A DNA stretch of 64,000 nt, taken from Trissonchulus latispiculum. Its lineage: Eukaryota > Nematoda > Enoplea > Enoplida > Ironidae. The notes below the pieces were generated by a model. It ran no database searches, was not told the DNA's origin, and saw only the letters and a list, made by a program, of their open reading frames with translations. The stretch is taken from positions 1-64,000 of the forward strand of contig JASAND010028452.1 of assembly GCA_030248195.1 (NCBI GenBank). The letters are read 5' to 3'. Made by a program: the position numbers and the translations under genes. This document shows positions 1 through 64,000 of the stretch, piece by piece; position 1 is the first letter of the stretch; every line of letters begins with the position of its first letter.

Positions 1-692
1 TACTCACTACCTAAAGAACAATTTCACCCTAAAATAAACCCACATTAAATACACCCCCATCCCACTGAGACCAGACGTAACGTCACCTCATTACACAATA
101 TTGCATATCTAGGGTCTCGATGGTCGAGCCAGCTAGGTATCTTTCGAGGTTAAGACGTAACTACACGTAAATGTGCACTGGGCACTGATTTGCGGAGGGG
201 GTCACTAAGTACACTAATAAAAAGTTGCGTGGTGATAGGTAGGCTATTAACGTCTATGTATAGCGCGGTTCGAAACGATAACAGAAAGGTACCCGCCAGC
301 TCTTTCATTATGTACAACTTGCTGGAAGTCTTTAGAACTAGAGGAACTCATTTGCAGGAAGCGAACAATGGAACAAGACAACCAATTTAACATAAAACCT
401 GATTATTATACATGTATCGTATCTTACCCGAGACCACTTGAATAAGAAATTTCCACACAAGAAATCGCACTATTGTCAAATTTCGCGTCATCAGTTATGC
501 AATAGTTTAACAGTTTGGGAATACAAAATTACATATCTTTCCTCTCCTTAGCGCACTTCGAAATCCTTAGGACAAATTGAATTATCGATGCTGAACGTTT
601 AGAATTGTAACCATATATACACGCATTTTGCATAGGACCTGGAAGAACTATGGATGGTCAGAAAAGAACAACAATTGCAGGAACTAACTGAT
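1..692. other. Intergenic, no gene recognised
   Basis: AT-rich sequence with no open frame that resembles a known protein and no RNA gene that I recognise. Confidence 0.5.
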
Positions 693-960
693 TTTTGTAA
701 AAAATGTTACATAACTTTAAAACTTTAAATAGTTCCAAAAATAGTATGGGGCTGGTTTGATTTCAAAACAGTAAACAGTTTTAAAGTCGATTCTGGATTT
801 CGGTCAGGCTGCTTGGACAATCCAGTGTTCCAGCCTGATACAACACGAAATTGTGAAAACTGTAATAGACTATAAAATTAAAATGTCATTTGTTGAATTC
901 AGTATGTTCCTGACTGATGCAAATTTTTCTGTTTAAAGTTAACGTTTCTTGTATAAAATG
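693..960. repeat. Left arm of an old inverted-repeat pair
   Basis: The reverse complement of 3830-4140 aligns along this stretch with many substitutions. Clear anchors are GCTGGTTTGATTTCAAAAC (about 750) against GACTGGTTTGACTTCAAAAT, and GTCATTTGTTGAATTCAGTA (about 885) against GTCATTTGTCGAATCCAGTG. The arms enclose about 2.9 kb containing the transporter exon. This could be the ends of an old transposon or two opposite copies of one dispersed repeat. Confidence 0.5.
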
Positions 961-1231
961 CTGTCAATTGTCGATTTTATGTTTCAAACGATGCCTTCAT
1001 TCATCTTGAAAGTCAGTCCAGAAATGTCTCTCGAGCCAAGAAAAAAGAGGAAGAAAGAAATTGTAGAATTACTGAAACACAAAAGTGTCACTTTGTAAAC
1101 TGATAGTGTGAGTGAAAGCTGGTTTCTTCTTGGTCCACCAGCTCTTGTAGAAGCGCTACGAAAGCATGGATCCGACTATATCTTTATTAGTATAAAATTA
1201 CATGATTCCCACGTTTTGAACAATGGTCAAC

Positions 1232-2218
1232 CTAGTCTTGAGATCTGTGGTATCTATAAGTTGAAAGTTGCGAGTGGTTGGGCAAATGCGAATCGGATTG
1301 GACTGGACCCAATACTGCAATATCATGCAGCATACCCAACTGGAAAGCTCGGCGAAAGAGGCGACTGGTCAGGGTAAAGCAAAGGCCTCCGATCAGCATC
1401 ACAACCAACATGGCAAACAGGAGATCACGAGGGGAGTGGGTAATCATGGAAACGCTGGTCGTCACTGGGACAATCAGTCGACCCAAATGACCAGCGGTCA
1501 GGGCAAAGGAACAATACCAGTGACCGGTCAACTGGAGCTGGCGATCCAGCCAGGCATAGCTGACCGGGCGCAGTGGACCCAGACCCAGACCGAACAGGGC
1601 CACACCCACCCACAGGATGGACGAGTGAAAGTCAACAAAGACGGATAGGACGGCTGCCGATATCAGGGCCAGCGAGATACAGGTTGTCAGGACGATAATT
1701 GGACTAACAATTTCACCGGGCACGGCGGGACGAGATTTTTGAGAGCCAGGGGAGCTAGTGGTACAAAAGATCAAAATAAACAGACGACTCAGTACCAGAG
1801 CGGCCCAATAGAGAGTATTCAGGAGAATGCCGGCTGCTTGGTCCTGATGCTCAGCAACGACTGCGAAAACGGTCAACAGATTGTAGACTGTCGAATCCAG
1901 ACCACCGACGAGGATGAAAAATAGAATCATAGCCAACCAGGTATATCGAAAATAGCGAGCTGCACCCCCAGTGGTTCGAAACTCGGGCCTGCCTCCTCCT
2001 CCTAGAGGGCCAGCAGCGGTTGATGAGAGATCAGATTTGTAGACTTTACAGGGCATCATACAACAGATGCCCAGATTGCTCAGTGCAGAGAGCAGTGATA
2101 GGATGGCCAGAACCAGATAAGCAAATTCCGTTCGATTCAAGGCACGCACACCGTCAATCATTCTATTCCAATAGGTGGGACCGGGCCCTGTCGAAGCCGC
2201 GACCGATGTAGTACTACT
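1232..2218 (-). CDS. MFSD4/NaGLT1-like major facilitator transporter, C-terminal half (partial gene, last exon)
   Basis: The minus-strand frame is open from a likely acceptor (AG at 2219-2220 after a CTAAC branch-like motif) to the stop at 1232; an in-frame ATG is at 2161. About seven hydrophobic segments are visible, matching helices 6-12 of a 12-helix MFS carrier. The stretch AAGILLNTLYWAALVLSRLF resembles the helix 7-8 region of MFSD4/NaGLT1 (SLC60) carriers, and ILWVGVALFGLGLGPLRP with the following YAWLDRQLQLTG matches the helix 10-11 region. These proteins sit in the plasma membrane and some family members move sugars; the substrate here is unknown. The N-terminal six helices are not recognisable in the 2 kb upstream, so either a long intron separates them or the locus is a decayed or partial copy. 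The gene runs away from the channel gene at 4.7 kb. Family call by eye only. Confidence 0.6.
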   Translation of the reverse strand, partial: SSTTSVAASTGPGPTYWNRMIDGVRALNRTEFAYLVLAILSLLSALSNLGICCMMPCKVYKSDLSSTAAGPLGGGGRPEFRTTGGAARYFRYTWLAMILFFILVGGLDSTVYNLLTVFAVVAEHQDQAAGILLNTLYWAALVLSRLFILIFCTTSSPGSQKSRPAVPGEIVSPIIVLTTCISLALISAAVLSVFVDFHSSILWVGVALFGLGLGPLRPVSYAWLDRQLQLTGHWYCSFALTAGHLGRLIVPVTTSVSMITHSPRDLLFAMLVVMLIGGLCFTLTSRLFRRAFQLGMLHDIAVLGPVQSDSHLPNHSQLSTYRYHRSQD

Positions 2219-2464
2219 CTCCGATACAGTGGTTAGAAAGGATCAGAGTTGCGTTTGCAACCGGGGCAGGGTTGTCGCAGTGGTGGTGGAAATTGAAACA
2301 GATGAAAAGATTTCGAGCATGGTGATGAGTCCTCAATTTAATAGCTGTGCTCAAGGTCAGCAGAAATGGGGGAGGTGAATAACTTGCAGGCTGCAATGGA
2401 AATCGGCAGGTTCCATCGTGGATGTTGTAGTGGCACTATAAACAGTATCACTGGTAAGACTATC

Positions 2465-2650
2465 ACGCTACTCACGGTACACTTCCAGCTGATAGTCTCA
2501 AAAATGTGCTCTAAATTTGACACTCGCCGGTGCTTCGTTTGGAGCAAGATCTACGGGAAAACTGCATTACATTTGGCTGTCAGCGGGGTCAGACTATTTA
2601 GGATCCGATGGTATTTTAATAGACCTAACACTATTGTACACGAAACAAAT
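2465..2650 (+). pseudogene. Decayed ankyrin-repeat fragment related to the channel gene
   Basis: This stretch aligns with about 7075-7200 inside exon 3 of the channel gene. Shared strings include GCTTCGTTTGGAGCAAGATC and CATTTGGCTGTCAGCGG. It keeps ankyrin-like codons (TLAGASFGARS, then an AL-H-LAVSG-like run), but a 3-base loss near ATCTACGG and a frameshift around position 2555 break the frame. After about 2600 the two diverge. It looks like the remnant of a paralogue or a partial duplication of the gene 2 kb downstream. Confidence 0.65.
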
Positions 2651-3829
2651 TAAGGTATGCCAATTGCCAATGCCTGTTGCCAATGCTACGCATCCAGCCA
2701 ACGTCCTTTGGGCGAGCCAGGACTACTGAGATTCGGAAATACAAATCAGAATCCAAATAGTTGCAACAGAAAGGGTTACTCCCTTCCTGTGCGGAGCGGA
2801 TTACCTGCTGATTTTTGGTACCTACTACTGTACCAACGACTATTCTCAGTACTGCTAGCATACCCTATGTAACAAATCAAAGTTATTTAAAACAATCCAT
2901 GGAGCTCTTGTGCTTTGGAATCATTATCAGTCTGGAACGTGAATGTTATCCTACTAGGCGCAATGATCCTCGGTGCCAAAGAATTGGGCATACAGCTCCC
3001 AATTAGTTCCAATTAAGTTTCCAGTGCCCATACCTAGCTCCTTCCCACTGCCGCAACAAGCCTGCCTGTCCAATTTGTGGAAAAGAGAAAAGATAGCTAA
3101 CCAGCAGTTTACAACCAAGACAGGAGTTGCAACTCGCAATTGCAGGTCAGTCTGCACGAGTTGAGAAAATAATCAAAAGCAAAAACGCAAGGGAATACCA
3201 AGTCAAAAGCAGAAGAAAGTTCCAACTCCAACATGTTACAGCAGCTACCGGAAAAGACCTGAAGCAAAATGATATGCGCAGACACTCAGTGTTTAAGATA
3301 CATTTGCGATGGGCTGAAAACTTGGCGATCAGTGAACCCACAACAACCCTTCAATCCTACAATATCTGGTGGATTAACTCATCATTAGAATAATCTCTTT
3401 ACACATAGCAAATTTACAAAACACAGTGTTCCACAGCGGGTTAGGTATCTCTTTTTCTGACTTGGCAAACATGGGGTAAAACTGCTTTTCTGCAGTTATT
3501 CTGCTAAAACTTTCTGCATGTAATTTGATACAGGCAAAAGGCAGGATTTGACACCTGATCACGATCCTGGTTTTGGCTACCTGCTCCAATGCCAAATCTA
3601 AGCTAATTAGATCTAAGTGCGTCCAGCGTCTTTAGGATTCCATTTTTATCTGAACTACAGTTTGTGACCCAGAAAAAAGATATCGGTACGCTGTTCATAT
3701 TCTGGGAAAGATACTTTGGGCAGAATTTTAGACAATCAACGTTTTTTTTTCAAAAAGTTCAGTTTCTTTCTAGCCTATTTTTCCCTCAAGCGAACGTTTC
3801 TGCACTGAAATTTAACAAATAAAGTCATA
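2651..3829. other. Intergenic, no gene recognised
   Basis: Short open frames on both strands, none with a recognisable motif. The missing N-terminal half of the 1232-2218 transporter was looked for here on the minus strand and not found. Confidence 0.4.
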
Positions 3830-4140
3830 GTTTTAAATTTTGTCACGTTTTATAACAATCGTTTTAAACGTTTTAGTACAAAGGTTCTTATCAGCTAGAA
3901 ACACACTGGATTCGACAAATGACAGCATTATTAAATTTTGTAATAGTTTTGACAATTTTGTTACAACTGTTTGTATCAGTCAAGAACACACTGGATTTCA
4001 GCACGATCAAAATCATGAACCAACTATCTTCTTTAAAACATCATCATCTTCACTAAAACAGTTTACTATTTTGAAGTCAAACCAGTCGCTTTTCCCTGTA
4101 GCTATTTAAATTTTTGCAGTAAACTTCTTTTTCTACAAAA
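3830..4140. repeat. Right arm of an old inverted-repeat pair
   Basis: Diverged reverse complement of 693-960. It also carries two related sub-blocks, each with the motif AACACACTGGATT (about 3899 and 3985), so the arm itself is partly duplicated. Confidence 0.5.
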
Positions 4141-4695
4141 TGTGTTTTTCCCGTACATGTTATTCTTTTATCAGCGTTACAGTTGCGCAATATGTTTCCA
4201 GATTTACTCATGTGGCCAAGCCAGGCCTAATGGCCTTGATCTGTCGATTCTTCCTTGTATATCAAAGTGTAGCAAGAATATGGTTGCATCTCAAGTTTAC
4301 AACTTTGGCTGGAAAAGCAAAATTACTTTGATTCAAAATCGGATTCTATTTACTCGTTTATGTGGCGCCAGATTTCCTAAAAACACTTTAAAAAATTTTG
4401 AGCCAAAAATGTTTTGGTTTCCCTTGCTCCCGGCCTAAAACTCGGAAAAAATTAAAAACTACGAAAACGAAATCGTAAAATTTTGCCATAAACAATATTA
4501 AGTTCAGCTCTTTTTTGAAGTAAATGCTGAATTTTGAGAAGTTAGGTTTAGTGAGCCACTAACAGTAACTGTTTGTTAGCACGGTTGGTAACTGTACCCT
4601 TATATTACACATTATGTACGTTTCGTTTATTTCGTTGTGGAGAACACAATTGACCGATAAGGCAAACCAGTGCAACGAAAACAGATGCGTTTGGA

Positions 4696-7600
4696 ATGAT
4701 TAAATTGGAGAAAATGATACTTTTGTGGTTTCTAACGTGGAAGGTTCTTGTCCAGTTAGCCTCTGGTAAGATATGCATAGGAGTCTAACTTTGGTTTTTT
4801 GTGCGTTGCATCCTCTAACGGATCCGTTGTCCACTTTCTTCAAATTAATCTAATCTTCTGCGAAATGTGATAAATATTTGATTTGATATTTTGTTGTCTT
4901 GATTCTCTAGACCTGAGGTATGTACGGACATCGGCGGATTCCGAACTTGACGCTTATGCTCGTTTACAACTCGACTGTAGTGGAAAAACTCATTCACTCC
5001 TGTGAGAACCTTCCGAGTTCGAAGATGAACCATGGTAACAAAATAGGAATAGTGAGACACTCAGTCTGTCTAAGCACATTAAGGTCAAAATTTCGGGGGT
5101 TCTTAGCCATATGTCAACTCTTCCTTCAATAAATACAATAGTGCAGTCATGCACTCCTTAGTAAAAAAGTAAAGCTTAACTCTGACCTAATTTCCCCTTG
5201 AAAGACACCTAGGGATAGTATTGATTGCGTTTTTCTAATTACAGTCTTTGATCAAAAGCGAATCATTTCAGGTCAGCTTTCTGCGCCACAAAGTAAAGCT
5301 CAACTTCAGTCAATCTACATCACAGCTATTGATAATGAAGACATTTCAACACTGATCAGCTTAACTCAAACTAATTACCTCAGTTCTGATATTCAAATTT
5401 TCTACAATGCTCAGACCTCGTTGCTTCAGTACGCCATAAATCGGGACCACCCAAATGTGGACGTTGTAAGATATCTTGTTTATGGCATAAATACAAACGA
5501 TAGAGAGCTGATGGCTGACACTTTATGTAATGCTTTAATTGATGCTGTTTCTGCAGTTGAACCTAATTTGCCCGTTGTTGCTGTGTTAGCCCAAAGAGCT
5601 AGCGGTTGTTCCTACAGTTTTCTCCATTCTGCTGTGAAAACGGCGAATTTCGATCTCCTGCGATTAATGCTGAACTCTCGAAGGCATTACGGAGATGTGG
5701 ATTTCGTGGATGATGATTTGAATGGAACAACTCCATTTCTTTTCGCCTCAATGCAATCTAAACCGAATTTTGACATACTCAATCTACTCTTACAGAAACG
5801 CGCTGATATTAATGCTGTCGACAGTTCAGGACAGTCGGCCCTACACTACGCAGCTCAGAGTGATAATTTCAAACTGGTAAAGTTTCTGCTAGAAAATGGA
5901 GCGATGGCTGATAACAGAGGGTCTACTGATAATTTATCAGCACTAATGATTGCAGCCAACAGTTCACAACCCAGTATGGATATAATTATCGCGCTGTTAA
6001 ACGCTGGAGCTGCCATAAATGCCACAAATTCGAATAATTGGACGCCAGCGCATTTTGCAGCGCTTTCTGGAAACGACAAAATAACGAGGCTATTGCTTGA
6101 AAGGGGGTCCGATCGCGGTGAAATTGAATCACTTTTGATGCTGACTTTGGACCAAAAGACGGAACAGCTAGAAAGTGTTTCAGTGCTTCTGGACTTTAAA
6201 CCGGATTTAGGGAAAAGAGATCCGTTTGGAAGAAATCCGCTTCACTTGGCGGCAGCCTGGAGCCACCAAAACGCCATTAATATTTTACTCGGCTACCTAA
6301 ATAGTACCGTCGATAAAGGTATAATTGATATAATTGATTAGCTGTAATTAATGTTGCGTACAATACTGACTTGAAGGAATCTAGAATGCCTATAAAACAT
6401 ACAAGGCATATGTACAAGGCATCTACAAGGCTTGGTATTCAGGTTAACTGTTTTTAATTTGCTGTTGATGAAGTTGATTAATTCTATCCAATTTTCATAT
6501 GTATTGTTTCTACTTTCAGAAAAAGCAAAAACTATCGTGAACAGCTATTCAGCCGCAGAGGAAACGCCGCTATTAGCTGTGAAAGACAACGCTAAATATC
6601 CTTGGGGTGATGATTATACGTTACCAACAATTACAGAGCTGGTTAACGGTGGTGCCAACATAGAAGCAAAAAATGGTGCTGGGGAGACAGCGCTTTCGAT
6701 TGCTGCAAAACGACACCATTTCGCAACAATAGAATTTCTACTGAACGCCGGTGCCAACGTATCGACTCGCGATAATAATGGGAAATCTCCATTTCTGGTG
6801 GGAGTTTCCAATCTCTGTGGGTGTCAAGACGTTGATTGTTGGACGAGTTACGATCTTCTAAAGTCTTTCGGGGCAAACCTTAATGATATGGACAACAGAA
6901 ATATGACAGCTTTGCACTATGTATCAGAAAATTTCTGCTGCTGCCTAAGATTTCTTGGAGTCGCTCAGTACCTTCTGAACCAAAGTTTAGATTTAAATCA
7001 GCAAAATAGATTTGGAGAAACACCACTGATGAGCGCTCTCTCGTCCATTGTAGAAAATAATTGGGATAATGTGAATCACGATACACTTCCAGCAGATAAT
7101 CTCAAAGAATTTGCCCTAAATTTGACATTCGCTGGCGCTTCGTTTGGAGCAAGATCAATCTACGGTAAAACTGCACTACATTTGGCTGTCAGCGGAGTCA
7201 GTGCTGATCCGAAGTTAGTTCAAGCCATGCTCTCGAAGGGCGCAGATCCCAACATTCAGGATAAGTGCGGATTTACACCATTAATGTATGCCATAAAAAG
7301 TGAACAATTTTACCTAGCTGACCTCCTGCTTAATTTCAGTGCCAACGTAAATTTGGTGTCTGAATCGGACAACTTGGATTGCACCAACGGAGGGCAGACT
7401 GCCTTAATTGTTGCCACTAACAATTCAAGAGCCAACAAAACTTTCATTAAAATATTGGTTTCAAGTGGAGCTGATATTAATACACAGGATTCCACTGGAA
7501 ATACAGCCTTATCCTATGCAATTCAGAGAGACCAGTTTGAGATTGCAAATTATTTGCTGAATCAGGGAAGTTTGCTCAATCAGACAACAGGTAACGGTTG

Positions 7601-10600
7601 GTCTGCGCTACATTTTGACTCTGAAAAAACCCAGGAACAGGCTGCTACTATTGCAGAAAGACTGCTTGAAAAGGGGGTTAATCCAAACCTCGTGAATAAT
7701 AATGGTGAAACAGCACTTCACATTGCATCCAGGTCTGGCAATTTGCTGACAGTAAAATTGCTATTATCCTATGGAGCTGACTCCTCGGCAGTAAATGATG
7801 GCTACCTCACTGCTGTACAGATGGCTGTAGATTTGCCGATGGAAAGAGTTGATATTGTGGGGGAATTACTCAGGAATTCAAGTGAAACTGACACTCTAGT
7901 TAACCCGATCTACAATACAGACAGTCCTCTATTTATTGCAGCTAAAAAGCAGTACTGGGACACTGCAAAGTTGTTGCTAAGTAAAGGAGCTCAGGTCAAT
8001 CGTAGAACAGAGTATGGAACGAAGAGTACCGCTTTGATGGCGGCAGCGAGCAGTGGAGAAGCGCTAACGAGACTGCTGGTTCTCAATGGTGCTCTAACGA
8101 GTACTCCCCATGCTGGGGTGTGCCGAACCTCAGGATATTGGACGGCAGAAGATTGGGCAAGACGAGAAATCAGGGACGATCTAAGTCTAATGTACACTTT
8201 GATGTGGCTGAATCCACGTCCATACAATAACGATTCAGACGTCTTTCATGTGGGTTGCTTTTCACGCCGTTACTCTGCAAATATTGCAGGAATTGCAGGT
8301 CTTAAATTGCAAACACAACCGATGTTTGAACATAAAGCTATCGTTTCAGGTCAAGTAAACGATTCCGTTCAATGTTTTCAATACTGTCAGGAAAACGGGT
8401 ATCGATATGCAGCCGTATTCAAGACGGATCGACTGAGATTAGACGATTGCGAGGGCTGCTGTGAAATTGGCTGTTCTTGCGGCAACAGAGTTCCAGGCGA
8501 GGCCAGAACCAGCGGAGACTGCATTTATCGATGTCCCGGAAATCCAGAGAGTCGATGCGGCAGCGAAACATCGTTGGATATTTTCCGACTCAATTCCGGA
8601 AAATCCAAAACGAGGTGTCCATTTGGTTGGTATCAGTTCAGATCCAAATGTTACAAACTGTTTCGAGAATCGTCAGATTTTCTGACAGCAGTGGAAACCT
8701 GTCAGCTGCTTGGTGGCTGGCCTGTCTCTATTGCGGATTCGGAAATGAATTTGAAATTGGGAAAATGGCTTCGAGACGAACAGATGCTAGAAATATTCCT
8801 GGGTCTCTGGGATAAGTTTTCCAATGGCGTTTATGTTTGGTCCGACGACACAGTTTTCAATTTTCACAATTTCACATCCCACTCTGTTCCCCAATCACCC
8901 TCTCACGATTGTGTTAAATTAATGCTGAATGGAGAAGACGTCTTTGGCTGGACTTTGGTTGATTGTCAGCAATTACTCTCATTTGTTTGCTACATTCATT
9001 CAATCCAACCTTTATCCGAAACTGATGCAAAGAAATCGGGCAATTCATGTTACTCTAAGGAAGGAAGAAATAATTCAGTGATTGAACCACAGATACAAAC
9101 GGTTGTCCTATTTGTCTGCATCCTACTTCTGAGCGGGACTCTTGTGTTTTTGATTGTAGCTTACTTCGCTTACATTAGAAGTTGTCTTACCAAAGGAATT
9201 TTTGTCTGCCGACTTGAAATAACTAAATTGTGTAGAGAAGTTCAGTCTTGTCGACAAGATTTGATCGTTTACTGTCAGGAAACGTCAATCGCCGGGGTAA
9301 AAGAGATACTGACTGCCCAAAATAGACTTTCTCGCGCCATTTGGAGTAGTCTATTTGTAGCCTTAATTATTTTTATGACACTTCAAACTGACGATATGAT
9401 CAACATATTTATGGCACAGAAAACTGCCAGTTCCGTTGAAACGATTCAACTTTCACCAGATGAGCCGTATTTGAAAACTTTGACAATTTGTGCGCATAAG
9501 TTTGGCGGTTGGGCGAAAATGATAGATTCAACTAGATGTGGTGACTTTGGGAAATCTGATAATTATTCGTTGCTAATTAAGACCCTGACAGGATTTGCCG
9601 ATGTTGACGACCCCGCAATTCAGAAAACTTTGGACGATAGTTTGGCGAAATTGATGAATTGTTTAAATTGTTCAACTTTGAGTGAAGTTTATGCACAACT
9701 CTGGGGTATCGAGCCGTTACGAGGAATAGAATTTGAATCGGATCCCTTTCTGACTGATCAAAACAATCCTTTGGGTCCGCTAATTTGCCGAGCGGTCAGA
9801 AACAGATACTGCAATGAAAAGACTGGCTGCTCCTATGGATTTCGACTTCAGATAGACTGGTCAGTATTTTTTGCCACCCGCGAACTTTTGAATCCGTCTG
9901 CTAAAACATTTTCTGTATACTTTTCGCCATATTTCGCCCTCAATTCCAGCTTAGCCGGTCAAATATTTCAAGGAGGATACGGTCTAAGTCAGATTTCTTA
10001 TGAGTTTTCTGATTCCGAATGGCGAAACACGACTGATAAGATGGAGACATTCAAACTGAACAGACAGATTTCCCTTGAAGCCAGCATTCATTTGCATCAA
10101 AGTAAGAGAATTCGACCATGCTTAGAGTTTGATTCTAAAGACGAGGCGGCTTCTTTGATCCCAACTTGGTTTAATGAAACCAGCTGTGACAACGGAGCTA
10201 CCAACCTGGACTGTAAAGAAGAGGGAGCTCGACTCTTTCAGAACTGTTCTCACTGGGCTATGCATGATGGAGAGCTGGCAAAATTCTACCGACCCTGTAA
10301 CTTATGGAATCAGCAGTACTTTAAGAGAAATTCAGAAAAAGTTTGCTGGTATCAGGAATGCTTGCACGGTTGTCAACAAATTCCGTACTGTAAAAGTTGG
10401 TCTGTGAAAATGAACAGTGCAGCCAATTCGGCCAATGTTGTTGAAAATTCGGATATTCTTATCACAATCTCACTACCAGTTGAACTCCTCGTTTTCGGTG
10501 AAGAATTTTTGATGTCGCCCACGGATCTGATTGCAAATATTGGTGGTCTCTGGGGACTATACATAGGTTCACAATTTCCTTTTTATTTAAAATATATAAA

Positions 10601-11141
10601 ATATAGAATACGAATTGTTTTGCACAGCAAAGTTGTTTTTCTGTAAACTTTCTTGGAATGTCATACCTCAATGTACTACTTTTCTGCCATTGTATATATG
10701 TTCATTGCAATATTGAGCAAATTCAGATCCAGAGAGTGATTGTAAGTGTGACTTTGATTAAGCATTAATCAGATTTAAAGCCATTCCACCTTTTAGAAAT
10801 AATTTGATCATGTTTGTCATATTTGCTCATAATCGCAAAATCTAAGAACTCAGCATAACGTAACTATGTTTCCAAATTTTCAGGAGTTTCATTTGTCTCC
10901 TTGGCTCACATTATCTGGTTTGTTGTTGATTCGGTGATCGCTCGGCGCCGAAGACGATCCATGATTCATCAGGTTGTGGACCAGTATCTCTTGATGGCCT
11001 TCAGAAAGCAGTCCACCGCCAATATCTACCAATACGCCATTCAGCAGAACAAAATATCAACAGGTATTTAGTATTTACATACATTAACACATATAGAACA
11101 TAATTTTAAATTTTAAACATTTTCCAGCTGTTTTTGCGTAG
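4696..11141 (+). CDS. Signal peptide-ankyrin-WSC-C-type lectin-DEG/ENaC channel fusion protein (5 exons)
   Basis: Exons by eye: 4696-4765, 5272-6318, 6520-10566, 10884-11063, 11128-11141; 5358 nt, 1785 residues, all four introns phase 1 with GT...AG ends. Exon 1 gives a hydrophobic signal peptide (about 1-24). Residues about 40-930 hold many ankyrin repeats with several N-glycosylation sequons. A cysteine-rich WSC domain covers about 948-1063 and a C-type lectin domain about 1072-1196; the latter lacks the EPN and WND calcium motifs (WTLVDC stands where WND is usual). A helix at about 1230-1258 is followed by a full DEG/ENaC subunit: cytoplasmic TSIAGVKEI, where the usual His-Gly gating motif reads Ala-Gly; TM1 about 1312-1333; a cysteine-rich ectodomain; TM2 containing GGLWGLYIGVS, a G-x-S selectivity filter formed across the exon 3/4 junction; and a basic tail. 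The extra helix puts the ankyrin, WSC and lectin parts outside the cell while keeping the channel in its normal topology. The in-frame ATG at 6432 is intronic. The short last exon is the least certain. Confidence 0.85.
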
Positions 11142-12360
11142 CCTTAGCCATTTTTGTTACCCCTTTTCCCCGAGGGCTTGTATATTGCCTGGGCTTGGGG
11201 GGGCTGGACAATCCGGCGTTAACCTGTTGGTAACTAATTACGTGCAGATTGCAGGTGAGAATCTTGAAATTGCTCACATACATATTACGCTCTTAATTAT
11301 CCTGCTTTCAAAAATATTCTTAATCTCTTGCCCTCTACAAGATGAATCTGCCTTGGAATCTTGTATTTGTGGTAAGTATTTGTAGGTATTTGTGGTAAGT
11401 AAACAGTATTTGTGGTAAGCAACACAGCTCGAGTGTAGCATTTGAATTACATATACTTTGAGGTCAAAGTCGCAACGTTTAGAATATGAAAATATTTATG
11501 ATCCGGTATCTTTTATAACAAGAACTGACCGGTCTCTTCACAGGTCTCAAAACTTTACCGATTGAATAGAAATTTGGCTTGAGCATGTATATAATTCAAC
11601 ATGTTGATTTCAAAATAAGATTTTAAAATTTTATAAAATTTTAATTTTTTCCATAAATTCGACCATTTCTCGATCTTGGACCAACCTCCTAAAGTGTGAG
11701 GATGTGAGACCAACTTTCACTTATCCCAACTGACCTTTAAAATAGAACTTGTTGCGGCCGTACAGCCTTATGGATTTGCTTCAGGAATTTGATCTTGGAA
11801 GAAAAAATGATCAGCGTAGTCAAATTGCAGGAAAAAATGTTAAATTTTTAAATTGTTTTAAAAATGGTAAAATTTGTGCAAAATTTGCTGTCATTGCTCA
11901 GATTGCGATTTTCTCGTATGCTGGATTGCAGTGTCTTAAACTTTCAGCGTCCGCCCCCGGAGTTGTGCAGGTCAACTCAGCTCCGACCACTCCTGGAAGC
12001 TTACGGAGGCGATTATCCCTGTAGTGGAACGGTCTGTACTGGATGTGGCCGTCTAGTTTAATGGATACGCAGGAATCATATATTCCATTAGCCCTAAAGT
12101 GAGCAGCGGGAGGGAACCACAAACTGAATAAATGAACATGTCTTTAAATGAATGAAAGCTTTACGTTTTAAGTTTAAATATCTTTATGTACGTACAGGAG
12201 GGCTAAAGTTAGGAAGTTATTAAACAGCAACCAGGATATGGAGGTGACTAAAAAACCAGGATCGGGATCAGGACCAGGAGTTACAAGCCGATTCTGCAAT
12301 GGATCCTGTTTCTAGCCACTCTACCTAAACGAAGGGTCTACCCTCGAGTCGGATTATGAT
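11142..12360. other. 3' flank of the channel gene, with repeat fragments
   Basis: No gene recognised. 11530-11735 is related, in opposite orientation, to 23290-23530 (AAAACTTTACCGATTGA-type string) and ends in TTATCCCAACTG, the motif that also borders repeats at 14175, 22740 and 24005. An AATAAA at 12127-12132 is a possible polyadenylation signal, but its distance from the stop makes it doubtful. Confidence 0.4.
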
Positions 12361-13489
12361 GTTACGAGTAGAGTTGTGACGCGGGCCGGTGGCGGGCCGC
12401 GGCCCAGCTTTTTCGGCGACGGCCCGGCCCGCAAGATTACAAATAGGCGGCCCGCCACCGGCCCCGCGGGCCGGGCCGGTTTTTAACACAGTAAATGGCA
12501 ATTTTTCATTAAATATCGGTGCAATTTCAAGTCTCCAATCAAAATTTTATTTACGGATTTTCAATGGCTTTTTAGGATGATTAATTACACATGATGGAAG
12601 TTAGAATTGAGCTGTGTCGGTATCTAGGTGTCTAAGGTTGTTATATGGTGGCTACTTATTGGATATACCTACCTAATCCATTTTAAGTTACGTCTATGAG
12701 AAGGTTGTAGAAACTTTTTATATGTGAACAGTTGTCGCAAAACAATTGGAATGAAAACATTCGCTTATATAATTAGGTTTGATGGTATAGGTATCGATGT
12801 AAGGGGGCATCGTTCGCAGTTTAAGACGCAGTGCTCTTGCTTGCGATAGCAATTGCTAATTGGAAACGTAACCAACATCCAAAACCTTGTTAGACAAACT
12901 AAACGAAATTTGGTTTAGTTTATTCCCTACTATTGGTCATGCAAATTAGACCTTTATGTCAAAATCAAGCACGTGGATAAACTTAACATTGAGACATTTA
13001 GTTTGAGGAAGTGAAAAGCTTCACAAAAGTAGGACAGCATCTTTGAAAAATAATGGAATCGGAATTGTAACAAAAGGTTAAGAGTGGAGTAGGAGCGACA
13101 GCTTGGATTTGTATATGGATAATGTGTGGAATTCTGCATAACAATGTAATATTTACCAAACACGTAATCGACTGACCAGTGGCCACTTGTTATTGCTATT
13201 TGTTGTTTGTGAAAAATGGAAGACATAAAAATAGCCGTAAAATAAGTTGAAATTAGACGTAAAGCAAGTTGAAATCAATTACCTAACAGCTCGGGCCGTT
13301 TTTGCGACGTCGGGCCGTTCGGCCCATAGAAATTTGCGGCCCCGGGCCGGCCCACGTGGTGGCGGGCCGCGGGCTGCGGGCCGGGCTCGGGCCGGGCCGC
13401 ACGGCCCACGGCCCGGCCCGTAGGACCACATCGGCCCGCGGGCCGGCCCGGTCCGCAAAATTTTCTTATTTTCCAACACTAGTTACTAG
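12361..13489. mobile_element. hAT-type non-autonomous element with GC-rich ends
   Basis: The element spans 12369-13481 and begins TAGAGTTG and ends CAACACTA (terminal inverted repeat TAGWGTTG). It is flanked by near-identical 8-bp sites GTTACGAG (12361-12368) and GTTACTAG (13482-13489), as expected for hAT target duplications. Both ends are packed with GGCCCG/CGGGCC motifs (12375-12485 and 13290-13460), typical of subterminal transposase-binding repeats. No transposase is present. Reading frames through the GC-rich ends are artefacts. Confidence 0.75.
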
Positions 13490-13844
13490 CCGATCCTTTT
13501 TAGTCACCCGATCCTACACCTCCCCAGGATATAGGCCACGAGTGTACTGTACAATCATTCACTGTCCCCATTTGTATGCATGGCAAACATATCCAACGCG
13601 CCCAATTCGGTGCCTCACAAATGCTACGTAGAAGAGATGGCTGAAAAGTTTGGGCTAATACAAAAAGCGGAAATGGACTGGAAACGGACTGAGCAAAAAG
13701 GTATAAAAAAGCGGACTTGTTGCGGACTCTCAGAGAAGGGTATAAAATGGGGACTGTATTGATTGGCTAATCGGGAAAAAGCTGACATATAGTATAAAAA
13801 GCGGACTCACATCTAAACAACCAAGGAGCTGAACTATATAAGAC
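13490..13844. other. Repeat-like intergenic sequence
   Basis: Contains scattered GTATAAAAAGCGGACT-type motifs that recur in opposite orientation near 23790-23860, suggesting an old dispersed repeat. No gene. Confidence 0.35.
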
Positions 13845-14189
13845 CTTTAAAAGGCATGAAAAGTATTTTCCGGGCAGACTATGAAACGAAAACGGAATCA
13901 GCGTGCAAACAACGAAAATGAAAGCTGAAAATAGGTCTAAGTGTAATTTAGGAAGTGGAATTACGCCTAGTTTGAGGATTAGATGATGGAATACAAAAGC
14001 TTCTTCTAAAAACTTTAATATTTAATATAATTTTCTTATTTAAATTAATTTCAATGATGTATTTTTATACTAGACAAATAATTATATTTATTAATTGTTT
14101 TTATAAATACTAATATTTATTTATTTCGTTGACTTTCGTTTCGTCTTCTGTGCCGGCTTCTATTATTAATGTTTTATCCCAACTGCCCT
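13845..14189. repeat. Left ~345-bp inverted repeat flanking the hairpin-rich island
   Basis: Reads as the near-perfect reverse complement of 22729-23082, from CTTTAAAAGGCATGAAAAG at the outer end to TTATCCCAACTGCCCTTT at the inner end. Differences are few base changes and small indels, so the pair is fairly young. Confidence 0.85.
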
Positions 14190-15004
14190 TTTGTAAAATA
14201 TGGGCAGAGCTAGGGAATTAAACCGCTGAGCTCACACACCAAATTTTACAAGTGAGACTGAGCGCAATGAACGCTGACCGACGACTGCGGGTGGAGATCT
14301 TTGGTCCAGGCGGCTCTTATCCACCGACTTGCCTCGCCAAGGGGGACAGAGAATTTTGGGGGACGCCAGCGGGGCGCCAAACAAAATGGGGGATACACAC
14401 ACAAAAATTAAGCTCAGTGAGGGACGGACTCCGGGCTATTCCCAGAGCACTACCTAGCTAATAAAAGAGTTCAGTTCTAGTTAAATAAAGTTAATAAAAT
14501 TAAATTAACCCAGCGGAAGACAACTGGCTAGTTTCATAGGAGGCACACAGGAAAATAACAACAATAAAAAATTACTTCCGGGCTACCCGGAGGGGACAAG
14601 GCAACACAGCGGGCTACCCGCAATACAGACAAGAATAGGGGGAACAGGAGGGGATGGATACAAGCAAAAGGGGAGGGAACAAGCAACCACGGGAGGGCAA
14701 GGGGGAAATTTGTAATGAAGTGGGTAGGATCGGGGTTCCAAATTTCGCAACAGTCTATCACGACTGACTCTGGGTATCAACCACTTCGAGTACACGGATG
14801 GTCGACTCGTTTATCGGTGAGGATAAACTTAGGCACAGGATCTTCGGAAGGTGATTTGTCCAAAACCAAAGATTCCTTGCGGTCAACCTGGATCGGGTCT
14901 AGGCGTAAGTTCGTTTGAAGAGGGCAGGGATCCAATAGCAAGCGGGGTCGACACTTGCCGTTTCTGGATAGATGAATCAGGTCTGTATCAAAGAACACTG
15001 ATTG

Positions 15005-15032
15005 AGAATCTTGATTGCCAAATCAAGATTCT
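15005..15032. other. Perfect 12-bp stem hairpin
   Basis: AGAATCTTGATT at 15005-15016, loop GCCA, and its exact complement at 15021-15032. Confidence 0.85.
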
Positions 15033-15809
15033 AGATTGATGATGATGATGTCTTTGTCGGGACCAAGGGTTCAATTTATTCACTTACTTGTGCTGGGGCT
15101 ATGAATCCAAATCTTGATCTGAACCTTATGTCCTAACAAATGGATTCCGTATTAGGACACAGCAATTTAATGATGATAATTATGATATTAACAGTGATAA
15201 TGATAACAACAGACTACAAAAGTAATTATTACAGTGCGTACAAGGAATAAAACAAACTACAAGTTATAAACTATATGCTGTATGAACAATTAGACAAACA
15301 ACAGTAGTTTGCCAGAGTTGCCAGTATTTGATTTACCCGAACTATTAATTGTAGATAGGGACAGGGTTCCGACAACTAGACTCAGTTCTGCTATATTCCT
15401 CTTTCTTTCCTTTCTTACTAACTCACTAACAAGGTATTAGACCTATTACTAAACTCTATCGTGCAGTCCCTATATGCTTGTGTTCGTGCTGTTAAGTTAA
15501 GACTCTTTTTCCGTCCTCCTTACCAAGGACCAGATAATACTAATAACAATTGCTACTGAACAGTCTAAATTAACTAGATTAAAGGGGTTAGTAGTGCAAG
15601 ATTTCTGGTCTTTGGGTAAGCCCGAAATGCTAGTGCAAGCACTTTCGGATGCTATACGGTTGCCAAAGGGACAAACACAAGGGGGGTCCGGTTGGGAGTT
15701 TCCTGGTCCGTTTATGGGATTAGTACAAATATGGCTTAATTTAATCTCTTCGTTAAATCGTCTACTTCCGAATGACTTGAAAAACACTGAACTGGTTAGG
15801 CCCAGGGGC

Positions 15810-15826
15810 AGGGGGTAACAACCCCT
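15810..15826. other. Hairpin with GTAACAA loop
   Basis: AGGGG (15810-15814), loop GTAACAA, CCCCT (15822-15826). The same loop recurs at 16641 inside a different stem. Confidence 0.75.
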
Positions 15827-16189
15827 TCAATAAAACTGATGATTAGTTCGAAAAGATTCATCTTTTGGAATTGAAAGATTAGGATTCAATTTGAAGTTCT
15901 ATAGAAAGATAATTATCCAATTCGCTGGTTTAGGTTTTAGGTCCCGTATTCGAGTCTGGTGCTTGACTTCACAAATAGTTTCTGCCTTAACCGTTCCACA
16001 AAAGTCTGATCCGACCTTCTCAATGTACCTTATAGAACTGATTCTGATCCAAATAACTGTCCAATATTCGTGTCCTCCATCGGACTGACTACCAATAGCT
16101 CTGATCAAATAAAATTACTGAGACTTCCGAAATACTGACGATCTAGGCTTGATTCCGGCAGGACCACGTTCGCTTCCGCACCTGAATCA

Positions 16190-16207
16190 AATGGGTTAAA
16201 ACCCATT
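16190..16207. other. 8-bp palindromic hairpin
   Basis: AATGGGTT and AACCCATT separated by two bases; lies just left of a tRNA-like B-box remnant. Confidence 0.6.
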
Positions 16208-16210
16208 AGT

Positions 16211-16260
16211 ACAAATTATAGGTGCGGGATTCGAACCCAGCAACTATTACTCACAGTTTG
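16211..16260 (-). repeat. tRNA-like remnant (B box only)
   Basis: On the minus strand GGGTTCGAATCCCGCACC matches a tRNA T-arm/B box, but no matching acceptor strand or A box at the right distance is visible, so this is at most a tRNA-derived relic. Confidence 0.4.
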
Positions 16261-16403
16261 GCTTTCTGAGCTTGGAATAAACTTGTACAAGTCGAAATTG
16301 TTATGAAAATTCGAGATTTAAGTGGATTAACACAAGTTCTGAATGATTTGAGTAAGATCACGATACTTAAAATCGGTTTTAAGCAAAACGCTAGTTTTTA
16401 AGA

Positions 16404-16433
16404 CAATTTCTTGCATTCTTGTGCAAGAAATTG
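16404..16433. other. Perfect 12-bp stem hairpin
   Basis: CAATTTCTTGCA (16404-16415), loop TTCTTG, TGCAAGAAATTG (16422-16433). Confidence 0.85.
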
Positions 16434-16604
16434 CACTTTCAATGTGAAACTATGATTTCAACTTGATTTCTCTTTATACAGTCGGCCTCTGTACGATTAA
16501 AACCTATTACTCGAAATTGATACACTTTTGGGCCCTTTTATAGCAGATAGGTACCTATTTACTCAGCTAACACGAGAAACATTAAATTGGTTAAAGTGAT
16601 CAGA

Positions 16605-16900
16605 TTTAGGACCTTTGCTTTCCAGGTCCTAGCAAGGAAGGTAACAACTTCCTATCTTTGCTACGTGTTACTTAATTGGAGAGCGATTTGCGCGTAAGTT
16701 TAGCGAGAATACAATACTTGAATGTAGAGCTTTTGGCTCCGCGAGTTTAAGTAAGGAAAGTAACAACTTCCTGTTCTTAACAAACATTAGCAAGTTAAAA
16801 GAGAGTTAACGCACAAATTTAACGAAAACGTCATAATTTAATGTAGAACCTCTGTTCTTTACTAGGTTCTACCAAGGGAAGGTAACAACTCCCTATTTTA
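16605..16900. repeat. Three diverged ~120-bp tandem units, each with two hairpins whose stems co-vary
   Basis: Unit 1: GGACCT/AGGTCC (16609-16614/16624-16629), then TAGCAA-GGAAG, loop GTAACAA, CTTCC...TTGCTA (16630-16663). Unit 2: GAGC/GCTC (16727/16736), then TTAAG...AGGAA, loop containing GTAACAA, TTCCT...CTTAA (16747-16780). Unit 3: TAGAACCT/AGGTTCTA (16844-16851/16864-16871), then AGGGA, loop containing GTAACAA, TCCCT (16875-16894). Stem sequences differ between units while pairing is kept, and the GTAACAA loop is constant. Confidence 0.8.
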
Positions 16901-17138
16901 CGAGTATCGAATATTGAAAACTGGATGAATTCATCAAACTGATGATTTTAACCTTTATCAGAAGATGGTTCTAGTGCCCTATCCATAATACTTACGTAAC
17001 TAATGGTTAATTTGCTTATTTCAGGTATAATATCGATTATTGCTTAATATTAGTTAAAATTGTCAGAGTGTTGAAACCGATTATTGCCATTTGTGGATAA
17101 TCAACATGGATGAGCTTCATATTAGTCATAAAATGAGT

Positions 17139-17158
17139 AAGGTTGATTTTTCAACCTT
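17139..17158. other. 8-bp hairpin with T4 loop
   Basis: AAGGTTGA, TTTT, TCAACCTT. Confidence 0.7.
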
Positions 17159-17421
17159 GCTAACTTTTGCGTAACGGGGTTTGATTAGTTTTGCCTTTAA
17201 GCGTGAACACCGACATGAAATGGTGTTCAGCCGCGGTTGCGGTCATTATTAGGAATGAAACATACATCAGACATGGTTAACTTAGCTAAAAATGGCAATA
17301 ACGGCGTGTTCTGACATTAGAAACAAAGATACAACGGATATAACTACAAACTACATTCATTACAGCTTAATCTGCATTGATTTGGCAATGAGACCGACCA
17401 TTTGTTAGATTCCTGTTCTTG

Positions 17422-17468
17422 CGATTCGTCCGCACTCTTGACAAAGAGTGGCTTACGCGGACGAATCG
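17422..17468. other. Two-tier hairpin
   Basis: Outer stem CGATTCGTCCGC (17422-17433) with its complement at 17457-17468; nested inner stem CACTCTT/AAGAGTG (17433-17439/17444-17450). A single base is shared by the two tiers. Confidence 0.8.
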
Positions 17469-18283
17469 AGGAACTCCAGATTCATACTGATGAAGACCTA
17501 ATACGGAGTCCCCGTGACTCTAGATCCTATAGCCCTAACTTTATTTGCATATTTACTAGACTGACCCTAAACCTAGATTTCCTACGTAACCGAGTATTCA
17601 CAAACTTCCAGACATACATACAAAACTTGCAACTTAAAACTACATTACTTATTACTATTTTTTCCTGCGTACTATAGGAGTTCTAGTGTAATTCTGGCAC
17701 TTCATACGGATTATGCACACAAGGAATCATCAACCATTTAGACGGTCACTTGCTCGAATACAACTGACAATTACATTACATGAAACATTCATACAAAGAT
17801 CCTAGGTAATTTAATATTGAACTGCGTAACCCTACTTGCTAATTAAACACAATCATGCAACATTTATGCAACACCTAAACTAATAACCACTTATGCCTCA
17901 CTTATGCAACGTTTAGACTAGAATACGCTCGTATTACTAGAAATGCAATCATTCATGCAAATCACACATACACTTCATTCCTGCTTAATATCTGAGTCTC
18001 GATCACTCCGGCGATGCTCACAACCTTCATCGAACAGAAGGAATTTCCGCGAGTCAACGCGCACATAATCACAGGAACCAATATGCAATGCCATTCATAC
18101 AATTCATGCATACACAAACATACAATTTCTTAGGTAAGTACTTATCTAACTAATCCTAAAAACAGACATGATTACAAACAATCTAAATGGAAGCTAACTC
18201 TAATTAATATTGAGTGACCTACGCTCCTAGCTATTATTTTTAAACGTACTAAATTAACTGAATTTTAAACGAGAATTCGTTAG

Positions 18284-18305
18284 GAGTTTTAGGTATCTAA
18301 AACTC
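18284..18305. other. Perfect 9-bp hairpin
   Basis: GAGTTTTAG, loop GTAT, CTAAAACTC. Confidence 0.75.
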
Positions 18306-18601
18306 AGTTTATAGCGCGGAGTTTTGAGAACTTTGAAATTTTGAGAAAGCCGTGTGAGTAACGATTGCAAAGCAATCATTACTAAACAAAACTACTATTA
18401 TTAAACAAAACTACTAACAACAATTAGATTAATTAGTGAGGAAGCCGGTCATTCCCCGTGAAACGCTTGATTATTAATAATGTTTAAAGACCAATTGTTT
18501 TAACATTCAGATTTGGAATTTGTTTCACTTTTTAATAACCTAACAATTTTGATACCGACCTATGACAAACAATTACAGAATACAAACAGTGATTTCTTTA
18601 A

Positions 18602-18657
18602 AGGCTTGACAAAGCCTGAGATTAAAACAATATGGCCGGCAACTCCTAGTTGCCGGC
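18602..18657. other. Pair of adjacent hairpins
   Basis: AGGCTT/AAGCCT (18602-18617) followed by GCCGGCAACT, loop CCT, AGTTGCCGGC (18635-18657, 10 bp). Confidence 0.8.
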
Positions 18658-19063
18658 TGTGGGGTAAGTATTTCCATTAATTAACTCAATAAAAATAGGG
18701 TCGTAGCAAAGGGACCCGCTAACTCAAACTTGGAGATTGGGTCCCCTCTTAATAATCCCATATTCTACTTTAAAAACCCCAATTTTAGGCCAAAAGGGCC
18801 TTGATAAAAATTGACAAAAAGTCGGTCATGGCTTGACCAAAAGTGTAAATAAAAGATAACAAAAAATGAACCAATAATTGGAGGTGGAGGTCAGCAAACC
18901 TCGGTATATTGAGAGTGTCGGGTAGAAAAACAGAAAAACCAAAAAACAGGGGCAATTCTCAAGACCTCCATCGAACAGGAGGGGTTTACATGAGTTGTCC
19001 CTTTAATTAAAATAATAAAATAATAATGAAGAGAAAGATAAAATGAAATAAAATAAAATAAAA

Positions 19064-19282
19064 GTGGCTCATGGCCCACACATGCTATCATAACTAAAAA
19101 TATGGCCTTAGGCCCAGAATGTTGAGTAAAAAATGGGGCTCTTCGGCCCAAAAAATGCGTATAAAATATGGCCCATTGGCCTAAAAAGACACATATAAAA
19201 AGTGGCCCGAAGGCCCTAAAAAGCATAATAATAAAAATTGGCCCAAGGCCTCAAAAATAAAAACAAGGCCAAAAAAGTGGCC
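19064..19282. repeat. Array of GGCC-loop-GGCC micro-hairpins, period ~30-37 bp
   Basis: At least six successive units each hold a short inverted GGCC/GGCCC pair with a different loop: GGCTCATGGCC, GGCCTTAGGCC, GGGCTCTTCGGCCC, GGCCCATTGGCC, GGCCCGAAGGCCC, GGCCCAAGGCC, then GGCC(A6GT)GGCC. Spacers are A-rich (ATAAAAA-like). Loops and flanks vary while pairing is kept. Confidence 0.8.
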
Positions 19283-19384
19283 GTCAAGTCCTAATATTTT
19301 TCCCTCGATCGTAGCTCTTCTTGGCCAGGCATAAGAAGCCTAAATGGCCCTCAGTGGTTAGTGTTCGTTGTTTACCTCTCAATT

Positions 19385-19410
19385 CTTTTCTGGCCCGAGG
19401 GCCAGAAAAG
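19385..19410. other. Near-palindrome with 12-bp arms
   Basis: CTTTTCTGGCCC and GGGCCAGAAAAG separated by GA; a longer relative of the GGCC hairpins upstream. Confidence 0.85.
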
Positions 19411-19434
19411 TCCTAGTTTTAACCTAACCGGGGA

Positions 19435-19482
19435 AATGCGCTTTAGTCCCCGTGCAGTATCAACTGCACTGGAGAGCGCATT
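19435..19482. other. Branched hairpin
   Basis: Outer AATGCGC/GCGCATT (19435-19441/19476-19482) encloses GTGCAGT, loop ATCA, ACTGCAC (19452-19469). Confidence 0.75.
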
Positions 19483-19552
19483 AAGAGGAGGGGGGAAGCA
19501 ATCGCTTTCGGTTGCTCTCAAACGAACACTGATTTGAAATGAAAATTTTGGG

Positions 19553-19583
19553 ACCGAGCTGACAGTTTTGCTGACAGCTCGGT
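19553..19583. other. Perfect 9-bp hairpin
   Basis: ACCGAGCTG (19553-19561) and CAGCTCGGT (19575-19583). Confidence 0.75.
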
Positions 19584-19633
19584 GACAGGTCATTAGCGAA
19601 AGTTGGGCGGAATTTTGCTTTGTTTTTAAGGCA

Positions 19634-19669
19634 AAGCTTCTAGAAGGTTCTAGAACCTTCTAGAAGCTT
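19634..19669. promoter_or_regulatory. 36-bp perfect palindrome forming a six-unit heat-shock-element-like array
   Basis: The palindrome contains six contiguous pentamers at exact 5-bp spacing in alternating orientation (CTTCT AGAAG / GTTCT AGAAC / CTTCT AGAAG, 19637-19666), which is the ideal binding layout for heat-shock factor trimers. No TATA box or gene start is evident on either side. Because the neighbourhood is full of perfect palindromes, the match could be structural rather than regulatory. Confidence 0.55.
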
Positions 19670-20122
19670 GCCACCTTTTGTGTGTGGGGCGCAGCGGCGG
19701 GCTGAGCCAGCTGGCCATTAGTGGTCGAAATTAATGAGATTTTGAAATTATTGCCCCCCAACTGACCCATTTTTGATATATTTCCAGTGCCGAAACTTGG
19801 CGAAATTTTGCGAAACTTTCTTTAACACATAAACATAACCAAAGGGAGAACTTCGTAAAATTTTATAACTTCATCGAATTATTGCAAGAGATGCATAATT
19901 TTCTGCACTTTAAAAATTATATCATTATAAACTACGTACTTACCTACGTCTATCTAGCTATTCATATTTATGATTATATTATTAATAAGGGAGGTAAGCC
20001 CCCTCTAAGTCCAATGACCTGGGCTTATCCTACTATTTTCTTTTCCTTTTCTTGTTGGCCTTGTCCTCGGCCAAAAGTTCAGGCAAGGACAACTGCTAGG
20101 CCCTGGAAGAAAGAGGCCTAGC

Positions 20123-20145
20123 AGAGAGAGAGAGAGAGAGAGAGA
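20123..20145. repeat. (GA)n microsatellite
   Basis: About eleven AG units. Confidence 0.9.
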
Positions 20146-20175
20146 AAAGAAAACAACACCTGACTAAGGCGTAGT

Positions 20176-20198
20176 CTGGGAGGTAGACAACCTCCCAG
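20176..20198. other. Perfect 9-bp hairpin
   Basis: CTGGGAGGT, loop AGACA, ACCTCCCAG. Confidence 0.8.
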
Positions 20199-20264
20199 GC
20201 AATGAAAAAGGGAAAAAAGTTTGCCTTAACTTTTAGGCAAAAAGGAAAACCAATTTTAGTACAC

Positions 20265-20310
20265 TCCTTTTTGGAGTGATAAGATTACGTCATAAAAGGT
20301 AATCTTATAA
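20265..20310. other. Two adjacent hairpins
   Basis: CACTCC-T5-GGAGTG followed directly by ATAAGATTAC...GTAATCTTAT (10-bp arms). Confidence 0.8.
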
Positions 20311-20762
20311 AAACATTTTCGCTTGTAACTTTCTTATTTTTGGGAGTTGAAAAGTCGGGTTTGGATTTTTAGAATCAGAATGAAATTCTCTTTCATATAA
20401 GCCCAAGTCATTTTCTGACCAAAGATTATAAAATTACCTAGTTATTACCTAAATAACACTTAATTATCACCAATTAACCCTATCTAACTACGTACTTAGC
20501 TATTTTACATCCAATTGTGAACCCTCTTCCGATATTTGTTGTTTTAGGTGCACTTTTCAGTTTATAGGCGATCTTACGACTAATTTTTGCCTTAATTATG
20601 CACATAAACTCCATATTTTGGATTTATAACTTCCCACTGACCAGTATACGAACACTAGTGATTGTGTTACTTTGCGGAGGAAGCAGTATTCGACTCAATT
20701 ATAGACGACATTCACTAATTCACCTAAGTTTGGTTAGACGTCGAATTTAGTCTTCGTGTGGG

Positions 20763-20778
20763 AGTAACAACTCCACTT
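20763..20778. other. Hairpin containing GTAACAAC
   Basis: GGAGT/ACTCC around AACA, with TTAGT/ACTAA further out; a fifth occurrence of the GTAACAA loop motif, about 4 kb from the others. Confidence 0.55.
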
Positions 20779-21795
20779 ACTAAAGGGATTAAGACCGAAT
20801 TACCCTCTTTTTCACAATTCCTGAATTAGTATTGTTAGTAAGCCACACGTTAGTAGAACTTAATTAGACTCAAGATTATAATTAAGACTAGGATTTGTGC
20901 CCTAATTGAGTGTTAACCTTGGACCCTATATATGAATTTCCCTTAATTCCTTGGAATACTGGCAACTCTGACTAGACAAACATTAAATAATCTATACAAT
21001 TACTGCTTGGACATTAATTGATGAATACATTCCATGCTGATGATCTTCGCTCTTCTTCACAGATCCATGGCACAAGAGCCCTTCCTTGTAGATTGATTAT
21101 TTTGGAATACTTTTAGACCAGTTTCGGTTACTTTTAGCACCTTATTTTATTAATTCCATTACAAATTAACAAAATTATAGGTGGGGAGTTAGCTAGAAAG
21201 GTAGACCCGGGGGAACGGAGACAACCCCGCGAAATTAGGAAAGGGAAGGGGAAGGAAGAGTTAGGAGTTAGAAGTAAAAGAAATTGAAAGGGATTAAAAG
21301 TAAAAAGGGGAATTAGAAAAGGTGAGTAAAGGGGAATTTTCAAAGGAAAAAGGTGAAAACACACACTTACGATTTAGGTGTAGACTTTAATGGGTGGGGC
21401 CCCCAACTCTCAGGACCGACTGCCCAGTAACTTGAAAAACTCCCAACTGATGAAAAGGTGACGTAAGCGTCAAAGGAGAATTTTTTATGCGTTGGGAACG
21501 GGAGGGTCTATCTCTGCTAAGCCAACACAAATTACGAAATAAATGCAAGGTTAAGTTTATGGATATCTATTTATCCCAGAAAATAGGGAAATTAAAAGAT
21601 TTGAATGATTTTCAAAATATGAGCATAAAGTTAGCACTGCAATTATTTAGGGGGGATTTTACACTCAAAATAATACAAACTTTTTGGGCTTCCCAACAAT
21701 TATAATAACATAATATTTAAGGGGGATTTGGGGGATTTTTAGGGAGTTTTAGGGAAAACTACGAAAGTTAAGAATTGAAAGGGGACTTGGAAAGG

Positions 21796-21821
21796 GGGTG
21801 ATAGCGGGGAAGCTATCACCC
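21796..21821. other. Perfect 10-bp hairpin after a purine tract
   Basis: GGGTGATAGC, loop GGGGAA, GCTATCACCC; preceded by a G/A-rich run. Confidence 0.8.
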
Positions 21822-21829
21822 ACATTACA

Positions 21830-22732
21830 CTTTCATGGGCAACCATTACCAAGTAAAATCTTAAAATCACGTCACCCAACCCTGTATGCAAAGTTCCGTA
21901 GCTTTCCGAAGCAATTCTAACAATATAAACATTCGTAGGGTCGGACAAAAATTAGAAAGAAACACATATGCGAATGGTTGTCCTTAAAAGGGAAGGGTCT
22001 CTTGCGCAATCCCCCCAGCCCTAACTTTTGATTTTTTTGACCAATAACTTTGAAATTTTGTATGGGTGCATACTAGAGGCTGATGAATTCAAAAATTGAA
22101 AAATTTTAAAATTTTAAAAAAATTTAAATTTTATTTTGGTAAGGGGGGGGCCGAGGGGAACCGAAAAAGTTTTTGAAAAATTTTTGCTGAAAACGTGCAT
22201 ATAGGGGTTTTCAGGGGTGCTGAGCACGAATCCGAAATCAGTTTTTTGATTAAGCTTTTCCTTAGCTCAGGATAAGCTTACTTTAGCTTTAGATAAGCTT
22301 TAGCTTATTTTAAGCTAACGAAAAGCGTTATCGAAAAACGGATTTCGGATTCGTGCTCAGCACCCCTGAAAACCCCTGTATGCAGGTTTTCAGCAAAACT
22401 TTTTTCAAAAAATTTTTCGGTTCCCCTTGGTCCCCCTTGCCAAAATAAAATTTAAAATTTTTTAATTTTTGAGTTTATCAGCCTCTAGTATGCACCCATA
22501 CAAAATTTCAAAGTTATTGGTCAAAAAAATCAAAAGTTAGGGCTGGGGGGGATTGCGCAAGAGACCCTGCCCTTTTAAGGACAACCATTCGCATATGTGT
22601 TTCTTTCTAATTTTTGTCCGACCCTACGAAAGTTTATATTGCTAGAATTGCTTCGGGAAGCTACGGAACTTTGCATACAGGGTTGGGTGACGTGATTTTA
22701 AGATTTTACTTGGTAATGGTTGCCCATGAAAG
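21830..22732. repeat. Foldback (palindromic) element FB1, ~450-bp arms
   Basis: The sequence reads outward as its own reverse complement from a centre near 22281, with few mismatches. Ends are CTTTCATGGGC and GCCCATGAAAG. The central part carries AAGCTTxx/GCTTA motifs and ATTCGTGCTCAGCACCCC-type strings that recur in FB2. No coding capacity. Confidence 0.9.
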
Positions 22733-23082
22733 GGCAGTTGGGATAAAACATTAATAATAGAAGCAGGCACAGAAAACGAAACGAAAGTCAACGAAATAAA
22801 TAAATATTAGTATTTATAAAAACAATTAATAAATATAATTATTTGTCTAGTATAAAAAATACATCATTGAAATTAATTTAAATAAGAAAATTATATTCAA
22901 TATTAAAGGTTTTAGAAGAAGCTTTTGTATTCCATCCTTTTGTATTAATCCTCAAACTAGGCGTAATTCCACTTCCTAAATCACATTTAGACCTATTTTC
23001 AGCTTTCATTTTCGTTGTTTGCACGCTGATTCCGTTTTCGTTTCATAGACTGCCCGGAAAATACTTTTCATGCCTTTTAAAG
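22729..23082. repeat. Right ~350-bp inverted repeat flanking the hairpin-rich island and FB1
   Basis: Near-perfect reverse complement of 13845-14189. It abuts FB1 on its inner side; its outer side continues into a truncated FB1-like fragment (AAAGTTATTGGTC... to about 23165). Confidence 0.85.
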
Positions 23083-23986
23083 TTATTGGTCAAAAAAAAT
23101 CAAAAATTAGGGCTGGGGGGGGAATTGCGCAAGAGACCCAAAAGGCAGTTGGGATCAACTTTCCATAACCGATGTAATTACGAAATTGATAGTCAGTCCT
23201 GAAGAATTCTGGGGTCATTTCGAGAGTACCCCCCCCGTCCCCGTGGCCACAGGTTGCAAAACATGTATATAAAAAATGTCTTTCAACATGCTAACTATAA
23301 AAATACTAAAATTTTAAAATTTTTAAAATTTTATTTGCCACTGATTCGAATACGCTGATCATTTTTCTTCTTGGACCAATCTCCTAGTTGTGCGGCTAGA
23401 ACAAATTGGAAAAAATTAAAATTTAAAAGAAATTAAAATTTTTGTTATTTTTGAAATCAGCATTGTGAAAAACATACCAAAACTAAATTTCAACTCAATC
23501 GGTAAAGTTTTGCGACCTGTGACCACTCAAGGGGGGTCTGTAATCTGGAAAAGACCCGAAGCCTGTGCTCAAGTTATAGCTTTTCTGGGGTAGGCCTTAA
23601 CTCACTGTAATCAGCAAAAAGCAGATTCAAAAATGGCTGTCCCTAAAACATAGCCGGAGAGAAAAAAGTTAGTTAAAACAAAAATATTGAGAATTTTTTG
23701 TTATAACGACCGTACCCTCCGCAAAAATAAGAATAATTGTCAGTGCATAAACTGTTGAAAAACCGAAAAACCGTTATCAAAATTCTGACCCAGTCCGCTT
23801 TTTATACCGTATTCCCGGATTTATTCCGCATTTTATACCACAAGTCCGCTTTTTGTACTGGCCCAAGTTTTAGAAACTAAAACACTCGTGAATCAAATCT
23901 TTCGCAACATTAGTAACATAGGACGCTTCACGCTACTATAAGTTGTACCCAGATGTGACGACAAAACAAGTTCCATTAAAAATGGT
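23083..23986. repeat. Mosaic of repeat fragments
   Basis: Contains an FB1-like fragment up to the AGTTGGGAT motif at about 23151, a block related to 11530-11640 in opposite orientation (about 23290-23530), and GTCCGCTTTTTATACC-type strings related to 13660-13800. No gene. Confidence 0.5.
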
Positions 23987-24002
23987 TGCCCTTAAAAGGG
24001 CA
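23987..24002 (-). terminator. Histone 3' stem-loop candidate for the H2A gene
   Basis: On the minus strand TGCCCT-TTTA-AGGGCA forms a 6-bp stem with a 4-base loop, 46 nt past the H2A stop codon, followed by ACCATT. This fits the metazoan histone mRNA stem-loop form (YYYU stem, UHUH loop, ARRR) except that the outermost pair is U-A instead of G-C. Near-copies of the same string also occur in dispersed repeats (22574, 14180, 11725), so a repeat-derived coincidence is possible. Confidence 0.55.
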
Positions 24003-24048
24003 GTTGGGATAAAGTTTGAGTTGATGCTTCAGTTACAAATGCTGAAGT

Positions 24049-24444
<396 letters not shown>

Positions 24445-24530
24445 TTAATACACGTAAAAGTAGTTGGGATTAGAAGCAGATGATGTCGAACTACGCAACA
24501 AATTTCCCATTAACAGAGAAGATGAAAAGC

Positions 24531-24599
24531 TCCCGCCAATGAATCAGAAAATTCAAAAAATTTAGCCAATCAGAAACCTGTTTTTCGTAATTTGATTGG
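24531..24599 (-). promoter_or_regulatory. H2A upstream elements: E2F-like site and CCAAT boxes
   Basis: Upstream of the minus-strand start lie TTGGCGGGA (24531-24539, E2F-like) and three CCAAT cores (24536-24540, 24566-24570, and TGATTGG at 24593-24599), a common set for cell-cycle-regulated histone promoters. No clear TATA box is seen. Confidence 0.55.
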
Positions 24600-24619
24600 T
24601 TGAAGCTTGAAGCTTCATT

Positions 24620-25058
24620 TGTATTCATGTCATGACATTCATAGTTCTACATATGCGTAAAAGTACACACTAGCAGAAAGACGTCAAAGTTCATTGTACG
24701 GAGGCTTTTCATTCAACATATGCGTGATTGTACAGACTCATTCATTTTTTCATTCAAAACCATGTACCTAGCACACAATTAAGGGACCTAAAAGTGAAAC
24801 GGAATGGGCACGAATTTCAGGCGGAATGCAAGCGCTTAAAGGGTTTGTTTAGAAACCGGAAATGGAAACACTGTATAAAGATCCGATTTTTAAACTGATT
24901 CCGTTTCCGCATTTTTGTCCCTTTTCTGCTTCCGTTTCCACTATTGTGACCCTGTTTCTGATTCCGTTTCCGCTTTTTAGACTGACCGCGACTATGCCGT
25001 CGTGTCCGCTTTTTGGACAAACCCTGATTAAATGAATATATTTAAAAGGCGTAGCGGT
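24620..25058. other. Intergenic with degenerate repeat
   Basis: Contains repeated CCGTTTCCGC/TCCGCTTTTT strings resembling subterminal repeats of a decayed DNA transposon. No gene. Confidence 0.4.
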
Positions 25059-26824
25059 AGCGGGTCTTTTCCAGATTACCCACCACCAGAGATGAAACCG
25101 GGTCACCGGGCCACCGGGTCACCGGGTCAGTTCGGGTCACTATATGGACCGGGTCACCGGGTCAGGAGCTCTGACCCGGTCTTGACCCGGTATTTTTGAT
25201 TGGAGGAATTTTTTGCTGTTATAGGACATTTTTAAAAGTTTTACCAATTCTTGCCAACTGAAAACTTCAAGAATCCTACTCAAAAACTAGCAATAGAAAT
25301 ATTCTTAACTTAATCGTGTAGTTGTTTTAAATGCTTGTCGCTGTAGTAGTGTCCTCATAATATTTGTAATGTCCTGTCAAGCTTAGATCTAGGTTTGAAA
25401 CTACAATAATTGCGTTGAATCTTAACTAGAAAATGAAAACTATTGCATTGGCCCTGAGGTTTGAAATCTTTATTTTAAAATCTAAAATTCTCCATGCTCC
25501 ATCTACTGTAAGTGATTTATCGCTGCTGCGATTATTTTTGGAGGGAGAGAGTCAGACTGTGGGGTTCAAATCTCGGTAAGAAGGAAAATCTCAGCAAAAC
25601 AAGGTTTACAAATTCTGAGTTTTACTTTGCCTTTTTTGCAATTGTTATGGCTTACTACATATCTTCAGGAACCAATTGTGATTGATTTAAATTCATATTT
25701 TTATAATTCTTAGCCATACGAAAAAATATTTCCAAAGAATTTCCGCTGAGTGAAACTTCAATCATACAACTAAATGAAATATTTTACTAAAATATGTAAT
25801 GATAAAACAGAAAAGTGCTAATGTTAAACCATATGATTAGAATTAGATGATGTTATGACTTTGGCTAGAATTAGATGATGTTATGACTTTGGCAAAGTAT
25901 TTTGTCCAATTTGTTTGATTCAAAAAGATATGTAGTTTACTTCACATTATTGAGTGCAATATCGTGCAAATCGTTTTGATTTTTTCCGGCTTACTTACCA
26001 TATTCACTTACCAATGCTACTACTTTAAGGAAAGCAAAACTTTAGCCCAACTTGTTATTTTAGTCGTCAAAAATGTCCAAAATGGTAAAAAACACTCACC
26101 GCACCCCAATAAAGTATTTTTATTTTTTTGCAAGCTTAAACCTGAATTTTCAAAATACCGGGTCACCGGGTCACCGGGTCAGGGGTCGACCGGGTCACCG
26201 GGTCACCGGGTCAGTAAATAGTGACCCGGTTTCATCTCTGCCCACCACCACTCTAAGTTCTTGAAACTCGACCAAATGAGCTGAAATTTGGTGTGGGAAT
26301 GTTTTCGACCACGCTGAGTTCAAATATTGCAAAATTTTTGATTTCGAGAAATTCGAGTTATTTTCGATTTTTTTCGATTTCCAAGGGTAACCGAAAAATT
26401 TTTTGTCTTCGATTTTGCTGAAAAGTTGTATATAGGGGTTTTCTGGGCCGCAGAACACGAATGTGAAGTCCGTTTTTTGATTCAGCTTTTTGTTAGCTTG
26501 ATATAAGCTAAAGTTGTAAGCTTAAGTTGTAAGCTTATGCTGAGCTAACGAAAAGCTGAATCGAAAAACTGACTTCAGATTCGTGTTCCGCGACCCAGAA
26601 AACCCCTATATACAACTTTTCAGCAAAATCGAAGACAAAAAATTTTTCGGGTGCCCTTGGTCCTCCCTTAGAAATCGAAAAAAACTCGAATTTCTCGAAA
26701 TCAAAAATTTTGCAATATTTGAACTCAGCGTGGTCGAAAACATTCCCACACCAAATTTCAGCTCATTTGGTCGAGTTTCAAGAACTTAGAGTGGTGGGGG
26801 GGGGTAATCTGGAAAAGACCCGCG
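25059..26824. repeat. Foldback element FB2, interrupted by a hAT insertion
   Basis: Outer ends read AGCGGGTCTTTTCCAGATTA and its complement near 26805-26823. After removing the inserted hAT element and one target copy, the arms (25059-25086 plus 26249-26490, against about 26540-26824) are inverted copies around a centre of GCTTAAGTTGTAAGCTTA type. Strings such as ACAACTTTTCAGCAAAATCG relate it to FB1 and to 28040-28310. Confidence 0.85.
25079..26248. mobile_element. hAT-type non-autonomous element with exact 8-bp target duplication
   Basis: The element at 25087-26240 (1154 bp) has perfect 20-bp terminal inverted repeats CAGAGATGAAACCGGGTCAC, subterminal CCGGGTCA repeats at both ends, and identical CCCACCAC direct repeats at 25079-25086 and 26241-26248. 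No transposase is present. Confidence 0.95.
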
Positions 26825-27958
26825 GTAGCGGAAGCGAATTCCATGGCGATTCGGCCAGGCATATTTCTTTATCTAATTACATATTTGGAACAGTATACAC
26901 AAATGGAACTCACAATAGATGCTTCTTATCAGTTTGTAATTAAAAACTTTAAATTTTTAAAAAAATTTTAGAAAGTTATATGGATTTTAAACATCTTGAC
27001 TTTTAAAAATATTTAATGTTTAACTTCATTGAATTGTTTAAGTTAGCATCAGTTCATAATACATCTAAATTTAAGAATTAGCTTGAGCTAATAAATGATT
27101 TTAAAATAAATATTTTTAATTTGAACACAAAGAACTGGAAGATTATTTTATTTTTCATTCAGAATAGGTCAGAATCACCCAGATGCCCGAAATGTTTCGG
27201 TCAGCTTGTGTCCGGTTCCGATTTCCAGCCCTTTCATAAAACACATCTTATTAAAGCCTTCTCGGCAGGAGTAGCGGAATCGCATTTGGAAGTTAGTAGA
27301 AGCACCTTCAAACAGTCTGGCTTTGAGCTTCATCCAGTCTTTGCTATTTTTCAAATTTCGCTTTGGGCTTCATCCAGTGTTTTTTCAAATTTAACTTCAG
27401 TTTTAGCAAGAGTTCATAATTATCTTATATATTAGAAGAAGAGTGAGCCACTAGAGGGCTCCTCTTCTTGGCATTGCGTAACGGTGCTCCGGCCACAATA
27501 CGCTAATGTTCCCCCGTTTGGGGTGGGTCGACCAAATCGACAGCCCACACCTCTCCTCCGTTTGGTGAGGGGGGGGGGCGGGGGTAAGCAGGTTGATTCT
27601 GGCTTTTGAAAGAGGGTTCCGGTTTGGGGGGGGGGTCGCTCAAGCAGGCTAAGCTTGACTGGATCATAGCAAGGAAGCCCCCCATAAGCAAAATTGGTCA
27701 ACTTCAACAGCATGCTGATGGCAACTGACACAACCTTAGAGCTTAAGTTGCACATCGTTGGAAAGCTGACGTGTTCTTTCCAGTGGTATAATACATTTTG
27801 CTGTAGGTTGTATCTATATATATAGTGTTATCTTGAAAACTTTCGCCAAAATTTGCCGTTTTGGTCAATTCTAGCTAAGCGTTGACAAGTAAAACTTTCT
27901 AGGTGTAAGCTGCGGCAAAATGGCTTGGAGCATTCGAGAGACCACGCATTTGGAGTCT
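26825..27958. other. Intergenic, no gene recognised
   Basis: AT-rich; a C/G-tract stretch near 27520-27640 gives spurious open frames. Nothing recognised. Confidence 0.4.
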
Positions 27959-28310
27959 GTCGATTCGGCTTTTCGTTACCTTGTCGATTCGGCTTTTCGT
28001 TACCTTGATATAAGCTTTAACTAACTTATTGAGAAAACCGAATCGAAAAATTGACTTCAGATTCGTGATCAGCGACCCAGAAAACTCTTGTATGTGCGAC
28101 TTTTCAGCAAAATGAAAGAACAAGTTTTTCAGTTAACCTAAAACAGCCCTTCAGAATCGAAAGAAATCGAAATTCGCGAAATCAAAAAAATGCTGCGGTA
28201 TTTGAACTCAGCGTGGCCAACAACATATCCACACCAAACTTCAGCTTGATTGGTCAAGTATTAAAAATTTTTGCACTGGGGTAAATAATCTGGAAAATAC
28301 CCACCGTTTC
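27959..28310. repeat. Half copy of FB2
   Basis: Matches the right arm of FB2 (GACTTCAGATTCGTG, CGACCCAGAAAAC, TTTTCAGCAAAAT, TTGAACTCAGCGTGG) with no opposite arm. Its start has a ~25-bp unit (GTCGATTCGGCTTTTCGTTA) present twice in tandem. Confidence 0.75.
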
Positions 28311-29552
28311 TCATTTCTCAATTTCGTTGAACACAGCTGCGGCGGTGGAGAGATCATTGATGACGAATACGAAACTACAAGATGTATGGTGTGCATACTA
28401 TGCTTCTTTACTAACAATCCTACAAACTAGCGAAAAATTGTTCTCATGCCACTAGAGGTAGTACACAATGTAGTTAAATTTCAGTTTCAAGAACACTGTT
28501 TGTTACAATATAATGTAAGCTTCACTACATTGTAGTAGTTCTCAGTGCTTCGAAATCTTCTAAACTTCGTTTTCAGAAAAGGAAACAAAAGTTCAGTCCG
28601 AGCTTCACTTTTTATCCAAATTAATTTCAGTTTCAGTCAGCTTAAAGTCTCTTCACAAAATAATTTCAGCTTCAGTGACTGAATCACGAATACCACCTAC
28701 TCAAAACTTCTTCACTACCGTCTACTCAAAACTTCATTTTCAGTACTCGGAAGTTTATACGCTTTCCATGTGTCAGATATTACTACAAAAACCTAATAAA
28801 GCGCTCTCGCCTCAATCATAGACAAACTACGGTTATGAAAGAAACGTCAGTGCATCCACAGCACAAACAACTTAATACACGGTACAGACTATATTTCTTT
28901 ATAGTTTCACCAAATCTTTAATGCACAAGAGCTCAGTAGTACATTACCAATACTTTACACATCAATACTAAAATATACTAACGGAGAAACCATTTCTGCA
29001 ACCTCATACACACTGGAGTTGAGTGCTGGCCAATTCCCACAAACGGCTACTTTTGCAAAAACTTACAGCCAGCCACTATGCACACAAGTCAATTCCAGAG
29101 ACGTAAGCAGGGTAGAGGGGAGGGGAAGTGGGAATTCCGTTCGTCGAAACTGTCGATGCTGCTCAAAATTTGCTGTCCATGCGCTGTGCGAACCACATTT
29201 TACAAAATGTGTCCCGCAGCCTCTTCTTTGTTTTGAAGAAGTTTTGCAATGATTTTATTACACTTTTTAAAAATTATAAAAAGTCTTTACAATCTAGGGT
29301 CTTGCCCCCCGACCCCCAATATTACCATCTTACGACCAACATGTTTTGATGGTGATTTGTAGGCCATATGCCAACACCCTAAGCTTCTGGATGCCAGTCT
29401 AAAGGCTAAAAATGCACAAAATGGCGCCAAATCGACAAAACAGCAACCCAACTATTCCAAGCGACTGTCACAGTTCTGAGACGATGGAAAGATTCATCGA
29501 AATTTCACAGGAAGGCTGCAACTCTCCCAACTAAGGGTGCGCCTGACCTTTG
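28311..29552. other. Intergenic, no gene recognised
   Basis: AT-rich sequence with no convincing coding or RNA feature. Confidence 0.4.
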
Positions 29553-29753
29553 TTAGTGATTATCACTTGGTCGCAAGAAGACCTGCTGCTTATCCGCCCC
29601 TTTCCAGATCCAGGGATTATAGGCAGGAGGACATGTCAACCAAAAGATCTGATAGACATTGAATACCATTGATAACAATAAGCCAATAAAAACTATGACA
29701 TTCAAGAAATTATCATACGGTCCTTTCTGCCACACAAGCACTCCATCGTCCTT
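29553..29753 (-). CDS. Cytochrome c oxidase subunit 7A-like, terminal exon (partial gene)
   Basis: Minus-strand exon after a strong acceptor (pyrimidine-rich tract ending CAG at 29754-29756) and running to a stop at 29553. It starts KDDGVLVWQKGPYDN, which matches the COX7A signature (F-Q-x-D-D-G-x-P-V-x-x-K-G-x-x-D), followed by one transmembrane helix (about residues 16-39). COX7A is a small nuclear-encoded subunit of mitochondrial complex IV in the inner membrane. The tail after the helix (about 27 residues) is longer than usual. The first exon(s), which should carry the mitochondrial presequence, were not found in the next 1 kb upstream on the minus strand. In-frame codons just before the exon read LFQ but lie in the acceptor tract and are preceded by a stop. 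Confidence 0.55.
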   Translation of the reverse strand, partial: KDDGVLVWQKGPYDNFLNVIVFIGLLLSMVFNVYQIFWLTCPPAYNPWIWKGADKQQVFLRPSDNH

Positions 29754-30034
29754 CTGAAACAAAGAAAATTAACAAGTAACAAATACATTTCAATTTAATT
29801 ATTCAATAAATAAACCTATTAAGCTTGTTAAATGCGAATGTGTAAATGAGTGATGCGACAACTCCGAAACAAACTGACGACAAACTAATTATTATGTCAA
29901 ATCATCAAAAAAAGCAACACTTATCAATTACCAAGAAGTCAATGCACACTTGTTCCAATCGCAGAACCAAGAGTAAATAATAACTAAGTTAAAGAAATGA
30001 AAGTTGTACACCACCAGGCACCCGAAAAAATCGG

Positions 30035-30095
30035 GCACCTGGCGGGGTTCGAACCCGCTCTTCTGCTTAACGCTAACCAACTGAGCCACAGGTGC
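30035..30095 (-). tRNA. tRNA-like Pol III unit lacking an anticodon arm (tRNA pseudogene or minimal tRNA)
   Basis: The 61-nt minus-strand sequence has a perfect 7-bp acceptor stem (GCACCTG/CAGGTGC), an A box (TGGCTCAGTTGG), and a perfect 5-bp T-arm with B box (GCGGGTTCGAACCCCGC). It is 11-12 nt short between the D and T arms and no anticodon stem can be drawn, so no identity is given. A T6 run three bases past the 3' end is a good Pol III terminator. It may be a tRNA-derived pseudogene or SINE head. Confidence 0.55.
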
Positions 30096-30345
30096 TTCAG
30101 TAGGAAGAGCGGAAGACCGAATACGAATCCAAAGTGTACAACTTTTCAACGCACAAGTGCATTGCCCATCGCAAGTAGAGCGAGAACTCAGTTATTATAC
30201 TCTTGGTAAAACTTTTGTATGCGTATAGTCAAGCGGGAAAAACCCACCCGCATATGCGGGGAAAACCCACTCCCAGTATTACATCAAGAAAATGAGGTAA
30301 ACGCGGCCAAAAAACATAGGAGTGATTCTAAGCCTTGAAATAACT

Positions 30346-31086
30346 TAAGGGGGGGTCCAAATTTTGGTCATTTTTTCGATTTTCTCCTATGTCGCTGATT
30401 TTTTTACATATTTTGTGGTCCAAATGGTATATTTTAATGAGTTTTTAAACTTAAAGTTGTAAGTAGTACGGTTGTTGCGTAATGTCACCTCAAAGTTGAA
30501 GTCTCATGTGTTAAACATAGGAAACTTAAGAAGTTTCACATTTTTGGAGTAGTGTCAAAAAATCTCAAAACTGGGCAATGCTAACCAGCCGTGTCTGGTA
30601 TCACTAGAAAGGCCTGGACGAGTTCAGTGATTTGTTGGAATTAGAATTTTGGTTTAGGTTTATAAAATTTTTTAATTAATTTTTGAACATTTAAAATTTG
30701 AAGGAATTTTAAAAGCGGGTCAAATTTTAAATATTCAAAAATTGATTGAAAAATTTTAAAGAAGTAAATCAAAATTCTAATTCCAACAAATCACAGACCT
30801 TATCCAAGCCTTTCTAATGCTACCAGACAAGGCCGGTTAGCAATGCCCAGTTTCGAGATTTTTTGACATTACTCCAAAAAAGTGAAACTTTTTAAGTTTC
30901 CTATGTTTAACACATGAGGCCTCAATTTTGAGGTGAAATTACGCAACAACCGTACGACTTACAACTTTAATTTTAAAAACTCATTAAAATATACCGTTTG
31001 GACCATAAAATATGTAAAAATCAGCGAGAACGGAAAAAATCGGAAAAATGACCAAAATTTGGAAATGCCCCCCCCCCCCTCTTAAG
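30346..31086. repeat. Foldback element FB3
   Basis: Near-perfect palindrome centred near 30716 with CTTAAGG...CCTTAAG ends, a C/G homopolymer run just inside, and ~350-bp arms. Confidence 0.9.
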
Positions 31087-32304
31087 GGGGGGGGGGGTCG
31101 CTTTTTGGCCGATTTTTCGACCATCTCCGATTTTGCTCATTTTCACATATTTTGTAGTCCCCATGGGTCCCCAAAACAAGACAGGTGCGTTTTGCGTAAT
31201 ATTGCTTCTATCGTGCTGTAGAGCCCTTCAAAGGTGACCTCGACATGTGTTAAACATAGGAAAATGAAAAAGTTAGGTTAAAAAGTTTGTGGCAGAAAAA
31301 TTTTTCGCTGTATGCAAGATACTGCGCTGCAACCTTGTTGTACATGTTAAGCACGTATCAGAGAGTGCAAATAACCCTTCTGAAACGATTTTGTTGAGTG
31401 TCGGACTTTTTGCGATTTTTCAAAGTCAAAATTTCGGAAAATTGGTGCTTTTTGTACCACGAAAAACAGGACCAGCAAAACATTTTCGCCTCTCCTGCAC
31501 GATTGGCAAAAGCTACAGAAATCGCTTATAGATAGTTGCACTCTACGCATACACAGAATTCTTATGACAGTCGTTGCAAATTTCTACCGCTTGTAGTGCT
31601 CTCAAAAAACTTGCCACAAAATGTGCTAATTTTGCAAAAAATCATCATTTTGCACAATTTTCACGTTTTTTAAATAATTTCTCCCTCGTTACCCACTCGA
31701 AAGTCACCAAAATTGGCACATAAAACTCTCAATGCCTGCCTGACATTATGGTAAAGGCAAATGCTTCAAGTTAGAACTTTTCTGTCGTGTCGGCTCCTTT
31801 GATCGCTTACAGGTCACAAAAGTCAATTTTTGAAATTTCCAAAATATTGACAAATTGGGTGTCATTCGATAGCTACTGATGAGCTGAACAACTTTTCTAA
31901 TAGAACTATGTGTCTGAAATTTAGTATCTGAAAGTTAGAGCAAGCTAAAGTTTCAGGGCACAGTTGAAAAAGGGTCAGTTCACAATTGAAAAATGTACTG
32001 TCAACGAATGGATGGATATCCCGGAGTCGTTTTAGTATTAAAATATTAGCCAACCCACAGAATTAATTTGCCATATCAGTTGACCCAAATTTCGCTGCCG
32101 TTCTGTCTCAGCATGACCTTGGAGGGCAAATCACAGTGATTTTCAAGTTTTCCAACTTTATAGCTGAATATCTCTGCCACCGTTTGATTTCGAACTCTAA
32201 TGTTTTGTCTTGTTTTTGAGAACATATGTACCTATATTGCGTGTGAAAATGAGCGAAATCCGTGACTATCGATTTTGACCCAAAGCGACCCCCCCCCCCT
32301 TAAT
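31082..32304. repeat. Terminal-inverted-repeat element abutting FB3
   Basis: Begins CTTAAGGGGG...TCGCTTT and ends AAAGCGACC...CCCTTAA; the terminal ~110 bp are inverted (GCTCATTTTCACA in both arms) while the interior is single-copy. It shares the CTTAAG end with FB3 and overlaps it by a few bases. Confidence 0.75.
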
Positions 32305-33071
32305 TAGCCACAACTTTATTCAGGAACTTCTAGTTTTCAAAGGCATGAAAGTGAGCATTGAAAAATTCAAAAAAGGGCCCACCCCCAAAAAATCGCCCAT
32401 GGGTGCAGTAATTATGATTTGCACTATCATTCTCCACCAGTAGTACTGATAGCGTGAGACTATCTTTATAGGGTGGGCCATTGTTTGGCAGAATATGCTA
32501 GGTTACCAAAATCTGGCATGGTGCCATTTCAAGCTAGTTTCTTCAATTTCGTCGAAGTGGCCAATTTTCCACTAAAATGGGTCCCGTTTGGCTTTAAATG
32601 CAATAAAAGCATATTTTTTTCTGAGTGACAGGCTGATTAAAACGCAGAAATTGAGCAAATTTTAAAAATTTGAATATGTGTTAAAACGTGTTAAAAATAT
32701 ATTATAGTAAATTTTCAAAATTCAATTTTTCCTGGAATTTTCCAAAAATTTCGGTATTTTTCTATGCATATATACCCACTAAAAACCGCATTTGTGAATG
32801 GCACCATCAAAAAATCTTCTGACGTGCTTCCAGCAAAAAAAATCCGGGTGGGTTTTTCGTCGCATTGGATTTTTTCCCGACACGAAAATTTCCTTGTAAT
32901 AACAGGGAGAGACAAACAAATCTCATTCGAAAGCTTAGGGTAAGCCCTAATTAAATAAAAGTGCACGCATACTTTTCGTAGGCCAGAGAGCTTCGCGGCA
33001 GTTAGCCGTACTTTCGGAAATTCTCCGAAACAGAGTCAAACAACTCAAACTTATGGACAGATGTTATTTAT

Positions 33072-33073
<2 letters not shown>
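32305..33073. other. Intergenic, no gene recognised
   Basis: AT-rich; no supported feature. Confidence 0.4.

Positions 33074-33115
<42 letters not shown>
33074..33115. repeat. (TA)n microsatellite
   Basis: About 21 TA units. Confidence 0.95.
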
Positions 33116-33119
<4 letters not shown>

Positions 33120-33168
33120 CATAGTTTGCCTGGGAAATTATATATTATTATTATTACATTATTAATTA

Positions 33169-33349
33169 TTAAACTACTTGAAAATGCAGTTTCCATCGTT
33201 TGGTGTGTTCAGGACCTAAAACTTTCTTAAAGGGCCAACCCAGCTGAATAGCATATTTGGGTCGTCCGTGAAAGTCCAATTTCCCTTCCTTTATCCATCG
33301 TTCATATTCTTTGATATCAAATTCTTCTTCCCAAAGACCTTTATAATTC
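33169..33349 (-). CDS. Terminal coding exon of an unidentified protein
   Basis: Minus-strand exon after an acceptor TTTCTAG, with one base of a split codon followed by 59 codons and a TAA at 33169-33171. The product is charged and aromatic-rich (NYKGLWEEEFDIKEYERW, then GRPKYAIQLGWPFKKVLG) and reads like real coding sequence: no low complexity, no repeat relation elsewhere in the window, sensible splice context. I do not recognise the family. The nearest upstream candidate first exon is at 35637-35798 (mitochondrial presequence), with transposons in the putative intron. Confidence 0.6.
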
Positions 33350-33395
33350 CTAGAAATATATGAAACTTACACTAGTGTAAACCAATATATACAAT

Positions 33396-33770
33396 CAGGG
33401 TATTTTTTAGGGATTTTTTCGGGGGGAGGGGGCTTCCCGGGGGCACCCCCGGGCCCGAGGGGGAAAAGAAATTTCCGGGGGGGAAGATTTTTTGGTAAAA
33501 ATGAGCCAAAAATTGCTATTTTTTGGCGTATTTTACACGTAGAAACGCAAAAAGTTCTCAAAAATGCCAGGATTTAAGCCAAAAATAGCTGTTTTTAGGT
33601 AAAAATCTCCGGCGAAGCCAGAAAATTTTTGTAAATTTGACCATTTTTGGAGAAAATGTAGACCTCATTAAGGGGGAAGACCAAAATCCCGGGGGGGGGC
33701 GATTTCGGGGGGGAAGGCATTTTCGGGAGGGGGAAGCTCAATTTCGGGGGGCCAACGCCAAAATACCCTG
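33396..33770. repeat. G-tract element with CAGGGTAT...ATACCCTG ends
   Basis: Short inverted ends CAGGGTAT(T) and AATACCCTG flank two internal G-run blocks. A homologous copy is at 37986-38362. No target duplication is evident. Confidence 0.7.
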
Positions 33771-34351
33771 TAATGCACACTACGTACCCTACTTTCACAT
33801 ACGTATAAAAACAAAGAATGAATTGCAGGCATCAGATGGCAATAATTTCAATAAGGTTTTTGAATTTTTGAAAAATTTTGCCTTGAAAACATATGAAACC
33901 TGGCACGATGGTTATCATGGACAAATTATCATCCTTAAATTATGAGCTATCAGACGCACTAAGTGTGTGTTTTGGACCAGAATCACAAAGCAAGACGTGC
34001 TTTATCGTTTTTAAGACGATCAGAAATGCTCAGAACTGCATATGGAACAATTTTGAAAAATTAGGGGATGCTGTTTTTACCCGCCGAAGGTCAAAATTTG
34101 CGGGTAAAAAACATGCCAGTACTCAGTCCGGATACAAAATAGGAGGATGCCGCTTTTACTAAACAATAGAGGGGGTCCCCATATACCCCTATGCAAGAGA
34201 GTTTTCTAGCTAAGTTACTTAGCTAAGCTAACCCCTAGCTAAGTTTTCCTTACAGGTCTAGAAATAGTCTTAACAAAACTTCGAAATGTTTAGGTTTTGG
34301 AGGTGATTTGAGGAGGTCAAGTTTGAAACACTATCAGAGTCGACTGCATCG

Positions 34352-34765
34352 GCCTATATATATATATATATATATATATTAGTGATGGGCACTGGATATC
34401 CGGATAATTTTTATATCCGGATAATATCCGATTTGAGAAAAATATCCGGATATCCGCATATCCGTGTACAATTCAGACAAGGTAATGACAAATTTGGAAC
34501 TTTTTGCCTAAAATTTCAAAAATTTTAAATTATTTTTCAAAAATTCCTCTGAAAATATTTTTGAAACCAAGGTTGGGGCTTGGTTGCACGATGGACATTC
34601 ACAGCCTGCCGAAAAATTAACAGAAAAATTCAAAATTTAACTGCAAAATCGAAAAATTTTCTTCAAGTTAAGTTTGGAATAGGCGGATAACCGGATATCC
34701 GTTAACGCAAAATAGGCGGATATCCGGATATGAAAAAATATCCGGTGCCCATCACTAATATATAT
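34352..34765. mobile_element. hAT-type MITE inserted in a (TA)n tract
   Basis: The element at 34380-34757 (378 bp) has ends TAGTGATGGGCAC and its complement, a few further matching terminal bases, and TCCGGATATCCGG subterminal repeats. ATATATAT is found on both sides, consistent with an 8-bp duplication but not diagnostic inside a TA microsatellite. Confidence 0.85.
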
Positions 34766-35636
34766 ACAATATATATATACTACTGTTTTGGGTAAGCTTT
34801 TGTAGCATAAAGAGTGCCCGTTAATTTGCACTATACTAGGTCTCTCAATCTGGTACCTAGAGTTCTCAGCGGGGGTATTTTTCATACTCCTCTTTGTCGG
34901 TGCTGTTCACCCGCCCCGACTATACACAATCTAACTAGTGTGTCAGAAAAGTAAATAATAAATTTTTTCAGTTAAGCATAACGAGCCAAATGTGCAATTA
35001 CAAGCTTTAAAATGATGCATAGACCTCCTTCCAACTCCAAAAAATGAAAAACTATAGCGTTTCAAAAACCACTGCACAAACGGATACATCACCTTGAGCA
35101 GCTGTGGTTGGACAGCTGACACGTAATACTCGCACACTCAGACTCTAACGTTTGAAAGGTGCTTCCGGTCCTGTTACAATGCTTACCCTCATCAGCAAAG
35201 CTGGGTTAGGAAGGGCCTAGGGGACCTACACAAAACCGACAAATTTCATCCTCCCTTCCAGTTTCAGATTTCGCTACCAGTTTCAGATGTAGTTTGGCCA
35301 AAATATGCGAAAAAAATGATTTTCAATTTTCAGGTTCCCCGCCTCGGAGCCGATACCCTACCCTCTCCCTCCAACTTTTTTGCCCAGCCACACTAAGCGA
35401 TTGTATTTGCACTGAAAAGGGTAGCCGGTTGGTATTTATATACATATTCAGTTGACGTGCCAAAAACGTTTCGCCGTGTCGTAATTCACTAGATTCAAAA
35501 ATTTCGAAAAATGAGGTTCCTGCTGCGTCTGAAAAGCAAATTTGGGGGTCCAACTGCACAATTTCGGGGAGGGGAATTCCCCTACCTGGCCCTCCCCTGC
35601 CCAAGCCCATGTATACAAGCGTAAAACAACGCACAC
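34766..35636. other. Probable intron or intergenic DNA
   Basis: Minus-strand open frames at 34943-35137 contain a few protein-like stretches (YYVSAVQPQLLK before a GT) but there is not enough to call an exon. Confidence 0.3.
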
Positions 35637-35798
35637 GTTGTATGTTTTTCCAGTTGAACGTATCGTAATGCGCTCTGGAAGTTTACTTCTATCTTCGACA
35701 TATGAGGTGTCCAAAGCAACAGATTTAGAGGAGCTTGCCAGTGATCGAAATATTATTCCAGTCTTCAAAGGAAAAAGGCTACGACTAACCATCAGCAT
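35637..35798 (-). CDS. First coding exon with mitochondrial presequence (partial gene)
   Basis: Minus strand from ATG 35796-35798. The first ~30 residues (MLMVSRSLFPLKTGIIFRSL, then ASSSKSVALD) are basic, Ser/Leu-rich and free of acidic residues until the end, as in matrix-targeting peptides. The following residues contain EDRSKLPERITIRSTGKTYN. The donor site is uncertain: the frame stays open to about 35450 and the best donor-like GT (CAG|GTAGGG) is near 35575, so the 3' end given here is only the well-supported part. It may belong with the terminal exon at 33169-33349. Confidence 0.45.
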
Positions 35799-35815
35799 TC
35801 TAAACAAAGAATCTT

Positions 35816-35880
35816 AAGGCTCGCGCTAGCGAAGCGACCCCTATCAAATGAGTAAAAATGATAGAATGACCGTGTAAAAC
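35816..35880 (+). repeat. Terminus of a rolling-circle-like element (class 6 header)
   Basis: CTAGCGAAG followed by GCGACCCCTATC and then sequence that is the reverse complement of 41465-41507. It resembles the headers of the 42.5-64 kb array (CTAGCGAAGTAG...) but with GCGACCCCTAT as the subterminal motif. Confidence 0.55.
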
Positions 35881-36029
35881 AAGACTGTGCAGTGACAATT
35901 TGTGACTCACACTGGCGTTGGGTTTTTATCTCGCATCTCGGATTGAGTTTTTCCCTCCGCGCTATACTAATTATATATATATATAAGTCCAAATTCTCAT
36001 AATAAATTGCAAGTTTCATACGTATTCTT

Positions 36030-36384
36030 GGCTTATTCTAGTGGGGGTGGTGGGGGGTCCCCCATACACACCCTTCCCCCCCCCCAAAAAAAAGTGGGCG
36101 CCCCTTTTTGGTACCAAATTTTGTGCTGAAAAAATCGCTCAGAAGGCCAAATTTTCAAAACTTTTCCGGCTTCGCTGGAGATTTTTACTCAATTTTTGCC
36201 CTTTTCAACACTAAATCTGCTTATTTTTGAATAAAAATCAACTTTTATAGTATATGCCAGGAAAATAGGGCTATTTTGAGCATATTTTTCGAAAAATTTT
36301 CGCCCCCCCCAAAATTCCTTGCCCCTCGGACTTTTGGGGCCCCCCAAGGAGCCCCTCCCCTAGAAAAAATCCCTAGAATAAGCC
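36030..36384. repeat. G-tract element with GGCTTATTCTAG...CTAGAATAAGCC ends
   Basis: Inverted 12-bp ends and internal G/C-runs. The inner side of the right end (reverse complement TAGGGATTTTTTC) matches the left end of the CAGGGTAT elements, so it is a relative with different extreme ends. Confidence 0.65.
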
Positions 36385-37420
36385 CAGATATTCGCAAATA
36401 TATAGTACGTATACAAAATCCAATTCGAAAGTTATTACAATGTCCTAGTAGCCACAAAAGCGGAAAAATTGTGCAAAAATTGTACAGAACGTCACAAAAA
36501 ATTTCGATTTTTGCAGTGTTAAAGAGCTGGTTCCGGTTCCAGTTTTTAAAACTAGCTCCGGTTCCAGTTTTTTAAAGCCAGTTCCGATTCCGGTTACTTA
36601 GAGTTCCGGTCGATCCCTACATCGTACTTGGTGTACCTAGAACTTTCTTATAAGCCTATCTGCACTTCTCTAGGTTGTATATACCGTTATATGTCGGTAT
36701 AATGCAAGAAGTAGCCGAGTGGGGCAACCCAATGGTAGGAAACCGTGTTTTTCATCGAAACTTTTTTCGAACCTGTACGCAGTCCTCCAAACGTTTTTGC
36801 GGAATTTCACAAAAAATGCTAAATTATTTTTTGTTTTTTTCAAGATAACTAATGAATTTTAGTAATTTGGGTGTATTTAAACACAGTTTTAACATTTAAT
36901 TCAGAGTACATATTAACCAAGTTACAACCATTTTTCGAAAGCCGAAGCATGTGTACGTGAGTTTTTACAAGTATATATAATATGCTTGTTAATAGTGAAG
37001 AGAGACGCGGGGATCTGGGGGCGGAGCCTTCAGAAGCTGAGTAAATTTTGTAAAACTGAGGAAAATCCTTAATGAAACTCTAAAAACTTTGATTTCGGCA
37101 GTCAGTAAACTTCTAAAATACGTATAAGCAAACTGCTAAACGGCGAAAATGGCTTAAAGTTATGGTTTGGCAACATGTACAAAATTTTAAAGGCAAAAGC
37201 AGACAGAAAGACTTCCGAAAAAAGCAATAAAAACCAGCCATAATATTTCAGCACGACGCTAAGATCACAAAACATGAATCGAAATGGTAGCAGTGTTCTG
37301 GGGGGCGGCAGCCCCCCATCAAAAGCTAGAGATTTCTGGAAATTCAAGCTTGTAAATGTACTTTTCCGAGCGATTCTGGCAAAGATCGTGGGTTACGTAT
37401 TCTCTTGTGCAATTTGTTGT
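36385..37420. other. Intergenic with a decayed hAT-like end
   Basis: 36520-36620 carries repeated GTTCCGGTTCC/CCGGTCGATCCCTAC strings like a subterminal region of a hAT element; no partner end was identified. No gene. Confidence 0.35.
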
Positions 37421-37424
37421 CTCA

Positions 37425-37985
37425 ACTGGTAAAGTAAAGTACACGACCCAAAATTCACCAATTTTGGCAGGCCAGTACCCAAATATTACGCTCAGCTCAG
37501 GGCCAGAAAATCATATAGCAATTGAACGACCCTGATATGTGTCCTATTCAGCCATATATATAGGCAGTATTGCCCCATATATAGCCCAGTCTGACTTATT
37601 ACGGCGCCCTTGAAGCATACTTTTTGGCCATTTTAGCGTTTTGGTCGACTTTGGCCCCCCGCCAAAAATTTTTTCCGGCTCTGGGAGGCATAAAAACTAG
37701 CCTATCGGCTTATTTTTGTTGCGTACTCCAAGAATATATATATGGTTTTCATAGGCAAAAACTTTTCTATCTGTAGTTTTTCAAGCTACAAAAACCCCTT
37801 ATGAGACATCAAAAGCGAGAAACCGGAAAAACATCTCTCGTAAGCGATTTTTGGCATAACTTTTTAACGGAAAGTGGTACGGGGATGAAACTTCAGGAAC
37901 ATACTAAACTCGACACGTACAATTTTTTGCGCACATAATCTGCGCAGCCTTGTTTTACACGGTCATTCGACCATTTTCACTCATT
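37425..37985. repeat. Dispersed repeat, ~560 bp, copy 1
   Basis: Direct repeat of 40945-41505 (shared strings CCCAAAATTCACCAA, CATACTTTTTGGCCATTTTAGC, TTTTACACGGTCATTCGACC). Its right end is cut by the G-tract element at 37986. Confidence 0.85.
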
Positions 37986-38362
37986 CAGGGTATTTTTTAG
38001 GGATTTTTTCCCGGGGGGGGGGGGCTTCCCGGGGGGGGAAGAAATTTTAGGGGGGGGGAAGATTTTTTGCCAAAATGAGCCAAAAAATGGTATTTTTGGC
38101 GTATTTTGCATTGTGAAACACGAAAAGTTCTCAAAAATGCCAGGATTTAAGGTATAAATAGCCATTTTTACAAAAAAATCTCCGGCGAACCCGGAAAATT
38201 TTTGAAAATTTGACCATTTATGGAAAAATGTAGACCTCATTAAGGGGGCAGACCAAAATCCCGGGGGGGGGGCGATTTCGGGGGGGGAAGGCATTTTCGG
38301 GGGAGGGGAAGGTCAATTTCGGGGGGGGGGGGGGCCCCGCCCCCCCAGTAAAAAATACCCTG
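37986..38362. repeat. G-tract element, second CAGGGTAT copy
   Basis: Same ends and order as 33396-33770; G-runs up to about 16 bases. Confidence 0.7.
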
Positions 38363-38640
38363 GTTGCAACCACTGGCGGATCCAGGATTTGGTGACGGGG
38401 GGGCGGTAAAATTTTTCTAGGGGGTCTGGGGAGCGGAGCCCCCCAGAAGTTGAAGAAATTATTTGTTTTTGCAATGCAATCGGTCTTCGGATCTTTAATT
38501 CTTTTTATACTGAAGTGCTGAACAAATTTTTTAAAATTCTTGACATTTTTAGGCAAAAATGATAATTTTCTCCGAAAAATCGGATGCATTTCAAGCTTTT
38601 TTCACAAATGCAATAAATACGAGGTTAAAAAGTAGAAAAT

Positions 38641-38661
38641 TCGCGCCGAAGGCGCGAAATT
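38641..38661. other. Hairpin TTCGCGCC-GAA-GGCGCGAA
   Basis: Perfect 8-bp stem with a GAA loop. Confidence 0.7.
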
Positions 38662-38768
38662 TTTTTGTTTTTTGCCCTTGTTCCTCTTTCTCTCCTTAAT
38701 GTTTCCTACCTTCGAATCGCGACGGGGGGCGGCCGCCCCCCCCCTGGTTGCTACCGCGACCCCTATGA

Positions 38769-39524
38769 CAAGAACAAAAAGTGCTCCTTCGTCGCATGTA
38801 AAATACATATGAGTCTTCGTAGGCAGGTTGTACATAAGCAAAAACTAGCCTGTAAAATACATATGAGTTCCGCAGGGAGGTTGTAAATTAAGGAAAACAA
38901 GTTGCAACCGCTTAACATATGAGCCTGTCCTACAACGAGGCTCATATTGGCGTATGTCATAATACGAATAATTTGCAGATATGTATTTTACTTTTATATA
39001 AATACATACTGCATAAAGCTTTTCATTACAAATTATCCTTCATATAATGCTGATCAGTCATTATAGTGTGCATATGCTCAATACGGTACGCCATGAGGCG
39101 CTCTGACTCACAGCCAAGTGGGAACGCATTCTGCGTGTGTATAATGTGAAAGTGTTTCGAGAATGCATTAGAGGTGTGCCATAGTGTTTCAGGAAACATC
39201 AGGTTGCATGTACAGTTCAGCTTGAGCAGTCGCAGTTCACTTCAGTCCATTTCTTCTGGGCCACAACGTCTACACATTTTTCCGTAGTGAGGATGAAGCT
39301 GAGGTTCTTTAATGAGGCTTTAATGTGGAATGCACTGTGACGCCAATATGAGCCTCGTTGTAGGACAGGCTCATATGTTAAGCGGTTGCAACTTGTTTTC
39401 CTTAATTTACAACCTCCCTACGGAACTCATATGTATTTTACAGGCTAGTTTTTGCTTATGTACAACCTGCCTACGAAGACTCATATGTATTTTACATGCG
39501 ACGAAGGAGCACTTTTTGTTCTTG
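38769..39524. mobile_element. 756-bp element with ~185-bp terminal inverted repeats
   Basis: The arms at 38769-38953 and 39340-39524 begin CAAGAACAAAAAGTGCTCC and are almost identical. Each arm contains two related sub-units with GTAAAATACATATGAGT. The interior has no coding frame. A third, truncated arm is at 42384-42520. Flanking target duplications are not clear. Confidence 0.85.
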
Positions 39525-39603
39525 TTTTCTATTATTTTATATATATATGTATGCTCCTGAAGGTATGTATAGATATCTTTCAACAGTAGCAAGCAAGCCA
39601 ACC

Positions 39604-40455
39604 ACAGCACTTCACAACCACTTTGAGCATGCAGTTCTATGACAAAAGTTGCTCAGCTCACTTAGGACTTTCGTTTGGTACCAAATTTGACCACTTTTGA
39701 AAAATTTCATTTTTGACCGAAAATCGCCTAAGTCCCCACCTCACCCCACCACAGCACTCTACAGCCACTTTGAGCATGCAGTTCTATGACAAAAGTTGCT
39801 CAGCTCGCTTAGGGCTTTCATTTGGCACCAAATTTGACCACTTTTGAAAAATTTCATTTTTGACCGAAAATCGCCTAAGTCCCCACCTCACCCCACCACA
39901 GCACTCTACAGCCACTTTGAGCATGCAGTTCTATGACAAAAGTTGCTCAGCTCGCTTAGGGCTTTCATTTGGCACCAAATTTGACCACTTTTGAAAAATT
40001 TCATTTTTGACCGAAAATCACCTAAGTCCCCACCCCACCACAGCACTCTACAGCCACTTTGAGCATGCAGTTCTATGACAAAAGTTGCTCAGCTCGCTTA
40101 GGGCTTTCATTTGGTACCAAATTTGACCACTTTTGAAAAATTTCATTTTTGACCGAAAATCGCCTAAGTCCCCACCCCACCCCACCACAGCACTCTACAG
40201 CCACTTTGAGCATGCAGTTCTATGACAAAAGTTGCTCAGCTCGCTTAGGGCTTTCATTTGGTACCAAATTTGACCACTTTTGAAAAATTTCATTTTTGAC
40301 CGAAAATCACCTATATAAGTCCCCACCCCACCCCACCACAGCACTCTACAGCCACTTTGAGCATGCAGTTCTATGACAAAAGTTGCTCAGCTCGCTCAGG
40401 GCTTTCATTTGGTACCAAATTTGACCACTTTTGAAAATTTTCATTTTTGACCCCA
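39604..40455. repeat. Satellite block, ~146-bp unit, six copies
   Basis: Units start CCACCACAGCACTCTACAG at about 39604, 39750, 39897, 40037, 40185 and 40336 and are nearly identical. Text such as CATTTTTGACCGAAAATCGCC resembles the core repeats of the 42.5-64 kb array. Confidence 0.92.
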
Positions 40456-40870
40456 TGACCTCCCACCGACCTGACCCTCCAGATGGCAAAGTGGAAGCAG
40501 CACAGCAAGATGGGTGGGTCAGACGGCAAAACGGATGCCAGGAATAAGCTGGGCGCACCAGAAAACCCCTATAGACAATGTTTTGAGAGGCTATGTACAG
40601 TCCTATATGATGTTCCCGGAAGTCGGTACCGACCGGACCCTCCAGACGGCAAAGTGGAACCAGCACAGCAAGATGGGTGGGTCAGACGGCAGAACGGACA
40701 CCGGGAATGAGCTGGGCGCACCAGAAAACCCCTATAGACAAAGTTTGGAGAGGCTTTGTAAAGCCTACTATGGACCTCCGGGAAGCGGTTACCGACCTGA
40801 CCCCTCAGACGGTCAAGTGGAACCAACCCAGCAACTTGGGTTACTCGGGCAGCAAAACTGATAGCGGGAA
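40456..40870. repeat. Satellite block, ~163-bp unit, about 2.5 copies
   Basis: CAGCACAGCAAGATGGGTGG and CCAGAAAACCCCTATAGACA recur with a ~163-bp period. Overlapping open frames on both strands follow the repeat and are not evidence of a gene. Confidence 0.85.
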
Positions 40871-40944
40871 TCGATTCTCCGTCCCAGAAAACCTTTGTAT
40901 GCAAAATTTGAGCCACCCATATAGCAAAATAAGCGAAAAATTTA

Positions 40945-41505
40945 AGTTCAAAGTTCAACCCAAAATTCACCAACTTTGGCCGGCCAGTACCGAAAAATTA
41001 CGCACGGAGACGGAAAATCATATAGCATTTGAACGACCCCGATATGTGTACTGTTTAACCATATAGTCAGTATTACCCCATATATAGCCCAATCTGACTT
41101 ATTAAGGCGCCTTTGAAGCATACTTTTTGGCCATTTTAGCGTTTTGGCCGACTTTGGCCCCCAGCCAAAAATTTTTTCCGGCTCCGGGAGGCATAAAAAC
41201 TAGCTTATTTTCTTATTTTTGATTTGTACTACAAGAATATATATGGGTTTCATAGGCAAAAATTTTTCTATCTGTAGTTATTCAAGCTACAAAACCCCCT
41301 TATGAGACATCAAAAGCGAGAAACCGGAAAAAAATCACTCTCGTAAGCGATTTTTGGCATAACTTTTTAACGGAAAGTGGTACGGGGATGAAACTTCGCA
41401 CACATACTAAACTCGACACGTACAATTTTTTGCGCACATAATCTGCGCAGGATCTGCGCAGCCTTGTTTTACACGGTCATTCGACCATTTTCACTCATAT
41501 TATAG
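40945..41505. repeat. Dispersed repeat, ~560 bp, copy 2
   Basis: Direct repeat of 37425-37985; here it runs intact into the ATAGGGGTCGC terminus at 41510. Confidence 0.85.
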
Positions 41506-41509
41506 GGGT

Positions 41510-41534
41510 CGCTACCGCGACCCCTATGATACAC
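41510..41534. other. Terminal hairpin ATAGGGGTCGC-TACC-GCGACCCCTAT
   Basis: An 11-bp perfect stem. Half of it (CTACCGCGACCCCTATGA) recurs at 38745-38768 and the GCGACCCCTAT part at 35827. It probably marks the junction of two element ends. Confidence 0.75.
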
Positions 41535-41797
41535 CGAATGCATACAACTTCACAGAGCACTATATAGTAGTGCGTATGGTTAGTACGTATGCGTACCTAC
41601 CTACGTATGTATATTCTTCACACTACTTTAGGAAATTTGTCAACACTATATAAAAGAATTTCATTGCAGTTATCACTTGGCATTCTATACAAATCGGCTA
41701 AGATTGAAAGAAATATATATACGCGCTGACGGTACAAAAATTTTTTGAAAATTTTCTTTAAAAAGTATCTCAAACACGTTTAATTTTCATCTGAGAG

Positions 41798-42054
41798 CAG
41801 GCGCGTAGCCAGGGGGAGGCGAGGGGGGCATGCCTCTCCGAAATCGGAGGCTAAAGAAAAAATTTTGACACCAAATACGTAGGAATTCGAATGAATATTT
41901 CCAAAAAATTTCGCCTGCAGCGCTAATTTTACGCGAAATATCTTAAAAATACCAGCTTGCACTTGAAATCAGCCTCTACAGAGTTCAGTTTCAGAACTAA
42001 TTTCAGAAAAATTTTGGCTTGCCCCCCTCCGAAATTTTTTTCTGGCTACGCTAG
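41798..42054. repeat. Short element with GCGTAGCCAG inverted ends
   Basis: GCGTAGCCAG near 41803 and CTGGCTACGC near 42042 flank a 0.25-kb core with G-runs at one side and C-runs at the other. Confidence 0.6.
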
Positions 42055-42383
42055 TGTCTGAGACAACTGAAAATTTCTACTCAAGGCTAAAAATTTCTGC
42101 GGATCTTTGCGCAAAGCTCCGAAAAAAGTTACGGAATTTTCAAAAAAGTGCGGAATTTTGCTTTGCAAAAAAGACAGGGGGGAAATAAACCCACCCCTTA
42201 CAGGTCTTAAAAATAGTCTTAGCGCAAATTTGACACTTCCTCTGTAAAAAATTCAGCCCTTTTTAGATTGTACGTATATTGTATAAACCAAAAACCCGAT
42301 CTAAGTGGTTTTTTACATCTCATGTGCCATTGAAAATGCAGCATCAACTGGACAGGTTTCATTAAGTTTAACACATGCATATA

Positions 42384-42520
42384 CAAGAACAAAAAGTGCT
42401 CCTTCGTCGCATGTAAAATACATATGAGTCTTCGTAGTCAGGTTGTACATAAGCAAAAACGAGCCTGTAAAATATATACATATATATGAGTTCCGTAGGG
42501 AGGTTGTAAATTAAGGAAAA
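42384..42520. repeat. Truncated arm of the 756-bp element, interrupted by the nested array
   Basis: Matches 38769-38903 up to AAGGAAAA, then switches abruptly to the CAAG header of the first array element, whereas the intact copies continue CAAGTTGCAACCGC. Confidence 0.85.
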
Positions 42521-43343
42521 CAAGCAAAGTGGCATGAATGGGTTGCCGCTGGCATTTTTCCTTTTGTCAAGGGGCATAACTCAGTTTGCATGCAGTTAGG
42601 AACTTTGTCTCTATTACAACTTTTTATCTACTCAACGAGAGCTTTCGAATGACACCGGTATCGACCGGATCCGACAACTTTCAATTTTTGAGCCATTTTG
42701 GCCGGTTTTGGCCATTTTTGATCCCTTTGAGGCCCCGTAAGTCATGTTCTGTACATTTTGGTGCCTTGGCTCTATTATAACTTTTTATCTACGCAACGAG
42801 AGCTTTCGAATAATACCCATATGAGCCCAATTGGACAACTTTCAATTTTGAGCTATTTTGGCCGTCTTTGGCCATTTTGACCCCTTTCAGGCCCCGAAAC
42901 TCCTTTTCTGTACATTTTGGTGCCTTGGCCCTATTATAACTTTTTATCTACGCAACGAGAGCTTTCGAATGATACCAATATGAGCCTAATTGGACAACTT
43001 TCAATTTTGAACCGTTTTGGCCGTTTTTGGTCATTTTTGACTATTTTCGGCCTCGTAACTCAAAATGAGTGCATTTTTAGGCCTTGACCCTATTACAACT
43101 TTTTCATTACTCGCCGAGAGCTTTCGAATGATACCAAAATTAGCTCATTTGGACAACTTTTTTTATTTTACTCATTTTTACTCACGGGGGTGCTCCGGGA
43201 GCACCTCTGCTCCCCCGGGGCTCCCCGCGCTTCCGGGAGCAGTTCAAGTCAAGACCTTCAAAATGAGGTATCAACCACCTCTCTACCCCTTTCCAATCTC
43301 GAGATAGAGGGGGGGGACAAGAATCCGGAGAAGAAATAAATAA
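42521..43343 (-). mobile_element. Array element 1: H1, type A core, no hairpin before next header
   Basis: Left end is a junction with the truncated repeat at 42384-42520. The right side ends in TAA-type microsatellite directly followed by the H2 of element 2. Confidence 0.8.
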
Positions 43344-44004
43344 CTAGCGAAGTAGCGAGAATGGGTTGCCGCGGCATTTTCCGTTTATATATGGTTATAT
43401 CTCCGAAAAGAGGCACCTTTGAGACCCAGTATTGTCTGATTCGTGTAGCCCGTATCGAGAGCTCTCATTAGAGTACCATATTGACCATATTTAGAGTTGT
43501 TTCGATTTTTGGTCATTTCGGTCGATTTTGCCCATTTTTGACTACTTTGAAGCTCCGTAACTCATTTTTCCTACATTTTGGTGTGTTGGCACTATTACAA
43601 CTTTTCATCTACTCAACGAGAGCTTTCGAATGACACCGACATGAGCCCGATCCTAGAACTTTCAATTTTGAGCCATTTTGGCCGTTTTTGGCCATTTTTG
43701 ACTATTTTTCGCCTCATAACTCAAAATGAGTGCATTTTCAGGCCTTGACCCAATTACAACTTTTTCTTTACTCGTCGAGAGCTTTCGAATGATACCAAAA
43801 TTAGCTAATTTGGACAACTTTTTTATTTTACTCATTTGTACTCACGGGGCTGCTCCGGGAGCACCTCTGCTCCCCCGGGGCTCCCCGCGCTTCCGGGAGC
43901 AGTTCAAGTCAAGACCTTCAAAATGAGGTATCAACCACCTCTCTACCCCTTTCCAAACTCGAGGTAGAGGGGGGGACAGGGGTGGTAACGAGATTAATAA
44001 TAAT
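43344..44004 (-). mobile_element. Array element 2: H2, type A core, open
   Basis: Ends in AATAATAATAA, then the H5 header of element 3. Confidence 0.8.
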
Positions 44005-45390
44005 AAGTCAAAAGGCATCAAGTGGTTCCCGCCCGTCATTTTTCCGTTTATAAAAAGCGCTCATTTTCAGGAAAAGTATTCGGTTTCATGCTTTGCGACT
44101 ATTGTAACAGTTTTATACATTACCAAGAGCATTAGATTGATACCATTGTCAGCCAGATCCGACAAACTTCAGTTTGCACTCATTATGACCAATTTGGCGA
44201 TTTTTGACTCATTCGAAGGCTCGTAGCTCATTTTTCCTACACTTTGACGCCTTGGCCCTGTCACAACGTTTTATCTACGCAGCGATAGCTTTCGAGTAAT
44301 ACCGGTATCAGCCGGATCCGACAACTTTTAATTTTGACCCATTTTGATCGTTTTTGGCCATTTTTGACCCCTTTGAGGCCCCGTAACTAATTTCTCCTAC
44401 ATTTTGGTGCTTTACCCCTATTACAACTTTCTACCTACGCAACGAGAGCTTTCGAATGATATCCACATTGTGCGGTTTCTGACAACTTTCAATTTTGACC
44501 CATTTTGACCGGTTTTGGTCATTTTTGACCCCTTTGAGGCCCCGTAACTCATTTTTCCTACATTTTGACGCCTTGGCCCTATTACAACTTTTTATCCACG
44601 CAACCAGAGCTTTCGAACGATACCCATATTGGGAGGTTTTCGACAACTTTTATTTTTTACCCATTTTGACCGTTTTTGGCCATTTTTGACCCCTTTGAGG
44701 TCCCGCAACTCACTTTTCCTACATTTTGACGCCTTGGCCCTATTACAACTTTTTACCTACTCAACGAGAGCTTTCGAATGATAGTCATATTGGGGGGTTT
44801 CCGTCACTTTCAATTTTGACCATTTGCAGCATCGCCGTATCGAGTAATTGAGAATTGCGTGACACTATGGTGCCCAGGTGCCCGGAGGGTCTTCCCGCAT
44901 CGGGCGCGACCCTACATGCCAAATTTCAGGCCAACCAGTTGACTCTAGCTCGAGATAAAGGCGGAAAACCCCTTAAAACGGCCGTTTTGGCCGTTTTTGT
45001 CCATTTTTGACCCTTTTTCGCCTCATAACTCAAAATAGGTACATTTTCAGGCCTTGACCCTATTACAACTTTTTCATGGCTCGACGAGAGCTTTCGAATG
45101 ATACCAAAATTAGCCCATTTGGACAACTTTTTTATTTTACTCATTTTTACTCACGGGGGTGCTCCGGGAGCACCTCTGCTCCCCAGGGGCTCCCCGCGCT
45201 TCCGGGAGCAGTTCAAGTCAAGACCTTCAAAATGAGGTATCAACCACCTCTCTACCCCTTCCCAATCTCGAGATAGAAGGGGGGACACGAAAATGTGAAC
45301 AATAATAATAAGAATAAGAATAAGAATAATAATAATAAACATGTCCAGAACATAGGGTTCCAAACCCTTTGGAAAAGGGCGGGAACCCAA
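44005..45390 (-). mobile_element. Array element 3: H5...T5, complete
   Basis: Header GGTTCCCGCCC and terminal hairpin GGGCGGGAACCC are complementary. About seven type A units; longest complete element (1386 bp). Confidence 0.85.
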
Positions 45391-46376
45391 CAAGCAAAGT
45401 GGCATGAATGGGTTGCCGCTGGCATTTTTCCTGTTATAAACGAGATAAGTCAATTATCCTACGATATTACTCCTTGTCCCTTTTTTACAACTTTTTATAT
45501 ACTTAAAGAGATCTTTCGATTGATATACATATTGTCGTTTTTCCATAACTTTTGATTTTGACCCATTTTGGCCGGTTTTGGCCATTTTTGACCCCTTTGA
45601 GGCCCCGTAACTCATTTTCTGTACATTTTGGTGCTTTTGCTCTTTTACAAATATTTATCTACTCAACGAGAGCTTTCGAATGACACCGGTATCGACCGGA
45701 TCCGACAATTTTCAGTTTTCACCCATTTTGGCCGGTTTTTTGCCATTTTTGACCCCTTTGTGACCCCGTAACTCATTTTCTGGACATTTTGGTGCTTTTG
45801 CTCTATTACAAATGTTTATCTACTCAACGAGAGCTTTCGAATGACACCGGTATCGACCGGATACGACAATTTTCAGTTTTGACCCATGTTGGACGGTTTT
45901 GTCCATTTTTGACCCCTTTGGAGCCCCGTAACTCATTTTCTGTACATTTTGGTGCTTTGAACCTATTACAACTTTTTATCTACGTAACGAGAGCTTTCAA
46001 ATGATACCGATATGAGCCCGATCTGAGAACTTTCAATTTTGAGCCATTTTGGCCGTTTTTGGCCATTTTTGACCCTTTTTCGCCTCATAACTCAAAATGA
46101 GTGCATTTTCAGGCCTTGACCCTATTACAACTTTTTCATTACTCGTCGAGAGCTTTCGAATGATACCAAAATTAGCTCATTTGGACAACTTTTTTATTTT
46201 ACTCATTTTTACTCACGGGGGTGCTCCGGGAGCACCTCTGCTCCCCCGGGGCTCCCCGCGCTTCCGGGAGCAGTTCAAGTCAAGACCTTCAAAATGAGGT
46301 ATTAACCACCTCTCTACCCCTTCCCAATCTCGAGATAGAGGGGGGGGACAAGAATCCGGAGAAGAAATAATAATAA
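45391..46376 (-). mobile_element. Array element 4: H1, type A core, open
   Basis: Core units with gtacatttt landmarks at about 45621, 45783 and 45942 (period ~160). Confidence 0.8.
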
Positions 46377-47277
46377 CAAGCAAAGTGGCATGAATGGGTT
46401 GCCGCTGGCATTTTTCCTCTTATCAGGAGTCATATTTGAAACTGCGTACACTTAAGAGCTTTGGCTCTATTACAACTTTTTATCCACTGAACGAGAGCTT
46501 TCGAATGACACCCATATTGTGGAGTTTCGACAACGTCTATTTTTGACCCATTTTGACTGGTTTCGGCCTTTTTTGACCCCTTTCATTTCCCGTAGCTCAG
46601 TTTCTGTACATTTTGGTGCTTTGGCCCTATTACAACTTTTTATTTACTCAACGAGAGCTTTCGAATGATACCCGTATCGACCGGATCCGACAATTTTCAA
46701 TTTTGACCCATTTTGGCCGGTTTTGGCCATTTTTGACCCCTTTGGGGACCCGTAACTCATTTTCTGTACATTATGGTGCTTTGGCCCTATTACAACTTTT
46801 TATATACGCAACGAGAGCTTTCGAATGATACCGATATGAGTCCGATCAGAGAACTTTCAATTTTGAGCCATTTTGGCCGTTTTTGCCCATTTTTTGCCAT
46901 TTTTCGCCTCATAACTCAAAATGAGTGCATTTTCAGGCCTTGACCCAATTACAACTTTTTCTTTACTCGTCGAGAGCTTTCGAATGATACCAAAATTAGC
47001 TCATTTGAACAACTTTTTTATTTTACTCATTTTTACTCACGGGGGTGCTCCGGGAGCACCTCTGCTCCCCCGGGGCTCCCCGCGCTTCCGGGAGCAGTTC
47101 AAGTCAAGACCTTCAAAATGAGGTATCAACCACCTCTCTACCCCTTTCCAATCTCGAGATAGAGGGGGGGGACAAGAATCCGGAGAAGAAATAATAATAA
47201 ATAATAATAATAAATAATAAATAACGGACATACCCAAGTTAAAGGGTTGCCTTTTTGTTGAAAAAGCGGCAACCCAA
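46377..47277 (-). mobile_element. Array element 5: H1...T1, complete
   Basis: 901 bp; header GGGTTGCCGC, hairpin end GCGGCAACCC; type A core. Confidence 0.85.
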
Positions 47278-48320
47278 TAATAAATCCTACCGGCATCAAC
47301 GGGTTGTCGCGCATTTTCCTCTTATTCCTCTGTGCTTATATTGGCTCGGGCAAAAACTCAGTTTTGGAACATATTCAGATTTTGACCCTATCACAACTTT
47401 TTCCCTACTCGCTGAGAGCTTTAGCATAAGTATATACCATATTGACAACTTTTAGGACAATTTTTAAAATTCCGATTTTTCCGGAAATTACGGACTTTCC
47501 AATCTGCGGTCATAGATAGCTTTCGCCAGAAACATTTTCAGAAAATACGGTAATGATAAAAATTACTCAGCGCGACGAGCTCTTTCGTTTGAGTACCATA
47601 TTGAGTAGTTTTGAGCAAATTTTTCAAAATCCGGAATTTTCCGGATCGAATATCTCGAAATCCGTAAATTTTCCGGAAATTTCGATTCCAGTTTCGAAAT
47701 CAGCGTGGTCGAATTACCCTATGACCAACTTTTAAGCAAAATCCGAGACAAAAAAGTTTTAAGTCCAAAATCCGGGTTTTCGTGAATTCCCGGATTTTCA
47801 GTTTTTCGGCTATAACTTTCGTTAGACGCATTTCCGGAAAATGTCGCAAGAAGGAAAGTTGCCCAGCTCGACGAGCTCTTTCATTTGAGTACCATATCGA
47901 CTACTTTTGAAGAAACTTTTCAAAATCCGAAATTTTCCGGGGCGAATATCTCGAAATCCGTAAATTTTCCGGAAATTTCGATTTTAGTTTCGAAATCAGC
48001 ATGGTCGAATTACCCTATGACCAACTTTTGAGCGAAATCGGAGGCAAAAAATTTTTACGTTTCCCTTGGTCCCCCCTTACCATTTTTAAAAATTCCGGGA
48101 GCCGACATTCCCGGAATCCGGGAGGTATCGGGCTACCCGCACTTCCGGTACCACTTCACCCCACCCCCAACTGGTACTGATAATTTCAGCCCGATCGGTC
48201 CAGCCAATCTCGAGAAAAAGGGGGGGACAAGATTGTTTACCGATATAATAAATAAATAAATAAAGAAACTTTCCCATAACAAAGGGTTGTCTTTTTTTTA
48301 AAAAAATGCGACAACCCAAT
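47278..48320 (-). mobile_element. Array element 6: H4...T4, complete
   Basis: 1043 bp; header GGGTTGTCGC, hairpin end GCGACAACCC; type B core. Confidence 0.85.
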
Positions 48321-49298
48321 AATAAATCCTACCGGCATCAACGGGTTGTCGCGCATTTTCCTCTTATTCCTCTGTGCTTATATTGGCTCGGGCTAAAACT
48401 CAGTTTTAGAACATTTTCAGACTTTGACCCTATCACAACTTTTTCCCTACTCGCTGAGAGCTTTCGAATAAGTACCATATTGACAACTTTTAGGACAATT
48501 TTTAAAATTCCGGTTTTTTCCGGAAATTACGGATTTTCCAATCTGCGGTCATAGCTTTCGCCAGAAACATTTTCAGAAAATACGGTAATGATAAAAATTA
48601 CTCAGCGCGACGAGCTCTTTCGTTTGAGTACCATATTGACTAGTTTTGAGCAAATTTTTCAAAATCCGGAATTTTCCGGATCGAATATCTCGAAATCCGT
48701 AAATTTTCCGGAAATTTCGATTCCAGTTTCGAAATCAGCGTGGTCGAATTACCCTATAACCAACTTTTGAGTGAAATCGAAGACAAAAAATTTTTAAGTC
48801 CAAAATCCGGGTTTTCGTGAATTCCCGGATTTTCAGTTTTTCGGCTATAACTTTCGCTGGACGCATTTCCGGAAACTGTCGCAAGAAGGAAAGTTGTTCA
48901 GCTCGACGAGCTCTTTCATTTGAGTACCATATCGACTACTTTTGGAGAAATTTTTCAAAATCCGGAATTTTCCGGGGCGAATATCTCGAAATCCGTAAAT
49001 TTTCCGGAAATTTCAATTTCAGTTTCGAAATCAGCGTGGTCGAATTACCCTATGACCAACTTTTGAGCAAAATCGGGGACAAAAAATTTTTACGTTTCCC
49101 TTGGTCCCCCCTTATATACCATTTTTAAAAATTCCGGGAGCCGCCATTCCCGGAATCCGGGAGATATCGGGCTACCCCCACTTCCGGTACCACTTTAGGT
49201 CACCCTACAACTATGGTGAAAATTTCAGCCCGATCGGTCCAGCCAATCTCGAGAAAAAGGGGGGGGGGACAAGATTGTTTACCGATATAATAAATAAA
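48321..49298 (-). mobile_element. Array element 7: H4, type B core, hairpin displaced by an insertion
   Basis: Breaks inside its ATAAATAAA microsatellite at 49298. The missing T4 hairpin resumes at 50196 after element 8. Confidence 0.85.
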
Positions 49299-50195
49299 CA
49301 AGCAAATTGGCATGAACGGGTTGCCGCTGGCATTTTTCCTCTTATCAGGAGACATCTCAAGCTGTGTATATTTAGGAACGTTGGCTCTATTTCAATTTTA
49401 TTATCCACTCAGAGAGCTTTTGAATGATATTCATGCTGGACTGATACTAGACTGATACGAGAACTTTCAATTTTGACCAATTTTGGTAGATTTTGGCAAT
49501 TTTTGACCCTTTCGATGCTCCGTAACTCATTTTCTGTACATTTTGGTGCTTTGGCCCTATTACAACTTTTTATCTACGTAACGAGAGCTTTCCAATGATG
49601 CTCATATTGAACGGTTTCCGTTACTTTCAATTTTGACCCATTTTGGCAGGTTTTGGCCATTTTTGACCTTTTTGTGACCCCGTAACTAATTTGTTCTACA
49701 TTTTGGTGCTTTGACCCTATTACAACCTTTCATCTACTCAACGAGAGCTTTCGAATGACACCTATATCGACCGGATCCGACAATTTTCAATTTTGAGCCA
49801 TTTTGGCCGTTTTTGGCAATTTTTGACCATTTTTCGCCTCATAACTCAAAATAGGTACATTTTCAGGCCTTGACCCAATTACAACTTTTTCATTACTCGC
49901 CGAGAGCTTTCGAATGATACCAAAATTAGCTCATTTGGACAACTTTGTATTTTACTCATTTTTACTCACGGGGGTGCTCCGGGAGCACCTCTGCTCCCCC
50001 GGGGCTCCCCGCGCTTCCGGGAGCTGTTCAAGTCAAGACCTTCAAAATGAGGTATCAACCACCTCTCTACCCCTTTCCAATCAAAAGTTAGAGGGGGGGA
50101 CAAGAATCCGGAGAATAATAAATAATAATAATAAAGAAATAACGGACATACCCAAGTTAAAGGGTTGCCTTTTTGTTGAAAAAGCGGCAACCCAA
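49299..50195 (-). mobile_element. Array element 8: H1...T1, complete, nested in element 7
   Basis: 897 bp; almost identical to element 16 (54920-55815). Confidence 0.85.
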
Positions 50196-50258
50196 TAAAG
50201 AAACTTACCCATAACAAAGGGTTGTCTTTTTTTTTAAAAAATGCGACAACCCAATAAA
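50196..50258 (-). mobile_element. T4 hairpin completing element 7
   Basis: Carries GGGTTGTC...GCGACAACCC and continues the TAAAGAAAC microsatellite edge of element 7. Confidence 0.8.
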
Positions 50259-51077
50259 CAAGCAAAGTATCATGAATGGGTTGCCGCTGTAATTTTTCCT
50301 CTTATCAGGAGTCATATCTGAAGCTGCGTACATTTAAGAGCTTTGACTCTATTACAACTTTTTATCCTCTCAACGAGAGCTTTCGAATGATAGCCATATT
50401 GTGGATTTTCGACAATTTTTGATTTTGACCCATTTTGGCCGGTTTTGGTCATTTTTGACCCTTTGAGTCCCCGTAGCCAATTTTCTGTACATTATGGTGC
50501 TTTGGCCCTATTACAACTTTTTATCTACGCAACGAGAGCTTTCGAATGATACCAATATGGGTCCGATCTGAGAACTTTCAATTTTGAGCCATTTTGGCCG
50601 GTTTTGGCCATTTTTGACCCCTTTGAGGCTCCGTAACTCTTCTCCTGTACATTTTGGTGCTTTGGCCCTATTACAAAGTTTTATCTACACAATGAGAGCT
50701 TTCGAATGATACCCATATGAACCCAATTGGACAACTTTCAATTTTGAGCCATTTTGGCCGTTTTTGGCCATTTTTCACTATTTTTCGCCTCATAACTCAA
50801 AAGGAGTGCATTTTCAGGCCTTGACCCAATTACAACTTTTTCTTTACTCGTCGAGAGCTTTCGAATGATACCAAAATTAGTTCATTTGGACAACTTTTTT
50901 ATTTTACTCATTTTTACTCACGGGGGTGCTCCGGGAGCACCTCTGCACCCCCGGGGCTCCCCGCGCTTCCGGGAGCAGTTCAAGTCAAGACCTTCAAAAT
51001 GAGGTATCAACCACCTCTCTACCCCTTCCCAATCTCGAGATAGAGGGGGGGACAAGAATCCGGAGAATAATAATAAA
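50259..51077 (-). mobile_element. Array element 10: H1, type A core, open
   Basis: Nearly identical to element 18 (55878-56697). Confidence 0.8.
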
Positions 51078-51976
51078 CTAGCGAAGTAGCGAGAATGGGT
51101 TGCCGCGGCATTTTCCCTTTGGGGGGGACGGATTTCTTTCAGAAGAATGCAACAGTTTTTTGTCGTAACTTTCGCTGGACGCATTTCAGGAAAATGCCGC
51201 AAGCAGAAAACTTGTTCAGCCCGACGAGCTTTCATTTGAGTATCATATCGACCACTTTCGGAAAAATTTTTTCAAAATCCGAGTTTTTCGTGAATTTCCG
51301 GATTTTCCTTTTTTCGGCCGTAACTTTCGCCAGACGCATTTCCGGAAAATGTCTCAAGAAGGAATGTTGTTCAGCTCGACGAGCTCTTTCATTTGAGTAC
51401 CATATCGACCAATTTCGGAAAAATTTGTCAAAATCCGGTTTTTCGTGAATTTCCGGATTTTCCGTTTTTCGGCCATAACTTTCGCTAGACGCATTTCCGG
51501 AAAATGTCGCAAGAAGGAAAGTTGTTCAGCTCGACGAGCTCTTTCATTTGAGTACCATATCGACCACTTTTGGAGAAATTTTTCAAAATCCGGAATTTTC
51601 CGGGTCCAATATCTCGAAATCCGTAAATTTTCCGGAAATTTCGATTTCAGTTTCGAAATCAGCGCTATCGAATTGCCCTATGACCAACTTTTAAGCAAAA
51701 TCGGAGACAAAAAATTTTTACGTTTCCCTTGGTCCCCCCTTACCATTCCAAAAAATTCCGGGATTCGCCATTCCCGGAATCCGGGAAATATCGGACTGCC
51801 CGCACTTCAGTCAACACTTCACCCCACCCCCAACACCCCCTAAAAATTTCAGCCCAATCGGGCCACCCTAGCAAAAGTTAGAGGGGGGGGACAGGGGTGG
51901 TCACGAGATGAATAATAAATAAACGGACATACCCAGATGAAAGGGTTGCCTTTTTGTGTAAAAAGCGGCAACCCAA
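51078..51976 (-). mobile_element. Array element 11: H2...T2, complete; absent from the duplicate copy
   Basis: 899 bp; type B core. It is present between AACTAGCG repeats here but missing at the equivalent point (56696-56703) of the duplicated block. Confidence 0.9.
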
Positions 51977-52625
51977 CTAGCGCTACTGCAAGAATGTGTT
52001 GCCCACGACACATTCCATTGGGGTATAAACTTTGCTAGACACCTTTTAAGCTGTTTCTGTTCAGGAAATCTGTCCCAGGACTTAAAGAGCTTTCAATTAA
52101 GTACCATATTGCCCGTGTTTCAACGAATTTTTGAAAATCCGGTTTTTTCCGGAAATTCCGGATTTTCCAGTCTGCGGCCATAACTTTCGCTAGAAATATT
52201 TCCGGAAAATATTGTAATTATAAAAATCACCAGCTCGACGAGCTCTTTCATTTAAGTACCATATCGACCACTTTTGGAGAAATTTTTCAAAATCCAGAAT
52301 TTTCCGGGTCCAATATCTCGAAATCCGTAAATTTTCCGGAAATTTCGATTCCAGTTTCGAAATCAGCGTAGTCGAATTACCCTATGACCGACTTTTGAGC
52401 CAAATCAAACACAAACAATTTTTGACCAAATTTTGGATTTTTGAAATTTCGCCTTGGTCCCCCCTTACCAACCGAAAAAATCCGAATTTACAAAATCCGG
52501 AATTTCGGAACCATCTTGCTTCCGGGAGATGTCCTAGTCAAGGGCTTCAAAATAAGGTATCAACCACCCCTGTACCTCTTCTCAATCTCGAGATCTAGGG
52601 GGGGACAGACGGATAATAATAATAA
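51977..52625 (-). mobile_element. Array element 12: H3, type B core, open
   Basis: Header TGTGTTGCCCAC; nearly identical to element 19. Confidence 0.8.
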
Positions 52626-53129
52626 CTAGCGCTACTGCAAGAACGTGTTGCCCACGATAGGTTTTTCTGTTTATTTTTCTGCCATAACTTTCGCTAGACG
52701 CATTTTCAGAAATTGTTGCAAGAAGGAAAGTTGTTCAGCTCGACGAGCTCTTTCATTTGAGTACCATATCGACTACTTTTGGAGAAATTTTTCAAAATCC
52801 GGAATTTTCCGGGGCGAATATCTCGAAATCCGTAAATTTTCCGGAAATTTCAATTTCAGTTTCGAAATCAGCGTGGTCGAATTACCCTATGACCAACTTT
52901 TGAGCAAAATCGGGGACAAAAAATTTTTACGTTTCCCTTGGTCCCCCCTTACCATTTTTAAAAATTCCGGGAGCCGCCATTCCCGGAATCCGGGAGATAT
53001 CGGGCTACCCCCACTTCCGGTACCACTTTAGGTCACCCTACAACTATGGTGAAAATTTCAGCCCGATCGGTCCAGCCAATCTCGAGAAAAAGGGGGGGGA
53101 CAAGATTGTTTACCGATATAATAAATAAA
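52626..53129 (-). mobile_element. Array element 13: H3 variant, type B core, open
   Basis: The header has CGTGTTGCCCAC; shares its first ~110 bp with element 20, then diverges. Confidence 0.75.
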
Positions 53130-53953
53130 CTAGCGAAGTAGCGAGAATGGGTTGCCGCGGCATTTTCCGTTTATAGATGGCTATATCTCCCAAAAGAGGC
53201 ACCTTTGCGACCCAGTATAGTCTGATTCGTGTAGTCCGTATCGAGAGCTCTCAATAGAGTACCATATTGACCATGTTTAGAGTTGTTTAGATTTTTGGTC
53301 ATTTTGGCCGATTTTGACCATTTTTGACCCCTTTGAAGCTACGTAACTCAATTTTCGTACTTTTTGGCGGCTTGGCCCTATTACAACTTTTTATCTACCC
53401 AACGATCGCTTTCGAATGATACCCATATTAGGTGAATTCCGCTACTTTCAATTTTGAGCCATTTTGGCCGATTTTGACCATTTTTGACCCCTTTGAAGCT
53501 CCGTAACTCAATTTTCGTACATTTTAGCGGCTTGGCCCTATTACAACTTTTTATCTACTCAATGAGAGCTTTCGAATAAGCCCCATATTGGGTGGTTTCC
53601 GATACTTTCAATTTTGAACCATTTTGGTCGATTTTGACCATTTTTGACCTCTTTGAAGCTCCGTAACTCAATTTTCGTACATTTTGGCGGCTTGGCCCTA
53701 TTACAACTTTTTATCTACTCAACGAGAGCTTTCGAATGAGCCCCATATTGGGCGGTTTCCGATACTTTCAATTTTGACCATATGCAGCATCACCGTATCG
53801 AGTACTTTCGCATACCGCAAGGGGGGGAACCCCCCGCGCTTCAGTCAACTCTTCACCCCACCCCCTAACCCCCCTGAAAATTTCAGCCCAATCGGTCGAC
53901 CCTAGCAAAAGTTAGAGGGGGGGGACAGGGGGTGGTCACGAGAATAATAATAA
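53130..53953 (-). mobile_element. Array element 14: H2, type A core; hairpin displaced
   Basis: Closed by the T2 hairpin at 54862 after insertion of element 15. Confidence 0.8.
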
Positions 53954-54861
53954 CTAGCGAAGTAGCGAGAATGGGTTGCCGCGGCATTTTCCCTTAGGTT
54001 CCGGGTTTTCTTTCAGAAGAATGCAACAGTTTTTTGGTCGTAACTGTCGCTAGACGCATTTCCGAAAAATGCCGCAAGCAGAAAAGTTGTTCAGCTCGAC
54101 GAGCTCTTTCATTTGAGTATCATATCGACCACTTTCGGAAAACTTTTTCAAAATCCGGGTTTTCGGGAATTCCCGGATTTTCAGTTTTTCGGCTGTAACT
54201 TTCGCTAGACGCATTTCCGGAAAATGCCGCAAGAAAAAAAGTTGTTCAGCTCGACGAGCTCTTTCATTTGAGTATCATATCGACCACTTTCGGAAAAATG
54301 TTTCAAAATCCGGGTTTTCTTGAATTCCCGGATTTTCAGTTTTTCGGCTGTAACTTTCGCTAGACGCATTTCCGGAAAATGCCGCAAGAAAGAAAGTTGT
54401 TCAGCTCGACGAGCTCTTTCATTTGAGTATCATATCGACCACTTTCGGAAAAATTTTTCAAAATCCGGAATTTTCCGGGTCCAATATCTCGAAATCCGTA
54501 AAATTTCCGGAAATTTCGATTTCAGTTTCGAAATCAGCGTGGTCGAATTACCCTATGCCCAACTTTTGAGCAAAATCGGAGACAAAAAATTTTTACGTTT
54601 CCCTTGGTCCCCCCTTACCATTCTAAAAAATTCCGGGATTCGCCATTCCCGGAATCCGGGAAATATCGGACTGCCCGTGCTTCAGTCAACACTTCACCCC
54701 ACCCCCAACACCCCTGAAAAATTTCAGCCCAATCGGGCCACCCCAGCAAAAGTTAGAGGGGGGGGACAGGGGTGGTCACGAGATGAATAATAATAATAAT
54801 AAATAAACGGACATACCCAGATGAAAGGGTTGCCTTTTTTGTGTAAAAAGCGGCAACCCAA
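53954..54861 (-). mobile_element. Array element 15: H2...T2, complete, nested in element 14
   Basis: 908 bp; type B core with units at about 54048, 54206 and 54361 (period ~155). Confidence 0.85.
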
Positions 54862-54919
54862 TAAAGGGACATACCCAGATGAAAGGGTTGCCTTTTTTGT
54901 GGAAAAAGCGGCAACCCAA
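54862..54919 (-). mobile_element. T2 hairpin completing element 14
   Basis: CCCAGATGAAAGGG...GCGGCAACCC directly after another T2. Confidence 0.8.
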
Positions 54920-55815
54920 CAAGCAAATTGGCATGAACGGGTTGCCGCTGGCATTTTTCCTCTTATCAGGAGACATCTCAAGCTGTGTATATTTAGGAAC
55001 GTTGGCTCTATTTCAATTTTATTATCCACTCAGAGAGCTTTTGAATGATATTCATGCTGGACTGATACTAGACTGATACGAGAACTTTCAATTTTGACCA
55101 ATTTTGGTAGATTTTGGCAATTTTTGACCCTTTCGATGCTCCGTAACTCATTTTCTGTACATTTTGGTGCTTTGGCCCTATTACAACTTTTTATCTACGT
55201 AACGAGAGCTTTCCAATGATGCTCATATTGAACGGTTTCCGTTACTTTCAATTTTGACCCATTTTGGCAGGTTTTGGCCATTTTTGACCTTTTTGTGACC
55301 CCGTAACTCATTTGTTCTACATTTTGGTGCTTTGACCCTATTACAACCTTTCATCTACTCAACGAGAGCTTTCGAATGACACCTATATCGACCGGATCCG
55401 ACAATTTTCAATTTTGAGCCATTTTGGCCGTTTTTGGCAATTTTTGACCATTTTTCGCCTCATAACTCAAAATAGGTACATTTTCAGGCCTTGACCCAAT
55501 TACAACTTTTTCATTACTCGCCGAGAGCTTTCGAATGATACCAAAATTAGCTCATTTGGACAACTTTGTATTTTACTCATTTTTACTCACGGGGGTGCTC
55601 CGGGAGCACCTCTGCTCCCCGGGGCTCCCCGCGCTTCCGGGAGCTGTTCAAGTCAAGACCTTCAAAATGAGGTATCAACCACCTCTCTACCCCTTTCCAA
55701 TCAAAAGTTAGAGGGGGGGACAAGAATCCGGAGAATAATAAATAATAATAATAAAGAAATAACGGACATACCCAAGTTAAAGGGTTGCCTTTTTGTTGAA
55801 AAAGCGGCAACCCAA
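54920..55815 (-). mobile_element. Array element 16: H1...T1, complete (duplicate of element 8)
   Basis: 896 bp; start of the duplicated block. Confidence 0.85.
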
Positions 55816-55877
55816 TAAAGAAACTTACCCATAACAAAGGGTTGTCTTTTTTTTTAAAAATGCGACAACCCAATAAA
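55816..55877 (-). mobile_element. Orphan T4 hairpin (duplicate of 50196-50258)
   Basis: Its H4 partner (element 7) was not included in the duplication. Confidence 0.8.
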
Positions 55878-56697
55878 CAAGCAAAGTATCATGAATGGGT
55901 TGCCGCTGTAATTTTTCCTCTTATCAGGAGTCATATCTGAAGCTGCGTACATTTAAGAGCTTTGACTCTATTACAACTTTTTATCCTCTCAACGAGAGCT
56001 TTCGAATGATAGCCATATTGTGGATTTTCGACAATTTTTGATTTTGACCCATTTTGGCCGGTTTTGGTCATTTTTGACCCTTTGAGTCCCCGTAGCCAAT
56101 TTTCTGTACATTATGGTGCTTTGGCCCTATTACAACTTTTTATCTACGCAACGAGAGCTTTCGAATGATACCAATATGGGTCCGATCTGAGAACTTTCAA
56201 TTTTGAGCCATTTTGGCCGGTTTTGGCCATTTTTGACCCCTTTGAGGCTCCGTAACTCTTCTCCTGTACATTTTGGTGCTTTGGCCCTATTACAAAGTTT
56301 TATCTACACAATGAGAGCTTTCGAATGATACCCATATGAACCCAATTGGACAACTTTCAATTTTGAGCCATTTTGGCCGTTTTTGGCCATTTTTCACTAT
56401 TTTTCGCCTCATAACTCAAAAGGAGTGCATTTTCAGGCCTTGACCCAATTACAACTTTTTCTTTACTCGTCGAGAGCTTTCGAATGATACCAAAATTAGT
56501 TCATTTGGACAACTTTTTTATTTTACTCATTTTTACTCACGGGGGTGCTCCGGGAGCACCTCTGCACCCCCGGGGCTCCCCGCGCTTCCGGGAGCAGTTC
56601 AAGTCAAGACCTTCAAAATGAGGTATCAACCACCTCTCTACCCCTTCCCAATCTCGAGATAGAGGGGGGGGACAAGAATCCGGAGAATAATAATAAA
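55878..56697 (-). mobile_element. Array element 18: H1, type A core (duplicate of element 10), open
   Basis: Followed directly by H3 with no element-11 equivalent. Confidence 0.8.
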
Positions 56698-57347
56698 CTA
56701 GCGCTACTGCAAGAATGTGTTGCCCACGACACATTCCATTGGGGTATAAACTTTGCTAGACACCTTTTAAGCTGTTTCTGTTCAGGAAATCTGTCCCAGG
56801 ACTTAAAGAGCTTTCAATTAAGTACCATATTGCCCGTGTTTCAACGAATTTTTGAAAATCCGGTTTTTTCCGGAAATTCCGGATTTTCCAGTCTGCGGCC
56901 ATAACTTTCGCTAGAAATATTTCCGGAAAATATTGTAATTATAAAAATCACCAGCTCGACGAGCTCTTTCATTTAAGTACCATATCGACCACTTTTGGAG
57001 AAATTTTTCAAAATCCAGAATTTTCCGGGTCCAATATCTCGAAATCCGTAAATTTTCCGGAAATTTCGATTCCAGTTTCGAAATCAGCGTAGTCGAATTA
57101 CCCTATGACCGACTTTTGAGCCAAATCAAACACAAACAATTTTTGACCAAATTTTGGATTTTTGAAATTTCGCCTTGGTCCCCCCTTACCAACCGAAAAA
57201 ATCCGAATTTACAAAATCCGGAATTTCGGAACCATCTTGCTTCCGGGAGATGTCCTAGTCAAGGGCTTCAAAATAAGGTATCAACCACCCCTGTACCTCT
57301 TCTCAATCTCGAGATCTAGGGGGGGGACAGACGGATAATAATAATAA
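56698..57347 (-). mobile_element. Array element 19: H3, type B core (duplicate of element 12), open
   Basis: Nearly identical to 51977-52625. Confidence 0.8.
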
Positions 57348-57861
57348 CTAGCGCTACTGCAAGAACGTGTTGCCCACGATAGGTTTTTCTGTTTATTTTT
57401 CTGCCATAACTTTCGCTAGACGCATTTTCAGAAATTGTTGCAAGAAGGAAAGTTGCTCAGCTCGACGAACTCTTTCGTTTGAGCACCATATCGACCACTT
57501 TCTGAGAAATTTTTCAAAATCCGGAATTTTCCGGGTCGAATATCTCAAAATCCGTAAATTTTCCGGAAATTTCCATTTCAGTTTCGAAATCAGCGTGGTC
57601 GAGTTACCCTATGACCAACTTTGGAGCGAAATCGGAGACAAAAATTTTTGACCAAATTTTGGATTTTGAAATTTCGCCTTGGTCCCCCCTTACCAACCGA
57701 AAAATTCCGGGACTCGCCATTCCCGGAATCCGGAAGGTATCGGACTGCCCAACTGAGGATCCAACGTCCAAGTGAATATCTTCAAAATGAGGTATCAACC
57801 ACCCCTGTACCCCTTCCCAATCTCGAGATCTAGGGGGGGGACAGACGGATAATAATAATAA
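57348..57861 (-). mobile_element. Array element 20: H3 variant, type B core, open
   Basis: Identity with element 13 stops at about 57455. Confidence 0.75.
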
Positions 57862-58687
57862 CAAGCAAATTGGCATGAATGGGTTGCCGCTGGCATTTTT
57901 CCTCTTATCGAGGGACATAACTCAGCTTGCATGCAGTTAGCAGCTTTGTCTCTATTACAACTTTTTATCTACTCAACGAGAGCTTTCGAATGACACCGGT
58001 ATCGACCGGATCCGACAACTTTCAATTTTGAGCCATTTTGGCCGCTTTTGGCCATTTTTGACCCCTTTGAGGCCCCGTAAGTCAGTTTTTGTACATTTTA
58101 GTGCTTTGGCCCTATTACAACATTTTATCTACGCAACGAGAGCTTTCAAATGATACCCATATAAGCCCAATTGGACAACTTTCAATTTTGAGCCATTTTG
58201 GCCGTTTTTGGCCATTTTTGACCCCTTTCAGGCCCCGAAACTCCTTTTCTGTACATTTTGGTGCTTTGGCCCTGTTAAAACTTTTTATCTACGCAACGAG
58301 AGCTTTCGAATAATACCCATATGAGCCCAATTGGACAACTTTCAATTTTGAGCCATTTTGACCGTTTTTGGTCATTTTTGACCCTTTTTCGCCTCATAAC
58401 TCAAAATGGGTGCATTTTCAGGCCTTGACCCTATTACAACTTTTTCATTACTCGCCGAGAGCTTTCGAATGATACCAAAATTAGCTCATTTGGACAACTT
58501 TTTTATTTTACTCATTTTTACTCACGGGGGTGCTCCGGGAGCACCTCTGCACCCCCGGGGCTCCCCGCGCTTCCGGGAGCAGTTCAAGTCAAGACCTTCA
58601 AAATGAGGTATCAACCACCTCTCTACCCTTTCCAATCTCGAGATAGAGGGGGGGGACACATACGGCAAGAAATAATAATAATAATAA
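57862..58687 (-). mobile_element. Array element 21: H1, type A core, open
   Basis: Ends in AATAATAATAATAA, then the H3 header. Confidence 0.8.
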
Positions 58688-59496
58688 CTAGCGCTACTGC
58701 AAGAATGTGTTGCCCACAAATGGTTTTTCTGTTTATTTTTCTGCCATAACTTTCACCAGAAGCATTTCCGGAAAATACGGTAATGATGAAAATTACTCAG
58801 CACGACGAGCGCTTTCATTTGAGTACCATATCGACCACTTTCGGAAAAATTTTTCAAAATCCGGAATTTTCCGGATCGAATATCTCGAAATCCGGAAATT
58901 TTCCGGAAATTTCGATTTCAGTTTCGAAATCAGCGCGGTCGAGTTACCCTATGACCAACTTTTGAGCGAAATCGGAGACAAAAAATTTTTGGTCCAAAAT
59001 CCGGGTTTCCGTGAATTCCCGGATTTTCAGTTTTTCGGCCATAACTTTCGCTAGACGCATTTCCGGAAAATGTCGCAAGAAGGAAAGTTGTTCAGCTCGA
59101 CGAGCTCTTTCATTTGAGTACCATATCAACCACTTTTGAAGAAATTTTTCAAAATCCGGAATTTTCCGGGTCTAATATCTCGAAATCCGTAAATTTTCCG
59201 GCAATTTCGATTTCAGTTTCGAAATCAGCGTGGTCGAGTTACCCTATGACCAACTTTTGAGCGAAATCGGAGACAAAAAATTTTTGACCAAATTTTGGAT
59301 TTTGAAATTTCGCCTTGGTCCCCCCTTACCAACCGAAAAATTCCGGGATTCACCATTCCCGGAATCCGGAAGATATCGGAGCCATCTTGCTTCCCGGAGA
59401 TGTCCTAGTTAAGGGCTTCAAAATGAGGTATCAACCACCCCTGTACCCCTTCCCAATATCGAGATCTAGGGGGGGACAGACGGATAATAATAATAA
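58688..59496 (-). mobile_element. Array element 22: H3, type B core; hairpin displaced
   Basis: Closed by the T3 hairpin at 62319-62394. Confidence 0.8.
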
Positions 59497-60501
59497 CAAG
59501 CGAAGTAGCGAGAATGGGTTGCCGCGGCATTTTCCCTTAGGTTCCGGGTTTTCTTTCAGAAGATTGCAACAGTTTTTTGGTCGGAACTTTCGTTAGACGC
59601 ATTTCTGGAAAATTCCGCAAGCAGAAAAGTTGTTCAGCTCGACGAGCACTTTCATTTGAGTATCATATCGACCACGTTCGGAAAACTTTTTCAAAATCCG
59701 GGTTTTCGGGAATTCCCGGATTTTCAGTTTTTCGGCTGTAACTTTCGCTAGACGCATTTCCGGAAAATGCCGCAAGAAGGAAAGTTGTTCAGCTCGACGA
59801 GCTCTTTCATTTGAGTATCATATCGACCACGTTCGAAAAAATTTTTCAAAATCCGGGTTTTCGGGAATTCCCGGATTTTCAGTTTTTCGGCTGTAACTTT
59901 CGCTAGACGCATTTCCGGAAAATGTCGCAAGAAGGAAAGTTGTTTAGCTCGACGAGCTCTTTCATTTGAGCCCCATATCGACCACTTTCGGAAAAATTTT
60001 TCAAAATCCGGGTTTTCGGGAATTCCCGGATTTTCAGTTTTTCGGCTGTAACTTTCGCTAGACGCATTTCCGGAAAATGGCGCAAGAAGGAAAGTTGTTC
60101 AGCTCGACGAGCTCTTTCATTTGAGCCCCATATCGACCACTTTCGGAAAAATTTTTCAAAATCCGGAATTTTCCGGGTCCAATATCTCGAAATCCGTAAA
60201 TTTTCCGGAAATTTCGATTTCAGTTTCGAAATCAGCGTGGTCGACTTACCCTATGACCAACTTTTAAGCAAAATCGGAAACAAAAAATTTTTACGTTTCC
60301 CTTGGTCCCCCCTTACCATTCTAAAAAATTCCGGGATTCGCCATTCCCGGAATCCGGGAAATATCGAACTGCCCGCGCTTCAGTCAACACTTCACCCCAC
60401 CCCCAACCCCCACCTCAAATTTCAGCCCAATCGGTCAACCCTAGCAAAAGTTAGAGGGGGGGGACAGGGGGTGGTAACGAGATGAAGAATAATAATAATA
60501 A
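59497..60501 (-). mobile_element. Array element 23: H2 (CAAG variant), type B core; hairpin displaced
   Basis: About four type B units with a 155-bp period; closed by the T2 hairpin at 62254. Confidence 0.8.
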
Positions 60502-61174
60502 CTAGCGAAGTAGCGAGAATGGGTTGCCGCGGCTTTTTCCGTTTATATATAGCGATATCTCCCAAGGGAAGCACCTCTGTGGCCCAGTATTGTCTGATTC
60601 GTGTATTCCGTATCGAGAGCTCTCATTTGAGTACCATATTGACCATATTTAGAGTTGTTTTGATTTTTTGGTCATTTTGGTCGATTTTTACCATTTTTGA
60701 CCCCTTTGAAGCTCCGTAACTCAATTTTCGTACATTTTGGCGGCTTAGCCCTATTACAACTTTTTATGTACTCAATGAGAGCTTTCGAATGACACCGAAA
60801 TGAGCCCGATCCGAGAACTTTCAATTTTGAGCCATTTTGGCCGTTTTTGGCCATTTTTTGACCATTTTTCTCCTCATAACTCAAAATGAGTGCATTTTCA
60901 GGCCTTGACCCAATTACAACTTTTTCATTACTCGCCGAGAGCTTTCGAATGATACCAATATTAGCTCATTTGGACAACTTTTTTATTTTACTCATTTTTA
61001 CTCACGGGGCTGCTCCGGGAGCAACCTTGCTCCCCCGGGGCTCCCCGCGCTTCAGTCAACACTTCAAGTCAAGACCTTCAAAATGAGGTATCAACCACCT
61101 CTCTACCCCTTCCCAATCAAAAGTTAGAGGGGGGGGACAGGGGGTGGTCACGAGAATAATAATAATAATAATAA
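60502..61174 (-). mobile_element. Array element 24: H2, type A core; hairpin displaced
   Basis: Closed by the T2 hairpin at 62195. Confidence 0.8.
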
Positions 61175-62194
61175 TAAATCCTACCGGCATCAACGGGTTG
61201 TCGCAGCCATTTTCCTCTTATCTAAAGGGCGAAAACTCAGTTTTGGTACATTTTCATTCTTTGGTGCTATTGCAACTTTTTTCCTACTCGCTAAGAGCTT
61301 TCGAATGAGTACCATAGAGTCTAATTTTGTGACAATTCTTAGAAATTCGGTTTTTCCGGGAATTCCCGGATTTTCGGTTTTTCGGCAATAACTTTCGCTG
61401 GACGCATTTCCGGAAAATGTCGCAAGAAGGAAAGTTGTTAAGCTCGACGAGCTCTTTCATTTGAGTACCATGTCGACCACTTTCGGAGAAGTTTTCCAAA
61501 ATCCGGAATTTTCCGGGTCCAATATCTCGAAATCCGTAAACTTTCCGGAAATTTCGATTCCAGTTTCGAAATCAGCGTGGTCGAATTACCCTATGACCAA
61601 CTTTTGAGCAAAATCGGAGACAAAATTTTTAAGTCCAAAATCCGGGTTTTCTTGAAATCCCGGATTTTCAGTTTTTCGGCTATAACTTTCGCTAGACGCA
61701 TTTCCGGAAAATGTCGCAAGAAGGAAAGTTGTCCAGCTCGACGAGCTCTTTCATTTGAGCTCCATATCGACCACTTTTGGGGAAAATTTTCAAATTCCGA
61801 TATTTTCCGGGGCGAATATCTCGAAATCCGTAAATTTTCCGGAAAATTCGTTTTCGGTTTCGAAATCAGCGCGGTCGAATTACCCTATGACCAACTTTTG
61901 AGCGAAATCGGAGACAAAAAATTTTTACGTTTCCCTTGGTCCCCCCTTACCATTTTTAAAAATTCCGGGAGCCGCCATTCCCGGAATCCGGGAGATATCG
62001 GGATGCCCTTACAAACGGGAGCACTTCAGGTCACCCTACAACTATGGTGAGAATTTCAGCCCGATCGGTCCAGCCAATCTCGAGAAAAAGGGGGGGGACA
62101 CAAATGTTGACCGGAATAATAAATAAATAAATAAATAAAGAAACTGAGCCATATCAAAGGGTTGTCTTTTTTTTAAAAAAATGCGACAACCCAA
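61175..62194 (-). mobile_element. Array element 25: H4...T4, complete, innermost of a four-deep nest
   Basis: 1020 bp; type B core; header GGGTTGTCGC, hairpin GCGACAACCC. Confidence 0.85.
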
Positions 62195-62394
62195 TAAAAA
62201 CGGACATACCCAGATGAAAGGGTTGCCTTTTTGTGTAAAAAGCGGCAACCCAATAATAATAAAAACGGACATACCCAGATGAAAGGGTTGCCTTTTTGTG
62301 TAAAAAGCGGCAACCCAATAATAATCATAATAATAATAAGCACAGACCAATAACAAAGTGTTGCCCATTCCTTTAGGAAAAGTGGGCAACACAA
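62195..62394 (-). mobile_element. Consecutive hairpins T2, T2, T3 closing elements 24, 23, 22
   Basis: T2 at 62195-62253, T2 at 62254-62318 and T3 at 62319-62394, each preceded by a short AAT-type spacer. Confidence 0.85.
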
Positions 62395-63305
62395 TAAGTC
62401 AAAAGGCATCAAGTGGTTCCCGCCCGACATTTTTCCGTTTATAGAATGAGTTTATAATATTCGGGGCCCCATAACTCATTTGTCCTATATTTTGACGCGA
62501 TGAACCTATTACAACTTTTTATCTACGCAACGAGAGCTTTCGAATGATGCCAATATTAACCCAATCGGACAACTTTCAGTCTTGACCCATTTGACCTGGT
62601 TTTGGCCATTTTTGACCCCTTTGAGGCTCCGTAACTCATTTCTCCCACATTTTGGTGTTTTACCCCTATTACAACTTTTTATCCACGCAACGAGAGCTTT
62701 CGAATAATACCCATATTGGGGTTTCCGTCACTTTCAATTTTGACCATTTGCAGCATCACCGTATCGAGTAATTGCGAATTGTGTGACACTATGGAACCCA
62801 GGTGCCCGGAGGGTATTCCCGCATCGGGTGCCACCCTACATGCAAAATTTCAGGCCAACTAGTTGACTCTAGCTCGAGATAAAGGCGGAAAACCCCTTCA
62901 AACGGCCGTTTTGGCCGTTTTTGGCCATTTTTGACCCTTTTTCGCCCCTCATAACTCAAAATAGGTACATTTTCAAGCCTTGACCCAATTACAACTTTTT
63001 CTTTACTCGCCGAAGAGCTTTCGAATGATACCTAAATTAGCTCATTTGGACAACTTTTTTATTTTACTCATTTTTTACTCACGGGGTACTCCGGGAGCAT
63101 CTCATCCCCCCAGAGGCTCCTGCGCTTCCGAGAGCAGTTCAAGTCAAGACCTTCAAAGTGAGGTATCAACCACCTCTCTACCCCTTCCCAATCTCGAGAT
63201 AGACATGGTGACACGAAATTGTGGACAATAATAATAAGAAGAATAATAATAATAAACATGTCCAGAACATAGGGTTCCAAACCCTTTGAAAAGGGCAGGA
63301 ACCCA
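62395..63305 (-). mobile_element. Array element 27: H5...T5, complete
   Basis: 911 bp; the hairpin has one change (GGGCAGGAACCC) from element 3. Confidence 0.85.
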
Positions 63306-64000
63306 ATAAATAAAAAAGGCATCAAGTGGTTCCCGCCCGACATTTTTCCGTTTATAGGAAGGACGTCATTTTCTGGAAAAGTATTCGGTTTCATGCTTTG
63401 CGCCTATTTTAACTGTTTTCCCCCCAGCTTAACAAGAGCTTTCGATTAATACCACTACAAGCTCGATCTGACAAAGTTCAATTTTCACTCATTTTGACCA
63501 ATTTGGCGATTTTTGCCCGTTCGGCGGCTCGTAGCTCCTTTTTCGCACACATTGACGCGGTGAAATCTATTACAACTTTTTATCTACGCAACGAGAGCAT
63601 TCGAATGATACCCATATTAAACTCCAATCGGACAATTTTCGATTTTGACCCATTTTGACCGTTTTGTCCATTTTTGACCCCTTTGAGGCCCCGTAACTCA
63701 TTAATTCCCCACATTTTGGCGCTTTATCCCTATTACAACTTTTACCTTACGCAACGAGAGCGTTCGAATGATGGTCCACATTGTAGTTTCTGACAACTTT
63801 TGTTTTTGGCCCATTTTTGACCGGTTTTGACCATTTTTGACCCCTTTGAGGCTCGTAACTAATTTTTCCCACATTTTAACGCCTTGGCTTATCACAACTT
63901 TTTATCCACCAACGAGAGCTTTCGAATAATACCCATATTGGGGGTTTCCGTCACTTTCAATTTGGACCATTTGCAGCATCACCGTATCGAGTACTTGCAT
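63306..64000 (-). mobile_element. Array element 28: H5, type A core, cut by window end
   Basis: Header GGTTCCCGCCC at about 63329; core continues to the last base. Confidence 0.8.

Follow-up and report, generated by a model that had tools for sequence, protein, structure and literature searches.

In what order was a nested set of repeats laid down, and can that order be read from the ends of its members? The question is raised by a contig of the nematode Trissonchulus latispiculum (JASAND010028452.1, assembly GCA_030248195.1), of which the first 64,000 nucleotides (the window) were analysed. A reading made from the letters alone had described header motifs and terminal hairpins pairing like opening and closing brackets. 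The best explanation, to which we give a probability of roughly 85%, is a matryoshka array formed by serial nested insertion of elements working like the HINEs of the Helitron2/Helentron group.

Composition of the array

The motif scan of region 42521-64000 recovered 25 headers (H1-H5) and 15 terminal hairpins (T1-T5), in one orientation and all on the plus strand, at the positions given by the sequence-only reading. Left out of these counts were a weak T5-like match at 3410 (6 mismatches in 23), short arm-like matches at 2269, 29853 and 53821 (1 mismatch in 12), and minus-strand arm motifs within headers and one hairpin; these motifs are simply the inverted repeats. Ten of the 25 elements are unclosed within the window. 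The header is probably the 3′ end of an element and the terminal hairpin its 5′ end. The nested array spans about 21 kb and is very probably made of small, non-autonomous transposons in five classes, with the following features (strand and basis in brackets).

42383-42520 (+): interrupted resident repeat, TIR-end-like; the copies at 38768-38901 (+) and 39392-39525 (-) are uncut (alignment)
42521-43343 (-): outermost H1 element, open, with its hairpin expected past 64000 (scan, stack)
43344-44007 (-): H2 element, open (scan, stack)
44008-45388 (-): class 5 element, complete, H5 to T5 (scan, stack)
45391-46376 (-): H1 element, open (scan, stack)
46377-47275 (-): class 1 element, complete, H1 to T1 (scan, stack)
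47285-48317 (-): class 4 element, complete, uninterrupted, H4 to T4 (scan, stack)
48327-50252 (-): class 4 element, microsatellite interrupted by 49299-50193, closed by T4 at 50199 (stack, empty site)
49299-50193 (-): class 1 element, complete, nested in 48327 (scan, stack)
50259-51077 (-): H1 element, open, left duplication copy (sequence comparison)
51078-51974 (-): class 2 element, complete, absent at paralogous site 56697/56698 (stack, empty site)
51977-52625 (-): H3 element, open, left duplication copy (sequence comparison)
52626-55871 (-): chimeric element, class 3 header and class 4 tail, interrupted, T4 at 55819 (alignment, tail signatures)
52718-52733 (no strand): duplication junction, 16 bp common to 57348-type and 48327-type sequences (alignment)
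53130-54917 (-): class 2 element interrupted by 53954-54859, T2 at 54865; block absent at 49298/49299 (stack, empty site)
53954-54859 (-): class 2 element, complete, nested in 53130 (scan, stack)
54920-55813 (-): class 1 element, complete, copy of 49299-50193 (comparison, stack)
55878-56697 (-): H1 element, open, right copy of 50259 (comparison, stack)
56698-57347 (-): H3 element, open, right copy of 51977 (comparison, stack)
57348-57861 (-): H3 element, open, corresponding to the chimera's class 3 half (alignment, stack)
57862-58687 (-): H1 element, open, tail with none of the five class signatures (stack, tail signatures)
58688-62392 (-): interrupted class 3 element, T3 closure at 62339 (stack)
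59497-62316 (-): interrupted class 2 element, T2 closure at 62265 (stack)
60502-62251 (-): interrupted class 2 element, T2 closure at 62200 (stack)
61179-62192 (-): class 4 element, complete, innermost of its nest, diverged tail (stack, tail signatures)
62399-63304 (-): class 5 element, complete (stack)
63311-64000 (-): H5 element, open, continues off the window (scan, stack)

Element ends

Read on the minus strand, an element runs from a 5′ hairpin with the inverted repeat, through a (TTA)n microsatellite and central repeats of about 160 bp (mostly 155-163 bp), to the inverted repeat near its 3′ end. The ends are class-specific. In one representative per class, the header and the hairpin arm of the same class form an inverted repeat of 10-11 bp, and off-class matches between header and arm reach at most 8 bp, except in classes 1 and 2, which have one common repeat. 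These terminal repeats are asymmetric, lying 0-1 nt from the 5′ end and 16-19 nt from the 3′ end in all five representatives. The 5′ repeat, with a 7-10 bp IR, forms a hairpin (folding z from -2.72 to -4.43, 5/5 representatives). No palindrome or stem-loop was found at the 3′ end, where the five representatives folded no better than shuffles (z from 0.18 to 1.62) and the longest stems in the last 40 nt, of 2-5 bp, were equalled by 434-2000 of 2000 shuffles. The tail signature of the own class was present in 21 of the 24 elements whose tail lies in the window, the exceptions being 52626, with the class 4 signature, and 57862 and 61179, with none of the five. An LTR, LINE or SINE origin was set aside because of the sharp element borders and the inverted repeat linking both ends.

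Closure order

A strict last-in-first-out stack parse matched 14 of the 15 hairpins, nine directly and five across other elements, the same counts as in the sequence-only reading; first-in-first-out parsing, for comparison, matched 3/15. With 52626 labelled by its tail, the stack parse reached 15/15. The label shuffling proposed with that reading was carried out, and in five classes none of 100,000 shuffles reached 14 matches, either for T labels (mean 3.46) or for H labels (mean 3.07). Since classes 1 and 2 have the same inverted repeat, they were merged in a four-class version, where the observed closure of the full array was again reached by 0 (T) and 0 (H) of 100,000. After removal of the duplicated copy B (see below), 13/13 closures matched, as did 0 (T) and 0 (H) of 100,000 shuffles in five classes and 1 (T) and 0 (H) in four. 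The non-direct closures alone are weaker, being reached by 142 (T) and 92 (H) of 100,000 shuffles in five classes and by 743 (T) and 1304 (H) in four. For the six non-direct labels, one of 60 orders fits all, with 52626 labelled by its tail.

Insertion sites

A TAA-type microsatellite adjoins 18 of the 25 headers. Another six lie directly after a hairpin, separated only by AA, AATAAA or AATAAG, and the remaining one, of the outermost element, is at AAAA. The microsatellite holds 178 of 1963 AA dinucleotides. The outermost element cuts the resident repeat at 42520, after GGAAAA; the two uncut copies in the window match the cut repeat at 91.5% and 92.3% over 142 aligned columns and continue with CAAGTTGCAACCGC.

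Two paralogous empty sites were found: block 51078-51976 is absent at 56697/56698, and block 53130-54919 at 49298/49299. Filled and empty sites differ solely by the whole block and an extra AA, and both targets are AA on the plus strand. We infer insertion and not loss, although each site could also reflect a precise loss. Together with the stack order and the class-specific tails, the two empty sites support the earlier proposal of serial insertion into the TTA microsatellite. They also bear on a highly improbable alternative, in which the array consists of tandem rolling-circle products, one event with terminator read-through giving head-to-tail copies, most of them without one end. The available parts of several reports (PMC7492417; PMC12628747; PMC5148889) describe Helitrons in tandem whose inner copies are cut short at one end. 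Here, however, neighbours are often of different classes, the missing ends recur later in reverse order, and at the empty sites whole blocks with both ends are present or absent.

Between its empty-site borders, block 53130-54919 contains exactly two H2 and two T2. This speaks against another reading, which we regard as improbable: nesting did occur, but each T2 T2 pair arose by local duplication of a hairpin end instead of from two closures, comparable to Fusarium Helitrons with their multiple 5′ termini. Each doublet has private variants (a 6-T run at 54807/54865; AAAA before ACGG at 62200/62265), a pattern that local duplication or homogenisation of a hairpin piece could explain. The tandem units of the pairs are 58 bp (96%) and 65 bp (100%), and FoHelis repeat their first 73 or 85 nt, according to the part of that report at hand (PMC5148889). 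Nevertheless, both blocks have as many T2 as open H2, and counting each T2 as a closure leaves T3 at 62339 matched. Empty site 49298/49299 argues against duplication for the 53-55 kb pair, but not for the 62 kb pair.

Tandem duplication and the chimeric element

The one mismatched hairpin, T4 at 55819, lies in a duplicated block, as had been noted; its H4 partner, however, is not simply absent, as had been thought, but has its tail half fused to the class 3 header of 52626, the element that this hairpin closes. Up to 52733 the chimera agrees with the 57348 copy without a mismatch; from 52718 onward it has zero substitutions and two short indels against the 48327 copy. The mismatch thus arises because an exchange between H4 and H3 bodies made the chimera; very likely, as part of the best explanation, this was one recent unequal exchange, which gave the tandem duplication.

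The two copies show 1 substitution in 2907 aligned bases and also differ by two precise element blocks, as two alleles might. Two haplotypes wrongly joined in assembly could produce such a near-identical duplication and account for part of the count. This is unlikely: the sequence passes cleanly from one element to a different one within 16 bases that both share, the window has zero N, and the order stays at 13/13 with copy B removed.

With the nested-insertion reading, 50259 and 51977, both from the left copy, should have no hairpin of their own. Their origin and the closure of 52626 therefore changed the downstream forecast, and the revised prediction beyond 64000 is T5, T1, T3, T3, T1, T1, T2, T1. 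After the first five closures, complete elements aside, this holds three further ones, and the earlier stack six, with T3, T3 and T1 placed ahead of the final T1, T2, T1. Behind these closures the repeat cut at 42520 should resume with AA and CAAGTTGCAACCGC.

Proposed mechanism

New copies would land at TT in the microsatellite of a resident, just inside its hairpin, and in the same orientation each time if the asymmetry of the target strand sets it. Each insertion would split the resident into hairpin and body, and repetition would give last-in-first-out closure: since elements landed inside one another, their ends close in reverse order. A single-strand rolling-circle mechanism may be involved, with the transposase presumably supplied from elsewhere and the microsatellite preference presumably a property of the enzyme. 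It is conceivable, though short of an even chance, that the elements carry their own landing pad, an internal TTA microsatellite preferred by every class. A locus, once entered, would then keep growing from within, with no fixed upper size, and genes would be spared; five classes mobilised together would give rise to satellite-like DNA, and the bracket order would be an insertion record that gives relative dates.

If bracket order is general in the genome, insertion order could be read without a molecular clock, and some satellite-rich blocks could be explained as self-targeted transposon nests. The two blocks that differ between copies with 1 substitution in 2907 bases suggest recent activity; therefore, a HINE-like insertion reaction might be observable in the living species.

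Comparison with known transposon systems

No transposase domain was seen in the 33 window ORFs scanned, a set outside the array. An ankyrin/ASC protein gave ankyrin matches at 23-32% identity among the 120 listed of 6659 proteins. In collections mainly of viruses and prokaryotes, no DNA relatives were matched in phage records, one hairpin pattern had no match in viral contigs and one central-repeat pattern none in genome contigs; a 19-mer of the central repeat was found in no full-text paper. Canonical Helitrons (Helitron1: 5′ TC, 3′ CTRR, a hairpin some 11 bp before the 3′ end, A/T insertion) were rejected, since the ends and the AA/TT target differ on either strand.

The sequence features seen on the minus strand are similar to those of non-autonomous Helitron2/Helentron (HINE-like) transposons. 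As far as the available text of the sources goes, HINE/DINE-1 elements (non-autonomous Helentrons, PMC4067079; oyster Cg_HINE, PMC7492417) likewise have a complementary repeat next to the 5′ inverted repeat, a microsatellite, central tandem repeats, an inverted repeat set back from the 3′ end, flanks rich in T, a TT target and empty sites without target duplication. The 3′ palindrome of the HINE description, however, was not found in the array elements; because of this and since no transposase was seen, they are not filed as HINEs. In addition, their 3′ repeat lies 16-19 nt from the end, compared with 38-60 bp in mite HINEs, and in the array many further copies sit within the microsatellite.

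FoHeli of Fusarium oxysporum (Helitron2 group), in the part of the report available (PMC5148889), also has inverted repeats placed asymmetrically, the 3′ one lying some 20-40 bp before the end. FoHeli3-5 have a (degenerate) hairpin at 5′ and none at 3′. Further common traits are self-insertion, including one insertion 2 bp upstream of the 5′ end of another copy, and multiple 5′ termini. In contrast, full FoHelis are about 5-11 kb and encode Rep-Hel proteins, and that part reports one nested case, without a microsatellite landing site. Helitron2 is generally described with a hairpin at both termini, whereas the array elements have it at the 5′ end only. The protein expected of Helitron2 is a Rep-Hel without endonuclease, and that of an autonomous Helentron partner combines Rep, helicase and endonuclease.

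Truncated or tandemised elements inserted within elements of the same kind occur at Helitron/Helentron loci of Crassostrea gigas, but without ordered closure or depth being stated in the available portion of the review (PMC12628747). The same nesting logic applies, in a different transposon class, to nested plant LTR retrotransposons (PMC6911290) and to nested-repeat annotation with REANNOTATE (PMC2672092), as outlined in the excerpts of both. MuTAnT elements (PMC4486113) are, from the excerpt available, a DNA transposon family targeting TA microsatellites; they are Mutator-like, whereas the array elements themselves carry the target repeat. No nest of comparable depth was found in the portions of the literature searched. 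Self-insertion by Helitrons is not new; what is unusual here is how deep and how regular the nesting is.

Element array and class labels

A motif scan of the window gave 25 elements in a single orientation, which together make up 42521-64000, each starting on the plus strand with one of five headers (H1-H5, the opening end). The same region holds 15 terminal hairpins (T1-T5, the closing end), in five classes that correspond to those of the headers. Four weak scan matches (2269, 3410, 29853 and 53821), as well as minus-strand arm motifs within headers and within one hairpin, were left out of the element count. The stretch separating header from hairpin comprises central repeats, mostly of 155-163 bp, a class-specific, usually G-rich tail and a short TAA-type microsatellite. 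A 147-bp satellite at 39601-40452 (5.8 copies at 96%) shows about 80% similarity to the central repeats over 65 bp, an indication that a related repeat exists outside the elements; a 163-bp tandem repeat (40465-40871, 2.5 copies) follows it immediately.

In one representative per class, a 10-11 bp inverted repeat links header and hairpin of the same class, and off-class matches do not exceed 8 bp, except for classes 1 and 2, which are indistinguishable by the end repeat and were told apart by the remaining header, the tail and the bases preceding the hairpin. With five signatures of our choosing, 21 of the 24 elements with a tail inside the window carried that of their own header class. The tail of 52626 (elements are named by start coordinate) has the class 4 signature, and those of 57862 and 61179 have none of the five. 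The closing hairpin of 57862, an element with a class 1 header, may be a variant. In addition, two T2 doublets, at 54807-54917 (58-bp period) and 62193-62325 (65-bp period), carry private small variants common to the members of each pair, pointing to local homogenisation or duplication.

Order of closure

Read as a strict stack, in which a hairpin closes the most recently opened header, the array matches 14 of 15 hairpins, nine directly and five across other elements, as the sequence-only reading had claimed; first-in-first-out order fits only three. The label shuffling proposed there bore this out: with five classes, 0 of 100,000 shuffles reached 14 matches for either hairpin or header labels (means 3.46 and 3.07). 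Since their end repeat is common to both, classes 1 and 2 were also merged, and again 0 and 0 of 100,000 shuffles reached the observed matching. After removal of copy B, the right-hand copy of a tandem duplication inside the array, 13 of 13 hairpins match; with five classes, none of 100,000 shuffles did so for either label set, and with four classes one did when hairpin labels were shuffled and none when header labels were. Taken alone, the non-direct closures are weaker evidence for the order, being reproduced in 142 and 92 of 100,000 shuffles with five classes and in 743 and 1304 with four.

Chimeric element and tandem duplication

The single mismatch is the T4 at 55819, which encounters the class 3 header 52626 as the top of the stack. 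It had been ascribed to a duplicated block lacking its H4 partner. The duplication is present in the assembled sequence, but the partner is not simply absent, since 52626 has a class 4 tail. Up to 52733, this element shows zero mismatches to the class 3 element 57348; from 52718 onward, it has zero substitutions and two short indels relative to the class 4 element 48327; the 16 bases common to both parental sequences form the duplication junction. With the T4 closing this chimera, all 15 hairpins fit.

In self-comparison, 49297-51083 and 54918-56703 are 99.8% identical, and matching stretches flank both sides. The copies differ by one substitution and six short indels over 388 + 1777 + 742 = 2907 aligned bases. 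The chimeric junction and the near-identical copies argue that an H4 body and an H3 body underwent unequal exchange, producing a tandem duplication whose copies have about 2.9 kb in common. An assembly artefact is still a conceivable source of the duplication, a reading against which the clean junction argues. Under unequal exchange, 50259 and 51977, both open within the window, would be left-hand copies whose hairpins exist once only, past the right-hand copies.

Insertion sites

Two blocks distinguish copy A (the left-hand copy) from copy B. A contains element 51078-51976, which is absent at the B site 56697/56698, and block 53130-54919, an H2 element nested in an H2 element, is present in B and absent at the A site 49298/49299. 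At both empty sites, only the block including two A's is missing and the site is otherwise unchanged. Insertion is the natural reading of this pattern; precise loss of the blocks is a conceivable alternative. Because block 53130-54919 contains exactly two headers and two hairpins, hairpin 54865 belongs to header 53130.

A TAA-type microsatellite adjoins 18 of the 25 headers, six come after a hairpin, separated only by AA, AATAAA or AATAAG, and the outermost is located at AAAA. The region has 1963 AA dinucleotides, only 178 of which fall in microsatellite, and random insertion at any AA is therefore very unlikely, the figure being rough as the present sequence differs from that at the time of insertion. 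These placements, together with the two block-free paralogous sites, uphold the proposed serial insertion into TTA microsatellite. Outside the array, a (TTA)4 microsatellite at 33145 had no element found in it.

The outermost element interrupts a repeat after GGAAAA. Uncut copies of this repeat occupy 38768-38901 and, in reverse orientation, 39392-39525, and they show what sequence should follow once the array ends. These two copies face each other as the two ends of a TIR transposon would, and a third copy ends at 42520, at the array start.

Relationship to known elements

On the minus strand, the elements present a terminal inverted repeat inside a hairpin, the TTA microsatellite, the central repeats and a second inverted repeat near the other end. 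The terminal hairpin gave folding z values of -2.72 to -4.43 in five of five class representatives. TT flanks both sides of the element, with no further target duplication. Layout, TT flanks and lack of further target duplication resemble those of HINEs (non-autonomous Helentrons) from mite, Drosophila and oyster, as far as the accessible text of PMC4067079 and PMC7492417 describes them. Two features depart from that description: unlike in HINEs, no 3' palindrome beyond chance was found by folding and stem test in the class representatives, and their second inverted repeat lies 16-19 nt from the end, versus 38-60 bp in mite HINEs (accessible part of PMC4067079). Helitron2 is described with a hairpin at both ends, while FoHeli3-5, Helitron2-group elements of Fusarium oxysporum, have a 5' hairpin only (PMC5148889, in part). 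Given the HINE likeness, its two departures and the 5'-only hairpin of FoHeli3-5, the elements are called HINE-like, probably working like the Helitron2/Helentron group, and are not assigned to HINEs.

A search of 30 of the 36 stop-to-stop ORFs of at least 90 aa from 11,110 to 41,063 found no Rep/helicase domain, which introns could conceal, and neither did that of three ORFs from the first 11 kb. Other features of the window are:

6432-10646, plus strand: 1404-aa ORF containing numerous ankyrin repeats plus an amiloride-sensitive sodium channel (ASC) domain, the latter being the basis for an animal origin of the sequence
24052-24444, minus strand: open reading frame with a histone H2A match
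25097-25164 and 26157-26213: the 8-mer ACCGGGTC, one array at each site

Among the literature matches listed, with subscription papers mostly outside coverage, no nest of comparable depth was found for HINE, DINE-1 or Helitron. According to the portions available, tandem truncated copies are known for Helitrons (PMC7492417) and nesting rules have been described for plant LTR elements (PMC6911290). The accessible passages also describe oyster elements inserted inside other Helitron/Helentron elements (PMC12628747) and, for FoHelis, copies inserted into one another, multiple 5' termini and an insertion located 2 bp away from another copy (PMC5148889).
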